A stretch of 64,000 bases of DNA from the NCBI GenBank assembly GCA_019634915.1, contig JAHCAN010000010.1, positions 1 through 64,000 on the forward strand, read 5' to 3'. Numbering within the stretch: position 1 is the first letter of the stretch; each line of letters starts with the position of its first letter. This DNA comes from Steroidobacteraceae bacterium (GTDB lineage Bacteria; Pseudomonadota; Gammaproteobacteria; Steroidobacterales; Steroidobacteraceae). Under the pieces are notes generated by a model. The model was not told the DNA's origin. It ran no database searches and worked only from the letters and a program-made list of their open reading frames with translations. A program made the translations under genes and the position numbers. This document shows positions 1-64,000 of the stretch, piece by piece.

Positions 1-115
1 CGTCGGCCTGCGCCTGCGCCTGCCGATCGCCACCGTCGGCTTCGACATCGCGCAGGCGCTGTCGATCGACGGCGCGACGCCGCGGCTGCACGTGAACTTC
101 TCGCCGAAGCTCTGA
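1..115 (+). CDS. tamA: C-terminal end of a TamA-like outer-membrane barrel protein (partial)
   Basis: Only the last 37 codons are present, reading in the frame that starts at base 2 and stops with TGA at 113-115. The peptide ends HVNFSPKL, with alternating hydrophobic residues of the kind that form the last strand of a BamA/TamA-type barrel. The stop codon shares one base with the ATG of the next gene, which is a clear TamB. In Proteobacteria tamA and tamB are usually adjacent and their products form a translocation and assembly complex spanning the envelope. The name rests mainly on this pairing, because the visible fragment is too short for independent recognition. Confidence 0.7.
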   Translation, partial: VGLRLRLPIATVGFDIAQALSIDGATPRLHVNFSPKL

Positions 116-3100
116 TGGCACGCCCCGCCAACGTCGTCCTCGTCGTGCTGATCGCGTTGCTGTGCGCGCTGCCGTTCGCGCTGCTGTGGTTCATCGCGTT
201 CACGCCCCAGGGGCTGGCGATGCTGGTCGCCCGCGTGCCCCATCGCGTCGGGCCGGTGACGATGGAAATCGGCGCGGTCAGCGGCACGCTCGCCCGCGGC
301 TTCGACGTCGCACGCTTCGAGCTGACCCACGAGCGCGTGCACCTCGTCGTCGACGGGCTGCATGCGCGGCTCGGCGTCCCGGCGCTGCTGTGGCAGACGA
401 TCGACGTGCCGGAAGCGCGCATCGGGCGCGTGCTGATCGAAGTGCGGCCGCGCACGAAGCCGCCGAACAGGGGCACGCCGAAATTCCTGCCGCGCCTGCT
501 GCGCATCGACGCCGGCGACGCGCACGTCGGCTCGATCGCGATCATCTCGCCACACGGCACCCGCACCGAGTTCACCGATGCGCAGGCGAGCGGCGTGGTG
601 CGCCACCGCTCGATACGCGTGTTCGCCGCCGCCGGCGAATTCCAGGGCATGCGGCTCAGTGCCAACGGCACGCTGCGCGCCGCCGATCCGATGCGGATCG
701 ACGCCAGCGGGCGCGCTGAGTGGGACGCGCCGCGGGCCACGCACTGGGTCGCGAACTTCACCGGCGAAGGCGACCTCGACCGGCTGAAGATCGAGGGCGG
801 ACTGAGCGCGCCGTTCATCGCCGAAGTCAGCGGCGAGGCCGCCGGGCTGACGGGCGACTGGCGGATCACGGGGCATGCGCAGCTGAGCCAGCTCGCGCTC
901 GAGGACTTCGGCGGCGGCGGCCCGCTCGGCCAGATCGACGGCGAACTCGACGTCACGGTCAACGGCGACGGCATCCGCGCCGATGGCGCGCTGCATCCGG
1001 CGGGACTCGAAGCCGGCCGCTTCGACGTGGACTTCGACGGCAAGTACGCGGCGCGCACTCTCGCGGTGCGCCGCGTGCGCTTCCGCCACCAGGGCTCGGG
1101 CGCGAGCGCCACCGCCGCGGGACGCATCCGCATCGAAGAGGACGGCCCGTGGCTCGACCTCGGCGGGCGATGGAACGACTTTCGCTGGCCACTGCCGGAC
1201 GACGAGCCGGTCATGCGCAGCGCGCAGGGCAGCTACCGGCTGCACGGCCAGCTGCCGTTCACGCTGACCGCCAACGGCGACGTCACGGCCGCGGGTTTCG
1301 GCCCGGTGCGGGTCGCACTCACCGGCGAGCTTGGCGCCGAGCGGCTGGTGGCGTCGACTCTGCGCGTCGACGGCTACGAGGCCCGCATGGACCTGCGCGG
1401 CATGGTGCAGTGGAAGCCCGCCGAAACCTGGCAGCTCGCCGGCCGCATCGCCGGCCTCAACACCGGCCTGCTCGATGCGCGCCTGCCGGGCCGCGTGAGC
1501 CTCGACATCGATGCGCGCGGCGCGGGCTTCGGTCCGGACGGCAGCCTCGACCTGCGCTTTGCCCGCCTCGGCGGCGAGCTGCGCGGCGGGCGCGCGAGCG
1601 GCCACGGCCAGCTGACCCGGCGCGGCGCGATGCTCGGCTTCCACGACGTCGACGTGCAGCTCGGCGCGACGCACGCGCGTCTCGAGGGCGGGCTGTCACC
1701 GGATTCATGGTCGCTGCGCTTCGACGTCGACGCCGACGACCTCGCGCTGCTCGAAGCCGGCGCGCAGGGCAGGCTCGCGGCCCGCGGCACGCTGAGCGGT
1801 TCGCGGCGCGCGCCGGTCGTCGACGCGACGCTGCGCGGCAGCGGCATCGATTACGCCGGCGCGAAGCTCGCCAGCATCGGCGGTCGCATCAAATTCAACG
1901 CCGGCGCGGACCAGGCGCTCGACGTCGATCTGCACGCCCGCGGTTTCCAGATGGGCGTGCGGCGTATCGACACACTCGAGGTCGTCGCGCTCGGCTCGAC
2001 CGCGGACCACACGGTCACGATCACCGCGGGGGCATCGCCGCTGCGCGTCGCAGCGCGCGGTCAGGGCGCCTACGACGACGGCCGCTGGCAGCTGCGTTTC
2101 GCGGGCATCGATCTCGAGAACGGCGACGAGGCGGCGCTGCATCTGGTCGAACCCTCGCTGCTGACGCTCGCTTCCGGCGAACTGCAGCTCGAGCCCACCT
2201 GCCTGCGCGGCGCGGCGGCGCAGGTCTGCGCGGCCGGCCACAGCAAGCCGCAGGACTGGGCCGCGACGCTGTCGGCGAAGGACCTGCCGATCAGCACGTT
2301 CACGGTCGGACTCACCCCGGGCGTCAGCTACGAAGGAGCGGTCGACCTCGAACTCGCTGCCGGCGCGCAGGGCGGAGAACCCTGGCACGGCAGCCTGCGC
2401 GCCGAACTGCGCGATGCGCAGACGCGGCGGCGCCTCGCGAACAACCGCGAGGACGTGACCGTGCTCGGCGGCGGCCTGATCGCCGCGACGGCGAACGCGC
2501 ACGAGATCATCGCCGACGCGAAGCTCGATGCCGGGCGTTCGGGCAATCTCGCCGGCCACGCGCTGATCGCGCGCGAGGGCGGGGAGTGGCGCGACTGGCC
2601 ACTCGCCGGCCACCTCGAAGTGCAGACCGATTCGCTCGGCTTCATCGCCGTGCTGGTCGATCCGGTCGACCGCTCCGCGGGCCGCCTCGCGGCCGACCTG
2701 CAGCTCTCGGGCACGCTCGGCACGCCGCGCATCGAAGGCAACCTGACGATCCGCGACGGCGAGCTCGATTTCTACCAGGTCAACCTGCCGCTGCGTGGCC
2801 TGACGATCGACACGCGCTTTCGCGAGAACACACTGACGCTCCAGGGCTCGGCGACGGCGGGCGACGGCCACCTCTCGACGCGCGGGCAACTGTCCTGGCG
2901 CGGCGGCCTGCCGTACGGCCTGATCACGATGCAGGGCGAGAACCTGCGGGTCGCGAACGTGCCCGAAGCGCGCATCTTCGCCTCGCCCGACCTCGCGTTC
3001 CACGTCGACGGGCGGCGCATCGACGTCACCGGCGAAGTCGTCGTGCCGAACGCGCGCCTCGACCCGGCCGACATCACCGGCGCAGTCTTCGCGTCGGCCG

Positions 3101-3843
3101 ACGAGCGCATCGCCGGCGAGCGCGAGGTCGATCCGTCGCAGCGCTTCGTCGTCACGACGAAGGTCAATCTCGTGCTCGGCGATCGCGTGACGATCGACAC
3201 CTACGGCCTCTCCGGGCGCCTCACCGGCTCGCTCGAGGCGCGCACCGACGAGAACGACATCGCGCGCGGTACCGGCGAGCTGTCGATCGCCGAGGGCCGC
3301 TACATCGCCTTCGGCCGCCGCCTCGACATCGAACGCGGCCGCCTGATCTTCAACAACGGCCCGCTCGCCGACCCGGCGATCGACATCCGCGCGAGCCGCG
3401 AATTCCCCGACGTCACGGCCGGCGCGAACGTGCGCGGCACGTTGCGCGCTCCAAGGCTCACGCTGTTCTCCGAGCCGCAGATTCCGCAGTCGCAGATCCT
3501 CTCGCTGCTGATCGCCGGCGGCTCGCTCGAATCGGTGCAGGCGCAGAACGGCAGCGGCCGGCGCAGCAATCCGCTCGCGGTGCAGGGCGGCGCGATCCTC
3601 GCGCAGCAGCTCGGCGAGATGGTGGGCCTCGAGGACGTGAGCCTCGAGTCCTCGCTGAACAACGAAACCTCGCTGGTGCTCGGCCGCTATCTGACGCCGC
3701 GGCTGTTCGTCAGCTACGGCATCAGCCTCACCGAGGCGATCAACACGATCAAGATGCGCTACACGCTCGGCGACGACTGGACGATCAAGCTCGAATCGGG
3801 CGCCGTGCAGAGCGCGGATCTCGAGTACACGATCGAGAAGTGA
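115..3843 (+). CDS. tamB: Translocation and assembly module inner-membrane protein TamB
   Basis: This 1242-residue protein has one N-terminal membrane anchor (about residues 6-28). A very long beta-rich body follows, with repeated short strands typical of AsmA/TamB proteins. The C-terminal DUF490 (TamB) domain covers roughly the last 350 residues and includes the segment GNLTIRDGELDFYQVNLPL and the end region LGRYLTPRLFVSYGISL. Family members bridge inner and outer membranes and work with TamA in outer-membrane protein insertion or lipid transport. The start overlaps the upstream stop (TGATG), so the two genes are translationally coupled. Length is normal for the family. Confidence 0.95.
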   Translation: MARPANVVLVVLIALLCALPFALLWFIAFTPQGLAMLVARVPHRVGPVTMEIGAVSGTLARGFDVARFELTHERVHLVVDGLHARLGVPALLWQTIDVPEARIGRVLIEVRPRTKPPNRGTPKFLPRLLRIDAGDAHVGSIAIISPHGTRTEFTDAQASGVVRHRSIRVFAAAGEFQGMRLSANGTLRAADPMRIDASGRAEWDAPRATHWVANFTGEGDLDRLKIEGGLSAPFIAEVSGEAAGLTGDWRITGHAQLSQLALEDFGGGGPLGQIDGELDVTVNGDGIRADGALHPAGLEAGRFDVDFDGKYAARTLAVRRVRFRHQGSGASATAAGRIRIEEDGPWLDLGGRWNDFRWPLPDDEPVMRSAQGSYRLHGQLPFTLTANGDVTAAGFGPVRVALTGELGAERLVASTLRVDGYEARMDLRGMVQWKPAETWQLAGRIAGLNTGLLDARLPGRVSLDIDARGAGFGPDGSLDLRFARLGGELRGGRASGHGQLTRRGAMLGFHDVDVQLGATHARLEGGLSPDSWSLRFDVDADDLALLEAGAQGRLAARGTLSGSRRAPVVDATLRGSGIDYAGAKLASIGGRIKFNAGADQALDVDLHARGFQMGVRRIDTLEVVALGSTADHTVTITAGASPLRVAARGQGAYDDGRWQLRFAGIDLENGDEAALHLVEPSLLTLASGELQLEPTCLRGAAAQVCAAGHSKPQDWAATLSAKDLPISTFTVGLTPGVSYEGAVDLELAAGAQGGEPWHGSLRAELRDAQTRRRLANNREDVTVLGGGLIAATANAHEIIADAKLDAGRSGNLAGHALIAREGGEWRDWPLAGHLEVQTDSLGFIAVLVDPVDRSAGRLAADLQLSGTLGTPRIEGNLTIRDGELDFYQVNLPLRGLTIDTRFRENTLTLQGSATAGDGHLSTRGQLSWRGGLPYGLITMQGENLRVANVPEARIFASPDLAFHVDGRRIDVTGEVVVPNARLDPADITGAVFASADERIAGEREVDPSQRFVVTTKVNLVLGDRVTIDTYGLSGRLTGSLEARTDENDIARGTGELSIAEGRYIAFGRRLDIERGRLIFNNGPLADPAIDIRASREFPDVTAGANVRGTLRAPRLTLFSEPQIPQSQILSLLIAGGSLESVQAQNGSGRRSNPLAVQGGAILAQQLGEMVGLEDVSLESSLNNETSLVLGRYLTPRLFVSYGISLTEAINTIKMRYTLGDDWTIKLESGAVQSADLEYTIEK

Positions 3844-3911
3844 TGGCTGCCCACCCGTCCCGGCCGCCGGCGGCGCGGTCGCGGCCGGCCGGGGGCGCTG
3901 ACGGGGAGGCG

Positions 3912-4112
3912 TCAACCCGCCGGCCGGCCGCGCAGCACACGCGCCGGCAGCAGGATGATCGATCTCAGCAGCTCGAACACGCCGTTGACCGCGATGCCGA
4001 GCAGCCGGAACGGCAGCAGCAGCAGCCACACGAGCGGATAGAGCAGCAGTGCGAGCAGCGCGAGCGGCCAGCAGACGACCAGCAACAGCAGCCAGAGCAG
4101 AAATCCGACCAT
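3912..4112 (-). CDS. Small hydrophobic membrane protein of unknown function
   Basis: This 66-residue protein is almost wholly leucine-rich hydrophobic ([14 protein letters not shown] at the start) and could form two membrane segments, ending in a basic tail ([10 protein letters not shown]). I chose the ATG at 4112 because a good Shine-Dalgarno sequence, GGGAGG, lies about six bases upstream; the frame stays open to 4157. It is transcribed against tamB and divergently from the copper ATPase. I do not recognise the family, and no function can be given. Confidence 0.6.
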
Positions 4113-4186
4113 CGACGCCCTCCCGTGGCCGGCGCGCCATGCGCCAGCCCAACTCATTATCGGGTCTGAACGGGCATACTTCCATC

Positions 4187-6502
4187 ATGCAGACGCACGC
4201 CTCCGCCGACGGCAGGACCGCGACCGATCCCGTGTGCGGGATGAAGGTCGATCCGGAGAAGACCCCGCATCACGCGACGCACCGCGGCACCGTCTACCAT
4301 TTCTGTGGCGCGCGCTGCCGGGAGCGCTTCAGCGCCGATCCGGAAGAATACCTCGTGCCACGCCCGGCCGCAGCGCCGGCGGAGCCGGCCCCGGCCGGCG
4401 CGATCTACACCTGTCCGATGCACCCGGAAATCCGCCAGCCCGGCCCGGGCAGCTGCCCGAAGTGCGGCATGGCGCTCGAGCCGGAGATGCCGGGCCCCGA
4501 AGAGGAGGACAATCCCGAGCTGCGCGACTTCACGCGCCGCTTCCTCGCGTCGCTGCCGCTCACGCTCGTCGTGTTCGTGCTCGCGATGTTCGGACACCGC
4601 TTCCCGGGCCTGTCCGCCGCGACGCGCGGCTGGATCGAGTTCGCGTGCGCGACGCCGGTGGTGCTGTGGGCCGGCTGGCCCTTCCTCGAGCGCTGCGTGC
4701 AATCGATCCGCAATCGCAGTCCGAACATGTGGACGCTGATCGGCATCGGTGTCGTGGCCGCCTACGGTTACAGCGTCGTCGCGACGCTCGCGCCCGGCCT
4801 GTTCCCGGCCTCGTTCACCGAGCACGGTCGCATCGGCGTCTACTTCGAGGCCGCAGCGGTGATCATTTCGCTGACGCTGCTCGGCCAGCTGCTCGAGCTG
4901 CGTGCGCGCTCGAAGACCTCGGCCGCGATCAGGGCACTGCTCGGACTGGCGCCGAAGACTGCGCGGCGGCTGCGCGATGACGGCAGCGAGGAGGACGTCG
5001 AACTCGGCCACGTGCACAGCGGCGACCGCCTGCGCGTGCGGCCCGGGGAGAAGGTCCCGGTCGACGGCGTGGTGCTCGAGGGGCGCACGCACATCGACGA
5101 ATCGATGCTGACCGGCGAGTCGGTGCCGGTCATGAAGGAGAGTGGCGCGCAGGTCATCGGCGGCACGCTGAACGGCAGCGGCAGCCTCGTGATCCGCGCG
5201 ACCCAGGTCGGCGCGGCCACGGTACTGGCGCAGATCGTGCAGCTCGTCGCCCAGGCGCAGCGCTCGCGCGCGCCGATGCAGCGCCTCGCCGACAAGGTGG
5301 CGTTCTGGTTCGTGCTCGCAGTCATCGACATCGCGATCCTGACGCTGGTCGTGTGGGGCTTCTTCGGCCCCGAGCCGTCGTGGACCTATGCGATCCTGAA
5401 CGCGGTGTCGGTGCTGATCATCGCCTGCCCGTGCGCGCTCGGGCTGGCGACGCCGATGTCGATCATGGTCGCGACCGGGCGCGCGGCCGGCAGCGGCGTA
5501 CTATTCCGCGATGCCGAGGCGATCGAGCGGCTGCGCACGATCGACACCCTGATCGTCGACAAGACCGGCACGCTGACCGAAGGGCGCCCGGCATTCCGCG
5601 CCGCGGTGCCGGCAGGTGGCCTGTCGGTCGAGGAACTGCTGCGCCTCGCGGCGAGCCTCGACCAGGGCAGCGAGCACCCGCTCGCCGCCGCGATCGTCGC
5701 CGAGGCGCGCCGGCGCGGGCTCGCGCTCGAGCCGCCCGAGGCCTTCGAGTCGTCGACCGGCATCGGCGTCAGCGGCCGCGTCGGCGGCCGCGCGGTCGCG
5801 ATCGGCAATACGGCGCTGATGGACTCGCTCGGCGTCGATACCGCCGCGCTCGCCGCCGACGCCGAACGCCTGCGCGAGGACGGCGCGAGCGTCATGTATG
5901 TCGCGGTCGACGGCGCGCCCGCCGGCCTGCTGTCGGTCGCCGACCCGATCAAGGCGTCGACGCCGGCCGCGATCGAGGCGCTGCATGCCGCGGGCCTGCG
6001 CATCGTGATGGCGACCGGCGACGGCCTGACGACCGCGAACGCCGTCGCGCGCCGGCTCGGCATCGACGAGGTGCACGGCGAGGTGCGCCCGCAGGACAAG
6101 ATCGCGCTCGTGCAGCGCCTGCGCGCCGAGGGCCGCAAGGTCGCGATGGCCGGCGACGGCATCAACGACGCGCCGGCGCTCGCCGGCGCCGACGTCGGCA
6201 TCGCGATGGGCACCGGCACCGACGTCGCGATGTCGAGCGCGCAGGTGACGCTCGTCAAGGGCGATCTCAACGGCATCCTGCGCGCCCGCGAGCTGTCGCG
6301 CGCCACGGTCGCGAACATGAAGCAGAACCTCGCGTTCGCGTTCCTCTACAACGCGCTCGGCGTGCCGATCGCGGCCGGCGTGCTCTACCCGGTCACGGGC
6401 CTGCTGCTGAGCCCGATGATCGCGGCGCTCGCGATGAGCCTGTCGTCGGTATCGGTCGTCGGCAATGCGCTGCGGCTCGGGGCGATTGATCTGGATCAAT
6501 GA
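4187..6502 (+). CDS. Copper-translocating P1B-type ATPase with N-terminal YHS and metal-binding domains
   Basis: This 771-residue membrane pump starts at the ATG at 4187; the frame is open upstream, but that part overlaps the divergent small gene. Order of parts: a YHS-type domain ([10 protein letters not shown], about residues 14-58), a heavy-metal-binding motif [18 protein letters not shown] (about 75-98), then membrane helices. The actuator carries LTGES, the membrane metal site is CPC (about residue 414), the phosphorylation site is DKTGT (about 458), and the hinge motif is [10 protein letters not shown]. The C-terminal helix pair has NA..P.AAG and [15 protein letters not shown], as in Cu(I) exporters. 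It ends beside the FNR-type regulator gene, and an FNR box overlaps its last codons. The sequence does not tell whether it is for copper detoxification or cuproenzyme assembly. Confidence 0.93.
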
Positions 6503-6545
6503 GCGAGCCCCCGGCCGGGCCGACAATGGCCTTGACAAAACTCAA
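6486..6545 (+). promoter_or_regulatory. Promoter region of fnr with two FNR-type boxes
   Basis: A perfect box, TTGATCTGGATCAA, lies at 6486-6499 over the end of the ATPase gene. A -10-like GACAAT lies at 6522-6527, which is exactly where it should be if the box is centred at -41.5, giving a start near 6534. A second, weaker box, TTGACAAAACTCAA at 6532-6545, covers that start point. Activation from the first and repression from the second would give autoregulation. This is inference from spacing; the boxes themselves are seen directly. Confidence 0.7.
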
Positions 6546-6562
6546 GGCCACGGACTCCCGCC

Positions 6563-7246
6563 ATGAACACCCGCTCCCCGGGCCCCATCGCCTGCCGCTC
6601 CTGCGACCTGCATGACGTCTGCCGCCTGTGCGGCCTGATCGCGATCGGTGAGCATCGCACGATGCAGCGCACCGGCGCGCTGCGCACGATCCGCGCCGGC
6701 GCCCGCCTGTACCGTGCCGGCGAGCCGGCGCATTCGCTGTTCGCGGTCCGCCAGGGCATGCTGAAGACGGTCGACGTCGGCACCGACGGCGAGGAGCGCA
6801 TCGTCGCGATCAGCACGCCGGGCGAAGTGCTCGGTACCGAGGCCTTCGGCATGCGCGTCTACGCGCACGACGTCGTCGCGCTGCAGCCGGTCGTGTGCTG
6901 CGAGCTGCCGCTGTCGCTGCTGAGCGATCAGTACGTGCGGGTGCGCGAGCTGGCCGTCGCGCTGATCAGCCTGCTGAGCCGCGCATCGAAGCCGCGCATC
7001 GCGCTCGCGCGCGGTTCGATCCGCGCCCGCGTCGGCGGGCTGATCCTCGATCTCGCGCGCCGCCTCGAGCAGCGCGGTCTCGACGGGCAACGGTTCTCAC
7101 TCGGCATGACCCGCCAGGAGATCGCGAACCTGCTCGATACGCGCATCGAAACCGTGAGCCGCGCGATCCAGAAACTGTCGCGCGAACAGGCGATCGACGT
7201 CGACGGCCAGTGGGTCACGCTGCGCTCGCTGCGCCCGGCGGATTGA
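6563..7246 (+). CDS. fnr: FNR-type oxygen-sensing transcriptional regulator (Crp/Fnr family)
   Basis: This 227-residue regulator has an N-terminal C-x2-C-x5-C (CRSCDLHDVC, C11, C14, C20) and a further cysteine pair in VVCCELP near residue 112. These correspond to the four ligands of the oxygen-labile [4Fe-4S] cluster of FNR/ANR. A cyclic-nucleotide-binding-like beta roll follows, then a helix-turn-helix whose recognition helix reads ETVSRAI. That keeps the E-x2-S-R contact set which reads TTGAT half sites in FNR. It therefore should bind the TTGAT-N4-ATCAA boxes found in this window when oxygen is absent. It sits directly before the anaerobic ubiquinone genes. Orthologues are also called anr; the choice of name is a convention. 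Confidence 0.95.
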   Translation: MNTRSPGPIACRSCDLHDVCRLCGLIAIGEHRTMQRTGALRTIRAGARLYRAGEPAHSLFAVRQGMLKTVDVGTDGEERIVAISTPGEVLGTEAFGMRVYAHDVVALQPVVCCELPLSLLSDQYVRVRELAVALISLLSRASKPRIALARGSIRARVGGLILDLARRLEQRGLDGQRFSLGMTRQEIANLLDTRIETVSRAIQKLSREQAIDVDGQWVTLRSLRPAD

Positions 7247-7284
7247 CCGGAGTCAACACGGCCGCCGGCGCCTGAGGTCACGAT
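7243..7284 (+). promoter_or_regulatory. FNR-type box and putative promoter of ubiU-ubiV
   Basis: The box TTGACCGGAGTCAA (7243-7256) begins four bases before the end of the fnr gene. It differs from the consensus by one base in each half. Its centre is 41.5 bases before the A of the ubiU ATG. A weak -10 match, CACGAT (3 of 6, with the two most conserved positions kept), is at 7279-7284. This would make the transcript start at the ATG itself. Confidence 0.55.
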
Positions 7285-7290
7285 GCCCGG

Positions 7291-8310
7291 ATGAGCCTCG
7301 AGCTGGTCTGTCCGGCCGGCACGCTGCCGGCGCTGCGTGCCGCGGTCGATCATGGCGCCGACGCCGTCTACATCGGTTTTCGCGGCGCGACCAACGCGCG
7401 CAATTTCCCCGGCCTGAATTTCGGCGAGGCCGAAGCGGCCGAAGGCATCGCCTATGCGCACCGGCGCGGCGTGCGCGTGTTCGTCGCGCTCAACGTCTAT
7501 CCGTCGCCCGGGACATGGTCGGCCGCCACCGACACGATCGACTGCACCGCGCGACTCGGCGCCGACGCACTGATCCTCGCCGACCCCGGCCTGATGCAGT
7601 ACGCGGCGCGCAGGCATCCGGGCCTGCGGCTGCACCTGAGCGTGCAGGGCTCGGCGACCAACTGGCGCGCGATCGAGTTCTACCGGCGCGAATTCGGCAT
7701 CCGGCGCGCGGTATTGCCGCGCGTGCTGTCGGTCACGCAGGTCGCAAGGCTGGTCGCGCGCACCAGCGTCGAGATCGAAGTGTTCGGCTTCGGCAGCCTC
7801 TGCGTGATGGTCGAGGGCCGCTGCGCGCTGTCGTCGTTCGCGACCGGCCAGTCACCCAATACCCATGGTGTCTGCTCGCCGGCACATGCGGTGCGCTGGG
7901 AGGAAACACCCGAAGGCCGCCAGTCGCGGCTCGGCGGCATCCTGATCGACCGCTACGCGCCGGGTGAACCCGCCGGTTATCCGACGCTGTGCAAGGGCCG
8001 CTTTCGCGTCGAGGACAAGGTGTTCCACGCGCTCGAGGAGCCGACGAGCCTGAATGCGCTCGACGTGCTGCCCGCGCTGATCGCCAGCGGCGTCGTCGCG
8101 GTCAAGGTCGAGGGCCGGCAGCGCTCGCCGGCCTATGTCGGCCAGGTCACGCGCCTGCTGCGCAGCGCGATCGACCTGTGCGAGGCCTCGGGCGCGGGCA
8201 GAACGGCGGGCGGGGACTGGACCGTACCCGCCGAACTCGTCGCCGCGCTCGATGCGCTCGCCGAAGGCCGCACCCATACGCTCGGCGCCTACCACAGGCC
8301 CTGGCAATGA
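7291..8310 (+). CDS. ubiU: O2-independent ubiquinone biosynthesis hydroxylase subunit UbiU (U32 peptidase-like)
   Basis: This 339-residue protein matches UbiU (formerly YhbU) along its length: start LVCPAG.LPALRAAVDHGADAVYIGF, then FGFGSLCVM.EGRC, GVCSPA and TLCKGR. Those four cysteines are the ligands of the [4Fe-4S] cluster in the UbiU-UbiV complex. The family is peptidase U32 by fold but works in oxygen-independent hydroxylation of the ubiquinone ring. The ORF ends GAYHRPWQ like E. coli UbiU. The stop overlaps the ubiV start (ATGA), so the two subunits are co-translated. The FNR box upstream fits the anaerobic role. Confidence 0.96.
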   Translation: MSLELVCPAGTLPALRAAVDHGADAVYIGFRGATNARNFPGLNFGEAEAAEGIAYAHRRGVRVFVALNVYPSPGTWSAATDTIDCTARLGADALILADPGLMQYAARRHPGLRLHLSVQGSATNWRAIEFYRREFGIRRAVLPRVLSVTQVARLVARTSVEIEVFGFGSLCVMVEGRCALSSFATGQSPNTHGVCSPAHAVRWEETPEGRQSRLGGILIDRYAPGEPAGYPTLCKGRFRVEDKVFHALEEPTSLNALDVLPALIASGVVAVKVEGRQRSPAYVGQVTRLLRSAIDLCEASGAGRTAGGDWTVPAELVAALDALAEGRTHTLGAYHRPWQ

Positions 8311-9197
8311 GCGCGCGCCCGATGCGCCTCGCGGTGGGGCCCATTCTCTATCTGTGGGAGCGCCGCGCGGCGCTCGATTTCTACGCCGCGCTGTGCGACG
8401 CACCCGTCGACATCGTGTATCTCGGCGAAGTCGTCTGCAGCAAGCGGCGGGTACTCCAGCGCGAGGACTGGCCGGCGGTCGCGCTCGAGCTCGAGGCGGC
8501 CGGCAAGGAGGTCGTGTACTCGACGCTGGCGTTGATCGAGGCCGAATCGGAACTCGCGACGATGGCGCGCATCATCGACGCGGCCGGCGGGCGCTTCGAA
8601 GCGAACGACATGGCCGCCGTGCAGTACGCCGCCGGCCGGCCTTTCGTCGCCGGCCCGCACCTGAACATCTACAACGACGCGACGCTCGGCCTGATTGCCG
8701 CGCAGGGCGCGAACCGCTGGGTCGCGCCCGTCGAGCTGCCGCTCGCGACGGTCGCGGCGCTCGCCGCGCGGCGACCGCCGGGTCTCGAGATCGAGATGTT
8801 CGCCTACGGCCGCCTGCCGCTCGCGTTCTCGGCGCGCTGCTTCACCGCCCGCGCGCACGACCGGCCGAAGGACGACTGCGGCTTCATCTGCGGCGACTAC
8901 CCGGACGGCCTGACGCTGTACTCCCGCGACAACCAGCCGTTCCTCGCGCTGAACGGCATCCAGACCCAGTCGGCGGCCGTGCACAATCTGCAGCCACAGG
9001 TCGCGGCGCTGCGCGAGGCCGGCGTCGACATCCTGCGCCTGTCGCCGCAATCGCGGGACTTCCCCGCGGTGATCGCGGCGTTTCGTGCCGCGCTCAGCGC
9101 GAACGGCGCCACGGCCGCGTGTCCGCCGGCGGCGCTTCCGGGTGGCTACTGTGATGGTTATCCGCGGGGCGCAGCCGGGATAGACCATGCAGGGTGA
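8307..9197 (+). CDS. ubiV: O2-independent ubiquinone biosynthesis hydroxylase subunit UbiV (U32 peptidase-like)
   Basis: This 296-residue partner of UbiU starts at the ATG that overlaps the ubiU stop by four bases. The core reads LAVGPILYLWERRAALDFYA and VYLGEVVCSKRR. A second cysteine cluster, ARCFTARAHDRPKDDCGFICGDYP, supplies the other ligands of the family's [4Fe-4S] site. The last ~35 residues are low in similarity to what I know of the family and overlap ubiT, which is read from the other strand (9094-9197). The tail may therefore be dispensable. Confidence 0.95.
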   Translation: MSARPMRLAVGPILYLWERRAALDFYAALCDAPVDIVYLGEVVCSKRRVLQREDWPAVALELEAAGKEVVYSTLALIEAESELATMARIIDAAGGRFEANDMAAVQYAAGRPFVAGPHLNIYNDATLGLIAAQGANRWVAPVELPLATVAALAARRPPGLEIEMFAYGRLPLAFSARCFTARAHDRPKDDCGFICGDYPDGLTLYSRDNQPFLALNGIQTQSAAVHNLQPQVAALREAGVDILRLSPQSRDFPAVIAAFRAALSANGATAACPPAALPGGYCDGYPRGAAGIDHAG

Positions 9198-9642
9198 GGC
9201 TGGCCACGGGACCGGGCAGCACCGCGCGCAGATGCGCGGGCAGATCGTATTCCCAGCCGTCGAGCAGGTTCTTCAGGTGCAGTCCGGTCTCGGTCTCGCC
9301 CTCCACCGCGAGCCGGCGCTGGAAGAACAGCGTGTCGGGATCCTGTTCGCGGCGCGCGAGCGCAACGAAGTCCGCGAACCTGCCGCGGATCGTCACGTGG
9401 GGCGCGCGCGTCGATGGCCGCAGCCCGCCGGCGACGATCTCGAAGCCGATCTCGAGCGGGATGTCCTCGACACTGAGGCGCAGGTGCTTGCCCTCGAGCT
9501 GCGCGAGCTCCGCGGCGAGCGGCTGGCCGCGCAGCAGCTGGTTGACCGCGAGCGTGAGCAGCCGGGTCTGCAGTGCCGCCGGCGCAAGCCGCAGCAGCGG
9601 TCGGATCACGGTGGCCGGATCGGGCACGGCGAACTGGGGCAC
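9094..9642 (-). CDS. ubiT: Anaerobic ubiquinone biosynthesis accessory factor UbiT (SCP2 lipid carrier)
   Basis: This protein of about 182 residues has the SCP2 sterol-carrier core [46 protein letters not shown], compared here in pieces with E. coli UbiT ([30 protein letters not shown]). UbiT binds prenylated intermediates and works with UbiU-UbiV under anoxia. I prefer the GTG at 9642 because GGAG lies six bases upstream. An ATG at 9672 is the alternative, but it would start before the predicted transcription start (about 9665). It converges with ubiV and diverges from ubiD, so ubiU, ubiV, ubiT and ubiD form one group. Confidence 0.9.
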
Positions 9643-9699
9643 GGCACACTCCGCAGTCTGGCGAGCGCGCATTCATGCCACGCACCGCCCTGCGACGGC

Positions 9700-9713
9700 T
9701 TGATTTCGGTCAA
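9700..9713. promoter_or_regulatory. FNR-type box between ubiT and ubiD
   Basis: TTGATTTCGGTCAA has one mismatch to the FNR consensus. It lies in the short divergent gap. Placed at -41.5 it predicts a ubiT start near 9665, with a weak -10 (CATGAA, 9672-9677). For ubiD it is only 34.5 bases before the ATG, too close for ordinary activation. It may mainly serve ubiT, or hold ubiD down. Confidence 0.55.
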
Positions 9714-9740
9714 CGCGGCGCGCGCGCGGGATCACGCGCG

Positions 9741-11237
9741 ATGACGCATGCGAGCCTGCGCGACTTCGTCCGCGAACTCGAGCGCAGCGGCGACCTGAAA
9801 CGCGTGCCGTTCCCGGTCGACCCGCGGCTCGAGATGACCGAGCTGTGCCAGCGCAGCCTGAAGGCCGGCGGCCCGGCGCTGTGGTTCGAGCAGCCGCGCG
9901 GCAGCGCGATTCCGGTGCTCGGCAACCTGTTCGGCACGCCGCGGCGCGTCGCCGCGGCGCTCGGCTATGAGAACGTCGCGCAGTTTCGCGAGATCGGCGA
10001 GACACTCGCCTTCCTGCGCGAACCGAACTGGCCCGACCGGCCGCGCGAAGCGCTCGGCCGGCTGCCGGCTTTCCTGCCGCTGCTGAAGGCGACACCGCGC
10101 AGCGTGCCGCGGTCGCAGGATGCCGACATCCTGCAGTCCGGCGCCGAGGTCGATCTCGGCTGCCTGCCGGTCTGGACCTGCTGGCCCGACGATGCCGGCC
10201 CATTGATCACCTGGGGGCTGGTCGTGACACGCGGCACGCGCAAGCCGCGCCAGAACATCGCGCCGTATCGCCAGCAGGTCATCGGCCGCAATCGCGTGAT
10301 CATGCGCTGGCTCGCCCACCGCGGCGGTGCACTCGACTTCCGCGACTGGCAGCGCGACCGGCCCGGCGAGCCCTTTCCGGTCGTCGTGATGATCGGCGCG
10401 GACCCCGCTTTGCTGGTCGCGGCCACGACGCCGGTGCCCGACAGCGTGTCGGAGTACCAGTTCGCGGGCCTGCTGCGCCGGCGGCGCAGCGAGGTGTTCC
10501 GCACCGCCGCCGGCCTCGACGCCTGCGCGAGCGCCGAGATCGTGCTCGAAGGCCACATCCTGCCGGGCGACGAGGCGCTGGAAGGCCCGTTCGGCGATCA
10601 CACCGGCTACTACAACAGCCAGGCGCGCTTCCCGGTGCTGACGGTCGAGCGGCTCACGGTGCGCCGCCAGGGTTTCTACCACGGCGGCTACATGGGCCGC
10701 TCGCCGTGGGACGAGCCGTCGGTGCTCGCGATGTCGCTCAACGAGATGTTCATCCCGATGCTGCGGCGAAGCCTGCCCGAGATCGTCGATTTCCACCTGC
10801 CGCCCGAGGCCTGCTCGTACCGGGTCGCCGTCGTCAGCATCCGCAAGGCGTATCCCGGCCATCCGCGCCAGGTCATGCAGGCCGTCTGGTCGAGCCTGCG
10901 CCAGTTCCTCTACACGAAGTTCGTGATCGTGACCGACGAGGACATCGACGTGCGCAACTGGCAGGAGGTCGTGTGGGCGATCTCGACGCGCGTCGACCCG
11001 GCGCGCGACATGCATCTCGTGCGCCGCAGCCCGATCGACTACCTCGACTTCGCGAGCCCGGTCGCCGGCCTCGGCTCGAAGCTCGGCATCGACGCGACGA
11101 ACAAATGGCCCGCGGAAACCCGGCGCCGCTGGGGCCGCCCGCTGTCGATGGACGCCGACGTCGTGCGACGCGTCGATGCGCTGTGGGCCGGGCTGTTTGA
11201 TGTGCATCAACACGATCCGCCGCCGCCGCGGCTGTAA
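9741..11237 (+). CDS. ubiD: 4-hydroxy-3-polyprenylbenzoate decarboxylase UbiD
   Basis: This 498-residue enzyme has the usual length for UbiD (497 in E. coli) and aligns throughout: [78 protein letters not shown], and [25 protein letters not shown]. UbiD uses prenylated FMN to remove the carboxylate from the polyprenyl-4-hydroxybenzoate ring, an early ubiquinone step needed with or without oxygen. The start is the ATG at 9741; the open frame upstream overlaps the FNR box and ubiT. Its prFMN-making partner UbiX is not in the window. fabA follows after seven bases. Confidence 0.95.
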
Positions 11238-11238
11238 T
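11197..11238 (+). promoter_or_regulatory. FNR-dependent promoter of fabA-fabB inside the end of ubiD
   Basis: A perfect FNR box, TTGATGTGCATCAA, is at 11197-11210. A 5-of-6 -10 match, TGTAAT, is at 11233-11238 and overlaps the ubiD stop codon. The box centre is 41.5 bases, and the -10 the standard distance, before 11245, which is the A of the fabA ATG. No Shine-Dalgarno sequence is visible. The simplest reading is an FNR class II promoter that makes a leaderless fabA message. Confidence 0.7.
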
Positions 11239-11244
11239 GCCGGC

Positions 11245-11799
11245 ATGACAGAGTCCAGCGCAGCCGCCGCCCGCGGCACCGACACCCGACGGCAGCACGC
11301 CTTCACGAAGGACGAACTGATCGCCTGCGGCGAGGGCCGCCTGTTCGGCCCCGGTACGCCACGGCTGCCGGTCGGGCCGATGCTGATGGTCGACCGCGTC
11401 ACCTGGATCGCGGCCGACGGCGGCGCGTACGGCGCCGGCGAGATCCGCGCCGAGCTCGACGTCGAGCCGTCACTGTGGTTCTTCGGCTGCCACTTCATCC
11501 ACGATCCGGTGATGCCCGGCTGTCTCGGGCTCGACGCGATGTGGCAGCTGATCGGCTTCCATCTCGCGTGGTCGGGACACCACGGTCGCGGGCGCGCCCT
11601 CGGCGTCGACGAGGTGCGCTTCACCGGGCAGGTGCTGCCGACGGCGCGCCGCGTCAACTACCAGATCGACATCAAGCGGGTGATCGCGCGCAAGCTCGTC
11701 ATGATCGTCGGGGATGCGTCGCTGTCGGTCGACGGCGAGCGCATCTACACGGCCAGCGGACTGCGCGTCGGCCTCTTCCAGGACGAAGGCGCCGGCTGA
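11245..11799 (+). CDS. fabA: 3-hydroxydecanoyl-ACP dehydratase/isomerase FabA
   Basis: This 184-residue enzyme has the FabA signature [21 protein letters not shown], holding the catalytic histidine and aspartate. The late segment [30 protein letters not shown] is also typical. FabA dehydrates 3-hydroxydecanoyl-ACP and isomerises the trans-2 bond to cis-3, starting oxygen-free unsaturated fatty acid synthesis. FabB follows with the stop and start sharing one base (TGATG). The ATG at 11245 fits the family N-terminus; earlier codons would overlap ubiD. Expression from an FNR promoter suggests that an oxygen-dependent desaturase may serve aerobically elsewhere in the genome. Confidence 0.95.
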
Positions 11800-13007
11800 T
11801 GCAACGCGTAGTCGTGACCGGCATGGGCATCGTGTCCTGCCTCGGCAACGATCTCGATACCGTCAGCCGCGCGCTCGCCGAAAGCCGCCCGGGGATCCGC
11901 GCGATGCCCGGCTATCCGGCGGCCGGCCTGCGCAGCCAGATCGCCGGCGTGCCGCAGATCGACGTCGCCGAACATCTCGACCGGCGCGACCTGCGCTTCA
12001 TGGGCGATGCCGCGGCCTATGCCGCGATCGCGCTGCAGCGCGCGATTGCGGCCAGCGGCCTGACCGAAGCGCAGGTGAGCCATCCGCGCACCGGGCTGAT
12101 CGCCGGCACCGGCGGCGGCTCGCCCGCGAACATCATCGAGGCGGCCGATGCACTGCGCTCGCGCGGCCTGCGCAAGGTCGGCGCGACACGCGTGCCGCGC
12201 ACGATGTGCAGCACCGTCGCGGCCTGTCTCGCCACGGCCTTTCACGTCAAGGGCGTCGCCTACTCGCTGACCTCCGCCTGCGCGACGAGCGCCCACTGCA
12301 TCGGCGCGGCGGCCGAGCAGATCCGCTGGGGCAACCAGGACGTGATGTTCTGCGGCGGCGGCGAGGAGGAGCACTGGTCGCTGACGGCGCTGTTCGATGC
12401 GATGGGCGCGCTCTCGACGGCGCGCAACGCCACGCCCGAGCTCGCCTCGCGCGCCTATGACGCGAGCCGCGACGGCTTCGTGATCGCGAGCGGCGGCGGC
12501 ATGCTGGTGCTCGAATCGCTCGAGCATGCGCGCGCGCGCGGCGCGCCGATACTCGCCGAGCTCGTCGGCTTCGGCGTCACCTCGGACGGCGCCGACATGG
12601 TGCAGCCCTCCGGCGAGGGCGCCGTGCGCTGCATGCGCCAGGCGCTCGCCGGCGTGTCGCAGCCGGTCGACTACGTGAACGCGCACGGCACTTCGACGCC
12701 GCTCGGCGACGTGATCGAACTGAAGGCCGTGCGCGAGGTATTCGGCTTCGATCTGCCGCTGCTGTCGTCGACGAAGTCGCTGTCGGGGCATTCGCTCGGC
12801 GCAGCCGGCGTGCACGAGGCGATCTACAGCCTGCTGATGCTGCGCGACGGCTTTCTCGCCGGCTCGGCCAACATCGATGAGCTCGATCCGGACTGCGCGG
12901 GCTATCCGGTCCTGCGCGAAACGCGCTCCGTGCGCGCCGACGTCGTGATGTCCAACAGCTTCGGCTTCGGCGGCACCAATGCCTCGCTCGTGTTCCGGCG
13001 GATGTGA
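11799..13007 (+). CDS. fabB: 3-oxoacyl-ACP synthase I FabB
   Basis: This 402-residue condensing enzyme has the catalytic triad in order: the cysteine in [14 protein letters not shown] (about residue 163), the histidine in [11 protein letters not shown] and the histidine in [12 protein letters not shown]. FabB extends the cis-3-decenoyl-ACP made by FabA and is required for unsaturated fatty acid synthesis. The ATG shares a base with the fabA stop, so they form one operon. The next gene, moeA, converges and ends 13 bases downstream. Confidence 0.95.
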
Positions 13008-13020
13008 CTGCCGGACGTAG

Positions 13021-14220
13021 CTACCAGGCGTAGAACGGCGCGACGTAGCCCGGCTCGTATGCGTCCGGTCCTGGCGGCAGCTCGACGAAGCCATCGGTGC
13101 CGGTGAGGCTCGTGAAGTCGCCCGAACCATTCGTCTCGCGCGGCGTGGCGAGACGGTGACCCGCGGCGTCCTGCCCGATGCACACCGGCACGAAACAGGC
13201 GAGCGCCGGCTTCGTGCGTACCGGCGCCGCGAGCGCGAGCCGCTCGGGCGCAGTCGCGGGACCGCCCATCGCGAGCCGCAGCGCCGGCAGCACATAGCGG
13301 GACAGGCAGACGAACGAGGACACCGGATTGCCGGGCAGTCCGAACACGATCGTGCCGCGTGACGTCGTGCCGAACCAGAGCGGCTTGCCCGGACGCTGCG
13401 CGATCTTGTGGAAATGCCGCCGCACGCCGAGCGCCGCGAGCGTCTGCGGCACCAGATCGAGCCGGCCGGCCGACACCCCGCCGCTCAGGATCAGCACGTC
13501 GTGCGTATCGAGATGCGCCTGCAGGCGCTGCGCGAGCAGCGCCGGATCGTCGGGCACGTGATCGTCGGCCACCCGGCCGTAACCGTGCAGGCGCAGCTGC
13601 GCGACGAGCCCGTAGGCATTCGAGCGCCGCACCTGGTGCGGCAGGATCGGCTCGCCGGGATCGACGAGCTCGCTGCCGGTCGACACGACGACCATCGATG
13701 GCTGCGCACTGACGCGCAGCCGGCTCGCGCCGTTGGCCGCGGCGATCGCGATCTCGGGCGCACGCAGCCGCATGCCGGCGGCCAGCAACGGCGCGTCGCG
13801 ACGACAATCGCTGCCGGCGCGGTGCACGTTCTGCCAGGCCGTCACCGCGCAGCCCGCCTCGAGCTCGGCCAGCCCGTCGCGCAGCGTGACGCGCTCGATC
13901 GGCACGACCGCGTCACAGCCCCGCGCCAGCATCGCACCGGTCATGATTTCGATGCAGTGATCGTCCGCCGCCAGCGTGAGCGGCGCGTCGCCGGCGGCCT
14001 GGATCGCCTGCACGCGAAAACGCCTGCGCCCGTCGCGCGCGGCGCGGGAATCGATCGCGATGCCGTCCATCGCGACGCGGTCGAACGGCGGCTGATCGCG
14101 TTCGGCGCGGATCTCCTCGTGCAGCACGGCGCCCGCGCATTGCAGCAGCGGCAGCGATTCGACCGGCAGGCGCGGCAGATGCGCGCCGATCAGCCGGTCG
14201 GCTTCGGCCGGCGTCAGCAT
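13021..14220 (-). CDS. moeA: Molybdopterin molybdenumtransferase MoeA
   Basis: This 399-residue protein begins LTPAEADRLIGAHLPRLP and has the MoeA motifs FDRVAMDGIAI, TGAMLARGCDAVVPIE, SGGVSAGRLDLVPQTL and VFGLPGNPVSSFVC. MoeA inserts molybdenum into adenylated molybdopterin. Its substrate-side customer here is the molybdenum bis-MGD cofactor of NarG, encoded 2.3 kb away. Its start overlaps the end of the DGC-domain gene by seven bases, so both are read from the FNR-type divergent promoter near 14.63 kb. Confidence 0.94.
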   Translation of the reverse strand: MLTPAEADRLIGAHLPRLPVESLPLLQCAGAVLHEEIRAERDQPPFDRVAMDGIAIDSRAARDGRRRFRVQAIQAAGDAPLTLAADDHCIEIMTGAMLARGCDAVVPIERVTLRDGLAELEAGCAVTAWQNVHRAGSDCRRDAPLLAAGMRLRAPEIAIAAANGASRLRVSAQPSMVVVSTGSELVDPGEPILPHQVRRSNAYGLVAQLRLHGYGRVADDHVPDDPALLAQRLQAHLDTHDVLILSGGVSAGRLDLVPQTLAALGVRRHFHKIAQRPGKPLWFGTTSRGTIVFGLPGNPVSSFVCLSRYVLPALRLAMGGPATAPERLALAAPVRTKPALACFVPVCIGQDAAGHRLATPRETNGSGDFTSLTGTDGFVELPPGPDAYEPGYVAPFYAW

Positions 14221-14606
14221 GCCCGGTCGCCGTCACGCACGCGCAGGGCCTCGGCCTCCGGACGCACGTGCTCCTCGAACACCTGGGCCGCTTGCTGCGG
14301 GTCGACGTCCGCATGCTTGCGCTTGCGCACGCCATAGTCGCCGAGCACGACGTGGCGGTCGGGCGCGACCCCTGCCTGGGCGAGACAGGCCTTCACGCAG
14401 GCGAGCACGCAGCCGTCGAGCGCGAGTATCCTGCGGCCGCTCCGGGCAGTGCGCACGAGACCCGTGACGCCACCGCCGACACCCGCGATGCAGGACATCT
14501 CGGCGAGACCCGCGCGATCGAGCCTGATCGCGAGCTGATTGGCCATCTGCGCGGCGCTCGAGCAGCCGGAACAGGAGTAGACGAGGGGCAGCTTCGGGTT
14601 TTCCAT
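14214..14606 (-). CDS. DGC-domain putative zinc-binding protein
   Basis: This 130-residue protein starts PKLPLVYSCSGCSSAAQMAN and continues with LDGCVLACVKACL; the Asp-Gly-Cys element and the several cysteine pairs are the mark of the DGC domain (Pfam PF08859), thought to bind zinc. Biochemical function is not established. I use the ATG at 14606 (AGG upstream) over a TTG at 14624. It precedes moeA with a seven-base overlap and diverges from the nitrate operon. A role in metal or cofactor supply for nitrate reductase is a fair guess from context, no more. Confidence 0.75.
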   Translation of the reverse strand: MENPKLPLVYSCSGCSSAAQMANQLAIRLDRAGLAEMSCIAGVGGGVTGLVRTARSGRRILALDGCVLACVKACLAQAGVAPDRHVVLGDYGVRKRKHADVDPQQAAQVFEEHVRPEAEALRVRDGDRAC

Positions 14607-14632
14607 GCCTGACCTGATCTCCAAGCTTCGTT

Positions 14633-14703
14633 AGTATATGTACCGACGGAGCGATCCGCGCCTGATCCGGATCAAGTGCGCGCCCGCCGCGATGCATGAC
14701 AAT
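14633..14703. promoter_or_regulatory. Bidirectional FNR-type promoter: DGC-moeA (left) and nar operon (right)
   Basis: The box CTGATCCGGATCAA (14662-14675) has one mismatch. Rightward, GACAAT at 14698-14703 is at the exact -10 position for a box at -41.5, giving a start near 14710 and a 21-base leader. The same GACAAT occurs at the same spacing before fnr. Leftward, TATACT (5 of 6) at 14638-14633 is correctly placed for a start near 14626, 20 bases before the DGC ATG. One box thus appears to drive both cofactor and enzyme genes. Confidence 0.65.
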
Positions 14704-14730
14704 GGCGTCCGGACCTGTGTGGTGGCCGAC

Positions 14731-15075
14731 ATGAAGGTGCAGAGTGCTGGACAACACTTGCGCGTGCGCGTCGACGAGACGGATCTCGCGCGCCTGCTGG
14801 CGCAAGGCGAGCTCGACGACGCCACGCAGTTCGGGCCTGACACGCTGCAGCATCGACGCCTCGCACTCATCGACAGCGACGCACCACGACTCGACTACGC
14901 CGCCGGGTCGTGGCGCCTGTGCCTGCCGCGCGATGCGGTCGAGCGTTTCGTGACTTCACGACCGCGGCGCGACGCGCTCGAGCTGCAGCTCTGGGCCGAC
15001 ACCGGCACGCCGCTCGCAGTCGCCTTCGAAGTCGACATCCGGCGCACACCCGGCAGCGGACAGGCGCGCCGATGA
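14731..15075 (+). CDS. Small conserved protein (DUF7009-like), first gene of the nar operon
   Basis: This 114-residue protein starts MKVQSAGQHLRVRVDETDLARLLAQGELDD. The pattern of two short strands and a helix, then TQFGPDTL and a C-terminal stretch ending AVAFEVDIRRTP, resembles small proteins annotated DUF7009; I am only moderately sure of that name. Function is unknown. The ATG at 14731 has GGTGG upstream and keeps the family-like start; the frame is open to 14638, but that would cover the promoter. Its stop overlaps the narK ATG by four bases, so it is coupled to nitrate transport. Confidence 0.65.
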   Translation: MKVQSAGQHLRVRVDETDLARLLAQGELDDATQFGPDTLQHRRLALIDSDAPRLDYAAGSWRLCLPRDAVERFVTSRPRRDALELQLWADTGTPLAVAFEVDIRRTPGSGQARR

Positions 15076-16451
15076 GCCGGCGCGGCGAGATCGCCGACTG
15101 GAACATCGAGGACGGCGCGTTCTGGGCCGCGACCGGGCGCCGCATCGCCTCGCGCAATCTGTGGATCTCGATTCCGGCGCTGCTGCTCGCATTCGCGGTG
15201 TGGATGCTGTTCTCGGTCGTCGCGGTCAAGCTGAACCAGGCGGGCTTCGACTTCACGACCGACCAGCTCTTCTGGCTGACCGCGCTGCCCGCGCTCTCCG
15301 GCGCGACGCTGCGCATCTTCTATTCGTTCATGGTGCCGATCTTCGGCGGCCGCCGCTGGACCACGATATCGACGGCGCTGCTGATGATCCCGGTGCTGTG
15401 GCTCGCGTTCGCGGTGCGCGACCCGTCGACGCCCTACTGGCACTTCATCGCGATCTCGATCCTCTGCGGGCTCGGCGGCGGCAACTTCGCCTCGTCGATG
15501 GCGAACATCTCGTTCTTCTACCCGAAAAGCATGCAGGGCTATGCCCTCGGCATGAACGCGGGCCTCGGCAACCTCGGCGTCTCGGCGGTGCAGTTCCTCG
15601 TGCCGGCGGTCATCACGCTCGGCCTGTTCGGCGCGCTCGCGGGCGGGCCGCAGACAGGCACCGACGGCCAGCGCCTCTGGCTGCAGAACGCGGGCCTCGT
15701 CTGGCTGCCGCTGCTCGCCGCCTCCAGCCTCGCCGCCTGGTTCGGCATGCACGACCTGGCGAGCGCGCGCTCCTCGTTCAATGAACAGGCGACGATCTTC
15801 AGGCGCAAGCACAACTGGCTGATGTGCTGGCTCTATGTCGGCACGTTCGGCTCGTTCATCGGCTTCTCGGCGGCCTTCCCGCTGCTGGTCAAGACCCAGT
15901 TCCCGGGCGTGAACGCGCTGCACTACGCGTTTCTCGGTCCGCTGCTCGGCGCGCTCGCGCGCCCCGCGGGCGGCTGGCTCGCCGATCGCACCGGCGGCGC
16001 CGCGCTCACGTTCTGGGTGTTCGTGCTGATGATCGCCGGCATCGTGCTCAAGCTGTATTTCCTGCCCCACCACGGCGTCGGCGGCAGCTTCGCGGGCTTC
16101 CTCGCGGTCACGATCGCGATGTTCGTGCTCACCGGCGTCGGCAACGGCTCCACTTTCCGCATGATCCCGGTCATTTTCCGCACGCTGCACGCGCGCGCGT
16201 CGGCCGGCCTCGATGCCGCGGGCCAGGCGGCGGCGCAGCGGCAGGCCGGCATCGAATCGGCGGCGGTCGTCGGCTTCAGCTCGGCGATCGGCGCCTATGG
16301 TGGATTTTTCATCCCGAAGAGTTACGGTAGCTCGATTGCGATCACCGGTGGCCCGGAAGCGGCGTTCTATGGCTTCATCGCCTTCTACGTGAGCTGCCTC
16401 GGCATCACCTGGTGGTGGTACTTCCGGCGCGGTGCCGAGGCACCCTGCTGA
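15072..16451 (+). CDS. narK: NarK2-type nitrate/nitrite transporter (MFS)
   Basis: This 459-residue twelve-helix transporter has ISILCGLGGGNFASSMANISFFYP and TGVGNGSTFRMIPVIF, the two nitrate-signature regions of the NarK branch. The second, with FRMIP, is typical of the NarK2 (nitrate/nitrite exchange) type. It is the first of two different NarK proteins in the operon; the other (24005-25369) is NarK1-like. It overlaps the preceding small gene (ATGA) and lies 37 bases before narG. The start at 15072 avoids a longer frame that runs through the upstream gene. Confidence 0.92.
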   Translation: MSRRGEIADWNIEDGAFWAATGRRIASRNLWISIPALLLAFAVWMLFSVVAVKLNQAGFDFTTDQLFWLTALPALSGATLRIFYSFMVPIFGGRRWTTISTALLMIPVLWLAFAVRDPSTPYWHFIAISILCGLGGGNFASSMANISFFYPKSMQGYALGMNAGLGNLGVSAVQFLVPAVITLGLFGALAGGPQTGTDGQRLWLQNAGLVWLPLLAASSLAAWFGMHDLASARSSFNEQATIFRRKHNWLMCWLYVGTFGSFIGFSAAFPLLVKTQFPGVNALHYAFLGPLLGALARPAGGWLADRTGGAALTFWVFVLMIAGIVLKLYFLPHHGVGGSFAGFLAVTIAMFVLTGVGNGSTFRMIPVIFRTLHARASAGLDAAGQAAAQRQAGIESAAVVGFSSAIGAYGGFFIPKSYGSSIAITGGPEAAFYGFIAFYVSCLGITWWWYFRRGAEAPC

Positions 16452-16488
16452 CCGAGCAGCACCGCGCGATTGCCCGGAGGGCACGACG

Positions 16489-19400
16489 ATGAGCTATTTC
16501 CTCGACCGGTTGCGATTCCTGAAGCCCACAGAGCCGTTCGCCGACGGCCACGGCATCACCAAGGCGGACAACCGCGACTGGGAAAACAGTTATCGCGCCC
16601 GCTGGCAGTACGACAAGATCGTGCGCTCGACCCACGGCGTCAACTGCACCGGCTCGTGCAGCTGGAAGATCTACGTCAAGAACGGGCTCGTGACCTGGGA
16701 GACGCAACAGACCGACTATCCGCGCACCCGCCCCGACCTGCCGAACCACGAGCCGCGCGGCTGTCCGCGCGGCGCGAGCTATTCGTGGTATCTCTACAGC
16801 GCGAACCGCCTGAAGTATCCGCTCGTGCGCGGTGCGCTGCTGCGCATGTGGCGCGAGGCGCGCAAGACGCTGGCGCCGGTCGACGCGTGGGCGAGCATCG
16901 TCGAGGATCCGGCCAGGACGAAAGACTACAAGAGCCGGCGCGGCATGGGTGGCTTCGCACGCGTGCGCTGGGACGAGGCCTACGAAATCATCGCCGCATC
17001 GAACCTCTACACGGTCAGGCAGTACGGCCCCGACCGCGTGATCGGCTTCTCGCCGATCCCGGCGATGTCAATGGTGTCGTACGCGGCCGGCGCGCGCTAC
17101 CTGTCGCTGCTCGGCGGCGCCTGCCTGTCCTTCTACGACTGGTATTGCGACCTGCCGCCCTCCTCGCCGCAGGTCTGGGGCGAACAGACCGACGTGCCCG
17201 AATCGGCCGACTGGTACAACAGCCGCTACATCATCGCGTGGGGCTCGAACGTCCCGCAGACGCGCACGCCCGACGCGCATTTCTTCACCGAAGCGCGCTA
17301 CAACGGCACGAAGACCGTGGCGATCTGCCCGGACTACTCGGAGCTCGCCAAGCTCACCGACCACTGGCTGCACCCGAAACAGGGCACCGACGCGGCGCTC
17401 GCGTTCGCGTTCGGCCACGTGATCCTGAAGGAATTCCACGTCGACCAGCCGTCGCAGTACTTCACCGAATACTGCCGCCAGTACACCGACATGCCGCTGC
17501 TGGTGCGGCTCGAGAAGCGCGCGGACGGCCGTCTCGCGCCGGAGCGCTTCCTGCGCGCGAGCGACCTCGGCGGCCTCGGCGAGCAGAACAACCCCGAGTG
17601 GAAGACGCTCGCCTGGGACGAGACGAGCGGCGAGCTGACCGTGCCGAACGGCTCGGTGGGCTTTCGCTGGGGCGAGCAGGGCAAGTGGAACATCGAGCAG
17701 AAGGACAGCGCGGGGCGCGAGACGCGGCTGCGGCTGTCGCTCGCGTCGTTCAACGACGGGATCGAGGCGGTGAGCTTCCCCTACTTCGGCGGCATCGAGC
17801 ACGACCGCTGGACGGCCTCGAAATTCGACGACGTGCTCGAGCGGCGCATCCCGGTCCGCAGGCTCGAGCTCGCCGACGGCAAGGAGTGGGCGGTCGCCAC
17901 CGTCTACGACCTGCTGCTCGCGCAGTACGGCGTCGCGCGCGGCTTCGGCGGGGCGAATGTCGCGGCGAGCTACGACGACGACATCCCCGGCACGCCGGCG
18001 TGGCAGGAGAAGATCACCGGCGTGCCGCGCGCGGCCGTGATCGAGATCGCGCGCGAGTTCGCGCGCACCGCGGACAAGACCCGCGGCCGCAGCATGATCA
18101 TCGTCGGCGCCGGCATGAACCACTGGTTCCACAACGACATGAACTACCGCGGCCTGATCAACATGCTGATGATGTGCGGCTGCGTCGGCCAGACCGGCGG
18201 CGGCTGGGCGCATTACGTGGGCCAGGAGAAGCTGCGCCCGCAGACCGGCTGGATCCCGCTCACCTTCGCGCTCGACTGGAGCCGCCCGCCGCGGCAGATG
18301 AACGGCACGTCGTACTACTATTTCAATACGGACCAGTGGCGCTACGAGAAGGTCGCGGTCGGCGACCTGCTCTCGCCGCTGGCCGATCCGGCCAGATTCT
18401 CCGGCTCGCTCGCCGACCTCAACCTGCGCGCGGTGCGCATGGGCTGGCTGCCGTGCGCGCCGCAGCTCGACCGCAATCCGCTGCAGGTCGCGCGTGACGC
18501 CGCGCAGTCCGGCCAGGCGCCGGCCGACTACGTGGTCGCGCAGCTGAAGTCGGGCGCGCTCGATTTCGCGTTCGCGGACCCCGACGCGCCGCAGAATTTC
18601 CCGCGCAACCTGTTCGTCTGGCGCTCGAACCTGCTCGGCTCCTCCGGCAAGGGCCACGAGTACATGCTGCGCCACATGCTCGGCACGCGCCACGGCCTGC
18701 AGGGCAAGGACCTCGGCGAAATGGGCGCGGTCAAGCCCGAGGAAATCAAGTGGCGCGACCCGGCGCCCGAGGGCAAGCTCGACCTGCTGGTCACGCTCGA
18801 CTTCCGCATGTGCACGACCGCGCTGTACTCGGATGTCGTGCTGCCCACCGCCACCTGGTACGAGAAGGACGACCTCAACACTTCCGACATGCATCCGTTC
18901 ATCCACCCGCTGACGAAGGCGGTGGATCCGGCGTGGGAGTCGCGCAGCGACTGGGACATCTTCAAGGGGCTCGCGCGCGCCGTCAGCGACATGGCGCCAG
19001 GCGTGCTCGGCGTCGAGAAGGACGTCGTGCTGGTACCCACCCTGCACGACACGCCGGGCGAGCTCGCGATGCCGTTCGACGTGCGCGACTGGAAGAAAGG
19101 CGAGTGCGAACCGATCCCCGGCAAGACGATGCCGTCGATCGCGGTCGTCGAGCGCGACTACCCGAATCTCTTCCGCAAGTTCACCTCGCTCGGGCCGCTG
19201 CTCGATACGCTCGGCAACGGCGGCAAGGGCATGAGCTGGGACACGAAGGATGAGGTCGCGTTCCTCGGCAAGCTGAACCGCAGCGTGCAGGAGGATGGCG
19301 TCAGCCAGGGCCGGCCGCGGATCGAGTCGGCGATCGACGCCTGCGAGGTGATCCTGAGCCTCGCGCCGGAAACCAACGGCCATGTCGCGGTCAAGGCCTG

Positions 19401-20232
19401 GGAGTCGCTCGGCCGGTTCACCGGACGCGACCACACGCATCTCGCGACCGGCAAGGAGCACGAGGCGATCCGCTTCCGCGACATCGTCGCCCAGCCGCGC
19501 AAGATCATCTCCTCGCCGATCTGGTCGGGGCTCGAGGACGAACACGTCAGCTACAACGCCGGCTACACCAACGTGCACGAGCTGATCCCGTGGCGCACGC
19601 TGACCGGACGCCAGCAGTTCTACCAGGACCATGCCTGGATGGTGGCCTTCGGCGAGGGCTTCATGAGCTACCGGCCGCCGGTCGACACGAAGACCGTCGA
19701 GCCGCTGCTCGACCGGCGCGGCAACGGCAACCCGGAGATCGTGCTCAACTGGATCACGCCGCACCAGAAGTGGGGCATCCACAGCACCTACAGCGACAAC
19801 CTGATCATGCAGACGCTGTCGCGCGGCGGGCCGATCGTGTGGCTCAGCGAAGACGACGCGCGCGCGGCCGGCATCGCCGACAACGACTGGATCGAGCTGT
19901 TCAACGTCAACGGTGCGATCGCCGCGCGCGCGGTGGTCAGCCAGCGCGTGATGCCGGGCATGGCGATGATGTATCACGCCCAGGAACGCATCATCAACGT
20001 GCCGGGCTCGGAGATCACCGGCACGCGCGGCGGCATCCACAACTCGGTGACCCGCGTGCTGCTCAAGCCCACGCACATGATCGGCGGCTATGCGCAGCTG
20101 TCGTACGGTTTCAACTACTACGGCACCTGCGGCACCAACCGTGACGAGTTCGTGATCGTGCGCAAGATGAACACGATCGACTGGCTGGACGGCGAGGCGG
20201 CACCGCAGTCCGCCGCGGAGATCGCGTCATGA
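16489..20232 (+). CDS. narG: Respiratory nitrate reductase alpha subunit NarG
   Basis: This 1247-residue catalytic subunit has the usual length. The N-terminal [11 protein letters not shown] and later [10 protein letters not shown] carry the histidine and cysteine ligands of the [4Fe-4S] cluster near the molybdenum site. [21 protein letters not shown] holds the aspartate that coordinates molybdenum. NarG reduces nitrate to nitrite on the cytoplasmic side with electrons from quinol via NarI and NarH. The ATG at 16489 follows a CGGAGG ribosome site. It overlaps narH by four bases. Confidence 0.97.
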   Translation: [1247 protein letters not shown]

Positions 20233-21773
20233 AAGTGCGTGCACAGATCGCGATGGTGCTGAACCTCGACAAGTGCATCGGCTGCCATACCTGCTCGATC
20301 ACCTGCAAGAACGTCTGGACCTCGCGCGAAGGCGTCGAGTACGCGTGGTTCAACAACGTCGAAACGAAGCCCGGCGTCGGCTACCCGAAGGAATGGGAGA
20401 ACCAGGACAAGTGGAACGGCGGCTGGGTGCGCACGCGCGCCGGCAAGCTGGTGCCGAAGGCCGGCGGCCGCTGGCGCATGTTGTCGAAGATCTTCGCCAA
20501 TCCCGACCTGCCGCAGATCGACGACTACTACGAGCCGTTCGATTTCGACTACCAGCACCTGCACGAGGCGCCGGACGTCAAGCACCAGCCGACCGCGCGG
20601 CCGCGCTCGCAGATCACCGGCCGGCGCATGCAGAAGATCAACTGGGGGCCGAACTGGGAGGAGATCCTCGGCACCGAGTTCGCGAAGCGCTCGGTCGACC
20701 GCAATTTCGACGCCATCCAGAAGGAGATCTACGGCACGTTCGAGAAGACCTTCATGATGTACCTGCCGCGCCTGTGCGAGCACTGCCTGAATCCGGCGTG
20801 CGTGTCGGCGTGCCCGTCGGGCGCGATCTACAAGCGCGAGGAAGACGGCATCGTGCTGATCGACCAGGACAAGTGCCGCGGCTGGCGCATGTGCGTGTCG
20901 GCCTGCCCGTACAAGAAAATCTATTACAACTGGAAGAGCGGCAAGTCCGAGAAGTGCATCTTCTGCTATCCGCGCATCGAGATGGGCGAGCCGACCGTCT
21001 GCTCGGAAACCTGCGTCGGGCGCATCCGCTATCTCGGCGTGATGCTCTATGACGCCGACCGCATCGAGGCGGCCGCATCGGTGCCGGCCGAGAAGGACCT
21101 GTACCAGGCCCACCTCGACCTGTTCCTCGATCCGTTCGATCCCGCGGTCATCGAAGCGGCGCGCCGCGAAGGCATTCCCGACAGCTGGCTCGACGGGGCG
21201 AAGGCGTCTCCGGTCTACAAGCTCGCGATCGACTGGAAGCTCGCGCTGCCGCTGCATCCCGAGTACCGCACGCTGCCGATGGTCTGGTACGTGCCGCCGC
21301 TGTCGCCGATCCAGTCGGCCGCCGAACGCGGCCGCATCGGCATGAACGGCGAGCTGCCCGACATCGCGTCGCTGCGCATCCCGGTGCGCTATCTCGCCAA
21401 CCTGCTGACCGCGGGCGACGAGGCGCCGGTGGTGCGCGCGCTCGAGCGCCTGATGGCGATGCGCGCCTGGCGGCGCGCGCTCAATGTCGACGGCGTCGAG
21501 GACCACGCGGTTCTGAAGCAGGCCGGGCTCAGCGCGGCGCAGGCCGAGGAGATGTACCGCTACCTCGCGATCGCCAACTACGAGGACCGCTTCGTGATCC
21601 CGACCGCGCACCGCGAGTACGCGAACGACGCCTACGGCGAGCGCGGCGGCTGCGGCTTCACGTTCGGCAACGGCTGCAGCGGCGACAATCCGGCGGATCT
21701 GTTCGGCGCGCGCAAGACCACGACCTACACGGTCCATCCGAACCGCCAGCAGAAGACCGGGGTGTTGCCATGA
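20229..21773 (+). CDS. narH: Respiratory nitrate reductase beta subunit NarH
   Basis: This 514-residue iron-sulfur subunit has four cysteine groups: CIGCHTCSITCKNVW at the start, CEHCLNPACVSACPSG, CRGWRMCVSACPYKK (with the tryptophan that marks the [3Fe-4S] site) and CIFCYPRIE..CSETCVGRIRYLG. They carry the electron chain between NarI and NarG. Both its ends overlap its neighbours by four bases (ATGA), giving a tightly coupled narGHJI operon. Confidence 0.97.
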   Translation: MKVRAQIAMVLNLDKCIGCHTCSITCKNVWTSREGVEYAWFNNVETKPGVGYPKEWENQDKWNGGWVRTRAGKLVPKAGGRWRMLSKIFANPDLPQIDDYYEPFDFDYQHLHEAPDVKHQPTARPRSQITGRRMQKINWGPNWEEILGTEFAKRSVDRNFDAIQKEIYGTFEKTFMMYLPRLCEHCLNPACVSACPSGAIYKREEDGIVLIDQDKCRGWRMCVSACPYKKIYYNWKSGKSEKCIFCYPRIEMGEPTVCSETCVGRIRYLGVMLYDADRIEAAASVPAEKDLYQAHLDLFLDPFDPAVIEAARREGIPDSWLDGAKASPVYKLAIDWKLALPLHPEYRTLPMVWYVPPLSPIQSAAERGRIGMNGELPDIASLRIPVRYLANLLTAGDEAPVVRALERLMAMRAWRRALNVDGVEDHAVLKQAGLSAAQAEEMYRYLAIANYEDRFVIPTAHREYANDAYGERGGCGFTFGNGCSGDNPADLFGARKTTTYTVHPNRQQKTGVLP

Positions 21774-22426
21774 ACCCGCTCAAGCTGGTGAGCGTGCTGC
21801 TGGACTATCCGCAGGACGAGATGTGGCAGCACCGCGGCGAGCTGCTGGCCGCCGTCGACGACTGCGGGCTCGCGCCGCGGCAGCGCGCGGCGCTCGCCGG
21901 CTTCGTCGGCGAGCTGCTCGACAGCGACCCGCTCGCGGCGCAGGACAACTGGCTCGGGCTGTTCGACCGCGGCCGCTCGATGAGCCTGCTGCTGTTCGAG
22001 CACATCCACGGCGAATCGCGCGACCGCGGCCAGGCGATGGTGGACCTGCTCGAGGCCTATCGCAGGAACGGCTTCGAGCTGGCCGCGAAGGAACTGCCGG
22101 ACTATCTGCCGCTGCTGCTCGAATACCTGAGCCACAGGCCGCAGCACGAGAGCGTCGACTGGCTGCAGCACATCGGCCACATCGTCGCGCTGCTGGCCGC
22201 GCGCGCGGCCGAGCGGCAGAGCCGCTACGCGGTGCTGTTCGACATCCTCGTCGACATCGGCGCCGGCAGGCTCGACGTGCGCGCGCTGCGCGAGCGTGCC
22301 AGCACCGAGCCGCGCGACGACACCCCAGAGGCGATGGATCGCCTGTGGGAAGAGGAAGCCGTGCGCTTCGGCGTCGAAGCGCCGGACCGGGACTGCGCCC
22401 CCACGAGCCGACAGGTGCCACGATGA
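21770..22426 (+). CDS. narJ: Nitrate reductase molybdenum cofactor assembly chaperone NarJ
   Basis: This 218-residue TorD/NarJ-family chaperone begins NPLKLVSVLLDYPQDEMW and has the family segments GLFDRGRSMSLLLFEHIHGESRDRGQAMVDLL and FELAAKELPDYLPLLLEYL. NarJ binds apo-NarG and is needed for cofactor insertion and docking on NarI; it is not part of the final enzyme. It overlaps narH and narI by four bases each. Confidence 0.95.
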   Translation: MNPLKLVSVLLDYPQDEMWQHRGELLAAVDDCGLAPRQRAALAGFVGELLDSDPLAAQDNWLGLFDRGRSMSLLLFEHIHGESRDRGQAMVDLLEAYRRNGFELAAKELPDYLPLLLEYLSHRPQHESVDWLQHIGHIVALLAARAAERQSRYAVLFDILVDIGAGRLDVRALRERASTEPRDDTPEAMDRLWEEEAVRFGVEAPDRDCAPTSRQVPR

Positions 22427-23127
22427 ACTACCTCCACCAGTTCGCCTTCCAGATCTACCCCTACATCGCGCTCGCGGTGTTCTTCATCGGCAGCTGGGCG
22501 CGCTTCGACTACGCGATGTACACCTGGCGCACCGGCTCGAGCCAGCTGCTGTCGAGCCGCGGCATGCGCCTCGGCAGCAACCTGTTCCACATCGGCATCC
22601 TCGCGATCCTCGCCGGCCACGTGGTCGGGCTGCTGACGCCGCACGCGGTCTACGAGCGGGTGATCTCGGTGCCGCACAAGCAGCTGCTCGCGATGTGGGC
22701 CGGCGGCATCGCCGGCGTGCTGTGCTTCGCCGGCCTCGCGATCCTGCTCTGGCGGCGGCTGTTCAATGCGCGCGTGCGTGCCACCGGCTCGTTCGGCGAC
22801 CTCATGGTGCTCGTGCTGCTGCTCGCGCAGCTGCTGCTCGGCATGGTGAGCATCCGCGTCTCCGCCGGGCACCTCGACGGCAGCGTGATGATCGTGCTGA
22901 GCGAATGGGCGCAGCACATCGTGACCTTCCGTGCCGGCGCCGCCAATTTCATCTACGGCGTCCACTGGGTCTACCAGGCGCACCTGGTGCTCGGCATGAC
23001 CCTGTTCCTGATCACGCCGTTCACGCGCCTCGTCCACGTGTGGAGCATCCCGGTCAGCTATCTGTGGCGGCCCTACCAGGTGGTGCGCAAGCGCCAGGCA
23101 ACGCTCGACTACGGACGGAGGGCCTGA
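22423..23127 (+). CDS. narI: Respiratory nitrate reductase gamma subunit NarI (cytochrome b)
   Basis: This 234-residue membrane cytochrome has five predicted helices. Histidines in NLFHIGILAILAGHVVG and GVHWVYQAHLVLG fit the axial ligands of the two b haems. It oxidises quinol at the outer side and passes electrons to NarH. The ATG at 22423 overlaps the narJ stop; the longer frame upstream is a shadow of narJ. The parvulin gene begins two bases after its stop. Confidence 0.96.
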   Translation: MNYLHQFAFQIYPYIALAVFFIGSWARFDYAMYTWRTGSSQLLSSRGMRLGSNLFHIGILAILAGHVVGLLTPHAVYERVISVPHKQLLAMWAGGIAGVLCFAGLAILLWRRLFNARVRATGSFGDLMVLVLLLAQLLLGMVSIRVSAGHLDGSVMIVLSEWAQHIVTFRAGAANFIYGVHWVYQAHLVLGMTLFLITPFTRLVHVWSIPVSYLWRPYQVVRKRQATLDYGRRA

Positions 23128-23129
23128 GC

Positions 23130-24008
23130 ATGGCGACCGCTGCGCACCGGCACGTGCACGACACCGACGACGGCCCGCGCACGCTCGGCGCGCCGGCGCC
23201 CTGCCACCTGTTCGTCGGCGATACGGCGATCAGCGAAGCCGACATCGCGCGCGAGATGCAGCATCATCGCGCCGCGAAACCGGAAGTCTCGCGCGCCGCC
23301 GCGGCCCGGGCGCTGGTCGTGCGCGAACTGCTGCGCCGGGAAATCGAGCGGCTCGGGCTCGCGGCCGACGCGGCCCGCACGGCTGACGGGGCCGCCGCCG
23401 GTCACGAATCGCCGGAGGAAGCCGGCATCCGTCTGCTGCTCGAGCGCGAGATCGCCGACCGCGCACCGGGCGAGGAGGACTGCCGCCGGTACTACGAGCA
23501 GAACCGCGACCGCTTCCGCTCGCCGGACCGCGCCCGCGTGCGCCACATCCTGCTCGCGGCGGGCGCCGACGACGTGCAGGGCCGCTGGCAGGCGCGCCGC
23601 GATGCGGAGGCCATGATCGCGCAGCTGCAGGACAATCCCGCGCTGTTCGCCGACTTCGCGCTGCGCCGTTCGGACTGCCCGTCGAAGAGCGAGGCCGGTG
23701 AGCTCGGCTGGCTGCAGCCCGGCGAGACGACGCCGGAGTTCGACCGGCAGGTCTTCCGGCTGCCGGTGGGCCTCGCCGCGTTCCCGGTCGAATCGCGCTG
23801 GGGCTATCACATCGTCTGCATCGACGAGGTCGAAAGCGGCATGCCGCTCGCGTTCGAAGCGGTGCGCGGGCGTATCGCCGACTATCTCGAACTGCAGCTG
23901 CGCCAGCGCGAACTGCAGCATTATCTGCTCACGCTGCAGGAGCGCTACGAAGTGCGCGGCCTCGCGCAGATCGAGGCGCTCGCGGACGGCCGCGGCGGCG
24001 TGCCGTGA
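23130..24008 (+). CDS. Parvulin-type peptidyl-prolyl isomerase of the nar operon (NifM-like)
   Basis: This 292-residue protein has a helical N-terminal part (to about residue 130) and a parvulin domain: RARVRHILLAAG, FADFALRRSDCPSKSEAGELGWLQPGETTPEFDRQVF and VESRWGYHIVCIDEV. No signal peptide is visible, so it should act in the cytoplasm. Its place between narI and the last narK suggests it helps fold or assemble the nitrate reductase, as NifM does for nitrogenase iron protein; this is inference. It overlaps the next gene by four bases. Confidence 0.88.
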   Translation: MATAAHRHVHDTDDGPRTLGAPAPCHLFVGDTAISEADIAREMQHHRAAKPEVSRAAAARALVVRELLRREIERLGLAADAARTADGAAAGHESPEEAGIRLLLEREIADRAPGEEDCRRYYEQNRDRFRSPDRARVRHILLAAGADDVQGRWQARRDAEAMIAQLQDNPALFADFALRRSDCPSKSEAGELGWLQPGETTPEFDRQVFRLPVGLAAFPVESRWGYHIVCIDEVESGMPLAFEAVRGRIADYLELQLRQRELQHYLLTLQERYEVRGLAQIEALADGRGGVP

Positions 24009-25369
24009 GCGACGGCGCGGGTGCGAACCGGCCCGGCGCCCACCGGGCGATGTGGCTCGGCACCCTCGCCTTCACCGTCTGCTTCGCGGTCTGGACGATC
24101 TTCTCGATCATCGGCATCGCGATCCAGCAGCAGCTCGGCCTCTCCGGCACGCAATTCGGCCTGCTGATCGCGACGCCCATCCTCACCGGCTCGCTGATCC
24201 GCCTGTTCCTCGGCATCTGGGCCGACCAGTACGGCGGACGCCTCGTGCTCACGCTCGTGATGCTGGTCGGTGCGGCGGCCACCTGGATGCTGACCTGGGC
24301 GAGCACCTATCCCGGATTCCTGCTCGCCGCGCTGTTCGTCGGCATCGCCGGCGGTTCGTTCTCGGTCGGCGTCACCTACGTCTCGCAGTGGTTCGCGCCC
24401 GAAAAGCAGGGCACGGCGCTCGGCGTGTTCGGCGCGGGCAACGTCGGCTCCGCGGTCACGAAGCTGCTCGCACCGCTCGTGATGGTCGCGGCGGGCTGGA
24501 TGGCGGTGGCGAAGGTCTGGGCCATCGCGCTGGCCATCGCGGGCGTGCTGTTCTGGTTCCTGGCCGCCGACGATCCGAAGCTGGCGGAGCGCCGCGCCAG
24601 CGGTGCGAAGCCGATGCCGTTTCGCAAGCAGATCGAGCCGCTCGCGAACCTGCAGGTGTGGCGCTTCTCGCTCTACTACTTCTTCGTCTTCGGCGGCTTC
24701 GTCGCGCTCGCGCTGTGGCTGCCGCGTTACCTGATCGGCGCCTACGGGCTCGACGTGAAGACCGCCGGCCTGATCGCCGCGTGCTACTCGATCCCGGCGA
24801 GCCTGTTTCGCATCGTCGGCGGGCAGCTCTCGGACCGCATCGGCGCGCGCCGCGTGATGTACTGGACCTTCGGCGTCTCGGCGCTGTGCACGTTCGCCCT
24901 CTCCTACCCCGACACGCAGTACATCGTGAAGGGCATCGACGGCGAGATCCGCTTCGGGCTCGCGATCGGCCTCGTGCCGTTCACGGTGCTGGTGTTCGTG
25001 CTCGGCTTCTTCATGTCGCTCGGCAAGGCGGCCGTGTACAAGCACATCCCGGTCTACTACCCGCAGCACGTCGGCTCGGTGGGCGGCGTCGTCGGCATGA
25101 TCGGCGGGCTCGGCGGCTTCGTGCTGCCGATCGCGTTCGGCGTGCTCGGCGACCTCACCAACGTCTGGAGCAGCTGCTTCATGCTGCTGTTCGTGCTGGT
25201 CGCGGCCGCGCTCGCCTGGATGCACTACGCGATCCGGCGCCTCGACCTGAGCCGCTTCCCGACGCTCGGCGCCGAGCACGACCTGCCGGAGATCACGTCG
25301 GCCTGGGCCGAAGAACGCCGCGCAGCAGGCCGGCGAAAGTCGCGAGCCACGCCGCCACCGCGGCAATGA
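24005..25369 (+). CDS. narK: NarK1-type nitrate transporter (MFS)
   Basis: This 454-residue transporter starts with a GTG overlapping the previous stop (GTGA). It has GIAGGSFSVGVTYVSQWF and SLGKAAVYKHIPVYYPQHVGSVGGVVGMIGG, the form found in NarK1 (proton-coupled nitrate import) and in NasA-like carriers. With the NarK2-like protein at 15072 the operon holds both halves of the system that Paracoccus fuses in one protein. Its 3' end overlaps the convergent channel gene by 77 bases. Confidence 0.92.
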   Translation: MSDGAGANRPGAHRAMWLGTLAFTVCFAVWTIFSIIGIAIQQQLGLSGTQFGLLIATPILTGSLIRLFLGIWADQYGGRLVLTLVMLVGAAATWMLTWASTYPGFLLAALFVGIAGGSFSVGVTYVSQWFAPEKQGTALGVFGAGNVGSAVTKLLAPLVMVAAGWMAVAKVWAIALAIAGVLFWFLAADDPKLAERRASGAKPMPFRKQIEPLANLQVWRFSLYYFFVFGGFVALALWLPRYLIGAYGLDVKTAGLIAACYSIPASLFRIVGGQLSDRIGARRVMYWTFGVSALCTFALSYPDTQYIVKGIDGEIRFGLAIGLVPFTVLVFVLGFFMSLGKAAVYKHIPVYYPQHVGSVGGVVGMIGGLGGFVLPIAFGVLGDLTNVWSSCFMLLFVLVAAALAWMHYAIRRLDLSRFPTLGAEHDLPEITSAWAEERRAAGRRKSRATPPPRQ

Positions 25370-26333
25370 ACGCCGCCTGTGGTATCGGCGCGAGGAATCC
25401 GAGGCCGAGCGCGGCGATCATCTCGTGCGTGCTCGCGGCGTACATGCCGAGCGGGAACACCGCGCCCCAGTAGAGCGGGTCGTAGCGCAGCGGGAAGCGC
25501 CGGTAAACGTGCCGCCAGAAGCCGAGCACGATCAGCATCGGGATCCACCACGTGCCCGTTGCCCAGTAGAAGATCGTGAAGCCCTTGATGAACGGCGCCA
25601 GCGACGCGAGGAACGGCGCATCCGGCGCATTGACGATCAGCAGCGAGCCCGCGAGCGTCGAGATCGCCATCGCCCCCATGTTGATCCAGTAGGGCGGCGA
25701 CAGGTCACCGGGCTGGAAGCCGAAGAACGTGTAGCGATAGAAGATCAGCGACATCATCCAGATGTAGAGCATGCCGCCCCACAGCCACATCGACAGCGCG
25801 AAGAAATTGAGCTCGAGCCGCCATGGCTGGCCGATGCGCACGGCGAGCAGCGCGCTCAGCACCGCGATCGACTGGGTCGCGACGACCGCGAGCAGCCAGC
25901 CGCCGTTGATGCCCTGGTCGAGCGGCGGCTTCGACTGCTTGACCGTGAAGATCGTGAAGATCGCGTAGGTCAGCAGCGGCCACAGCACGACCGCGATGCA
26001 CCACATCACGAGGCCGCCGCGCACCGAACCGGCGAGCAGTACGGTCTGGCTGCCGAGCACGCCCGAGGCGGCGATCGCGGTGAAAAAGCCGGGCCCCCGC
26101 AGGTGGTCGGCGAAGTCGTCGGCGAATGCCCGCGGATGCCACAGCACGCGCAGCAGGTTGAACAGCCACAGCAGCGGATAGGCGACGCAGTTGACCGCGA
26201 ACAGCGCGCGGGCGAGCCAGGCGTGGCCGAGCATGTGCGCGGCGATCGACACGATGCCGGTCGCCATCACCATGCCGAAATAGGCCGGCGACAGCCCGGC
26301 CAGCGCCGCGCGAAATGTCTTGATCGATGTCAA
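25293..26333 (-). CDS. SLAC1/TehA-family (TDT) membrane channel or transporter
   Basis: This protein of about 346 residues has ten hydrophobic segments. The N-terminal LSPAYFGMVMATGIVSIAAHMLG and GFFTAIAASGVLGSQTVLL are typical of the tellurite-resistance/dicarboxylate (TDT) family, whose plant members (SLAC1) are anion channels. There is no ATG at the expected place; a TTG at 26333 behind GGGG is the likely start. It lies 26 bases after the small membrane gene in the same direction and converges with the nar operon. Export of nitrite or another anion is possible but unproven. Confidence 0.8.
   Translation of the reverse strand: MTSIKTFRAALAGLSPAYFGMVMATGIVSIAAHMLGHAWLARALFAVNCVAYPLLWLFNLLRVLWHPRAFADDFADHLRGPGFFTAIAASGVLGSQTVLLAGSVRGGLVMWCIAVVLWPLLTYAIFTIFTVKQSKPPLDQGINGGWLLAVVATQSIAVLSALLAVRIGQPWRLELNFFALSMWLWGGMLYIWMMSLIFYRYTFFGFQPGDLSPPYWINMGAMAISTLAGSLLIVNAPDAPFLASLAPFIKGFTIFYWATGTWWIPMLIVLGFWRHVYRRFPLRYDPLYWGAVFPLGMYAASTHEMIAALGLGFLAPIPQAAFIAAVAAWLATFAGLLRGVLRPRPT
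26320..26333. promoter_or_regulatory. FNR-like inverted repeat over the start of the TDT channel gene
   Basis: TTGATCGATGTCAA has one mismatch to the FNR box and includes the proposed TTG start codon of the channel gene. No -10 sequence is present at the right distance on either strand. It could be a repressor site or chance. Confidence 0.25.
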
Positions 26334-26359
26334 ACGTGCCCCGCCGGTGGCGGACGCGA

Positions 26360-26695
26360 TCAGATCGGCAGGCGGACCTTGCCGACGTGGCCGAGCAGCA
26401 GGAACAGGCTCACGAGCACGGCGTTGAGCGACCAGACGACGGTCAGTGCGCGCGCCATGTGGCCGTAGAGCGGGTTGCCGACGTTGAACGCGTTGCACCA
26501 CACGGTGCGCATGATCCACGCGGTATACAGCACGAATCCCGCGAGCAGCGCCGTGAGCGTGGGCGTGCCGACATCCCTGTACAGCAGCAGGATCGCGCCG
26601 AACAGCGCGTGGCTGACGAGCACGCCATAAACCCAGAACGCGAGCCACAACGGCGTGTGGCCCGGCTTCTCGTCCAGGAACCACGTCGTCACCAT
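26360..26695 (-). CDS. Small four-helix membrane protein, uncharacterised
   Basis: This 111-residue protein begins MVTTWFLDEKPGHTPLWLAFW and has three to four hydrophobic segments (GVLVSHALFGAILLLY, LTALLAGFVLYTAWIM, ALTVVWSLNAVLVSLFLLLGH). The ATG at 26695 has GGAGG six bases upstream, so the start is solid. It precedes the TDT channel by 26 bases and is likely co-transcribed with it. I do not recognise the family; a subunit or modulator of the channel is a guess. Confidence 0.75.
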   Translation of the reverse strand: MVTTWFLDEKPGHTPLWLAFWVYGVLVSHALFGAILLLYRDVGTPTLTALLAGFVLYTAWIMRTVWCNAFNVGNPLYGHMARALTVVWSLNAVLVSLFLLLGHVGKVRLPI

Positions 26696-26806
26696 CGGAG
26701 CCTCCAGTGAATCGGGTCGCGACACCGAAGCATAGCGCGCGAACCGGCGTGACGCGAACGTCCGGCAACGCATCGCGACTGGATTACCGGGCGCGGCTGC
26801 CGCAGG

Positions 26807-27571
26807 ATGACGGCATCGATCCGACGGGAGCCGCTGGTGGAGAAGAGCACGCGCTTCGCGGGTACGGTGAGCCTGGTCGCCGGCGGCACCGGCGCGCTCG
26901 GCGGCGCCGTGAGCCGCGCATTGCTCGCGGAAGGCGGCACGGTGATCGTCACGTATCGCCGGCAGCAGGAGTTCGAGCGCCTGGTGCAGGCGGCGGCAGC
27001 GGACGCCGCGCGGCTGGAAGGCGAGCGCATCGATGCCACCGACGAGACGGCGGTGCGGCAGCTCGTCGAAGCCATCGTCGCGCGGCATCGGCGCCTCGAT
27101 GCGCTGGTCATCACGGTGGGCGGCTATGCCGGCGGCACGAAACTCTGGGAGGACGATCCGCAGACGCTCGATCGCATGCTCGCGCTGAACCTGCGCGCGG
27201 CTTACGTGCTCGCGCGCGCGGTCGCGCCGGTGATGCTCGGCCAGGCGGGCGGATCGATCGTCAACGTCGCGGCCAAAGCCGCCGTCGACCGCCCCGCCGG
27301 CGCGGCGGCTTACGCGGCCTCGAAGGCCGCGGCGCTCGCGCTGATGGATACGCTCGCCGCGGAACTCGCGGGCAGCGGCGTGCGCGTCAACTCGGTGCTG
27401 CCATCCGTGATCGACACGGCGGCCAACCGCGCGGCGATGCCGCAGGCGGACTTCACGGCATGGCCGCGGCCCGAAGCGATCGCGCGCGTGATCCTGTTTC
27501 TTTGCAGCGGCGATGCCGGCCCGATTCACGGCGCCGGCATTCCGGTCTACGGCAGCGGGAGGCGCCGATGA
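26807..27571 (+). CDS. Short-chain dehydrogenase/reductase (SDR)
   Basis: This 254-residue Rossmann enzyme has the NAD(P) motif GGTGALGG, a YAASK active site, an upstream serine region (GGSIVNVAA) and LNLRAAY. TYRR after the second strand suggests NADP preference. The substrate is unknown. It overlaps the DUF6522 gene by four bases. The first ~15 residues are not family-like, so the true start could be slightly downstream. Confidence 0.85.
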   Translation: MTASIRREPLVEKSTRFAGTVSLVAGGTGALGGAVSRALLAEGGTVIVTYRRQQEFERLVQAAAADAARLEGERIDATDETAVRQLVEAIVARHRRLDALVITVGGYAGGTKLWEDDPQTLDRMLALNLRAAYVLARAVAPVMLGQAGGSIVNVAAKAAVDRPAGAAAYAASKAAALALMDTLAAELAGSGVRVNSVLPSVIDTAANRAAMPQADFTAWPRPEAIARVILFLCSGDAGPIHGAGIPVYGSGRRR

Positions 27572-27837
27572 GCATGGTGGAATTCGAAGACGGTGCGGTC
27601 AGTCTCGATGCGGCGATCGTCGCCGAGGGCTTCGGGCTCGCTCCGGAGCAGCTGCGGCAACTCATGCGTACGCTGAAGATCACCACGCGCCACGAACGCG
27701 GCGTCGACGAGGACGCCGGGCGCCACCGCCTCACCTTTCTCTACGGCAGGCGGCGCCTGCAGCTGCTGGTCGATGCGACCGGCACGATCATCGAGCGCTC
27801 GTACACCGAGGGTGACGAGGCCGCGCAGCCGCGCTGA
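27568..27837 (+). CDS. DUF6522 family protein
   Basis: This 89-residue protein reads VEFEDGAVSLDAAIVAEGFGL, then LMRTLKITTRHERGVDEDAGRHRLTF, FLYGRRRLQLLVDATGTIIERS. This is the pattern of DUF6522, small soluble proteins with no known activity often found beside anaerobic or nitrogen-oxide genes. Its start overlaps the SDR stop (ATGA), so the two are translated together. Confidence 0.8.
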   Translation: MSMVEFEDGAVSLDAAIVAEGFGLAPEQLRQLMRTLKITTRHERGVDEDAGRHRLTFLYGRRRLQLLVDATGTIIERSYTEGDEAAQPR

Positions 27838-27887
27838 ACCCCGCCGAAGCCGGGCCGGGCCGGCCACCCTGGCTGCGCGGCCGCGCC

Positions 27888-28307
27888 TCAGGCGCGCTGC
27901 AGCTCGACGAACCCGCCGCGGCGGTCGACGGCAAGGAAGTCCGCGATCCGGCCGGCGCGGATCGACTCGAGCATCATCCGCAGCGGTCCGGCCGCTTCGT
28001 CGGTGTTCGGCGGCACGCCGGCGCGGCCGTCGAGCGCGGCGACGAACAGGATGTCCCAGCGCGAGAGCGCCTCGCGCGCTTCGAGCTCGAGCGCCTCGAA
28101 CGAGGCGATCTCGCTCGCGAGCTTGTCGACGCAGACCACCGGCGTCAGCGCACCGCCCTCGCCGCGCTCGAAAGCCGCCCGCTGCTGCGCCGTGCCGTCG
28201 GGCGGCAGCTCCGCGACCGCGAACACGAGCAGCAGCCGCTGCGGCTCGGGCTGCGCGCGCGCCGCGGCGAGCAGATCGTCAAAGGTCCGGATATCCACGC
28301 CGCGCAT
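27888..28307 (-). CDS. Conserved hypothetical protein, often mislabelled ribonucleotide reductase alpha
   Basis: This 139-residue soluble protein begins with IRTFDDLLAAARAQPEPQRLLLVFAVAELP and contains GEGGALTPVVCVDK and SRWDILFVAALDGR. It matches a family conserved in Proteobacteria that carries the inherited label ribonucleotide reductase subunit alpha, although it has no reductase motifs and is far too short. Function unknown. The longer open frame upstream runs antisense to polA and is not the gene; the ATG at 28307 fits the family start. Confidence 0.8.
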   Translation of the reverse strand: MRGVDIRTFDDLLAAARAQPEPQRLLLVFAVAELPPDGTAQQRAAFERGEGGALTPVVCVDKLASEIASFEALELEAREALSRWDILFVAALDGRAGVPPNTDEAAGPLRMMLESIRAGRIADFLAVDRRGGFVELQRA

Positions 28308-28421
28308 TGTACGCAGGCGGCGCGCAGCGCGAACGCGCCGGAGCACCGACGGACTGGCGCGCCGACGCGCCCTGCCGCCGGCGTGCACTTCCGGTTCCGT
28401 TCTGCAAGACTGCGCCCTGCG

Positions 28422-31211
28422 ATGAACGCCCCGCCAGACATCGTCCTCGTCGACGGCTCCTCGTACCTGTACCGCGCGTTCCACGCGCTGCCGCCGCTGA
28501 CCAGTTCGCGCGGCGAGCCCACCGGCGCGCTGCTCGGCGTGCTGAACATGCTGCTGAAGTTCCTGAAGGACTACCCGGCGCCCCGCATCGCGGTCGTCTT
28601 CGACGCCCCGGGCCAGACTTTCCGCGACGAGCTGTTCGCCGAGTACAAGGCGCATCGCCCGCCGATGCCGGATGAACTGCGCGCGCAGGCCGGGCCGCTG
28701 CTCGAGGCGGTGCGCGCGCTCGGCCTCCCGGTGCTGCGCATCGAGGGCGTCGAGGCCGACGACGTGATCGGCACGCTCGCGAAGCAGAGCACCGGACGCG
28801 GCTGGCGCGTGCTGATCTCGACCGGCGACAAGGACATGGCGCAGCTGGTCGACGGCCACGTCACGCTGATCAACACGATGTCGAACACCGTGCTCGACCG
28901 CGCCGGCGTCAAGGCGAAATTCGACGTCTACCCCGAACAGATCATCGACTACCTGGCGCTGGTCGGCGACAGCTCCGACAACATCCCGGGCATCAGCAAG
29001 GTCGGCCCGAAGACCGCTGCGAAGTGGCTCGACCGTTACCGCTCACTCGACGGCATCATCGAGAACGCCGCCGCGATCGAGGGCAAGGTCGGCGAGAACC
29101 TGCGCGCCGGGCTCGACACGCTCGCGCTGTCGCGCCAGCTCGCGACGATCCGCACCGACGTCGAGCTCGCCGAGCGGCCCGAGGAGCTGCTGCGCGGCGA
29201 GCCCGACGTCGAGATCTTGCGCGCGCTATATGCGCGCTTCGAGTTGCGCTCGCTGCTGCGTCAGCTCGAAGGCAGCGGCCCCGACGACGCGACCGGCGGC
29301 GGCGCCTCGCCCGCCGCGCGCGTGCCGCAGGCGCCGCGCATCCTGACGACGCCTGCGACCGCGAGCCCCGATGCGCCGGCGCTGGCACCTCCGCCCGTCA
29401 CGGAGAAGCGCTACGAGATGGTCACGACCGAGGCCGATTTCGCGCGCTGGCTCGCGGCGCTCGAGGCCGCGGAGCTGTTCGCGTTCGACACCGAGACGAC
29501 CAGCATCGACTACATGCAGGCCTCGATCGTCGGCGTGTCGTTCGCGGTGGAACCGGGCCACGCCGCCTACGTGCCGCTCGCGCACGACTACGCCGGCGCG
29601 CCGGACCAGCTCGACCGCGACGCGACGCTCGCACGCCTCGCGCCGCTGCTCGCCGACCCGGCGCGCGGCAAGGTCGGCCACCACCTGAAGTACGACGCGC
29701 ACGTGCTCGCGAACCACGGCCTGCGGCTCGACGGCATGCGCTACGACACGATGCTCGAGTCCTACGTCTGGAACAGCGTCGCGACGCGCCACGACATGGA
29801 CTCGGCCGCCGCGCGCTATCTCGGCATCGAGACGATCCATTACGAGGACGTCGCCGGCAAGGGCGCGAAGCAGATCCCGTTCAACCAGGTGCCGGTCGAG
29901 CGCGCCGCCGAATACGCGGCCGAGGATGCCGACGTCACGCTGCGCCTGCACCACACGCTGTGGCCGGCGATCCGCAGCGCGCCGGCGCTCGAACGCGTGT
30001 ATTCGACGATCGAGCAGCCGCTGGTGCCGGTGCTGTTCGCGATGGAGGATGCCGGCGTGCTGCTCGATCCGGCGATGCTGCGCGCGCAGAGCCGCGACCT
30101 CGCGGCGCGCCTCGCCGAAATCGAAGCCGCCGCGCATCGCGAGGCCGGCCAGCCCTTCAACCTCGACTCGCCGAAGCAGCTGCAGTTCCTGCTGTTCGAG
30201 AAGCTCGGCATCCCGCCGCTGCGCAAGACGCCGACGGGCCAGCCGTCGACGGCCGAGGACGTGCTCGAGGAGCTCGCCGACGAGCACACGCTGCCGCGGC
30301 TGATCCTCGAGTACCGCGGCTTCGCGAAGCTGCGCTCCACCTACACCGAGAAGCTGCCCGAGCAGGTGAACCCGCGCACCGGGCGCGTGCACACCTCCTA
30401 CCACCAGGCCGTCGCGCAGACCGGGCGGCTGTCGTCGACCGATCCGAACCTGCAGAACATCCCGGTGCGCACGCCGGAGGGCCGGCGCATCCGCCAGGCC
30501 TTCATCGCGCCTCCGGGCCACGTGCTGATGGCGGCGGACTACTCGCAGATCGAACTGCGGATCATGGCGCACCTGTCGGAGGATGCGGGCCTGCTCGCGG
30601 CGTTCGCGGCCGGCGAGGACGTGCATCGCGCCACCGCCGCCGAGGTGTTCGGCGTGCCGCTCGCCGAGGTGAACGCGGACCAGCGGCGCTCGGCGAAAGC
30701 GATCAACTTCGGCCTGATCTACGGCATGTCGGCCTTCGGCCTCGCCCGCCAGCTCGGCATCGACCGCGGCGCCGCGCAGTCCTGGGTGAACCGCTACTTC
30801 GAACGCTATCCCGGCGTGAAGCGTTACATGGACGAGACGCGCGAGCGCGCGAAGCGCGATGGCTACGTCGAGACGGTGTTCGGCCGGCGGCTCTACCTGC
30901 CCGACATCCGCTCGCGCAACCGCCAGATCCAGCAGTACGCCGAGCGCAGCGCGATCAACGCGCCGATGCAGGGCACCGCGGCCGACATCATCAAGCGCGC
31001 GATGATCGCCGTGCACGCCTGGTGCACGAACGAGCGGCCGCCGGCCCGCCTGATCATGCAGGTGCACGACGAGCTCGTGCTGGAAGTGCGGGAAGACGCG
31101 GTGACGCAGGTTGGCGACAGGCTGCGTGAATGCATGACCGGCGCTGCCGACCTGCGGCTGTCGCTGAAAGCAGACATCGGTACGGGAGCCAATTGGGACG
31201 AAGCGCACTGA
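28422..31211 (+). CDS. polA: DNA polymerase I
   Basis: This 929-residue enzyme has all three domains. The 5'-3' exonuclease starts IVLVDGSSYLYRAFHALP and has STGDKDMAQLV and GDSSDNIPG. The 3'-5' exonuclease keeps its acidic site in FDTETTSIDYM. The polymerase motifs are A (DYSQIELRIMAHLS), B (RRSAKAINFGLIYGMSAFGL) and C (QVHDELVLEV). The ATG at 28422 matches the family start. Gene order polA, engB, cytochrome c4, dsbA is that of Pseudomonas and relatives. Confidence 0.97.
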   Translation: MNAPPDIVLVDGSSYLYRAFHALPPLTSSRGEPTGALLGVLNMLLKFLKDYPAPRIAVVFDAPGQTFRDELFAEYKAHRPPMPDELRAQAGPLLEAVRALGLPVLRIEGVEADDVIGTLAKQSTGRGWRVLISTGDKDMAQLVDGHVTLINTMSNTVLDRAGVKAKFDVYPEQIIDYLALVGDSSDNIPGISKVGPKTAAKWLDRYRSLDGIIENAAAIEGKVGENLRAGLDTLALSRQLATIRTDVELAERPEELLRGEPDVEILRALYARFELRSLLRQLEGSGPDDATGGGASPAARVPQAPRILTTPATASPDAPALAPPPVTEKRYEMVTTEADFARWLAALEAAELFAFDTETTSIDYMQASIVGVSFAVEPGHAAYVPLAHDYAGAPDQLDRDATLARLAPLLADPARGKVGHHLKYDAHVLANHGLRLDGMRYDTMLESYVWNSVATRHDMDSAAARYLGIETIHYEDVAGKGAKQIPFNQVPVERAAEYAAEDADVTLRLHHTLWPAIRSAPALERVYSTIEQPLVPVLFAMEDAGVLLDPAMLRAQSRDLAARLAEIEAAAHREAGQPFNLDSPKQLQFLLFEKLGIPPLRKTPTGQPSTAEDVLEELADEHTLPRLILEYRGFAKLRSTYTEKLPEQVNPRTGRVHTSYHQAVAQTGRLSSTDPNLQNIPVRTPEGRRIRQAFIAPPGHVLMAADYSQIELRIMAHLSEDAGLLAAFAAGEDVHRATAAEVFGVPLAEVNADQRRSAKAINFGLIYGMSAFGLARQLGIDRGAAQSWVNRYFERYPGVKRYMDETRERAKRDGYVETVFGRRLYLPDIRSRNRQIQQYAERSAINAPMQGTAADIIKRAMIAVHAWCTNERPPARLIMQVHDELVLEVREDAVTQVGDRLRECMTGAADLRLSLKADIGTGANWDEAH

Positions 31212-31222
31212 GACGGTAGAAT
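31193..31222 (+). promoter_or_regulatory. Putative sigma-70 promoter of the outer-membrane barrel gene
   Basis: TTGGGA (31193-31198, 4 of 6) and TAGAAT (31217-31222, 5 of 6) are separated by 18 bases. They overlap the last codons of polA. The start would fall near 31229, about 35 bases before the ATG. Confidence 0.45.
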
Positions 31223-31263
31223 GTCCGGGCCTGCTTCGGCGTTTCGCCACTGAGGAGCGACCC

Positions 31264-31800
31264 ATGCCACGTCCATACATCCTGCCCGCCCTTGCGCTCG
31301 CGCTGCTCGGCGGCACGGCCCACGCGGCCGACAATGGTTTCTATCTCGGCGCCGCGGTCTCGCAGTCGCAGATCGACGGCATCGCCGACAGCTTCGATCT
31401 CGACGACACCGGCTACAAGCTGATCGCGGGTTTCCGCCCGCTCGACGTGTTCGCGGTCGAGCTGAACTACATGGATCTCGGCAGCGACAGTGCGACGGCC
31501 GGCCCCGCCACGTTCAGGGCCGAGGCCACGGCACTGGCGGGTTTCGGCATGCTGATGCTGCCGCTGCCGCTGGTCGATCTCTACGTGAAGGCCGGCGTCG
31601 CTCACTGGGAGTCCAGGGGCAGCCTGTCGTCCGTCACGCTCTCCAGCCTGAAGGACGACGGCACCGAGTTCGCCTACGGCGCCGGCGTGCAGGTGCACCT
31701 CGGCAGCCTCGGCGCGCGGCTCGAGTACGAGTCGTTCGACATCGACAACACCGACGGCCTCGACCTCTTCTCGCTGGGCCTGACCTGGACCTTCCTGTAA
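31264..31800 (+). CDS. Outer-membrane beta-barrel protein (OmpA-like, porin family)
   Basis: This 178-residue protein has a signal peptide cut after GGTAHAA. A small eight-strand-like barrel follows: GFYLGAAVSQSQID, GYKLIAGFRPLDVFAVELNYMDLG, LVDLYVKAGVAHW, EFAYGAGVQVHLG, and a final strand LGLTWTFL ending with a hydrophobic residue for BAM recognition. A strong ribosome site (GAGGAG) precedes the ATG. Function is not known. It is inserted between polA and engB, directly before the candidate small RNA. Confidence 0.88.
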   Translation: MPRPYILPALALALLGGTAHAADNGFYLGAAVSQSQIDGIADSFDLDDTGYKLIAGFRPLDVFAVELNYMDLGSDSATAGPATFRAEATALAGFGMLMLPLPLVDLYVKAGVAHWESRGSLSSVTLSSLKDDGTEFAYGAGVQVHLGSLGARLEYESFDIDNTDGLDLFSLGLTWTFL

Positions 31801-31830
31801 GCCGCTGATCCACAATCGGCTTTCGGCGAC

Positions 31831-31858
31831 GGAACCATTCCGGCGGCAAAGCGTCCAA
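31831..31858 (+). promoter_or_regulatory. Sigma-E/AlgU-like promoter of the candidate sRNA
   Basis: GGAACC (31831-31836) and TCCAA (31854-31858) match the extracytoplasmic-stress sigma consensus (-35 GGAACTT, -10 TCNAA) with the spacer in the accepted range. The start would be near G31865. Confidence 0.45.
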
Positions 31859-31864
31859 CTTCCT

Positions 31865-31980
31865 GAGCGCCACAAACGCTCCCCGCTTCCCTCCCTGAGC
31901 GGGTAAGCCCGGATGCAAGAGACCTGTGCCGGGTATGTCGGCCCCGGCAGTCTGGATTCCCAGGCTGCCGGGGCTTTTTA
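31865..31980 (+). ncRNA. Candidate trans-acting sRNA at the polA-engB (Spot 42/ErsA) locus
   Basis: The ~115-nt transcript would fold into serial hairpins. A short 5' hairpin pairs GAGCG (31865-31869) with CGCTC. Next, CCCGCT (31882-31887) pairs with AGCGGG (31898-31903) around the loop TCCCTCCCTG. CCCGG (31908-31912) then pairs with CCGGG (31929-31933), and a strong terminator follows. The C/U-rich loop is complementary to Shine-Dalgarno sequences, as in many Hfq-dependent regulators. No ORF fits here. Spot 42 in enterics and ErsA in Pseudomonas occupy the same position relative to polA and engB, and ErsA is also under an AlgU-type sigma factor. Sequence homology to either was not tested. 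Confidence 0.6.
31941..31979 (+). terminator. Rho-independent terminator of the sRNA / barrel gene
   Basis: GCCCCGGCAGTCTGG (31941-31955) pairs almost perfectly with CCAGGCTGCCGGGGC (31960-31974), one G-T pair allowed, closing a very short loop and followed by five T residues. It ends rightward transcription before the convergent engB gene. Confidence 0.9.
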
Positions 31981-32000
31981 TTGCAGCCGCACCACGCGGA

Positions 32001-32594
32001 TCACTGCGCCGCCCGGCCGCCGAGCAGGCCGAGCAGCGCGCGCTGCGCCTCCGGCACTCCGGCCCCCGTCTGCGATGACAGCAGCTGCGCCGTGGCGGCA
32101 TCGCCGAGCCGCGACTGCGCGGCCGCGAGCGCCGCGCGGGCCTCGTTGCGGCCGAGCTTGTCGGCCTTCGTCAGCAGCACGTGCACCGCGCAGTCCGGCG
32201 GCCCGGCCCAGTCGATCAGCTGCTCGTCTTCGGGGCCGATGCCGCGACGCGCATCGACGACCAGGATGAGCCCGCGCAGCGACTGCCGCGCGCGCAGCCG
32301 CTCGATCAGCGGCGCCCATTTCGCCCGCTCCGCCGGCGGCGCGGTCGCATAGCCATAGCCGGGCAGATCGACGATCCGTCGGCCGGGCTCCAGTTCGAAA
32401 TAATTGAGCAGCCGGGTCTGGCCCGGCGTCTTGCTGGTGCGCGCGAGCGCCTTGCGCTGCGTGAGCGCATTGATCGCGCTCGACTTGCCGGCATTCGACC
32501 GCCCCGCGAACGCGACCTCGGCGCCGTGGTCGGGCGGAAACTGCGCGGCGGCGGCCACGCTCAGCATGAAATGGGCGTTCGGGAAGCGACTCAC
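32001..32594 (-). CDS. engB: Ribosome biogenesis GTPase EngB/YihA
   Basis: This 197-residue GTPase has the P-loop FAGRSNAGKSSAINALT, the switch RTSKTPGQTRLLNYF, DLPGYGYA and the guanine motif LLTKADKLGRNE. It takes part in assembly of the large ribosomal subunit. It diverges from cytochrome c4 and converges on the candidate sRNA. Length and synteny are normal for Gammaproteobacteria. Confidence 0.95.
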   Translation of the reverse strand: MSRFPNAHFMLSVAAAAQFPPDHGAEVAFAGRSNAGKSSAINALTQRKALARTSKTPGQTRLLNYFELEPGRRIVDLPGYGYATAPPAERAKWAPLIERLRARQSLRGLILVVDARRGIGPEDEQLIDWAGPPDCAVHVLLTKADKLGRNEARAALAAAQSRLGDAATAQLLSSQTGAGVPEAQRALLGLLGGRAAQ

Positions 32595-32614
32595 GGCAAA
32601 TCCCCCGGGGAGTG

Positions 32615-32620
32615 TACAAT
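32615..32620 (+). promoter_or_regulatory. Putative -10 element of the cytochrome c4-dsbA operon
   Basis: TACAAT (5 of 6) lies in an A/T-rich patch of the engB/cytochrome gap. No clear -35 is seen. A start near 32627 would leave a leader of about 26 bases. Confidence 0.35.
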
Positions 32621-32652
32621 TTTAGGGTTCTGCGACCGGAGACGTGAGAAGA

Positions 32653-33300
32653 ATGATGAAGTCCATCCCCGCCATAGCCGCCCTCGCCCTGGCTTTCGCC
32701 TGGCCCACGGCCCACGCCGACGGCTCGGCCGAAGCGGGCGCCGAAAAGGCCACCGTCTGTCTCGCCTGCCATGGCCTGAACGGCAACAGCACGAACCCGG
32801 AATGGCCCAGTCTCGCCGGCCAGAACGCCGCCTACATCGCCACACAGCTCCACCAGTTCCGTGACGGCAAGCGCAGCAGCACGCCGAACGCGATGGTGAT
32901 GAGCGCGCAGTCGATGGCGCTCACCGACGAGGACATCGCCGATCTCGCTGCCTACTACGCGGCGCAGACCCCGACCGGCCTCGAGGCCGATCCCTCCTAC
33001 TGGAAGAGCGGCCAGGCACTGTACCGTGCCGGCGACCACGAACGCGCGATCCCGGCCTGCATGGCCTGCCACGGCCCGGTCGGCACCGGCAACCCGGCGG
33101 CCGGCTATCCGGCTGTTCGGGCGCAGCATTCGGTCTATACCGTGCAGCAGCTGACCGAGTACGCGGCGGGCAACCGCTACGCCGACATGGCCGGCGAGAT
33201 CCACGACACCAGGAATGCCCACATGATGGAGACGATCGCGAAGCGCCTGAGCGCGGAGGATATCCGCAACCTCGCGTCGTACATCCAGGGCATGCGTTGA
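32653..33300 (+). CDS. Dihaem cytochrome c4
   Basis: This protein of about 215 residues has a signal peptide (FAWPTAHAD) and two haem-binding CxxCH motifs, CLACHGLNGNS and CMACHGPVGTG, one in each of two similar halves. These are the features of cytochrome c4, a periplasmic electron carrier feeding cbb3-type or other terminal oxidases. The start is either ATG at 32653 or the next codon; GGAG is 11 bases upstream. The dsbA-type gene follows after 14 bases, as in Pseudomonas. Confidence 0.93.
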   Translation: MMKSIPAIAALALAFAWPTAHADGSAEAGAEKATVCLACHGLNGNSTNPEWPSLAGQNAAYIATQLHQFRDGKRSSTPNAMVMSAQSMALTDEDIADLAAYYAAQTPTGLEADPSYWKSGQALYRAGDHERAIPACMACHGPVGTGNPAAGYPAVRAQHSVYTVQQLTEYAAGNRYADMAGEIHDTRNAHMMETIAKRLSAEDIRNLASYIQGMR

Positions 33301-33314
33301 GCCGGGGAGAATCC

Positions 33315-34160
33315 ATGCTTCGAGCCATCCTGACCGGCACGCTGCTGGCGTGCGGCCTCATGGCCTGCTCGCGCGACGCGAGCCCGCCCGCCACCACCGA
33401 AGCGCCGGCCGCGGCGGCGCCCGCGCAGGCACCGACCGCAGCGCCGGCGCCCGCCGCCACCGAAGAGGCCGCCGAGGCCGCGCAGGCGAGCCAGGAAAGC
33501 GCCGGCGAGGGGGCGGACGAGAAAACCGACTCCTCGCTCGAGCGTCTCGCTTCGCTGCCGCCGGCGGACGAGCTGCCGGGCGGGCGCTGGAAGTCCGGCG
33601 TCAACTACACCCCGATCGTGCCCGGCCAGCCGACCAACGTCCCGGCCGGCAAGGTCGAGGTGCTCGAGGTGTTCTGGTACGGCTGCGGCCACTGCTACGC
33701 GCTCGAGCCGTTCATGACGAGCTGGGAGAAGTCGAAACCCGACTACATCGAGTTCGTGCGCGTGCCGGTCATGTGGAATCCGGTGAACGCCGCGCACGCG
33801 CGCCTCTACTACACGCTGCAGGCGCTGAAGCGCCTGGACCTGCACTCGAAGGTCTTCGACGAGATCCACACGCGCGGCAACATGCTCGCGGCGAACGACG
33901 AAGCCCGCACGCGCGCATTGCAGCTCGCCTTCGCGAAGGCCAACGGCATTGCCGAGGCCGACTTCCTGCGCGAGTACGACGGCTTCTACGTCAACACGCA
34001 GCTGCAGCGCGCCGAGGAAATCACGCGGCGCTACCGCGTCGAGGCGACCCCGGTCGTGTACGTCGCCGGCAAGTACCAGACCGACATCGGCATGGCAGGC
34101 GGCCAGAAGGAGCTGACCCAGCTGATCAACGCCCTCGCCGCCCACGAGAAGCGCCGCTAG
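33315..34160 (+). CDS. dsbA: DsbA-type thiol:disulfide oxidoreductase, lipoprotein form
   Basis: This 281-residue protein has a lipobox (LMAC, cysteine at residue 18), an Ala/Pro/Glu-rich linker to about residue 80, then a thioredoxin/DsbA domain. The active site reads FWYGCGHCYALEPF, with the cis-proline in VEATPVVYV. DsbA oxidises cysteines of exported proteins; the usual active site is CPHC, whereas this one is CGHC. The ATG at 33315 has GGGGAG upstream. Membrane anchoring by lipid and a long flexible tether are unusual for DsbA, though seen in some proteobacterial lineages. Confidence 0.88.
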   Translation: MLRAILTGTLLACGLMACSRDASPPATTEAPAAAAPAQAPTAAPAPAATEEAAEAAQASQESAGEGADEKTDSSLERLASLPPADELPGGRWKSGVNYTPIVPGQPTNVPAGKVEVLEVFWYGCGHCYALEPFMTSWEKSKPDYIEFVRVPVMWNPVNAAHARLYYTLQALKRLDLHSKVFDEIHTRGNMLAANDEARTRALQLAFAKANGIAEADFLREYDGFYVNTQLQRAEEITRRYRVEATPVVYVAGKYQTDIGMAGGQKELTQLINALAAHEKRR

Positions 34161-34191
34161 GGCGTTCGATGCACGGCGGCGGGCCACCGAC

Positions 34192-35169
34192 ATGCTGAGC
34201 GCCTTCGTGCCCGGCCGTACGGGGCTCAACCGCATCGAACCCGACTGCGACGCGGCGCTGCCGCAGGAAGCCGTGTGGTTCGACCTGCTCGAGCCGCAGC
34301 CGTCCGACGAGAAGCGCATCGACGAGACGCTCGGCATCGAGATCCCGAGCCGCGAGGAAATGCGCGAGATCGAGGCCTCGAACCGCCTCTACGAGGAAGA
34401 CGGCGCGCTCTTCATGACCGCGACCGTGGTCACCAAGCTCGACACCGACCTGCCCGAGAGCACGCAGATCACCTTCATCCTCGCCGGCGCGCGGCTCGTC
34501 ACGGTGCGCTACGTCGATCCGCTGCCGTTCCGCCGCTTCATCGCCTATGCCGAGCGGCACGTCGCGAGCGGCACGTCCGGCGCGACGATCTTCGCGGGCC
34601 TGCTCGAGTCGATCATCAACCGCATCGCCGACGTGCTCGAGCGCGCCGGCGGCGAGCTCGACTCGGAATCGGCCGGCATCTTCGCGCACAGCGCGCCGGG
34701 CCGGCGCACCGCGTCGCGCGACTTCCGCGGCGTGCTCGAGCGGCTCGGCCAGAACGGCGAGCTGCTGTCGAAGTCGCGCGAGAGCCTCGTGTCGCTCGGG
34801 CGGCTGCTCGCGTTCGTGCAGCAGCAGCCGTCCTCGTTCTTCTCGCAGGACGTGCGCGCGCGTTTCCGCATGCTCTCGCGCGACGCGCTCGCGATGTCGG
34901 ACCACGTGACCTATCTCGCGAGCAAGGTGCAGTTCCTGCTCGAGGCGACGCTCGGCATGGTCAACATCGAGCAGAACGCGATCATCAAGATCTTCTCGGT
35001 CGCGGCGGTCGTGTTCCTGCCGCCGACACTGGTCGCGAGCATCTACGGCATGAACTTCCACCACATGCCGGAACTCGACTGGCTCGCCGGCTATCCGTTC
35101 GCGCTCGGCATCATGGTGCTCTCGGCGGTGCTGCCGTACCTGTGGTTCAAGCGCAAGGGCTGGCTGTAG
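34192..35169 (+). CDS. corA: CorA-family magnesium/cobalt channel
   Basis: This 325-residue protein has the large acidic cytoplasmic domain of CorA and two C-terminal helices. The pore signature is SIYGMNFHHMPELDW, with the required GMN. The final positively charged end (FKRKGWL) is typical. It follows the dsbA gene by 31 bases on the same strand; there is no functional link known. Confidence 0.95.
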   Translation: MLSAFVPGRTGLNRIEPDCDAALPQEAVWFDLLEPQPSDEKRIDETLGIEIPSREEMREIEASNRLYEEDGALFMTATVVTKLDTDLPESTQITFILAGARLVTVRYVDPLPFRRFIAYAERHVASGTSGATIFAGLLESIINRIADVLERAGGELDSESAGIFAHSAPGRRTASRDFRGVLERLGQNGELLSKSRESLVSLGRLLAFVQQQPSSFFSQDVRARFRMLSRDALAMSDHVTYLASKVQFLLEATLGMVNIEQNAIIKIFSVAAVVFLPPTLVASIYGMNFHHMPELDWLAGYPFALGIMVLSAVLPYLWFKRKGWL

Positions 35170-35199
35170 CGCGCACGCGGGCCGCGTGCCTCCGCGGCC

Positions 35200-36246
35200 T
35201 CATCCCCAGAGTCGCGGTTCCGGCGGGTGGACCATGCCGTCGGCGTAGCGCATGCCGTGCGGGCGGTCCTCGGCGAGCAGCAGCGGCCCGTCGAGGTCGA
35301 TGAACCGCGCGCGCTGCGCGACGAGGAACGCCGGCGCCATCGCGAGCGACGTGCCGGTCATGCAGCCGACCATGATGCCGAGCCCTGCCGCCTCGGCCTG
35401 CGTCGCGAGTGCGAGCGCTTCGGTCAGGCCACCGGTCTTGTCGAGCTTGATGTTGATATAGGCGTAACGGCCGGTGACCTGCGCGAGCGAGGCGCGATCG
35501 AGACAGGACTCGTCGGCGCACAACGGTACCGGGCCGTCGTAGTCGGCGAGCGGCGCATCGAGGCCAGGCAGCAGCGGCTGCTCGATCAGCGCCACGCCGA
35601 GCGCCGCGAGCCGCGCCGACATCTTCCCGAGATGCGCGACCGACCAGCCGCCGTTGGCATCGACGATGATCTCGACGTCGGGTCGCGCGCGCCGCACCGC
35701 GGCGACACGTTCGAGATCGAGTTCCGGTTCGGCGCCGCCGCCGAGCTTGATCTTGAACCGACGCCAGGCCGGCATCGCCGCGGCTTTCGCCGCCATTGCC
35801 GCGGGCGCATCGATGCCGAGCGTGAACACGGTGGGCACCGCGCGCGGCGCAGCGAGTCCCGCGATCTCGTGGGCACGTCGCCCGGATCGCTTCGCCTCGA
35901 TGTCCCACAGCGCGCAGTCGAGCGCATTGCGCGCCGGACCTGCCGGCAGGCGGGCCGACAGCTCGTGCCGGTCGAGGCCGTGCGCGACGTCGCCGGCCAG
36001 CGCCTCGATCTGGTCGACCACCGGCTGCACCGCGGCGGGATCACTCTCGTGCGGCTCGCATTCGCCGCGGCCGGTGTGCGCGCCGTGCCGGATCTCGGCG
36101 ACGACCATCTGGCTGTGCGTGAACGCGGCCCGCGAGATGCGAAACACTTCCCTGAGCGGGTGCCGCTCGCCATGGGCGCGCAAGGTCGCGACCGGTGTGG
36201 CCGCCTCGCCCGCATCGTCTCCCGACACCGCCTGCCGCCCGGCCAT
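35200..36246 (-). CDS. dgcA: Enolase-superfamily racemase DgcA-like (N-acetyl-D-glutamate racemase / dipeptide epimerase)
   Basis: This 348-residue protein has the muconate-lactonising/dipeptide-epimerase fold: catalytic lysine in RFKIKLGG, metal ligands in IIVDANGGW, IEQPL and CADESC, and the second lysine in YINIKLDKTGG. The family includes L-Ala-D/L-Glu epimerases and DgcA, which converts N-acetyl-D-glutamate to the L form. A DgcN-type gene in the same locus favours DgcA. A GGAGG site precedes the ATG. The TGATA-N6-TATCA palindrome lies 56 bases upstream of the start. Confidence 0.85.
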   Translation of the reverse strand: MAGRQAVSGDDAGEAATPVATLRAHGERHPLREVFRISRAAFTHSQMVVAEIRHGAHTGRGECEPHESDPAAVQPVVDQIEALAGDVAHGLDRHELSARLPAGPARNALDCALWDIEAKRSGRRAHEIAGLAAPRAVPTVFTLGIDAPAAMAAKAAAMPAWRRFKIKLGGGAEPELDLERVAAVRRARPDVEIIVDANGGWSVAHLGKMSARLAALGVALIEQPLLPGLDAPLADYDGPVPLCADESCLDRASLAQVTGRYAYINIKLDKTGGLTEALALATQAEAAGLGIMVGCMTGTSLAMAPAFLVAQRARFIDLDGPLLLAEDRPHGMRYADGMVHPPEPRLWG

Positions 36247-36301
36247 GACTGCCTCCGCCTGGCGAACCGACTCGCCAGTATTTCTGTCATCTATCTATTT
36301 A

Positions 36302-36317
36302 TGATAGTTTTATATCA
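36302..36317. promoter_or_regulatory. Proposed RpiR operator, site 1 (dgcA)
   Basis: TGATA-GTTTTA-TATCA is a perfect 5-bp inverted repeat with a six-base spacer. It lies between the M24 stop and the dgcA start in an A/T-rich gap. It matches the TGWWA-N6-TWWCA pattern found at four other promoters of this locus. Confidence 0.6.
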
Positions 36318-36320
36318 TTT

Positions 36321-36995
36321 TCAAGCAGCTGTAGGCTGATCGAGCAGGAGATCCTCATAGAACGCGCCGAAACGCCGCTGAGGATGGCGCAGGTGGATCT
36401 CGAGCACCCACAGATCGGGGCTCGGGCTGAACCCGGCGTCCTTCAGGTCGCCCTTGTGGATCAGTGCGTGCGGAAAATCGGCGAGCCGGTGCCCGCCGAG
36501 ATCGAGATTGAGCCGCCAGCCCATGCGCTCGGCTTCGGCGGTCGCGAACTCATACAGCGCCGCGCCGGTCAGGCGCTCGCTGCGCCAGCGTGCCGCGACG
36601 ATGTCGTACAGCTCGTGCACGTCGCGACGCGCGCGATGCATCTCGGGATCGTCGCCGAAGACGAAAGTCTCGCCGGCGTCGCCCTCCCACTTCTGCCAGA
36701 CGGGCCCGATGTCGACGATCGCGATGTCGTGCTCGCCGAGCCGCACGCCGGCCTCGGACGGCTGGCCGTAGAACTTGACGGTATTGGGCCCGAAGCGCAC
36801 GAACACACCGTGCCAGCCGCGCAGCAGACCCTCGCCCTTCAGGATCTCGCGCGCGATCGCGCCGGCGTCCTCCTCGAGCATGCCCGGCTCGAGCCGCGCG
36901 CCGATCAGCCCGACCGCGGCGCGGGTGCGGCGGCGCGCCTCGAGCATCTGCTCGAGATCGTGGTGCGGCCCGTTGCGCTCTTCGGGGCGCGTCAT
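36321..36995 (-). CDS. M24 family metallopeptidase (Xaa-Pro dipeptidase-like)
   Basis: This 224-residue protein is a short pita-bread metallopeptidase. Possible metal ligands, in order, are IVDIG, EGDAGETF, the histidine of GGHRLADFPH, WVLEIH and the final FYEDLL. It lacks the N-terminal creatinase domain of full-size family members. The start overlaps the rpiR stop by four bases, so regulator and peptidase are one operon. A role in cleaving dipeptides for the surrounding D-amino-acid pathway is inferred. Confidence 0.85.
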   Translation of the reverse strand: MTRPEERNGPHHDLEQMLEARRRTRAAVGLIGARLEPGMLEEDAGAIAREILKGEGLLRGWHGVFVRFGPNTVKFYGQPSEAGVRLGEHDIAIVDIGPVWQKWEGDAGETFVFGDDPEMHRARRDVHELYDIVAARWRSERLTGAALYEFATAEAERMGWRLNLDLGGHRLADFPHALIHKGDLKDAGFSPSPDLWVLEIHLRHPQRRFGAFYEDLLLDQPTAA

Positions 36996-37879
36996 TTCCC
37001 CGCCCTCCCGCGCGTCGGGCGCGCGAAGCCGACGAACTCGTCGTACAGCTCGCTGATGTGCTCGAGCCGCGCCTCGACGTCGCGACCGCCGCCATATCCG
37101 ACGACGTCGTTCACGAGCAGGTTGATCAGCCCGACCATCGGCACCGACGACTGCCAGAACAGCGCGCCGTCACTGTCGGCGGCGAGCACATTGGTCGTGT
37201 AATGCGCTGCCCAGTCGCACAGCGTGTCGGTGATCATCACGAGCGCGAGGCCGGCCTCGCTGACTTTCTGCGCGAGCAGCCGCGACTGGCGCGAATAGCG
37301 GCGCACGTCGACGATCACGACGCAGCGGTCCGGCAGGTCGTTCAGCAGGATGTCGGCGAAATGGCCGGATTCGCTCGCGACCAGCTGCACCGCGGGGCGC
37401 ACGTACTGCAGGCTGTGCGCGAGCAGCGCCGCGATGCCGCGCTCGGTCTGGAAGCCGACGACCTGCACCAGCCGGCTCTCGGCGATCAGCCGCACCGAGT
37501 TCGTCCAGCCCTTGTTGCGGCTGCGCTCGTAGACCGCAATCAGTTGTTCGATCTCGCGCTCGAGCGTCCTGCGGCGCTTGTCCTGGTCCTTGAAGGTCGA
37601 CAGGAAATCCTGGAAATCCGCGCCGGCGAGCCACGGCAGGCTGACCGCGCCGCGCAGGTGCTCCTTCAGTTCGCGGAAGTGCTTGAAGCCGAGCGTGCGG
37701 CAGAAGCGGCCGACGGTCACGGCGCTGATGCCGAGACGACCCGCGAGCGACGCGGCGGTTTCGAACGGCACCGTTTCGCGATGGTTCAGCAGGTACAGCG
37801 CGATCTGGCGTTCCGACGCCGTGAACTCCGGCAGCCCGGCTTCGAGCCGGGCGAACAGATCGATGTTTCGTGGGCTCAT
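36992..37879 (-). CDS. MurR/RpiR family transcriptional regulator
   Basis: This 295-residue regulator has an N-terminal helix-turn-helix (PFETAASLAGRLGISAVTVGRFCRTLGFKHFRELK) and a C-terminal SIS domain (about residues 125-260) that in the family binds small phosphorylated or acylated effectors. No Shine-Dalgarno sequence is seen before the ATG at 37879, and the proposed operator starts on the ATG itself. It is the only regulator within the 35-47 kb locus, so it is the best candidate for reading the shared palindrome. The effector is unknown; N-acetyl-D-glutamate would fit the pathway. Confidence 0.92.
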   Translation of the reverse strand: MSPRNIDLFARLEAGLPEFTASERQIALYLLNHRETVPFETAASLAGRLGISAVTVGRFCRTLGFKHFRELKEHLRGAVSLPWLAGADFQDFLSTFKDQDKRRRTLEREIEQLIAVYERSRNKGWTNSVRLIAESRLVQVVGFQTERGIAALLAHSLQYVRPAVQLVASESGHFADILLNDLPDRCVVIVDVRRYSRQSRLLAQKVSEAGLALVMITDTLCDWAAHYTTNVLAADSDGALFWQSSVPMVGLINLLVNDVVGYGGGRDVEARLEHISELYDEFVGFARPTRGRAGK

Positions 37880-37894
37880 GTTAGCAAAGTAACA
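37879..37894. promoter_or_regulatory. Proposed RpiR operator, site 2 (rpiR-M24 / esterase)
   Basis: TGTTA-GCAAAG-TAACA is perfect (six matching bases in each arm if one flanking base is added). It sits in the 33-base divergent gap and touches the rpiR start codon, so binding could control both directions. Confidence 0.65.
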
Positions 37895-37912
37895 TAGGCA
37901 AGGAGAAAAGAC

Positions 37913-39322
37913 ATGGCTCAGGTTTCGCCGGCGGCCAGCCGCGCCGTGATCGCACTGCCCCTGCTCGCACTGCTGCTCGTGCCGCCGCCCGGCGCCTGCG
38001 CCGGCGCGCCGCAAGCACCGCAGAGCCCGGCCCTCGCGGCGATCCGTAACGCCGGCGACGCGGCGGCGCTGTGGCAACGGCTCGGCGAGGCCGGCACGCC
38101 GCTGATCGAAGCGCTGCCGGACGAGCCCGGCAACATGCTCGTCACCTTCCTGTGGCGCGATGCCGCCGTGGACGGCGCGCACAACATCGCGGTGTCCGGC
38201 GGCTTCCTGCTGGACCAGGACAAGGTCATCGATCCGCTGGTGCGGCTCGCCGGCACCGACATCCTGTGGCGCAGCTACGTGCTGCCGGCCGACGCCCGCT
38301 TCAGCTACTACTTCGTCGCGCCGCGCGGGCGCAGCGTCGCGCCCGATGCGGTCTGGACCGAACGCGTCGACGGCGTCACGCAGGAGTTCTTCGCCGACCC
38401 GCTCGCGCGGCGCCACTACACCGAGGTCACGCTCGACGGCGCGCGCCATCGCATCAGCTGGGCTGAAGGCCCCGCGGCACCCGCGGAGCCCGCGCTCGTG
38501 GCCGCGCAGCGCGGCGGCAAGCTGCTCGACTACACGATCGACAGCGCCGTCCTCGGCGAGTGCCGGCCCGTTTCGGTGTACGTGCCCGCCGCCGCCGCAC
38601 GTGGCGACCCGCCGGGACTGCTGCTGATGTTCGACCGCGAGGGCTTCCTGTCCGCCGCCGACGTGCCGGCGATGCTCGAGCAGATGATCGCCGCGGGCCG
38701 CATCGCGCCGATGATCGCGGTGTTCGTGGGCGCGATCGACGATGCGCATCGCGGGCGCGACCTGCCGCCGAATCCGGCGTTCCAGGCCTTCCTCGGTCAG
38801 GAGCTGCTGCCGTTCGTCCGCGAGCGCCATCCGTTCTCGGCGGATCCCGCGCGCAACGTCGTCGCGGGCTCGAGCTACGGCGGGCTCGCCGCGGCCGCGA
38901 CCGGACTCGCGCAACCTGCGCTGTTCGGCAACGTGATCTCGCTGTCGGGTTCGTTCTGGTGGTCTCCCGGCTGCTGCGACGACGACGGGGAGGACGAGGG
39001 AGACACCGAGCTGATCAGCGCCGACGCCGGCTGGCTGATCGGCGAATACGCGCGCGCGCCGCGCCGCGAACTGCGGCTGTTCCTCGATGTCGGCCGCTGG
39101 GAAGGCGCCGGCATGCTGCTGCCGAACCGGATGATGCGCGACGTGCTCACCGCGCGGGGCCACGAATTCGCCTACGAGGAATACTCCGGCGGCCACGACA
39201 TCATCCAGTGGCGCGCGAACCTGCCGCGCGCACTCGAGTACGTCACGGCGCCCCGCCGGCCTCTCCCGCCCGCAACGCCGCCGCGCGCAGCACCGCCGGA
39301 CGCGCATAGCCCAGGTAGATGA
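37913..39322 (+). CDS. Secreted enterochelin-esterase-like alpha/beta hydrolase
   Basis: This 469-residue protein has a signal peptide (about residues 1-31), an N-terminal early-set domain as in enterochelin esterases, and an esterase-D hydrolase domain. The nucleophile is in VAGSSYGGLAA and the histidine in SGGHDIIQW. AGGAG lies seven bases before the ATG. Substrate unknown; an ester or amide of the locus substrate is possible. Its 3' end overlaps the convergent permease by 80 bases. Confidence 0.82.
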   Translation: MAQVSPAASRAVIALPLLALLLVPPPGACAGAPQAPQSPALAAIRNAGDAAALWQRLGEAGTPLIEALPDEPGNMLVTFLWRDAAVDGAHNIAVSGGFLLDQDKVIDPLVRLAGTDILWRSYVLPADARFSYYFVAPRGRSVAPDAVWTERVDGVTQEFFADPLARRHYTEVTLDGARHRISWAEGPAAPAEPALVAAQRGGKLLDYTIDSAVLGECRPVSVYVPAAAARGDPPGLLLMFDREGFLSAADVPAMLEQMIAAGRIAPMIAVFVGAIDDAHRGRDLPPNPAFQAFLGQELLPFVRERHPFSADPARNVVAGSSYGGLAAAATGLAQPALFGNVISLSGSFWWSPGCCDDDGEDEGDTELISADAGWLIGEYARAPRRELRLFLDVGRWEGAGMLLPNRMMRDVLTARGHEFAYEEYSGGHDIIQWRANLPRALEYVTAPRRPLPPATPPRAAPPDAHSPGR

Positions 39323-40703
39323 GCATGCCGACGCCGAGCCAGATCGCGAGGCGGATCCAGGTATTGCCCGGCAGGCTCGCCATCAGGTAGATCGAGCTCA
39401 GCATGCCGATCATCGGCACGGCCGGCGAGAACGGCACGCGGAACGGCCGGTGCAGGTCCGGTGCCCGGCGCCGCAGCAGCAGCACGATGAAGCACACGAT
39501 CGCGAACGCGAGCAGCGAGCCGATCGACACCAGCTCGCCGAGCACGTCGATCGGCAGCAGGCCCGCGAACAGCGCACAGCCGACACCGACGATCACGGTG
39601 CCGGCCGCCGGCGTGCGAAAGCGCGCATCGACGCGCCCGAACAGCCGCGGCACCATACGATCCTGCGCCATCACGTAGAGGATGCGCGTCTGGCCGTACA
39701 GGCCGATCAGGATCGCCGACGCGAGCCCGACGACCACGCCGATGTTGACGAGCGGGCGCAGCCACGCGAGATCGCCGCCGGCCGCCGCGAGCGCGACCGA
39801 CACGGGATTGGCGACATTGAGCGTGCGGTAGTCTGCGAGCCCCACCATCACGATCGACATGCCGACATAGAGCAGCGTGCAGATCGCGAGCGCGCCCATG
39901 ATGCCGCGGCCGACGTCGCGCTGCGGATTGCGGCTCTCCTGCGCCGACGTCGAAATGCCGTCGAAGCCGAGGAAGGCGTAGAAGATCACCGCCGAACCGC
40001 GCAGTACGCCGCTCCAGCCGAACTCGCCGTAGCTGCCCTCGTTCGGCGGCACGAACGGCTGGAAGTTCTCGAGGCGCACATAGGCCGCGCCGAACACGAT
40101 CACGACCAGGATGATGCCCACCTTGATCGCCACCATGATGATGTTGGCGAAATTCGTCTCGCGCACGCCGATGACCAGCAGCACCGTGACGGCGAGCACG
40201 ACCAGCGCGGCCGGCAGATTGAACAGCGCGCCGGTCGCGATCAGGTGATGGCTGCCCGCGAGCGAGGCGAGCGGCGCCGACGACAGCGCATGCGGCAGCG
40301 CGAGGCCGAGCCCGGCGAGCAGGTCGGCGAAATAGCCCGACCAGCCGACGGCGACCGCCGAGCAGGCGACGAGATACTCGAGCACGAGACACCAGCCGAC
40401 GATCCAGCCGGTCAGCACGCCGCAGACGTCGCGCGCATAGGAATAGGCGCCACCCGATTTCGGCAGCACCGACGCGAGTTCGCCGTAGCACAGGCCCGTG
40501 CACAGGCACACGATCGCGGCGAACACGAAGGCCAGCGTGACCGCCGGTCCCGCGTACTGCGCGGCGGCGGTGCCGGTGATCACGAAGATGCCCGAGCCGA
40601 TCGTCGAGCCCACACCGGCGAGCATCAGGTGCCAGACATTGAGACAACGACGCAGCGTCGGTTCCGACTGCGTCTCGCCGACTGCGGGATCGGCGCTCGC
40701 CAT
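39243..40703 (-). CDS. APC superfamily amino acid permease
   Basis: This 486-residue protein has twelve hydrophobic segments. The first is GVGSTIGSGIFVITGTAAAQYAGPAV, the signature of cationic-amino-acid-type permeases; GYFADLL, FYAFLGFDGISTSAQESRNPQRD and the C-terminal FRVPFSP also match. It begins one base after the dgcN gene ends, so the two are one operon. Uptake of D-glutamate or another amino acid of the pathway is likely. Confidence 0.88.
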   Translation of the reverse strand: MASADPAVGETQSEPTLRRCLNVWHLMLAGVGSTIGSGIFVITGTAAAQYAGPAVTLAFVFAAIVCLCTGLCYGELASVLPKSGGAYSYARDVCGVLTGWIVGWCLVLEYLVACSAVAVGWSGYFADLLAGLGLALPHALSSAPLASLAGSHHLIATGALFNLPAALVVLAVTVLLVIGVRETNFANIIMVAIKVGIILVVIVFGAAYVRLENFQPFVPPNEGSYGEFGWSGVLRGSAVIFYAFLGFDGISTSAQESRNPQRDVGRGIMGALAICTLLYVGMSIVMVGLADYRTLNVANPVSVALAAAGGDLAWLRPLVNIGVVVGLASAILIGLYGQTRILYVMAQDRMVPRLFGRVDARFRTPAAGTVIVGVGCALFAGLLPIDVLGELVSIGSLLAFAIVCFIVLLLRRRAPDLHRPFRVPFSPAVPMIGMLSSIYLMASLPGNTWIRLAIWLGVGMLIYLGYARPAVLRAAALRAGEAGGAP

Positions 40704-40704
40704 G

Positions 40705-41757
40705 CTAGTGCCAGGTCGCGAGCATGGCGTCGACGATCGGCCCGACGCCGAAGCGCACGGGATCGCAGGCCGGCAGACCTGTCTCTTCGGTCGCCTCAGC
40801 CAGCAGCGCGCGCGCCTTCGGCTCCGCGTAGGACGAGGTGTTCAGGCTGACGCCGATGCCGCGCGCTTCCTTGTTGGTCAGCCTCGCGGCCTCGAGATGC
40901 ACGTCGAGGGCGTGGCGCAGCGACGCGCAGGAGTAGCGCTCGTAACCCTGCAGGCGCGTGCGCCCTGCCTCGTGGCAGATCACCAGCGCGTCGGGCTGGC
41001 TGCCGTGCACGAGCCCGAGCGTGACGCCGGCATAGGCCGGATGCAGCAGCGATCCCTGGCCCTCGATCACGTGCCAATGATCGACGGCCGCGACCGGCGA
41101 CAGCCATTCCGCGGCGCCGGAGATGAAGTCCGCCACGACCGAATCGATCGCGATGCCGCGCCCGGCGATCATGATCCCGGTCTGCCCGGTCGCGCAGAAA
41201 TCGGCGGCGACGCCGCGGGCGCGCAGCTCGCGCTCGATCGCGAGCGCGGTGAATTTCTTGCCGACCGCGCAGTCGACACCGACCGTCAGCAGGCGCAGGC
41301 CACTGCGCTTCTCGCCGGTTCCCGGCATGAAGTCGCGATCCGGATGACGCACGTCGAACAGCCGGCGGCCGGCGCGTGCCGCCGCGGCGGCAATCTGCGG
41401 ATGGTCCGCGAGGCGCTGGTGCAGGCCGGCCGCGACGTCGAGGCCGGCGGTGAGCGCATCGATGATTCCCGGCACCCAGGCGTCGTCGATGTAGCCGCCA
41501 TCGTTCGCCATGCCAATCACGAGCGTGCGCGCGCCGGCCGCGACGGCTGCGGTCGGGTCGAGGTCGGGCAGGCCGAGATCGACGGTCGCGGTGCCGGCAC
41601 GGAACTGTCCCAGGCACTCCTCGCGGCGCCAGTACGCGAGACCCGCGCCGGTCTTGGCCCAGCCGATATCCGGCGCATCGCCGAGGAAGATCAGGTACGG
41701 CGGCGACATCACCGGCCGCGCGATGTCGCGTGCGAGCGCCACGGCGTTCATCCGCAC
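40705..41757 (-). CDS. dgcN: DUF1611 family protein, DgcN-like (D-glutamate N-acetyltransferase type)
   Basis: This 350-residue protein has the DUF1611 layout with a P-loop-like LTVGVDCAVGKKFTALAIEREL. It also has FCATGQTGIMIAGRGIAIDSVVADFISGAAEWL, HVIEGQGSLLHPAYAGVTLGLVHGSQPDALVICHE and GIGVSLNTS. DgcN proteins acetylate D-glutamate so that DgcA can racemise it to N-acetyl-L-glutamate. The start is GTG 41757 or ATG 41751. The proposed operator lies 127 bases upstream, beyond the end of ridA. Confidence 0.85.
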   Translation of the reverse strand: MRMNAVALARDIARPVMSPPYLIFLGDAPDIGWAKTGAGLAYWRREECLGQFRAGTATVDLGLPDLDPTAAVAAGARTLVIGMANDGGYIDDAWVPGIIDALTAGLDVAAGLHQRLADHPQIAAAAARAGRRLFDVRHPDRDFMPGTGEKRSGLRLLTVGVDCAVGKKFTALAIERELRARGVAADFCATGQTGIMIAGRGIAIDSVVADFISGAAEWLSPVAAVDHWHVIEGQGSLLHPAYAGVTLGLVHGSQPDALVICHEAGRTRLQGYERYSCASLRHALDVHLEAARLTNKEARGIGVSLNTSSYAEPKARALLAEATEETGLPACDPVRFGVGPIVDAMLATWH

Positions 41758-41883
41758 GGCCCGTTCCGGCGATTGCTCGGCAGCGCGATCACAGCGCCGC
41801 GCGCGCCAGGCGCACCACGCGCGCGGCCGCCCGTCGAATACCCGGCTCGTCTGGACACGGACTCCCCTCCGGCTCGATCACAC

Positions 41884-41899
41884 TGATATATTTCTAACA
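41884..41899. promoter_or_regulatory. Proposed RpiR operator, site 3 (dgcN-permease)
   Basis: TGATA-TATTTC-TAACA matches TGWWA-N6-TWWCA. A second, weaker half-match (TGACG-CAACTA-TATCA, 41912-41927) lies 28 bases on. Together they form outer 9-base inverted arms, ACTGATATA (41882-41890) and TATATCAGT (41921-41929). Confidence 0.6.
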
Positions 41900-41908
41900 T
41901 TCAATTCG

Positions 41909-42319
41909 CTATGACGCAACTATATCAGTCTGGCCGGCCTCCTCCCCGAGCGCCGCGATGGCGTCCATCTCGACCAGCGAGTCACAGCGCAGCTCGCCGG
42001 CCGGCGCGATGATGCGGGCCGGCCGGTGCGCGCCGAAGGCGCGCGCGCAGGCAGCGTTCGCGACCGGCCACAGCGACAGGTCGCGGACATGAACGTTGAG
42101 CTTGAGGACCTGGCCTAGGCCCGAGCCGGCGGCCGCGAGGATCCGCGCGATCTGTTCGAGGCAGTAGTCGATCTGCGTTTGCGCGTCGCGCCCCGCGGCG
42201 CGGCCGTCGGGGCCGGCATTGCCGAGCACGCCCGACACGTAGACCACGTCGCGATGGATCACTGCGTGCGAGTAGTGCCCATGCGGCGGCGGGCAGTCCT
42301 CGCAATGAATCATCCGCAT
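41909..42319 (-). CDS. RidA family imine/enamine deaminase
   Basis: This 136-residue protein has the YjgF/RidA fold: HYSHAVIHRDVVYVSGVLGNAG, DAQTQIDYCLEQIARILAAAGSGLGQVLKLNVHV, and the C-terminal ARIIAPAGELRCDSLVEMDAIA. RidA proteins hydrolyse reactive imines released by PLP enzymes. The next upstream gene, 21 bases away, encodes a PLP enzyme acting on D-amino acids, which fits. The arginine that salt-bridges imino acids appears to be retained near the C-terminus (GELRCDSL). Confidence 0.88.
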   Translation of the reverse strand: MRMIHCEDCPPPHGHYSHAVIHRDVVYVSGVLGNAGPDGRAAGRDAQTQIDYCLEQIARILAAAGSGLGQVLKLNVHVRDLSLWPVANAACARAFGAHRPARIIAPAGELRCDSLVEMDAIAALGEEAGQTDIVAS

Positions 42320-42340
42320 TCCGTTCTCCCGGCCGCGGCG

Positions 42341-43438
42341 CTACCAGCCGCCGAAGCGCGGCCAGTGCGCGGCGACGTGCTCGTTGTCGTCGGTGACCGC
42401 GTAGGCCTCGTGCTGGGCGCAGGTCGCGCAGGCGTGGTTCGGCAGGATGCGCAGCCGCGAGCCGACCGGGAAACGTTGCAGATCGAAGGCGCGACCGTCG
42501 CGGCGCGCGACCAGCCCGTGCTCCTGGTTCGCGCCGGTGACGATCAGTTCATCGAGCACCGCGCCGCCGGCATCGCAGACAAGCCCGTAGCCCTGGTCGA
42601 CCGGCTGATCGGCAGTGCCACGATCGCGCGACAACGCCATCCAGCCGGCATCGATCACGATGCGGGACTTCGCCTCGTGGTGCCCGATCACCGTGCTCAG
42701 CACGGAAACCGCGATATCGGCCGGCGTGCACACGCCGATGCCGGCCATGACCAGGTCCTGGAACACGTACACGCCGGCGCGCACTTCGGTGACGCCGGTG
42801 AAGTCGCGCCCGAAGCTGACGGTCGGCGTCGAGCCGAGGCTCACGACCGGGCATGGCAGGCCCGCCGCGCGCAGGCGCGATGCAGCTGCGACGATCGCGC
42901 CACGCTCGAGCGTGGCATGCGCGACGAGTTCGGCGGTGCCGCGGCAGGCATAGCTGCCGCCCGCATGCGTCAGCACGCCGCCGAGCATGCCGGCCGTGGC
43001 GAGGATCCTGCCGGCCTCGACGAGGTCATCGCTGTCCGGACGCAGGCCCGAACGATGCCCGTCGCTGTCGATCTCGATCAGGATATCGAGTCGCGTGCTG
43101 GCCGCGCGGCAGGCATCGACGACTTCGCGCGCAACTGCCGCGCTGTCGAGAATCACCGAAAGTGTCGCACCGCGCCGCTGCAGCGCGAACACGTCCGGCA
43201 GTTTCGCCGGCACGATGCCGACGGCATAGAGGATGTCGCGAAAACCCGCCTCGAGGAAACGCGCGGCTTCGCGCAGCGTCGACACCGTGATCGGTCCCGG
43301 CTCGCCGGCGAACATGCGCCGCACGACGTCGATCGACTTCGATGTCTTTACATGCGGACGCAGTCGCACGTCGAACGGCGCGAGATGCGCGCGCATGCGC
43401 GCGAGATTGGCGTCGAGCTTGCCGCGGTCGAGCAGCAA
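42341..43438 (-). CDS. DSD1-family PLP enzyme (D-threonine aldolase / D-serine dehydratase-like)
   Basis: This protein of at least 365 residues has an alanine-racemase-type barrel with the PLP lysine in RPHVKTSKSIDVVRRM and a C-terminal domain with metal-binding histidine and cysteine in ILPNHACATC. Family members cleave D-threonine-type substrates or deaminate D-serine. The conserved N-terminus (DLGTPALLLD) extends 5' of the TTG at 43438. No ATG, GTG or TTG is in that stretch, but a CTG at 43477 follows GGGAG, so a rare CTG start is likely. It leads the operon with ridA. Confidence 0.85.
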   Translation of the reverse strand: MLLDRGKLDANLARMRAHLAPFDVRLRPHVKTSKSIDVVRRMFAGEPGPITVSTLREAARFLEAGFRDILYAVGIVPAKLPDVFALQRRGATLSVILDSAAVAREVVDACRAASTRLDILIEIDSDGHRSGLRPDSDDLVEAGRILATAGMLGGVLTHAGGSYACRGTAELVAHATLERGAIVAAASRLRAAGLPCPVVSLGSTPTVSFGRDFTGVTEVRAGVYVFQDLVMAGIGVCTPADIAVSVLSTVIGHHEAKSRIVIDAGWMALSRDRGTADQPVDQGYGLVCDAGGAVLDELIVTGANQEHGLVARRDGRAFDLQRFPVGSRLRILPNHACATCAQHEAYAVTDDNEHVAAHWPRFGGW

Positions 43439-43502
43439 GGCAGGCGTTCCGAGATCCGCGATCCGCAGGCTGTTCAGGGCTGGCTCCCGCTCCGGTCGGC
43501 GA

Positions 43503-43518
43503 TGTTATTATTCTTTCA
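43503..43518. promoter_or_regulatory. Proposed RpiR operator, site 4 (DSD1-ridA / S9 peptidase)
   Basis: TGTTA-TTATTC-TTTCA matches TGWWA-N6-TWWCA. It lies in the divergent gap between the DSD1-type gene and the S9 peptidase gene, 30 bases before the ATG of the latter. Confidence 0.55.
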
Positions 43519-43547
43519 AGTGATTTTTGATGTCAAACGAGGGTCAT

Positions 43548-45674
43548 ATGCGCACCGCGTCACTGCTGCCCCTCATGTCGGTCGCGCTGCTGCGGATCGC
43601 CGCCGCGGCGACACCGGCGCCGCTGTCGCTCGACGAAGTGCTGCGCGTGCCCGAAGTCACGGAGGTCCTCGCAGCGCCCGATGGCGCGCTCGCCTGGGTC
43701 GAGCGCATCGGCGGCACGCAGAACATCCTCTTGCGCACGGTGGATGGCCAGCTCGCGCCACTCACGCGAAACACAGCCGACGACGGTCAGCCGATCCGGC
43801 TGCTGGCCTTCACTGACGGCGGAAAGCGCCTGCTGTTCGCGCAGGGCGATGCGCAGAACGCCACCAACCTGCCCGAGCCGACCCGGCGCGTGCTCTACAC
43901 GGTGGCGCGCGACGGCGCGGCGCCGCTGCGCTTCGCTGCCGAGGCGCGCATCGTCGTGCCCTCGCCCGACGGACGCCGGCTCGCGATCGCGAGCGGCTCG
44001 CGCGTGTGGATCACCGGCGGCGATCCGCCCGGTGAGGACACCGCACCGGCATTCACCGACCGCGGCCGCGTCGCCGCGCTCGTCTGGTCGCCGGATGGGC
44101 GCCGCCTCGCCTTCGTCAGCGACCGCTCCGGCGCCGGTCGTGGCGACTATGGATTCATCGGCGTGTTCGACGCGGCCGCGCGCACGCTCACCTATCTCGC
44201 GCCCGGCATCGGCTTCGACATCGATCCCGTGTGGTCGCCGGACGGCGAGCGCATCGCGTTCATTCGTCATCGCCGCCCGGCGCGCACCTGGCGCTTCGAT
44301 GACCTCTCGGCGCAGGCACCGTTCGCGGTGATCGTCGCCGACGCGGACAGCGGCGAGCCGCGGTTCACCTGGGAGGCGCCGCGCGGTCGCGGCGGGCATT
44401 TCTCGGGCTTCTGGAGCGGCGCCGAATTCGATCCCGGTGCGCTCGGCAGCCTCTTCTGGATGAAGGACGGCAGCCTCGTCTTTCCCGGCGAGATGAGCGG
44501 CTTTCGCGCGCTCTACGCCCTCGACCTCACGGACGGCGCGCTGCGCCGGCTCACCGATCCGCAGATCGAAATAGACGGCGCAGCACAGTCGCCCGATCGC
44601 GCGCGACTCGTGTACTGGGCGCCATCGCGCGAGGACCTGCACCGGCTCGATCTTTACGAGCTGCAGGTGGAGGATGCGCTACGCCCGCGGCGCCTGCTGT
44701 CAGCATCGCCGTCCACCATGCGCTACGGCGCCGTGTTCCTCGCCGACGGCACGCTCGCGTGGCGCCAGGCGTCGAATCGCGCACCCGAACGTTTGATGTG
44801 GCGCGCGACGGACGGGCGCATCGCCGCGCTATCGACGCCAGGGCCGCTCGAGCGCATCGGCAAGCTGCTGCGCGAGCCCGAGATCGTCAGCTTCCGCTCG
44901 CGTGATGGCCTCGAGATCCACGGCGTGCTCTACCGCTCCGCGCAGAGCCCGCCGGGCACGCGCGCACCGCTGATCGTGCACGCGCACGGCGGCTCGCGCG
45001 ACAAGGCCTGGCCTGCCTGGCAGCCGTTCTTCGGCTATCCGCCCGTGCTGCGCTATTTCCTGACGCGCGGGTTTCACGTGCTCAGCGTCAACTACCGCAG
45101 CGGTACCGGCGACGGCCTCGACTTCCGCGAAGCCGCGCGCTACGGCGCGCGCGGCAACGGCGACGTCGAGGATCTGGTCGCGGCGGCGGGCTTCGCGCGC
45201 GATACGCTCGACTTCGTCGACCCGGCGCGCATCATCGCCTACGGCCATTCCTACGGCGGCCATCTCGTCGCGACCGCGCTCGCGCAGTCCGACGTCTTCG
45301 CGGCGGGCATCGACTCGGCCGGCATCTCCGACTGGGTGCACGAAATGGAGAGCGACAGCGGCGCACCGCTGCAGCTCGATATTCCGCAGCGCCTCGAGAT
45401 CGAACGGCGTGCCTACGGCTACTCGGCCATCGCCCATGTCGATACCTGGGGCGAGGAGCCGATTCTCTTCCTGCACGGCGACGCCGACCGCTCGGCCGCG
45501 ATGGACCAGACGATCGACCTGTATCTTGCGCTGCTGAATCGCGGCCGCCGCGCCGAGGCCGTCATCTTTCCGGGCGAAGCGCACGCGCTGCGCCTCGAGC
45601 GCAACCAGCGCCGTTACATCGAGGCGATCGCGCGCTTCCTCGAGCGCTACGAGCTCGCGCCCGGCCAGCGGTGA
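43548..45674 (+). CDS. S9 family prolyl-oligopeptidase-type peptidase, secreted
   Basis: This 708-residue protein has a signal peptide (to about residue 25), a WD40/TolB-like beta-propeller (VVPSPDGRRLAIAS, ALVWSPDGRRLAFVSDRS, DPVWSPDGERIAFIR) and a C-terminal hydrolase. The nucleophile is in AYGHSYGGHL, the aspartate in LHGDADRSAAM and the histidine in PGEAHAL. The ATG at 43548 has GAGGG upstream; earlier ATG and TTG codons lack one. It acts outside the cytoplasm on short peptides. It ends 28 bases inside the convergent S12 gene. Confidence 0.92.
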   Translation: MRTASLLPLMSVALLRIAAAATPAPLSLDEVLRVPEVTEVLAAPDGALAWVERIGGTQNILLRTVDGQLAPLTRNTADDGQPIRLLAFTDGGKRLLFAQGDAQNATNLPEPTRRVLYTVARDGAAPLRFAAEARIVVPSPDGRRLAIASGSRVWITGGDPPGEDTAPAFTDRGRVAALVWSPDGRRLAFVSDRSGAGRGDYGFIGVFDAAARTLTYLAPGIGFDIDPVWSPDGERIAFIRHRRPARTWRFDDLSAQAPFAVIVADADSGEPRFTWEAPRGRGGHFSGFWSGAEFDPGALGSLFWMKDGSLVFPGEMSGFRALYALDLTDGALRRLTDPQIEIDGAAQSPDRARLVYWAPSREDLHRLDLYELQVEDALRPRRLLSASPSTMRYGAVFLADGTLAWRQASNRAPERLMWRATDGRIAALSTPGPLERIGKLLREPEIVSFRSRDGLEIHGVLYRSAQSPPGTRAPLIVHAHGGSRDKAWPAWQPFFGYPPVLRYFLTRGFHVLSVNYRSGTGDGLDFREAARYGARGNGDVEDLVAAAGFARDTLDFVDPARIIAYGHSYGGHLVATALAQSDVFAAGIDSAGISDWVHEMESDSGAPLQLDIPQRLEIERRAYGYSAIAHVDTWGEEPILFLHGDADRSAAMDQTIDLYLALLNRGRRAEAVIFPGEAHALRLERNQRRYIEAIARFLERYELAPGQR

Positions 45675-47428
45675 GCGCAGCGCCGGAAGCTCGAGCCCGA
45701 CAGGATCAAGTGCTGGAAGCGCCCGCCGAGCGGCGCCGCGAAACGCACGCGCTCGGCGGCGAGCGCCGCGTCGGTGAAACGCCAGTCGCCATCGCCGGGC
45801 TGGGTGATCCGTCCCCAGCCCTCCAGCACCAGATCGTCACCGCGCGCGAACACCGCCACGCTGCCGAGCCAGGGATCGTTGCTGACATACACGCCCGCCT
45901 CTGCGCGCCAGCGAGCGCCGTCGCCCGTCGTGCCACCACCCGATGCGCGCGCACCGGCCGCGCCGCCGCCGGTCGCACGACCACCCGTCGGACCACCCGC
46001 GCTGAACCGGTTCTCCGCCCACCAGAAGTGCCGCTCCGCACCGGGTGCGCCGGGCTTGTCGAACTCGAGCATGTGTGTCGCGAAGTCCGGATGGTCGGTC
46101 GCGAAGCCGCGCTCCGCACGCTCGAACAGGCGTGCCGTGCGGCCGTTCGCCTCGATCGCAAGACCCGCGCCGTCGGCGCGTACCCGCACGCGCTGCGATC
46201 CCGGCCCGACGTAATCCCCGGCGAGCCCGGCGCCGTCTGCGATCGCGAACGGATCAGCCGGCGGCACCGCGACCGGCGCCGCCGCGCCCTCGAGCACTGC
46301 AGCGCGCAACTGCGCACCGAGCCGTGAGAGCGCGCGTGGCCGATAGCCGCCGACCGACGCATTGACGCCGACGAAGCAGCCCGCGCTGGTCGCGAGATCG
46401 ATCGTCATGCAGGCGACGAAACTCACCATGCCGCCGGTGTGCTCGAGGCTGCGCCGGCCGTCGATCAACCGATGGATGAAGCCATTGGCATAGCGCGCCT
46501 CGGGTGAATATTCCGGTGCTGCCACGCCTTCCCGAGTCGCGAACAGGCGTGCAGTGGTATCGGAAAAGAGCGGCGCGCCGTGCCCCTGTGCCAGTCGCGC
46601 GATGAAAGCGATATAGCGACACATGTCCGCCATCGTCATCGCGACCGAACCGGCCGCATCCTCGATCTCGATCCACGGCCCGGCTGTGAGCCGCGCTCCC
46701 GGCAAGGCCGGTCGATCCTCGAGCCAGGGCACATGCCCGGTCGCGTAGCGGCCGCGATCGGCGATGCGGATCACCGTAACGCTCGACGTGAGCCCGAGCG
46801 GCGCGAGCACGAGTTTGTTCAGCGCCTCGTGGAACGGCAGGCCCGTCACGCGCTCGATCACGAAGCCGAGCAGCGCATAACCAGTGTTCGAATATGAGAA
46901 GCGCGAGCCGGGCGTGTAGCCGACCCACAGGCGAGCCTGCGGAGAGTCGTATAGCCACGGCGCGCTGTCGGGCAAGCCACTGCTGTGATCGAGCAGTTGC
47001 GCGATCGTGATGGGCTCGGGCGGCACCGGCGCATCCGGCAGCAACTCACCGATTCGGGCATCGAGATCGAGCTTGCCGCGGTCGACGAGCACGTGGATGG
47101 CCAGCGCCACGAGCGACTTGCTGATCGAGCCGATCTGGTAGAGCTGCTCCGGACGCGCCGGCTCGCCACTCGCGATGTCCGCAAAGCCCACCGCAAAGGC
47201 GCTCGCGTAACCGCCCGTGTCGGCCAGCGCGACACCCGCGCCGGGAAGCCCGCGAACCTTCAGTTCCGCGGCGACCTGGTCGCGCAGCCGCGCCGACTCC
47301 TTGTCCAACGGAGCACCATCGTGCGGACCATCCGCGCTCGCCGGGGCGGCATCGACGCGGTGCACCGCCGCCGCCAACGCCACGCCCGCGGGCAGGAATC
47401 CAAGCAACGATCGTCGTGTCGTCGGCAT
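45647..47428 (-). CDS. Tat-exported S12 serine hydrolase (beta-lactamase / D-aminopeptidase family)
   Basis: This 593-residue protein has a twin-arginine signal (TTRRSLLGFLPAGVALAAAV). The S12 catalytic motifs are SISK (YQIGSISKSL, about residue 100) and YSN (about 181), with an HTGG region corresponding to the KTG triad. After the hydrolase domain come ~200 residues of lipocalin-like beta structure with a Gly/Ala/Thr-rich segment (about residues 485-510). S12 enzymes include D-aminopeptidases and D-Ala carboxypeptidases, fitting the D-amino-acid theme. Its promoter carries site 5 of the shared palindrome. Confidence 0.88.
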   Translation of the reverse strand: MPTTRRSLLGFLPAGVALAAAVHRVDAAPASADGPHDGAPLDKESARLRDQVAAELKVRGLPGAGVALADTGGYASAFAVGFADIASGEPARPEQLYQIGSISKSLVALAIHVLVDRGKLDLDARIGELLPDAPVPPEPITIAQLLDHSSGLPDSAPWLYDSPQARLWVGYTPGSRFSYSNTGYALLGFVIERVTGLPFHEALNKLVLAPLGLTSSVTVIRIADRGRYATGHVPWLEDRPALPGARLTAGPWIEIEDAAGSVAMTMADMCRYIAFIARLAQGHGAPLFSDTTARLFATREGVAAPEYSPEARYANGFIHRLIDGRRSLEHTGGMVSFVACMTIDLATSAGCFVGVNASVGGYRPRALSRLGAQLRAAVLEGAAAPVAVPPADPFAIADGAGLAGDYVGPGSQRVRVRADGAGLAIEANGRTARLFERAERGFATDHPDFATHMLEFDKPGAPGAERHFWWAENRFSAGGPTGGRATGGGAAGARASGGGTTGDGARWRAEAGVYVSNDPWLGSVAVFARGDDLVLEGWGRITQPGDGDWRFTDAALAAERVRFAAPLGGRFQHLILSGSSFRRCAHRWPGASS

Positions 47429-47491
47429 GTCGAACCCCCTGGAGCAGCGAACGGGTCGAAGTCTGTCAGATTTATTTGCGAAGTATATTAC

Positions 47492-47507
47492 TGAAAGTAA
47501 TATATCA
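47492..47507. promoter_or_regulatory. Proposed RpiR operator, site 5 (S12 hydrolase)
   Basis: TGAAA-GTAATA-TATCA matches TGWWA-N6-TWWCA and lies 64 bases before the S12 start. It overlaps a second dyad, TATATTAC (47484-47491) with GTAATATA (47497-47504). Confidence 0.55.
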
Positions 47508-47604
47508 GGACCCCTCTGCGACCGCGCTCAGTCGCCGGATCGCGGGCGGGCAAGCGTTTCGCCGCCTGCACGGCGGTTCGATCGTTATACTTGCGCCCCA
47601 CCGC

Positions 47605-47681
47605 GCGCCCGTAGCTCAGCTGGATAGAGTACTGCCCTCCGAAGGCAGGGGTCACTGGTTCGAATCCAGTCGGGCGCGCCA
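47605..47681 (+). tRNA. tRNA-Arg (anticodon CCG)
   Basis: The 77-base cloverleaf has acceptor arms GCGCCCG and CGGGCGC, D-arm TAGCTCAGCTGGATAGAG, an anticodon stem CTGCC/GGCAG with CCG at 47639-47641, a TTCGAATCC T-loop and an encoded CCA (47679-47681). A -10 match, TATACT, lies at 47586-47591. Its 3' half is partly repeated at 51375-51413, marking it as the integration site of the following island. Confidence 0.97.
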
Positions 47682-47698
47682 TTCCATGAATGGAATGG
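47679..47698. repeat. Perfect palindrome joined to the tRNA CCA end
   Basis: CCATTCCATGAATGGAATGG includes the encoded CCA and has nine-base arms around GA. No T-run follows, so a classical terminator is unlikely; it may help end or process the tRNA transcript. Confidence 0.5.
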
Positions 47699-47778
47699 TC
47701 ATGGAAATCCATTGAAGGCTGGTTGGGCTATTTTCACGTGCTGGACCGTCAGCGACCTGCTTGCGGAGCTGATGCCAA

Positions 47779-49002
47779 CTAATTTCCCCACAACGTCGAA
47801 ATCGGCGCAGCAAACAACCGCTCGCCGAAGGGCACGATCGTGTCGTGGTCGTAGAGAACCAAACCGAGTGCGAATCTCTTGCCGCATGCGTCGGCCAGTT
47901 TTCGCAAACCCGAGAAATCTCCACTCTTCACCGTCGCACTGCCTTTGACTTCGATACCGACGACGTGCCCGTCCTGGCCTTCGATGACGATGTCGACCTC
48001 GTTGTCGTATCGGTCCCGAAAGTGATGGAACTCGAAATGGCCTTCGCTCCAGGTGGCAAGCTTGAGGAGTTCGGCGAGCACGAAGGTTTCCAGCAGGGGT
48101 CCGAAGACCGTGCGTTCCGATTGCAGCCGCCCGGCAGAGAGGCCCCGCAGGGCTGCGAGCAGTCCTGAATCCAGAAAATGCAGCTTGGGTGCCTTGACGA
48201 GGCGTTTGACCTCGTTGTCGTGCCAGGGCGGCAGCGTGCGCAGCAAATACAGCTTCTCGAAAATGCCCACGTACTTCTGCGTCGTCACATGAGAGATGGC
48301 CAGAGGGGCGCCGAGACCGGAGTAATTCACCAGCTGTCCCGAGTGCTGGGCGAGGATGCGCAGCAATCGCGGCATCTGCCTCAGATGATCCACTTTGGCG
48401 ACATGACGTACGTCGCGCTCGATGATGGCTTTGACGTAGTCCAGAAACCATTTCTGCCGGCGCGCTTCGGAGGGGCGCTCCAGGGCTTCCGGGTAACCGC
48501 CGCACAATACGGTTCGAACCAGCTCGGCTCCGATGATGAGATCGCCGATTACGGGCGCTTTGCCCTGGAAAACGCGATCGAGAAAACTGCCCGGCTTGCC
48601 GCGCAGTTCGCCCTGCGACAGAGGCAACAGCTCGGATAGAGCCATGCGGCCAGCCAGCGAATCCGCTATTTGCGGCAGAGTCATGAGATTGGCCGAACCC
48701 GTCAATACGAAGCGGCCGGGGCGCTTGTCGATATCCACGCTGCGCTTGATGGCCAGCAACAGGCGCGGGGAGCGTTGAACTTCGTCGACAATGGCGCGGT
48801 CGAGTCCGCGCACGAACCCAACCGGATCGTGTTGGGCCGTATCCAGCGTGGTGTCGTCATCAAGCGTGAGGAATGGCATGTCCTCCCTGGCGAGCTTCTC
48901 GGCAAGTGTCGTCTTGCCTGCCTGGCGAGGTCCCGTTATCAACACGACACGGGTGTCCAGCAACGCTTGGCGTAACTGGCGCTCGATGAAGCGCGGATAC
49001 AT
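47779..49002 (-). CDS. AAA ATPase with DUF4143 domain
   Basis: This 407-residue protein has a Walker A motif LITGPRQAGKTTLAEKL, Walker B-like AIVDEVQRSP, sensor VLTGSANLMTL and a C-terminal DUF4143 part ending in a nuclease-like core (NEVDIVIEGQDGHVVGIEVKGSATVKSGDFSGLRKL). This family (AAA_14) is common in islands of bacteria and archaea; its role is unknown. Three 22-base tandem repeats lie directly upstream of its start. Confidence 0.9.
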   Translation of the reverse strand: MYPRFIERQLRQALLDTRVVLITGPRQAGKTTLAEKLAREDMPFLTLDDDTTLDTAQHDPVGFVRGLDRAIVDEVQRSPRLLLAIKRSVDIDKRPGRFVLTGSANLMTLPQIADSLAGRMALSELLPLSQGELRGKPGSFLDRVFQGKAPVIGDLIIGAELVRTVLCGGYPEALERPSEARRQKWFLDYVKAIIERDVRHVAKVDHLRQMPRLLRILAQHSGQLVNYSGLGAPLAISHVTTQKYVGIFEKLYLLRTLPPWHDNEVKRLVKAPKLHFLDSGLLAALRGLSAGRLQSERTVFGPLLETFVLAELLKLATWSEGHFEFHHFRDRYDNEVDIVIEGQDGHVVGIEVKGSATVKSGDFSGLRKLADACGKRFALGLVLYDHDTIVPFGERLFAAPISTLWGN

Positions 49003-49033
49003 GGAGAATACCTGAAATTCTGCGATGAGAGTG

Positions 49034-49093
49034 GCGGCTAATCGTAAAGAAGAACGCGGCTATTTGAAAGTCTAAGTGCGGCTAGTTGAAAGT
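49034..49093. repeat. Three tandem 22-bp repeats upstream of the ATPase gene
   Basis: GCGGCTAATCGTAAAG (49034), GCGGCTATTTGAAAGT (49056) and GCGGCTAGTTGAAAGT (49078) start exactly 22 bases apart. Copies two and three share 15 of 16 bases. The last copy also forms CGGCTA/TAGCCG arms. Located 32 bases before the ATPase start, they look like an iteron-type regulatory site. Confidence 0.7.
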
Positions 49094-49630
49094 AGCCGAA
49101 GCGGGCCTTCCGACGCGCGCTTGAGGGTCTCATCACGTCGGACCGGGTCGTGGCGACCGGAGAGGGCGCGGGCCCGCAGGTTCAGCCTCAAGCCCGGCGT
49201 TTCTGGCCACGGTGACGACGATGGCCAACAAGCCAGCCGCGGAAACCATGTAACCATGCGGATTCTCAGCAATTTGATTCCGGCCAGGTCAGGACGCTGG
49301 CCAGAATCCGTGGCCAGAAAGGACGGCTCCGCCGTTCGCCCTTGGCGCGCCAGCAGCGTTCGATCCCGTGGAACGGCGTATCGTGGACTATTCGCGGCTG
49401 GCGATGGCCGTTTCACCGCCGAGATCGCGGCACAGGCAGGTTTCTCGACGCGCTACCCAGCACCGTCATGGCAGCGCTGCCGCACGGTCCGCGCCACTGG
49501 AAGGCATGCGGTTCTTCAGATATTCCGTCCATGAAGCCGTCCATGAAGTCAATATCTCAAAGAGCTGCTCGGCCAAGGAGTTCGAAGTTTCTCCTCCCGG
49601 GCGCGCCATCCAAGAGTTATGGTGGAGCCC
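49094..49630. other. Region without a credible gene inside the island
   Basis: About 540 bases with short open frames on both strands but none with a family-like sequence, signal or good ribosome site. The pieces read like decayed accessory DNA; nothing could be named. Confidence 0.5.
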
Positions 49631-49816
49631 ATGACTGCCGTGGAAGAAGCCGAGCGCGCCGGTATCGACTTGAGCCTCATCGAGGTGAGCCTCAGTTATT
49701 CCTACGACAAGCGCGCCCATCAACATCAGGCAGCGCTCGAACTTGCCCTGGAGCTCGAACGAGCAGGATACCGCTTACGTGGCGCACCTCAACCGGCTGA
49801 TCGAACGCCTGACTGA
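49631..49816 (+). CDS. Short partner protein of the nucleotidyltransferase
   Basis: This 61-residue protein, TAVEEAERAGIDLSLIEVSLSYSYDKRAHQHQAALELALELERAGYRL, is mostly helical. It resembles short proteins encoded just before nucleotidyltransferase genes, an arrangement like toxin-antitoxin pairs. The next gene starts within it. The function is not known. Confidence 0.6.
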   Translation: MTAVEEAERAGIDLSLIEVSLSYSYDKRAHQHQAALELALELERAGYRLRGAPQPADRTPD

Positions 49817-50261
49817 CGCCGGGATCGACTTCGTCGTCGTCGGTGGCTTCGCGGGGATGCTGCACGGTTCGACGCTGGTCACCCGTGATCTCGACGTCTG
49901 CGTCGTTCTCAGCGCGGACAATGTGGCCCGCCTGCGGGAAGCCTTCCGCGACTTGCGGCCGAGACACCGGTTTGCGAGCCCGAAACACTCCTTTCTGGAC
50001 AACCCTGAACCGGGAGTCGCACTCAACAATTTGTACCTGGAAACGGAGCTCGGGCCGATCGATTTCCTCGGTTCGATCAAAGGTGTAGGTGATTTCGAGT
50101 GTGTGCGTGCCGGGTCCATCGAAATCGAGCTGTTCGGACGACGTTGCCGTGTGATGTCGATCGAATCCCTCATCCAGGCCAAGCAGGCGATGGGCCGCGA
50201 CAAGGACATGATTGCCGTAAAGGAGTTGCGGGCGATCGCGGAAAAACAAAGACGGGAGTGA
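49779..50261 (+). CDS. MNT-fold nucleotidyltransferase
   Basis: This protein of about 160 residues has the nucleotidyltransferase core FVVVGGFAGMLHGSTLVTRDLDVCVVL, with the GG and DLD catalytic elements, then PIDFLGSIKG and SIESLIQAKQAMGRDKD. Such proteins modify tRNA or partner proteins in some toxin-antitoxin and abortive-infection systems. The start is uncertain (GTG 49779 or TTG 49743); either overlaps the preceding short gene. Confidence 0.78.
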   Translation: MAHLNRLIERLTDAGIDFVVVGGFAGMLHGSTLVTRDLDVCVVLSADNVARLREAFRDLRPRHRFASPKHSFLDNPEPGVALNNLYLETELGPIDFLGSIKGVGDFECVRAGSIEIELFGRRCRVMSIESLIQAKQAMGRDKDMIAVKELRAIAEKQRRE

Positions 50262-50291
50262 ACTACAGGGCAGCGTCCCTGAGCCGAGCGA

Positions 50292-50558
50292 TCAGGCAGG
50301 CAACTGGGCCAGGAGAACCTCTCGTAGATCCCCGAACTCATCCTTGTACTCATCCAGCAACTGTCTTGCTGCGCGAATCGCACCGGCCTCGTCGTGGGAA
50401 TCGATCAGACCAAGGTCCGCAGCAATCGCATCTATGAACGATTCTGGCGAATCGGCATCGGTACGATACTCGCACCATTCGCGCACTATCTCTGCATCGT
50501 CAAGACACCAGCATTGCTGAGCGTGCGTTATGGCTCTCGAAACAAACTCTTCGGCCAT
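50292..50558 (-). CDS. Hypothetical protein
   Basis: This 88-residue acidic, cysteine-containing helical protein (ITHAQQCWCLDDAEIVREWCEYR near the start) belongs to no family I recognise. The ATG at 50558 has AAGGGG upstream and lies just after the HNH gene stop, so the two are likely co-transcribed. It could be a partner or immunity protein of the nuclease; this is only positional inference. Confidence 0.55.
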   Translation of the reverse strand: MAEEFVSRAITHAQQCWCLDDAEIVREWCEYRTDADSPESFIDAIAADLGLIDSHDEAGAIRAARQLLDEYKDEFGDLREVLLAQLPA

Positions 50559-50563
50559 GTCTT

Positions 50564-51250
50564 TTACCCCTTGAAGCACTCCTCCCGGTGCCAGCGCAGA
50601 TAGGTCGCGTGTGGTCGCAAGTCCCGCCTGGTCGGCACGCCGAGCACCTTGCCCGGCTGAACGAGTGACGCCAGCTCCCCAGGGATCCCTTTGGACGCCA
50701 CCAGCAACCGAAGCGAATCGTCTACCGAAATCAACCCGCGATCAAACATCCAGTGCACCGTGGCGGTCAGCGCCAAGCCATTTCGCACCGTATCCGGCCC
50801 ATTGGCCTCCACGGAGCGAATGTGGGCAGCTTGTACTTCCGGGCGCCCGCCACCGTTAAGGAGGCAGAGCCCGGTCACGGCGCAGGTGTTTCTGTACGCG
50901 TCGCGCACATGTCGGCGAAAAGCCGCATCACGAAACGGACGATTGACGACCTGGGCCACCATTGGCCTGTCCTCGAGTTCAGGAACCGGATCATTGGCGC
51001 GGTCGGTGACTTCCCATGGCTGCAGTTCCCGCGCGAACCCTTGCGCAACGATGTAGTCGAACTCCGGACTCGGAATGGTACGTACAGCCCTGCCGAACGC
51101 ACCCTCCGTGCGACGTGGCTCGTAGTACAGAATCCAGTCGCCGACGGCATGTTCCGCAACCCGAAGGTAGGTTTTCGGGAAGTGATACCGAACTTCGGGC
51201 TGATCGTCGTACTCGGAACTGGGCGAGTAGGTGAAGACGGCGTTCGACAT
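50564..51250 (-). CDS. HNH endonuclease
   Basis: This 228-residue protein has an N-terminal domain of unknown role (YSPSSEYDDQPEVRYHFPKTYL) and a C-terminal HNH_2-type nuclease: CAVTGLCLLNGGGRPEVQAAHIRSVEANGPDTVRNGLALTATVHWMFDRGL. It holds the cysteine, AAHI, asparagine and HWMFD elements of the fold. Such nucleases are common in defence and island regions. Six bases separate it from the small gene downstream. Confidence 0.85.
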   Translation of the reverse strand: MSNAVFTYSPSSEYDDQPEVRYHFPKTYLRVAEHAVGDWILYYEPRRTEGAFGRAVRTIPSPEFDYIVAQGFARELQPWEVTDRANDPVPELEDRPMVAQVVNRPFRDAAFRRHVRDAYRNTCAVTGLCLLNGGGRPEVQAAHIRSVEANGPDTVRNGLALTATVHWMFDRGLISVDDSLRLLVASKGIPGELASLVQPGKVLGVPTRRDLRPHATYLRWHREECFKG

Positions 51251-51374
51251 GACGGGCGAATTACATCACAAGCCGTCTGATCTACGTCCCCCCAACTGCG
51301 GCCAAGAGCATCATGCCGCTTGGCGCCCCAGCAGACCCGGTGCAACCAATTGATCGGAAACTCTCTTTTGAGGT

Positions 51375-51413
51375 CCTCCGAAGGTAAGGGTTACGCGTGC
51401 GAATCCAATCGGG
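51375..51413. repeat. Degenerate copy of the tRNA-Arg 3' half (att remnant)
   Basis: This 39-base stretch matches 47636-47674 of the tRNA-Arg gene at 32 positions, with no gaps, from the anticodon loop through the T-loop. The preceding bases are not tRNA-like, so it is not a whole tRNA pseudogene. It is most simply the far attachment site of the island, now mutated. Confidence 0.7.
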
Positions 51414-51471
51414 TATGTCGGTATCGATAGTCGTACAACGCTCGACCTACAGGGGATCAGGCCCGTCCTGC

Positions 51472-52953
51472 TCAGGGAGTATCCGCAGTCCCTGCGTCCA
51501 CGCGCTCCACCGTCACGAAGCGGCGCACCGCATCGTTGAAAGCCGCACGATTGTCGGCGCCGTCGTACACCTCATGCGGCCCGGGAAGCGGCGCGAAGGT
51601 GAAACGCGCCGCAGGCACGCCGGCGTCGAGATAACCCACGCCATCGCTCGCGCCGTAGTCGAAATAGCCCGCGGTCACGAAGAGGCGCAGGCGCGGATCA
51701 CGGGTCATCGCCGACGCCATGTTGGCTTCACTGCCGCCGTCGGGATGGAACGTCCATTGCGAGTTCGCGAGGAAGTTCACGCCGATGTAGGGATCGCCGG
51801 CCGTGAAGCCGAGCTGCTCCTTCAGGTAGGCGCCCACGACGGGACTCTCGATCGCGCCGAGGCTCGCCGGCGTGGGCGGCGGTCCGGCTTTGCCCTGGGG
51901 CACGACACCCAGCGCCGGATCGTCGATCGCGCCCTCCTGCCCCGGCAGCAGCGGCGAAGTCACGCGCAGGTCGAGCCGGCCCGTGCGCAGCCCGCGATCC
52001 TTCAGCACGTTGAACATCCAGGTATTTGCGTCGATACGCAGGTTCCTCTCGAGGATCAACGGAACGGGCAGCCCGATGTAGTCCGACAGCGCAGCGGCGA
52101 TACGTTGCCTTTCCTCGGCCGGCAGTGCATCGCCCGCGGCCAAGGCCTGCGCATAAGGTCCACGCGCGAACGCCGCCGCCGCCTCGAAGAACTGCGCGCT
52201 CGTGAGACCGCGCCGATCGACTCGCCCGTGATACCACGCGCCGGCGGCGAGGCCCGCGATGGAGCCCACGATCTGCACGTCCGGCGGTGCATCGAGCGGC
52301 GTGCCGGGACCGGAGACGAGCAGCACGCCGTCGAAGCTCGCCGCCGGTTCGCCGTTCGCGATCAGCGCCGCGCGGATCGCACCGTAGCTCTCGCCCATCA
52401 GGAAGCGCGGCGAATGTTCGCGGCCGTTGGCGCGCAGCCATTGCGCGATGACATCGGCAACCGTCCGTGCATCGAAGCGCGAGTCGTACCAGGGTTTCGG
52501 GTCGACGCCCGGCAGCGCGCGGCTGAACCCGGTCGACACCGGATCGATGAACACGATGTCCGCGACGTCGAGCGGGCTCGACTCGTTCGCGACGAGCCTG
52601 GATTCGGACCGGTCATCGGGCCCCGACTTCTCGCGCACGATCGGCCCCATGGCCTTCATGTGCAGCGGCGACGAGGAGGCGCCGGGGCCGCCGTTGAACG
52701 CGAAGATCACGGGCCGCGCGGCGGGCTGCGCGACGCCGTCGCGTGTATAGGCGATCGTGACGACCCGCGCTCCGATCTGCCCCGCGGGATCCCTGACCGG
52801 GAATTCGCGCACGGTGGCGGTGTAGCGCAACGCCTGGTCTGCGATGCGCGTCTCGTGGTGAGAGACGGCCTGGCGCAGCGGCGCAGCGCACGCTGCCTGC
52901 GCGAGGGCCACCGCGGCGACGAGATACGCGACACGCCGCTCCGTGTTGCGCAT
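51472..52953 (-). CDS. S10 serine carboxypeptidase-like peptidase, exported
   Basis: This 493-residue protein has a signal peptide (VALAQAACA). The S10 motifs are the oxyanion FNGGPGASSSPLHM and the nucleophile LMGESYGAIRAAL; the probable aspartate is in GYFDYGASDG and the histidine in PLPGPHEVYD. These enzymes remove C-terminal residues from peptides in the periplasm or outside. It lies 26 bases after the TonB receptor in the same operon, so it probably trims the receptor's ligand. Confidence 0.92.
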   Translation of the reverse strand: MRNTERRVAYLVAAVALAQAACAAPLRQAVSHHETRIADQALRYTATVREFPVRDPAGQIGARVVTIAYTRDGVAQPAARPVIFAFNGGPGASSSPLHMKAMGPIVREKSGPDDRSESRLVANESSPLDVADIVFIDPVSTGFSRALPGVDPKPWYDSRFDARTVADVIAQWLRANGREHSPRFLMGESYGAIRAALIANGEPAASFDGVLLVSGPGTPLDAPPDVQIVGSIAGLAAGAWYHGRVDRRGLTSAQFFEAAAAFARGPYAQALAAGDALPAEERQRIAAALSDYIGLPVPLILERNLRIDANTWMFNVLKDRGLRTGRLDLRVTSPLLPGQEGAIDDPALGVVPQGKAGPPPTPASLGAIESPVVGAYLKEQLGFTAGDPYIGVNFLANSQWTFHPDGGSEANMASAMTRDPRLRLFVTAGYFDYGASDGVGYLDAGVPAARFTFAPLPGPHEVYDGADNRAAFNDAVRRFVTVERVDAGTADTP

Positions 52954-52979
52954 CACATCACCCGGCGCACGAGCCCGCG

Positions 52980-55232
52980 TCAGAAGCGCTTCGAGACGGC
53001 AAGACCCCAGGTGCGCGGCTGCAGGAACACGACGCTGGAGGTGTTCGTGCCGTTGCGGTTGATCGCCGTGATGACGCCTTCCTCGTCGGTCACGTTGCGG
53101 GCGTAGAGGTCCACGCTCCAGCCGCTCTCCGTGCCGATGCCTGCGCGCAGGTCGAGCTGCGTGTAATCGGGCAGGTCGAAGCGCGACGCGAGCGTACCTT
53201 CCTCGTCGATGAAGGCGTTCGTGTTGATGAACTCGGAACGGCGCGAGCCCACGTAGATCAGCGTCGCGCCGACATTGGCGGTGACGTTCGGGGACAGGCT
53301 GAACTCCTGCAGGATCCCGAGATTGCCGGAGAAGCGCGCCGAGCCCGGCAGGCGATCGCCGTCGCCACCCAGCAGGGAGTCGGCATCGGCAAGCACCGGC
53401 AGGTCCTGGCTCAGTTCGGCGTCCAGCAGCGTCGCGTTCGCGGTGATCGTGCCGCCTTGCCACGGACGGAACTCGACCGAGCCCTCGAGGCCCGTGCTGC
53501 GGGCCTTGCCACCGTTCGTCGTGTAGGTGAACTGTGTGACCGCGTCCGTGTTCTGCAGCTGGATGTCGGTCCAGTCGATGACGAATGCCGCGACATCGAA
53601 GCTCACCGTGCGATTCGCCGCATAGCCCTTCAGGCCGAGTTCGTAGTTCACGACTTCATCCGGCGCATAGGAGGCGGGCACGCCGGGCAGCGCCGCGTTC
53701 GGGCCGCCGGGGCGATAGCCGCTCGAGACGCGCAGGTACCCCATCAGGTCGTCGTTGAACCTGTAGGTCGGCGAGATCTGGAAGGTCACCGAATCGTCGC
53801 TCGATTTCAGCGAGTCGTCCGTACGCGTCGGGCCGAAGAACGGCACCAGCGGAGCATCGACGGTCGTCGAGCCGCCGCTGGACTGGTCGTTCTCGGCATA
53901 GCGCACGCCCGCCTGCACCGCCCACCGGTCGCTGAACCGCCAGGTCGCATCCGCGAAGATCGCGCGCTCCTCGTAGCTCACCGGCGACTTGCCGACGTAG
54001 ACATCGCCGACCAGCGATCCCGTGGGATCGAACAGCGTGAGCGTCTGGTCGACGCTGCCGTCCTCGTCCGTGTAGAAGACGCCGACGCGCCAGTCGAGCG
54101 CGCCCGACGTGCCCGAGAGACGCAGTTCCTGCGTGAATTTGTCGCCGCCGCCGATATCGTTGATGTTGACGACTGCGCCGCCACCGGGCGCGAAGCCGTA
54201 CTGCGGCGGGATGAACACGAAGACCGCAGACAGGTCCTGGATGTTCGTGCCGGTGCTTTCGCTCCACGAAGTCAGCGAAGTGAGCTGCACCCCGCCGATC
54301 GCCCAGTCGATGCGCGCCGAATAGAGTTCCTGGTTGCCGACGTCGCTCGTGCCGGAGAGATTGATCGTGTTGCGACCGAACCGCGGCTCGTAGGTCGGCG
54401 GCAATCCGGGCGTTGCCGGCAGCGACTGGATCGACGGGCTGAACTTTGCGTCGCGCTCCTGCCGCAGGGCTTTCAGCGTGATCGACAGGTCGTCGGTGAC
54501 CTTGAACAGCAGCGCGGCACTGCCGCCATGGATCTCCGTCGTGTTGACGTCCTTGCCGGCGAAGTTCGCATTGATGTTGTCGATGTAGGCGGGATCCTCG
54601 CGCGTGAAGCCCGACACGAGCAGGCCGATGCGGTCCGACCACAGCGGCACGTTCAGGTAGCCGCGCGCATTCCACTCGGTGGAGCCGCCGGTGACCGACG
54701 AAATCCCCGCCTCGACGCGCCCGAAGAGCTCATCGGCCTGCGGCTGGCGCGTCACATATTTGATGAGGCCGCCGATCGAGGAAGCGCCGTAGAGCGTGCC
54801 CTGCGGACCGCGAAGCACCTCGATGCCCTCGAGCAGCGAGGGGTCGATGTCAGGGAAGCGGGCATTGCCCGAGCCCGACTGGAGCGTCGAGCCGAACGGG
54901 ATGTCGTCGATCAGGATGCCGACTGTCGGGTTGGTCGCGCCGCCGGTCGACAGGCCGCGCAGCGAGAGGCAGTAGGTCTTGTTGCAGCTGTACTGCAGGC
55001 TCGGGATGCGCGAGAAGTAGTCGATGATGCCGGTGAGGTTCTCCTGCGTCAGCGATTCGCCGGAGACCGCGGTGATCGCCACCGGCACGTCGATGAGGCG
55101 CTCGGCGCGCTTCTGCGCGGTCACGACGACCTCCTCGAGCGACGGAGCCCTCTCCTGGGCCATGGCCAGGCCGGCGACACAGAAGACCGCCGTGGCCACG
55201 GCACAACGGATCGACAGACGATTCGGATTCAT
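52980..55232 (-). CDS. TonB-dependent outer-membrane receptor
   Basis: This 750-residue protein has a signal peptide (VAGLAMAQ), a plug domain that starts LEEVVVTAQKRAERLIDVPVAITAVSGESL, and a 22-strand-type barrel ending WGLAVSKRF with the terminal phenylalanine. The plug contains LLEGIEVLRGPQGTLYGASSIGGLIKYVT. Plugs of this kind take up siderophores, vitamins, sugars or peptides. Peptidase genes on both sides suggest a peptide ligand. The frame is open upstream, but the ATG at 55232 fits the signal peptide. Confidence 0.94.
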   Translation of the reverse strand: MNPNRLSIRCAVATAVFCVAGLAMAQERAPSLEEVVVTAQKRAERLIDVPVAITAVSGESLTQENLTGIIDYFSRIPSLQYSCNKTYCLSLRGLSTGGATNPTVGILIDDIPFGSTLQSGSGNARFPDIDPSLLEGIEVLRGPQGTLYGASSIGGLIKYVTRQPQADELFGRVEAGISSVTGGSTEWNARGYLNVPLWSDRIGLLVSGFTREDPAYIDNINANFAGKDVNTTEIHGGSAALLFKVTDDLSITLKALRQERDAKFSPSIQSLPATPGLPPTYEPRFGRNTINLSGTSDVGNQELYSARIDWAIGGVQLTSLTSWSESTGTNIQDLSAVFVFIPPQYGFAPGGGAVVNINDIGGGDKFTQELRLSGTSGALDWRVGVFYTDEDGSVDQTLTLFDPTGSLVGDVYVGKSPVSYEERAIFADATWRFSDRWAVQAGVRYAENDQSSGGSTTVDAPLVPFFGPTRTDDSLKSSDDSVTFQISPTYRFNDDLMGYLRVSSGYRPGGPNAALPGVPASYAPDEVVNYELGLKGYAANRTVSFDVAAFVIDWTDIQLQNTDAVTQFTYTTNGGKARSTGLEGSVEFRPWQGGTITANATLLDAELSQDLPVLADADSLLGGDGDRLPGSARFSGNLGILQEFSLSPNVTANVGATLIYVGSRRSEFINTNAFIDEEGTLASRFDLPDYTQLDLRAGIGTESGWSVDLYARNVTDEEGVITAINRNGTNTSSVVFLQPRTWGLAVSKRF

Positions 55233-55286
55233 GCGTACTCCATCGCGCGGCAGCGGCGCTCGATAGCGGATGCTAGCCAGCTTCGC

Positions 55287-55341
55287 GCGCACAAATATTT
55301 CCTTCTGTCGGGCCAGGACCGGAGTGCAGACAAAAATTTCC
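55287..55341. promoter_or_regulatory. Two copies of a candidate Lrp/AsnC motif before the TonB receptor
   Basis: GCGCACAAATATTTCC (55287-55302) and GCAGACAAAAATTTCC (55326-55341) share 13 of 16 bases. They lie in the receptor's 163-base upstream gap. The same motif recurs near the Lrp-type regulator gene. Confidence 0.4.
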
Positions 55342-55395
55342 CCGGACGGGCGGCGGTGCGGCACGCCTCGCCGCGCTGCGCTCGTGGCCCCGCCG

Positions 55396-57147
55396 CTACA
55401 ACGCGCAGGCGGCGCTCGTGTCGCCTGGCACGCGCTCCCATTGCCAGGCCTCGACCGTCTCGCCGCGAGGCAGGTAGGTGATCTCCGTCGACTCGTCACC
55501 GCGCCGGATGCTGAGCGTGAGCAGGCCGGTCTGTTCGCCCTGGATCTGGTCCTGCGGCACGGGCTTCAGGATGATGTCGCCCTCGCGCAGCCCGGCGGCC
55601 TGCGCGGCGGAGCCGGGCACGAGGCCGCGCACCCGCCGCGGCGACTCGGTGAGCACGGCGGGCTCGAAGCCGAGCTCGTAGCGGCGCAGCGGCTTTGCGA
55701 CGCGGCGGAAGCACGGGCCGAAGGCCTCCGATGAAGGCAGCGGCGTGCCGCCGGCGAGCACGCGCTCGAACTCGTCCACGGCCTGTGCGCCGAGCTCGTG
55801 CTGCAGCAGATCCGCCCAGTCCTGCCTGACGATCGGGCGGCCCGCGCTGCGCTCGAGCCGCTTCATTGCGAGCATCAGGTCGTCGAGCGAGCGCTGGCCG
55901 TCGGTCGCGCGGCGCATCGATTCATCCACCGTCGCGAAATAGAGGAAGCCGCGATCGTAGGGCAGCGTGCGGATGCGCGTGTCCTTCCAGAAGTTCGCCG
56001 CCACCTGCGAGTTCGGCACGCTGGCCATCGCGCTCGTGTAATAGCGACCGGCATGGAAATTGAGGTCCGCGAGGAACGCCGCGGCGTCGAGCAGGCCAAA
56101 GCGCAACGGCAGCGTGCGCTGGTAGTAGGTCGCGAGACCTTCGTTGAACCAGCTCGCCGCGAGCTGGCCACCCTCGGCTTCGCCGGCCGTGAGCATCGGC
56201 TGGAAGGTGTGGAACATCTCGTGCGCGAGAGTGAGCTTCAGCTCCCCGGGGTCGTTCCCGCGATCCTCGCCGAAGGTCACGATGAAGGAGCGGTGCATGC
56301 CCATGCCGCCGCCCGCGTTCACCGGGTTGCTGCGCATGAACACGCCATAGGGTGCCGGCGCGGTGCCGAAGAATTTCTCGTAATGGCCGTAGAGCTCCGC
56401 GGTCCACTGCATCAGCGCGCGCGCAGCGAACGGCGGCTCGCCCTGCCACGCGGCGAAGAAACCATCGGCGACCGCCGCCGTGGGATAGCGATCCAGGCGC
56501 CCGGCCATGTAATAGATCTCGTCGAGGAAATCCGCGCGTTGAGCTTCGTGCGGCGTCGGCATCGGACTGTGGAGCCCCGCTGAACCGGGCGGCAGCGCGC
56601 CGAGATCCCATTCGATGCTGAAGTGCGCCTGCGCGGACGCGGGTCGCAACAGGACGATCGCGGCCCCGCCGGAGATCGCGCCGGCTTCGGCGCGCGGTTC
56701 GACGGGCGGCGCCGCGCCGCGCGGCGCATCGGCGCTCACGGGTGGCACGCTGTAGCCCAGCGCGACCTTGCCCACCGTGCGTCGCTCCGGGAACCAGCGG
56801 CGCAGCTTCGCATCGTCCTCGCCTTCGTCGGACGCCTGCAGCGCGAACGAACCGCGCTCGTCGCGCGCCGCAAGGCGTGGCAGTGCGGCGGCGACCGTCG
56901 GCACGTTCCAGCTCACGAGAGGCAGCATGAACAACGCCTGCTGCGGGCCGCCCGCAGCGCCCGAGATCTCGATCGACACGTCGAGCGCGCGTATTTCCCC
57001 GCCGCCGTCCACGGGCCGCAGCACGTAGCGCACGGTCGGCACCGGAGCCGTCTCCCCGGTATCCGACGCCCGCACGCCGGGCACGATGGCCATCCCCAAC
57101 GCGGCGACGGCGAGCATCACGATTGCGCTTCCTCGACGGCCTCTCAT
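55396..57147 (-). CDS. M61-like PDZ metallopeptidase, exported
   Basis: This 583-residue protein has a signal peptide (to about residue 28), an N-terminal beta domain, and a gluzincin core with HEMFH (LTLAHEMFHTF, about residue 309) and the third ligand in WFNEGLATYY about 24 residues later. A C-terminal PDZ domain (about 480-560, VRGLVPGSAAQAAGLREGDIIL) follows. This resembles M61 glycyl aminopeptidases, though the linker lacks some family motifs. The ATG overlaps the permease stop by four bases. Confidence 0.85.
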   Translation of the reverse strand: MRGRRGSAIVMLAVAALGMAIVPGVRASDTGETAPVPTVRYVLRPVDGGGEIRALDVSIEISGAAGGPQQALFMLPLVSWNVPTVAAALPRLAARDERGSFALQASDEGEDDAKLRRWFPERRTVGKVALGYSVPPVSADAPRGAAPPVEPRAEAGAISGGAAIVLLRPASAQAHFSIEWDLGALPPGSAGLHSPMPTPHEAQRADFLDEIYYMAGRLDRYPTAAVADGFFAAWQGEPPFAARALMQWTAELYGHYEKFFGTAPAPYGVFMRSNPVNAGGGMGMHRSFIVTFGEDRGNDPGELKLTLAHEMFHTFQPMLTAGEAEGGQLAASWFNEGLATYYQRTLPLRFGLLDAAAFLADLNFHAGRYYTSAMASVPNSQVAANFWKDTRIRTLPYDRGFLYFATVDESMRRATDGQRSLDDLMLAMKRLERSAGRPIVRQDWADLLQHELGAQAVDEFERVLAGGTPLPSSEAFGPCFRRVAKPLRRYELGFEPAVLTESPRRVRGLVPGSAAQAAGLREGDIILKPVPQDQIQGEQTGLLTLSIRRGDESTEITYLPRGETVEAWQWERVPGDTSAACAL

Positions 57148-58478
57148 GCCGCACTCCCTGTCGATACCCGGATGCCCTCGACGTGAGGGCGGCGCCAGCT
57201 CCAGTAGACGAGCCCCACCAGGAACCACACCGCGATGAGCACATAGGGCCGCCAGTCGGCCTCGACGCCCAGCACGATGAGCAGCAGCCCGACGGCCGCC
57301 GCGAGATAGCCGAGGACGGTGGCGGTGCGCGTCGAGAAGCCGAGGCGCGACTGCGCATGCAGCTGCGGATGATGTTTCGCGACGCGCGTGGCCGACAGCG
57401 AGCACGCGACGTACTTCAGCATCGTGGGCACGTTCACCGCGAGCAGCAGGAACACGATGCTGTCCGGCATCAGCAGCCCGGTCATCACGAGTGCGTACGC
57501 GAGCCATATCGCCACATGCGGCGTGCCATGTCGTGCGTGCACCTGCGCCACGCGCCCGGGCAGCACGCCGGTACGGCCCATCGCGAACAGGCTGCGCGAG
57601 AAGCCGACGACGAGCGCGTTCATCGATTTCAGGATCGAGGCCGTGGCCGCGGTGACGATCACCGGGCCAGCCCAGGCGCCGAAGGGTACGCGTGCCGCTT
57701 CGAGCAACGGCGCGTCGGTGGCCGCGAGGCGCGCGGGGCCCACGAGACCGAGCGAAACGAAGGCGACCGAGCCGTAGACCAGCGCCGTGAGCGCAATCGC
57801 GATCGCGATGCCGAGCGGCAGGTTGCGCCGCGGGTTGCGGACCTCCTCGCCGATCTCCACCGAGGCTTCGATGCCGAGGAACAGCGAGATCAGCAGCGGC
57901 ACGCCGGCGCCGATCGCGACCCAGCCGACGGACAGCGGGGAGCCGATGTTCTGCAGCTCGACCCGCGGGGCGCCGAGCGCGACCAGCGCGGCGAGCACCG
58001 CGAGCAGCAGCAGCATCAGCGCGACTTGCGCGCGCGCAGCCATCGAAATGCCGTAGTGGTTCAGCACGAAGACCGCGGTGATCGCGACCGCCATGGCCGG
58101 CTTCAGCGGCAGCGAGACGACCATGCCGAGATACTTGATCATCACCAGCGCGAGCACGGTCATCGCGCCGACATTGCCGAGGATGCGCAGCCAGGCGATC
58201 ACGAAGCCGGCGAAGGGCCCGAGGAAGCGGCGCGGCCACTCGTACGACGCCCCGGCCACCGGCAGCGCCGAGCCGAGGTAGGCGTAGACGGCCGCGAACA
58301 GCAGCATCGGGATCGCGGCGAGTCCGATCGCGACCAGCATGCCCGAGCCGGCGATCTGCGCCGCGGGCTGCAGTACCGTGAAGATCGAGACGCCGATCGC
58401 GGTGCCGGCGCCGAAGACCACGACGCCCACCAATCCCACATTGCGGCGCAGCCCGGCCTTCGCCTCGCCGTCGCTCAT
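57144..58478 (-). CDS. APC superfamily amino acid/peptide permease
   Basis: This 444-residue protein has twelve hydrophobic segments, starting VGLVGVVVFGAGTAIGVSIFTVLQPAAQIAG with the APC glycine-rich first helix. EASVEIGEEVRNPRRNLPLG matches the sequence after helix six. It differs from the permease at 39243. It overlaps both neighbours by four bases, so class V PLP enzyme, permease and M61-like peptidase are one operon. Confidence 0.88.
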   Translation of the reverse strand: MSDGEAKAGLRRNVGLVGVVVFGAGTAIGVSIFTVLQPAAQIAGSGMLVAIGLAAIPMLLFAAVYAYLGSALPVAGASYEWPRRFLGPFAGFVIAWLRILGNVGAMTVLALVMIKYLGMVVSLPLKPAMAVAITAVFVLNHYGISMAARAQVALMLLLLAVLAALVALGAPRVELQNIGSPLSVGWVAIGAGVPLLISLFLGIEASVEIGEEVRNPRRNLPLGIAIAIALTALVYGSVAFVSLGLVGPARLAATDAPLLEAARVPFGAWAGPVIVTAATASILKSMNALVVGFSRSLFAMGRTGVLPGRVAQVHARHGTPHVAIWLAYALVMTGLLMPDSIVFLLLAVNVPTMLKYVACSLSATRVAKHHPQLHAQSRLGFSTRTATVLGYLAAAVGLLLIVLGVEADWRPYVLIAVWFLVGLVYWSWRRPHVEGIRVSTGSAA

Positions 58479-59758
58479 GCGGCGAGCACGTCGAGCAGCT
58501 TCCCGATGTCGCCGCGGTCGTTGAACACGGACGGCGTGATGCGCAGGCGATTCGTGCCGAGCGTCACGCGGATCTTCGCGGCTTCGAGCACCGGCCCGAG
58601 CCTGGCGCGCGCGCCCTCGAGCGCGCAGCTCACGATCGGCGCGCGCGACTCGGGCGGCGTGACGACGCGGTAGCCAAGCTCCGGCAGGCGCTGCTTCAGC
58701 AGGCCGGTGAGCTCGCCGGCATGCGCGGCGATGCGTTCGACGCCGAGGTCCATCAGGTAGTCGAGCGAATGCGAGAGCAGCGCGATGCAGGCGTGCGAGT
58801 GCGTGCCGAGCGCGACGAGGCCGTTCGCATCGCGCGACGGTGCCATGTCGGCGATCGCGCTGCCCGGGGGATCGTAGGGATAGACGTGCGTCTGGAACTG
58901 CTCGAGCGCGTAGTACCCCCACTGGCTGCGCTGGAAGCGCTCCTGCAAATCGCGGCGCACGTAGAGGAAGCCGAGCCCGAAGTCCCCCATGAGCCACTTG
59001 TAGGAGGCGCAGGCCGCGAAGTCGACGCCGCTCGCCTGCACGTCGAAGGGCACGCAGCCCGCCGCGTGCACGATGTCGGCGTAAACGAGCGCGCCCCTCG
59101 CGTGCGCGATCTCGCAGACCCGCTTGAGGTCGTGCTCGAAGCCGTTGAACGTGGAGACCGCCGAGAGCGCGACGAGCCGCGTGCCCGGCCGCACCGCCTT
59201 CTCGAACGCTTCGATCGGGATGCGCCCGTCGACATCCCGCAACCAGCTGACCTCGACGCCCTGCTTCGCGAGCGCTTCGTAGAGATAGAAGGAGCCGAAG
59301 AAGTGCAGCGTGTCGGTGACCACGTGCGCGCCGCGCTCGGGGAGACCGAGGCCGCGGACCACGAGGTGCTCACCGGCCGTGGTGCTCGGCACGTAGGCGA
59401 TCTCGTCGGGCTGCGCGTTGATCAGCCGCGCGAACTTCGCGCGCACGCCATCCTCGTCGAGGCTGTAGTTCACGCCCGGCGCGAGCATGCGCCTGTCGAG
59501 GTAGCGATCGAGCTCGTGGCGCGCACCGAGGCTGATCGGGTGCTGCGAGCCGGAATCGAGATAGGTGACGGCCATCGGCCCGAAGGCCGACCGGTCGGGG
59601 AACGGGCGCTCGCCCGGCGGGAGTGGCGCCGCGGCGGCGGCGGGCGGGGCCGCGGGATCCTGAGCGCGCACCAGGGCATGCGCTACGGCGGGTGCCGCGA
59701 TCAGCGCCTTCAGGCAGGCGCGGCGATCGCTGGCGGCCGGGTTCTTCGGATCGTCCAC
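58475..59758 (-). CDS. Class V aminotransferase-fold PLP enzyme with a Tat signal
   Basis: This 427-residue protein starts at a GTG (59758) and has a twin-arginine leader, SDRRACLKALIAAPAVAHA. The PLP lysine is in FAACASYKWLMGDFGLGFLY. Related elements are STTAGEHLVVRGL, TFNGFEHDLKRV and YADIVHAAG. The closest fold relatives are cysteine desulfurases and isopenicillin-N epimerases. An exported PLP enzyme is unusual, and the reaction is unknown; peptide or amino-acid racemisation is one idea. Confidence 0.85.
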   Translation of the reverse strand: MDDPKNPAASDRRACLKALIAAPAVAHALVRAQDPAAPPAAAAAPLPPGERPFPDRSAFGPMAVTYLDSGSQHPISLGARHELDRYLDRRMLAPGVNYSLDEDGVRAKFARLINAQPDEIAYVPSTTAGEHLVVRGLGLPERGAHVVTDTLHFFGSFYLYEALAKQGVEVSWLRDVDGRIPIEAFEKAVRPGTRLVALSAVSTFNGFEHDLKRVCEIAHARGALVYADIVHAAGCVPFDVQASGVDFAACASYKWLMGDFGLGFLYVRRDLQERFQRSQWGYYALEQFQTHVYPYDPPGSAIADMAPSRDANGLVALGTHSHACIALLSHSLDYLMDLGVERIAAHAGELTGLLKQRLPELGYRVVTPPESRAPIVSCALEGARARLGPVLEAAKIRVTLGTNRLRITPSVFNDRGDIGKLLDVLAA

Positions 59759-59782
59759 GGCGTCAGGGTAGCCCGCCCGGCC

Positions 59783-59798
59783 AGAGAAATTTATGCCC
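59783..59798. promoter_or_regulatory. Weaker copy of the candidate Lrp/AsnC motif
   Basis: On the minus strand GGGCATAAATTTCTCT matches the motif at 11 of 16 positions. It lies in the divergent gap between the class V PLP enzyme and the Lrp-type gene. Confidence 0.3.
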
Positions 59799-59873
59799 AT
59801 ATTCCGCCGGAGCGGGCTTAGACTTACCCTTTTCGCGACCCACGACGACACGGGACGGTGCCGGACCCTGAGC

Positions 59874-60362
59874 ATGGCCGAAGAACTCTCCTCGTACGAC
59901 ATCCGGCTGCTCGAGCAGCTGCAGAAGAACGCCGAGCAGTCGACGGCGGAACTCGCCGAGAAGGTGGGGCTGTCGCAATCGCCCTGCTGGCGGCGCCTGC
60001 AACGCCTCAAGGAAGAGGGTTACATCAAGTCGCAGGTCGCGCTGCTCGACCGGGTGAAACTCGGCCACGAGCTCGTGATCTTCTCGACGTTCAAGATGCA
60101 GACGCTCAGCGAGGAGAAGCGCGCGGAGTTCCTGCGCAAGATCGAACTGATTCCCGAGATCATCGAATGCCACACGATCTTCGGCGAGATGGACGTGCTC
60201 GTGAAGGTCATCGCGCCGTCGATGAACTGGTACCAGGCCTTCATCTTCAACACGCTGATGAAGCTGCCCGGCGTCACCGACATCCGCTCCACCGTCACGC
60301 TTGCCGAAGTGAAGTACACCACGCAGGTTCCGGTGCGCGTGCGCCACGGCGGCCAGGCCTGA
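59874..60362 (+). CDS. Lrp/AsnC family transcriptional regulator
   Basis: This 162-residue regulator has an N-terminal helix-turn-helix (YDIRLLEQLQKNAEQSTAELAEKVGLSQSPCWRRLQRLKEEGYIKSQ) and a C-terminal RAM/AsnC ligand domain ending SIRSTVTLAEVKY-like (DIRSTVTLAEVKYTT). These proteins sense amino acids. It lies at the divergence point of the two peptide-locus operons, so it likely controls them. The ATG at 59874 gives the family N-terminus. Confidence 0.93.
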   Translation: MAEELSSYDIRLLEQLQKNAEQSTAELAEKVGLSQSPCWRRLQRLKEEGYIKSQVALLDRVKLGHELVIFSTFKMQTLSEEKRAEFLRKIELIPEIIECHTIFGEMDVLVKVIAPSMNWYQAFIFNTLMKLPGVTDIRSTVTLAEVKYTTQVPVRVRHGGQA

Positions 60363-60383
60363 TCGGCGCCCCCCGGGGCCCGC

Positions 60384-60442
60384 GGGGAATGTTTGTGCAC
60401 TCCTGCCGCCCTGGCGGGGCGAGACCGGCAGATTTTTGCACC
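60384..60442. promoter_or_regulatory. Candidate Lrp/AsnC motif copies before the class I aminotransferase
   Basis: On the minus strand GTGCACAAACATTCCC (60400-60385) matches the receptor-promoter copy at 13 of 16. A looser GGTGCAAAAATCTGCC follows at 60442-60427. Both are in the 103-base gap before the aminotransferase. Confidence 0.35.
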
Positions 60443-60465
60443 CTCATGCCGCTAACGTGCCAGGG

Positions 60466-61632
60466 ATGAGCCCGACCCCGGAATTCCTGGCCCCCTCCTC
60501 GCCCCGCGCCACCGTACCGCCCGACCCGACCTATACGTCGTGGGCCCGGCGCGCGATCGCGGAGATGGCGACGCGCGATGGTGAATCGTTCTCGCTGTTC
60601 GAGAGCTCCGTGCCCGAACCGGAGGAGCTGCTGGCCGCGACGATCGCGGCAGCCTTCGCACCAGGGATCCCGACGCGGTACACGAGCGCGTTCCTGAGCG
60701 GCAATCCGTACGTCGTGCGCGAGCTGCAGAAGCACTATGGCGTGGATGCCGCATCGATCCTCTGCACGACGGGCGCGAGCGGCGCGATGTCGCTCGTTTA
60801 CCGGGCGCTGCTGCGGCCCGGCGATCGCATCCTCGTCGAGAACCCCGCCTTCGACCTGTTCGCCGAACTCGCCGGCGCGCAGGGCATCGCCGTCGATCGC
60901 TTCGAGCGTCGCGACGGCGACTTCGCGCTGGATCCGGCCGCCGTCGCCGCCGCGATGCGACCCCGCACGCGGCTCATCGTCTGCACCAACCTGCACAATC
61001 CTTCCGGCGCCATAGCCGGCGCAGACGTGCTGCGCGAGGTCGGCACGATCGCACGTGCGCGCGACGCGCTGGTCGTCGTGGACGAGGTCTATGGCGACTA
61101 TGCCGGCGACGCGCTGGTGCCCGCGGCCACGCTCGGCGCCGAATTCCTGAGCATCAGCAGTCTGACCAAGAACTACGGCCTGAGCACGCTGCGTTGCGGC
61201 TGGGCCGTGGGCCATCCGGGGATCGTCGCGCGCGTGCGCGAAGTGTCGGACGAGCTCGAGTTCGGCGTCTCGAAGCTCGGGCACGCCGTGGCGGCCCACG
61301 TGCTCGAGGAACCCGCGCGCTGGCAGCGCTACTGGCAGGGCATGCTCGACGCGGCGCGCCCGATCATGCAGCACTACCACTCGGGCTGGGCACGCGCAGG
61401 CCTGATCGAAGGGGCGCTGCCCCGCCACGGTTGCATCACGTTCCCGCGTCTCGTCGGCATCGACGACACGAAGGCGTTCTCCGACACGCTCGCGCGCGAA
61501 CAGGCCGTGTACGTCGCACCGGGCGAATACTTCGGGCGCGCGGGCCATGTGCGCATCGGTTTCGCGCAGCCCGCGGCACGCCTTCGGCAGGCGCTCGAAC
61601 GGCTCGACCACGCACTGCGGCAGCGATCATGA
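60466..61632 (+). CDS. Class I/II PLP-dependent aminotransferase
   Basis: This 388-residue protein has the fold-type I pattern: TTGASGAMSLVYRALLRPGDRILVENPAFDLF, NLHNPSGA, VVVDEVYGDY and the PLP lysine in SSLTKNYGLSTLRCGWAVG (about residue 235), with the substrate arginine near the C-terminus (HVRIGFA). It deaminates an amino acid, substrate unknown. The ATG at 60466 is preferred to a TTG at 60436. The stop overlaps the next S10 gene by four bases. Confidence 0.9.
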   Translation: MSPTPEFLAPSSPRATVPPDPTYTSWARRAIAEMATRDGESFSLFESSVPEPEELLAATIAAAFAPGIPTRYTSAFLSGNPYVVRELQKHYGVDAASILCTTGASGAMSLVYRALLRPGDRILVENPAFDLFAELAGAQGIAVDRFERRDGDFALDPAAVAAAMRPRTRLIVCTNLHNPSGAIAGADVLREVGTIARARDALVVVDEVYGDYAGDALVPAATLGAEFLSISSLTKNYGLSTLRCGWAVGHPGIVARVREVSDELEFGVSKLGHAVAAHVLEEPARWQRYWQGMLDAARPIMQHYHSGWARAGLIEGALPRHGCITFPRLVGIDDTKAFSDTLAREQAVYVAPGEYFGRAGHVRIGFAQPAARLRQALERLDHALRQRS

Positions 61633-63128
61633 AAACCCGCCTGCATCTGCTCGCCGCATTGACGCTGCCCGCCCTCGCGCTGGCGCTGATGACCGCCGCG
61701 GCGCCCGCGCGCGCCGCCGGGGAGAACCCGGCGCTGCGACAACCGCTCGCTGCCCACGCACCCGTAGTGCGGCAATTCACCGGCCGCTTCGACGGCAAGA
61801 CGATCCGCTACACCTCCCGCGTCGAAGGGCTCGACATCACCGATGCGAACGGCTGCGCGCGCATCGTCAGCTTCGCGTACACGCGCGACGACGTGAAGGA
61901 TCCGGCGAAGCGGCCGGTCATGTTCCTGTTCAACGGCGGGCCGATCGCGCCTTCGCCGTGGGTGCATCTCGGCGGCCTCGGTCCCTGGCGCCTCGCCGTA
62001 CCCGACGATGTCACGGCGGATCCGTCGACGTTCCGGGTCGTGCCCAATGAATACTCGCCGCTCGACGCCGTCGATCTCGTGTTCGTCGATCCGGCCTCCA
62101 CCGGATGGAGCCGCGTCGCGCCCGGCACGGAACCCGGGGCGTACTACAGCGTGAAGGCCGACGCGCAGCAGTTCGTCGCGTTCATCCGCGCATGGCTTTC
62201 CGCGCACGGCCGCGAGCGCTCGCCGGTGTACATCTTCGGCGAGAGCTACGGCACGAACCGCGCGGCGGAGATCACGGGCCAGCTCGCCGACGCACCCGGC
62301 GCATTCAATCTCGCCGGCGTCTTCCTCTATGGCCAGGCCGTGAACATCCTCGAATACGCGCAGCGGCCCGCGAACATCGTCAGCTACGTCGTGTCGCTGC
62401 CCACGCTCGCCGCCACCGCCTGGTACCACGGCAAGGTCGATCGCAAGGGCCACACGCAGGCCGGTTTCGTCGACGCCTCGCGCCGCTTCGCCGCGCACGA
62501 ATACCTGCCCGCGCTGCTGGCGGGCAATCGCCTGCCGGTGCCCGAGCGCGAGCGCATCGCCGCCGGGCTCGAACGCTACAGCGGCATTCCGGCCACGTGG
62601 TATCTCGCGAACGACCTTCGCATTACGAAAGAGCAGTTCCGAGAAGAGCTTCTGCGCGGCGAGGGGCTGCTGCTCGGCCGCACCGATGCGCGCTACACCG
62701 CGAAACCCGGCCCCGAGGGCCGCGCCGCCGATCCGGCGGGCGTATTGCCGAAAGCCGTGCTCGAGCACTTCGCGGCGTATCGCCGCGAGACGCTGGGCGT
62801 GGACTGGAGCGAGCCCTACCTCAGCGACTCGCCCGTCGCGGATCTCGATGGCTGGAACTGGAGCGGCGGCGCCTCGCCCTTCGGCGACTGGCCTTACTAC
62901 CAGCGCATCACGAAGATGATGGCCGTGAATCCCGCCTTCCGCATCATCGTCGGCAACGGCTGGTACGACACGATGACGACGATGGGCGCCGCCGAACTCG
63001 TCGTGACGCAGTCGGGCTGGGATCCGGCACGCACCACCTTGCGCTACTACGACGGCGGACACATGGGCTATTCGGTCGAGGCGACCGCACGCGCCATCGG
63101 CGAAGACATCCGGGAGCTCGTCAGATGA
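61629..63128 (+). CDS. S10 serine carboxypeptidase-like protein with altered oxyanion motif
   Basis: This 499-residue protein has a signal peptide (to about AAPARA). It has the nucleophile IFGESYGTNRAAE, the probable aspartate in GNGWYDTMTTMG and the histidine in DGGHMGY. The oxyanion segment reads FNGGPIAPSPWVHL where S10 enzymes have GGPG, so one backbone glycine is replaced by isoleucine. It may be active with different geometry, or act as a binding protein. It overlaps genes on both sides by four bases. Confidence 0.88.
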   Translation: MKTRLHLLAALTLPALALALMTAAAPARAAGENPALRQPLAAHAPVVRQFTGRFDGKTIRYTSRVEGLDITDANGCARIVSFAYTRDDVKDPAKRPVMFLFNGGPIAPSPWVHLGGLGPWRLAVPDDVTADPSTFRVVPNEYSPLDAVDLVFVDPASTGWSRVAPGTEPGAYYSVKADAQQFVAFIRAWLSAHGRERSPVYIFGESYGTNRAAEITGQLADAPGAFNLAGVFLYGQAVNILEYAQRPANIVSYVVSLPTLAATAWYHGKVDRKGHTQAGFVDASRRFAAHEYLPALLAGNRLPVPERERIAAGLERYSGIPATWYLANDLRITKEQFREELLRGEGLLLGRTDARYTAKPGPEGRAADPAGVLPKAVLEHFAAYRRETLGVDWSEPYLSDSPVADLDGWNWSGGASPFGDWPYYQRITKMMAVNPAFRIIVGNGWYDTMTTMGAAELVVTQSGWDPARTTLRYYDGGHMGYSVEATARAIGEDIRELVR

Positions 63129-64000
63129 AGACCTTGATCTTCTGCGCACTGCTCGCCATCAGCGGCGCCGTCCACGCCGAACCACGGCAGTACATCTCCG
63201 ACCACCAGGGCGTGTTCGGCGGCCAGCAGATCCGTTACCGCGCGATCGTGCAGGAGCATCTCGTGCCGGGCGCCGACGGCAAGCCGGCCGCCAGCGTCTT
63301 CACGATGACCTACCTGCGCACCGGCCTCAAGCCCGCGCAGGGCGTGGAGCGGCCGGTGATCTTCGCGTTCAACGGCGGGCCCGGCTCGGCCGCGATCTGG
63401 CTGCACATGGGCTTCCTCGGCCCGCAGCGCGTGGACGCGGGCGAGCCCGGCAAGCCGAACACGCTGCCGCCCTTCCGTTACGTGCCGAACGATGACAGCC
63501 CGCTCGACGTCGCCGACATCGTGCTGATCGATCCGCCGGGCACCGGCTACAGCCGCATGCTCGAGGGAGCGGCCCCGCAGTTCTACGCGGTGGACAGCGA
63601 CGCGCAGATGACGGTCGGACTGATCCGCGAGTGGGCGCTGCGGCACGGGCGCCTCAATTCACCGAAGTTCCTCGTGTCCGAAAGCTACGGCACGGTGCGG
63701 GCGGCGGTGGTCGCAAAGCTGCTGGCAGGCGGCCCGATGACGACCGGGCGCATGGACGGCATCGGATTGAACGGCGTCGTGCTGCTCGGCCAGGCGATGG
63801 ACTTCTCGGGTGAAGGCGGCGACCTGCGCTACCTCGCCGCACTGCCGACGATGGCGGCCACCGCCTGTCTGCACGGCAAGGGCCCGGCGTCCTGCACCAG
63901 CGCCGGCCAGGCCGACGCCGCGCGCGCCTTTGCACGCGACACGCTGCTGCCCGCGCTCTATGCGGGCAATCGACTCGATCCCGCGACCCGCAGCAAAGTC
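63125..64000 (+). CDS. S10 serine carboxypeptidase-like peptidase (runs off the window)
   Basis: The first 292 codons of a third S10 gene are present, with an open frame to the window end. It has a signal peptide (ISGAVHA), the oxyanion FNGGPGSAAIWLHM and the nucleophile serine in LVSESYGTVRAAV. The ATG overlaps the preceding stop (ATGA). With the first S10 gene of the locus and the altered one before it, three paralogues serve the same operon group. Confidence 0.9.
   Translation, partial: MKTLIFCALLAISGAVHAEPRQYISDHQGVFGGQQIRYRAIVQEHLVPGADGKPAASVFTMTYLRTGLKPAQGVERPVIFAFNGGPGSAAIWLHMGFLGPQRVDAGEPGKPNTLPPFRYVPNDDSPLDVADIVLIDPPGTGYSRMLEGAAPQFYAVDSDAQMTVGLIREWALRHGRLNSPKFLVSESYGTVRAAVVAKLLAGGPMTTGRMDGIGLNGVVLLGQAMDFSGEGGDLRYLAALPTMAATACLHGKGPASCTSAGQADAARAFARDTLLPALYAGNRLDPATRSKV

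Follow-up and report, generated by a model that had tools for sequence, protein, structure and literature searches.

What regulates a cluster of genes for the scavenging of D-amino acids, and through which DNA sites? The question is raised by ten genes (dgcA, M24, rpiR, esterase, permease, dgcN, ridA, DSD1-like, S9, and S12) within the window, a stretch of 64,000 nucleotides analyzed here as a whole. The cluster begins with dgcA (35200-36246, minus strand), predicted to encode an N-acetyl-D-glutamate racemase, whose score of 429.5 bits exceeds the cut-off of 400 for the DgcA equivalog model (NCBIfam NF042940). Next are an M24-family peptidase-like gene (36321-36995, minus; Pfam Peptidase_M24), which shares 4 bases with the stop end of rpiR, and rpiR itself (36992-37879, minus; Pfam HTH_6 and SIS), encoding the regulator. 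There follow an enterochelin-esterase-like gene (37913-39322, plus; Pfam Esterase and Enterochelin_N), an APC amino-acid permease gene (39243-40703, minus; Pfam AA_permease_2), and dgcN (40705-41757, minus; NCBIfam NF041892, Pfam DUF1611), predicted to encode the N-acetyltransferase of the D-glutamate pathway. The match of dgcN to NF041892 covers the full model (1-326 of 326), at 467 bits slightly below the cut-off of 480. The remaining genes are ridA-like (41909-42319, minus; Pfam Ribonuc_L-PSP), a DSD1-like gene for a PLP enzyme of the D-serine dehydratase/alanine racemase-N fold (42341-43438, minus; Pfam D-ser_dehydrat and Ala_racemase_N), an S9 peptidase gene (listed as 43527-45674, plus; Pfam Peptidase_S9), which more likely starts at the ATG at 43548, judging from the signal-like N terminus this gives, and an S12 serine hydrolase gene of the beta-lactamase fold (45647-47428, minus; Pfam Beta-lactamase). 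A tRNA-Arg gene adjoins the cluster; integration there was considered and rejected, as a direct-repeat search of 30000-52000 gave no tRNA-end repeat.

The original prediction pointed to five sites matching TGWWA-N6-TWWCA, and all are present; the window contains exactly five matches, with one in each of the cluster's five gaps that carry promoters, so that every transcription unit is preceded by a site. These palindromes, exact matches assigned to neither strand, are called here predicted Operators 1 to 5. Operator 1 (TGATAGTTTTATATCA, 36302-36317) lies between the M24 stop and the dgcA start, 55 bp from the dgcA ATG. Operator 2 (TGTTAGCAAAGTAACA, 37879-37894) lies inside the divergent rpiR/esterase gap, and the overlap with the rpiR start codon that had been claimed for it exists, to the extent of one base, the A of the ATG. 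Operator 3 (TGATATATTTCTAACA, 41884-41899), described earlier as a dgcN-permease site, is in fact upstream of those two genes, between ridA and dgcN and directly beyond the ridA stop. Operator 4 (TGTTATTATTCTTTCA, 43503-43518) lies inside the divergent gap between DSD1-ridA and S9, and Operator 5 (TGAAAGTAATATATCA, 47492-47507) is followed 63 bp downstream by the start of the S12 gene. A promoter-like sequence for DSD1-ridA, TTGACA-18-AATAAT (43507-43536, minus; 11 of 12 consensus matches), has its -10 element (43507-43512) within Operator 4, though the sequence is weak evidence alone, because two such are found in the region and 0.8 would be expected.

Per position, the pattern would be met by chance once in 65,536, a figure correctly given at the outset. 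One hundred dinucleotide shuffles of the window gave a mean of 0.03 matches and a maximum of 1, none reaching five. The gaps are richer in AT than the genome (two have 38-42% G+C), but this fails to explain the sites, since dinucleotide shuffles gap by gap gave P values of at most 0.00145 (0.00145, 0.0006, 0.00015, 0.0004, and 0.000875 for the five gaps). All these P values are optimistic, because the pattern was derived from the same five sites.

A ranking by a held-out matrix is free of this fault. De novo palindrome discovery was performed on sequences upstream of rpiR relatives, with the window excluded (82 upstream sequences thinned to 24; L018 was left out as a duplicate of L009). The best width proved to be 16 bp, with the form TG(A/T)(C/T)A(G/T)-N4-inverted. 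The resulting matrix selects exactly the five sites of the proposed RpiR regulon as ranks 1 through 5 of 63,985 window positions: Operator 1 (16.44), Operator 5 (15.5), Operator 3 (15.01), Operator 4 (14.06), and Operator 2 (10.61), the weakest of the five. None of 719 column permutations and none of 8 other widths reproduced this ranking. The sites are not random, and they agree with an operator found independently beside relatives of rpiR.

The motif also appears in related clusters: in L016, L023, and L011 it precedes rpiR, dgcA, or the gene for the APC permease. Among 83 relative loci there are nine exact matches, seven of them upstream of one of these genes. (L052 has two exact matches about 7 kb from its own rpiR, which fit no explanation.) A matrix built only from the window found 29 matches in 16 relative loci, against a mean of 6.24 and a maximum of 24 in 200 permutations. 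It reached P 0.05 in only 11 of the 24 non-redundant rpiR upstream sequences, a weakness due to position 4 of the half-site being C in many relatives; with the held-out matrix, L070 and L075 showed no good site. In 29 dgcN stretches that lack this regulator (111,752 bases), there were two weak matches and no strong site. Counts of the exact pattern over the whole genomes of five relatives, which are informative only where the cluster is very close, were enriched over the control in G583 (5 versus 1) and G587 (23 versus 12), slightly so in G586 (36 versus 30), and not in G584 (9 versus 11) or G585 (6 versus 10). In four of the five, the pattern shows no clear concentration at the locus.

Three of the five sites are accompanied by a weaker palindrome exactly 28 bp away, an arrangement matched by none of 5000 shuffles. 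These second palindromes, also without strand, are TGACGCAACTATATCA (41912-41927, score 7.8) near Operator 3, TGTCAAACGAGGGTCA (43531-43546, score 4.1) near Operator 4, and TGTCAGATTTATTTGC (47464-47479, score 4.9) near Operator 5. Palindrome pairs spaced by 28-29 bp occur in relatives as well.

How far do the sites extend beyond the cluster? The assembly searched (2.78 Mb in 58 contigs, 78.6% complete) contains seven exact matches, five of them within the 11-kb cluster, and one match to a reversed control pattern, so the sites are largely local to the regulator's cluster. Rather than many unrelated copies elsewhere, there are two, one of which, the intergenic site C8:40233, has a matrix score of 15.0, level with those of the cluster sites. 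It is situated at the expected promoter (TTTACA, then TAACAAT) of a short conserved transcript-like element upstream of ubiE, an element conserved also in G051. With one mismatch allowed, the assembly gave 47 matches and the reversed control 65, and with no excess there is no sign of a wider regulon. The looser pattern TGNYAKN4MTRNCA gave six matches in the assembly (only two in the cluster) and 14 for its control; the matches are mostly G+C-rich, and the pattern is of no use unweighted. The claim that the regulator is the only one in the locus holds among the ten cluster genes tested, while contig C34 of the assembly encodes another protein with HTH_6 (RpiR-type).

The regulator has an N-terminal HTH_6 domain (49.5 bits, cut-off 28.3) and a C-terminal SIS domain (29.1 bits, cut-off 25). 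Its best NCBIfam model is SapR (NF046014), at 147.7 bits far below the cut-off of 500. The usual phosphosugar-loop residues are absent from the SIS domain: in comparison with 8ju9, GFGASG is replaced by GFQTERG and the SQSG loop by RRYSRQS. This is no bar to membership in the RpiR/MurR family; it is relevant to the ligand. G142-G148 and R193-S196 are invariant in all 25 aligned sequences of the subgroup (L040 was excluded because of a stop in the stretch, and L094 was excluded from the repeat; in fold alignment A3, L009-L011 were left out and L018 stood in for L009). In the HTH domain, residue 53 varies with position 4 of the half-site. Relatives with Glu at that residue have C at position 4 in 23 of their 34 half-sites; those with Ala have it in none of six, and the window has it in none of ten. 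The rows compared are related, four loci that gave no site at threshold (L009, L011, L070, and L075) were dropped, and C halves do occur in other sites of Ala-type loci (L015:7263, L016:8853, and L018:5944), so the correlation is a lead only.

Very probably, then, to judge from the sequence, the palindrome serves as operator for the RpiR-family protein whose gene lies at 36992-37879. The protein, as a dimer or tetramer, would bind the 16-bp palindrome in all five promoter-bearing gaps, that of its own gene included, and at some promoters might also occupy the weaker palindrome 28 bp away. When substrate is absent, the bound protein would hold down the ten genes, until a metabolite of the pathway for D-glutamate or D-amino-acid peptides attaches to its SIS domain and sets it free. 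The position of Operator 2 suggests that rpiR is autoregulated. We infer binding, repression rather than activation, and the existence of an effector; that the effector is N-acetyl-D-glutamate is only a guess.

Perhaps the protein binds the palindrome and instead activates the pathway genes, or acts both ways. This is unlikely, yet there are precedents. The DgcR of Pseudoalteromonas is reportedly a positive regulator of dgcN and dgcA. SapR, the best NCBIfam match despite its low score (147.7 versus 500 bits), is reported to be a positive regulator, said to activate sap1 (PMC9884982), and RccR, also of the RpiR family, is described as having a ligand that raises binding to one type of site and lowers it at another (PMC5489143). 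Against this, Operator 4 over a -10 element and Operator 2 abutting the rpiR start are in positions that suit a repressor, and the family members OngR and HexR are described as repressors (PMC9537276; PMC5489143).

Regulators similar to CRP and TyrR bind N6-spaced dyads with the common outline TGTnA-N6-TnACA, which the palindrome shares, and one might imagine that it belongs to some such more general regulator, with RpiR incidental. The high score of the remote site C8:40233 could be taken in the same sense. This explanation is quite improbable: just seven exact copies exist in 2.78 Mb, five of them beside rpiR, with no one-mismatch excess; the matrix was derived from sequences preceding rpiR relatives, and dgcN stretches lacking rpiR have no strong sites; and the remote site falls at the expected promoter of a conserved element. 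As for chance or mere AT-rich promoter sequence, the composition of the gaps and the post hoc definition of the pattern speak for it, and the shuffles of the window and of each gap, the held-out ranking, and the permutations contradict it so consistently that it need scarcely be entertained.

If RpiR does act through these sites, the system is a familiar type of switch serving an uncommon pathway. No description of the operator was found in the open-licence literature, the range searched. The predicted operator sequence and a testable question about the effector are provided for the control of D-glutamate scavenging, a pathway linked to bacterial cell-wall turnover. A broader proposal is more tentative, and we hold it at somewhat less than an even chance: the regulator may be the D-glutamate version within a subgroup of alpha-, beta-, and gammaproteobacterial RpiR proteins in which the phosphosugar loops have been swapped for invariant GFQTERG and RRYS. 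Its members would sense ligands resembling amino acids, chiefly D-amino acids or N-acetyl derivatives of these, and would share one operator grammar, a 16-bp palindrome with a second 28-29 bp away, where residue 53 of the HTH domain (Glu or Ala) pairs with C or T/A at half-site position 4. If so, one alignment would predict, across many proteobacteria, both operators and D-amino-acid targets, and would open a way to biosensors built on promoters that respond to D-amino acids.

Among known systems, the DgcN-DgcA pathway for D-glutamate (Yu et al. 2023, ISME J, cited in PMC12363236) is similar in having dgcN and dgcA together with a dedicated regulator, DgcR, reportedly a positive one. Should DgcR prove to be RpiR-type, the novelty of the system in the window shrinks. 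The Pseudomonas loci L048 and L035 encode regulators of the same subgroup (42-43% identical), with 16-bp palindromes, TGACAG-N4-CTGTCA, upstream of rpiR. They differ in that position 4 is C and in the neighbors of rpiR (Ldh_2, an amino-acid ABC transporter, and DAO), a cluster we take to be of the D-lysine type, that of the D-Lys genes of P. putida. SapR of Burkholderia pseudomallei also combines HTH_6 and SIS but is reported as the activator of a surface protein (PMC9884982). HexR and RccR of Pseudomonas, likewise RpiR-family proteins with HTH and SIS domains, recognize pseudo-palindromic operators, and the half-sites of RccR, TGTAGT/ACTACA, resemble TGWWAG and likewise occur with two spacings; the HexR operator, TTGT-N7-8-ACAA, differs, as do the effector, the phosphosugar acid KDPG, and the targets, genes of central carbon metabolism (PMC5489143). 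OngR, the local MurR/RpiR repressor of the ong cluster of Pseudoalteromonas, has a pathway that differs, that of an oxidized chitin sugar (GlcNAc1A). By description, it is alike in belonging to a catabolic cluster that encodes RidA along with a putative D-amino-acid deaminase and in regulating some operons of its own cluster (PMC9537276).

The five palindromes TGWWA-N6-TWWCA (operators 1 to 5, starting at 36302, 37879, 41884, 43503, and 47492) are, on present prediction, a real and local RpiR regulon, probably an autoregulated one. The cluster they serve (35200-47428), in a host assembly of 2.78 Mb that is 78.6% complete, holds ten genes: dgcA, M24, rpiR (36992-37879, reverse strand), an esterase, an APC permease, dgcN, ridA, a DSD1-like gene, S9, and S12. 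DgcA passes its NCBIfam cut-off (429.5 vs 400), and DgcN scores 467 against a cut-off of 480 with an alignment over the full model. The original prediction placed the palindromes in five intergenic regions of the locus, and there they lie: one precedes dgcA, one separates rpiR-M24 from the esterase, one precedes dgcN-permease, one separates DSD1-ridA from S9, and one precedes S12. These five gaps are the ones able to start transcription of all ten genes; at the other junctions, neighboring genes overlap or directly adjoin each other in head-to-tail or tail-to-tail orientation. The window has five exact matches, as compared with a shuffle mean of 0.03, and when each gap was shuffled alone, the probability of a site ranged from 0.00015 to 0.00145. 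The genome-wide motif search that had been proposed also agrees with the prediction: the assembly contains two exact matches beyond the window's five, and allowing one mismatch gave no excess (47 vs 65 for the control, the reversed pattern).

The surroundings of operator 5 have features of their own. An inverted repeat with a different center, TATATTACT-GAA-AGTAATATA (47484-47504), overlaps it, and 98 bp past it, at the cluster edge, is a tRNA-Arg (CCG) gene (47605-47681), near which a direct-repeat search found no tRNA-end repeat. Just past the tRNA gene (48001-52000), G+C is 0.61-0.62; the rest of the window is about 0.70.

The motif could be derived without the window. A four-protein RpiR profile fetched 80 loci, most of them from Pseudomonas; with L009-L011 added and a duplicate (L018) removed, they gave 82 rpiR upstream regions, thinned to 24 and submitted, the window left out of training, to palindromic EM at widths 12 to 24. 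The best width was 16 (score 98.8, vs 95.0 at 18 and 87.4 at 23), the width-18 motif being the 16-bp motif plus flank, with a de novo half-site of TG(A/T)(C/T)A(G/T). When the resulting family matrix was scanned over the window, the five sites took ranks 1 to 5 of 63,985 positions (16.44, 15.5, 15.01, 14.06, and 10.61; next position, 10.0), which supports the shared 16-bp palindrome as the RpiR regulon motif. All five were the top five in none of 719 column permutations (four sites in six, three in seven) and at none of eight other widths (at most three).

Nine exact matches were found in 83 related loci: two in L016 (before rpiR and before dgcA), one in L023 before dgcA, one in L011 before an APC permease adjoining a second rpiR copy, one before rpiR in each of L028, L030, and L094, and two in L052, both at a distance from its rpiR gene. 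In the 300 bp preceding rpiR, the family matrix finds sites of at least 12 in 71 of the 80 loci and at least 9 in 76 (15 and 20 of the 24 nonredundant loci), counts that are partly circular because 24 of those regions formed the training set. A matrix built from the window only reaches P 0.05 in just 11 of the 24 nonredundant upstream regions (P 0.01 in 8), because many relatives, above all Pseudomonas (TGACAG-N4-CTGTCA), have C at position 4. Over 16 relative loci, it matches 29 times (mean of 200 permutations, 6.24; largest, 24). In L009, rpiR directly follows dgcN, and the site lies before the S12 gene (TGTTAGCTTACTGACA; L018:5944). Two results weigh against the regulon reading: the rpiR upstream regions of L070 and L075 lack a good site, and the whole genomes of five relatives contain the exact pattern 5, 9, 6, 36, and 23 times, vs 1, 11, 10, 30, and 12 for the control.

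In the host's family, 87 of the 217 genomes searched carry dgcN, and 3 of 120 carry cluster-type rpiR (E 1e-20); at E 1e-40, one genome of 369 in the class has it, the window's own. From the 30 best-scoring dgcN stretches (not a random sample), the 29 outside the window, roughly 4 kb each, served as a negative control. None carries cluster-type rpiR, although one source genome (G105, stretch L104) does have the regulator elsewhere, and their 111,752 bases hold two matrix matches (12.5 and 12.0).

Both domains of the regulator, HTH_6 and SIS, exceed their cut-offs. Aligned with the solved 8ju9, the regulator has GFQTERG in place of the GFGASG loop and RRYSRQS in place of the SQSG loop, and G142-G148 and R193-S196 are invariant in 25 of 25 aligned sequences of its subgroup. 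We read this alignment as suggesting that the usual phosphosugar pocket has been lost. N-acetyl-D-Glu, D-Glu, or a D-Glu peptide would be natural candidates for the effector. (The assembly's second HTH_6 protein is at G000:C34:122382-122573.) Among 17 relative loci in which some neighbors were annotated, 12 have a D-amino-acid-type gene (dgcN/dgcA, a D-aminoacylase-type amidohydrolase, or DAO); the annotated neighbors in L030, L032, L040, L075, and L087 are only amino-acid/peptide transporters, ornithine-cyclodeaminase-like genes, or enolase-type genes. By tblastn, 12 of the 80 loci have dgcN, and L019 has dgcA without dgcN; dgcA matches in L087 (34%) and L089 (27%) were set aside as other enolase-family genes or doubtful. 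The Pseudomonas neighbors (Ldh_2, a Lys/Arg/Orn-type ABC binding protein, and DAO, all under NCBIfam cut-offs) presumably resemble the D-lysine genes of P. putida. In Sphingopyxis (L023:4938-11136), a close rpiR homolog sits among genes for an aldehyde dehydrogenase, 2-oxoadipate dioxygenase, FAD oxidase, and class III aminotransferase, a lysine-type catabolism arrangement with dgcA and dgcN nearby. A wider story in RpiR's D-amino-acid subgroup is possible.

One site outside the cluster, C8:40233, also weighs against the reading, with a family-matrix score of 15.0, level with the cluster sites. We take it to be a promoter rather than an operator, because the stretch (L013:7211-7331), conserved in the same-genus genome G051, begins like a promoter, with TTTACA and then TAACAAT, and continues into a short element, rich in G+C, and a hairpin resembling a terminator, with ubiE downstream. 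The regulator may nonetheless bind there. The element, which ends in a hairpin plus T-run in both genomes, scores 24.7 bits against SorX, under the gathering score of 46.6, and could be an undescribed small RNA.

In a quick tree with long-branch warnings on other rows, the window's RpiR falls among four proteins from sphingomonads (SH-aLRT 99) and not with the protein of G051. It is 77% identical to that of L016, which also matches M24 (74%), APC (71%), dgcN (68%), and dgcA (65%); the cluster proteins are nearer to those of sphingomonads than to those of the same-genus genome. Gene transfer between sphingomonads and the window's lineage, hence between classes, is probable.

For three of the five operators, a weaker partner palindrome lies exactly 28 bp away: 41912 (score 7.8) for operator 3, 43531 (4.1) for operator 4, and 47464 (4.9) for operator 5. 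With the sites kept and their 50-bp flanks shuffled, three partners at 28 or 29 bp arose in none of 5000 trials, and two in eight. The distance was not freely chosen, since among the relatives 57 pairs are spaced by 29 bp and 4 by 28 bp. An RpiR tetramer might bind such paired sites.

Steric repression with autoregulation is the likeliest mode of action, because operator 4 covers the -10 of a promoter-like TTGACA-18-AATAAT, operator 2 abuts the start of rpiR, and OngR and HexR are repressors. That RpiR instead activates the cluster is distinctly less probable, though the family includes a reported activator, SapR (PMC9884982). As a repressor, the window's RpiR would be like OngR (PMC9537276) and HexR and unlike SapR, and in having two forms of site, the cluster would be like RccR, described with HexR in PMC5489143.
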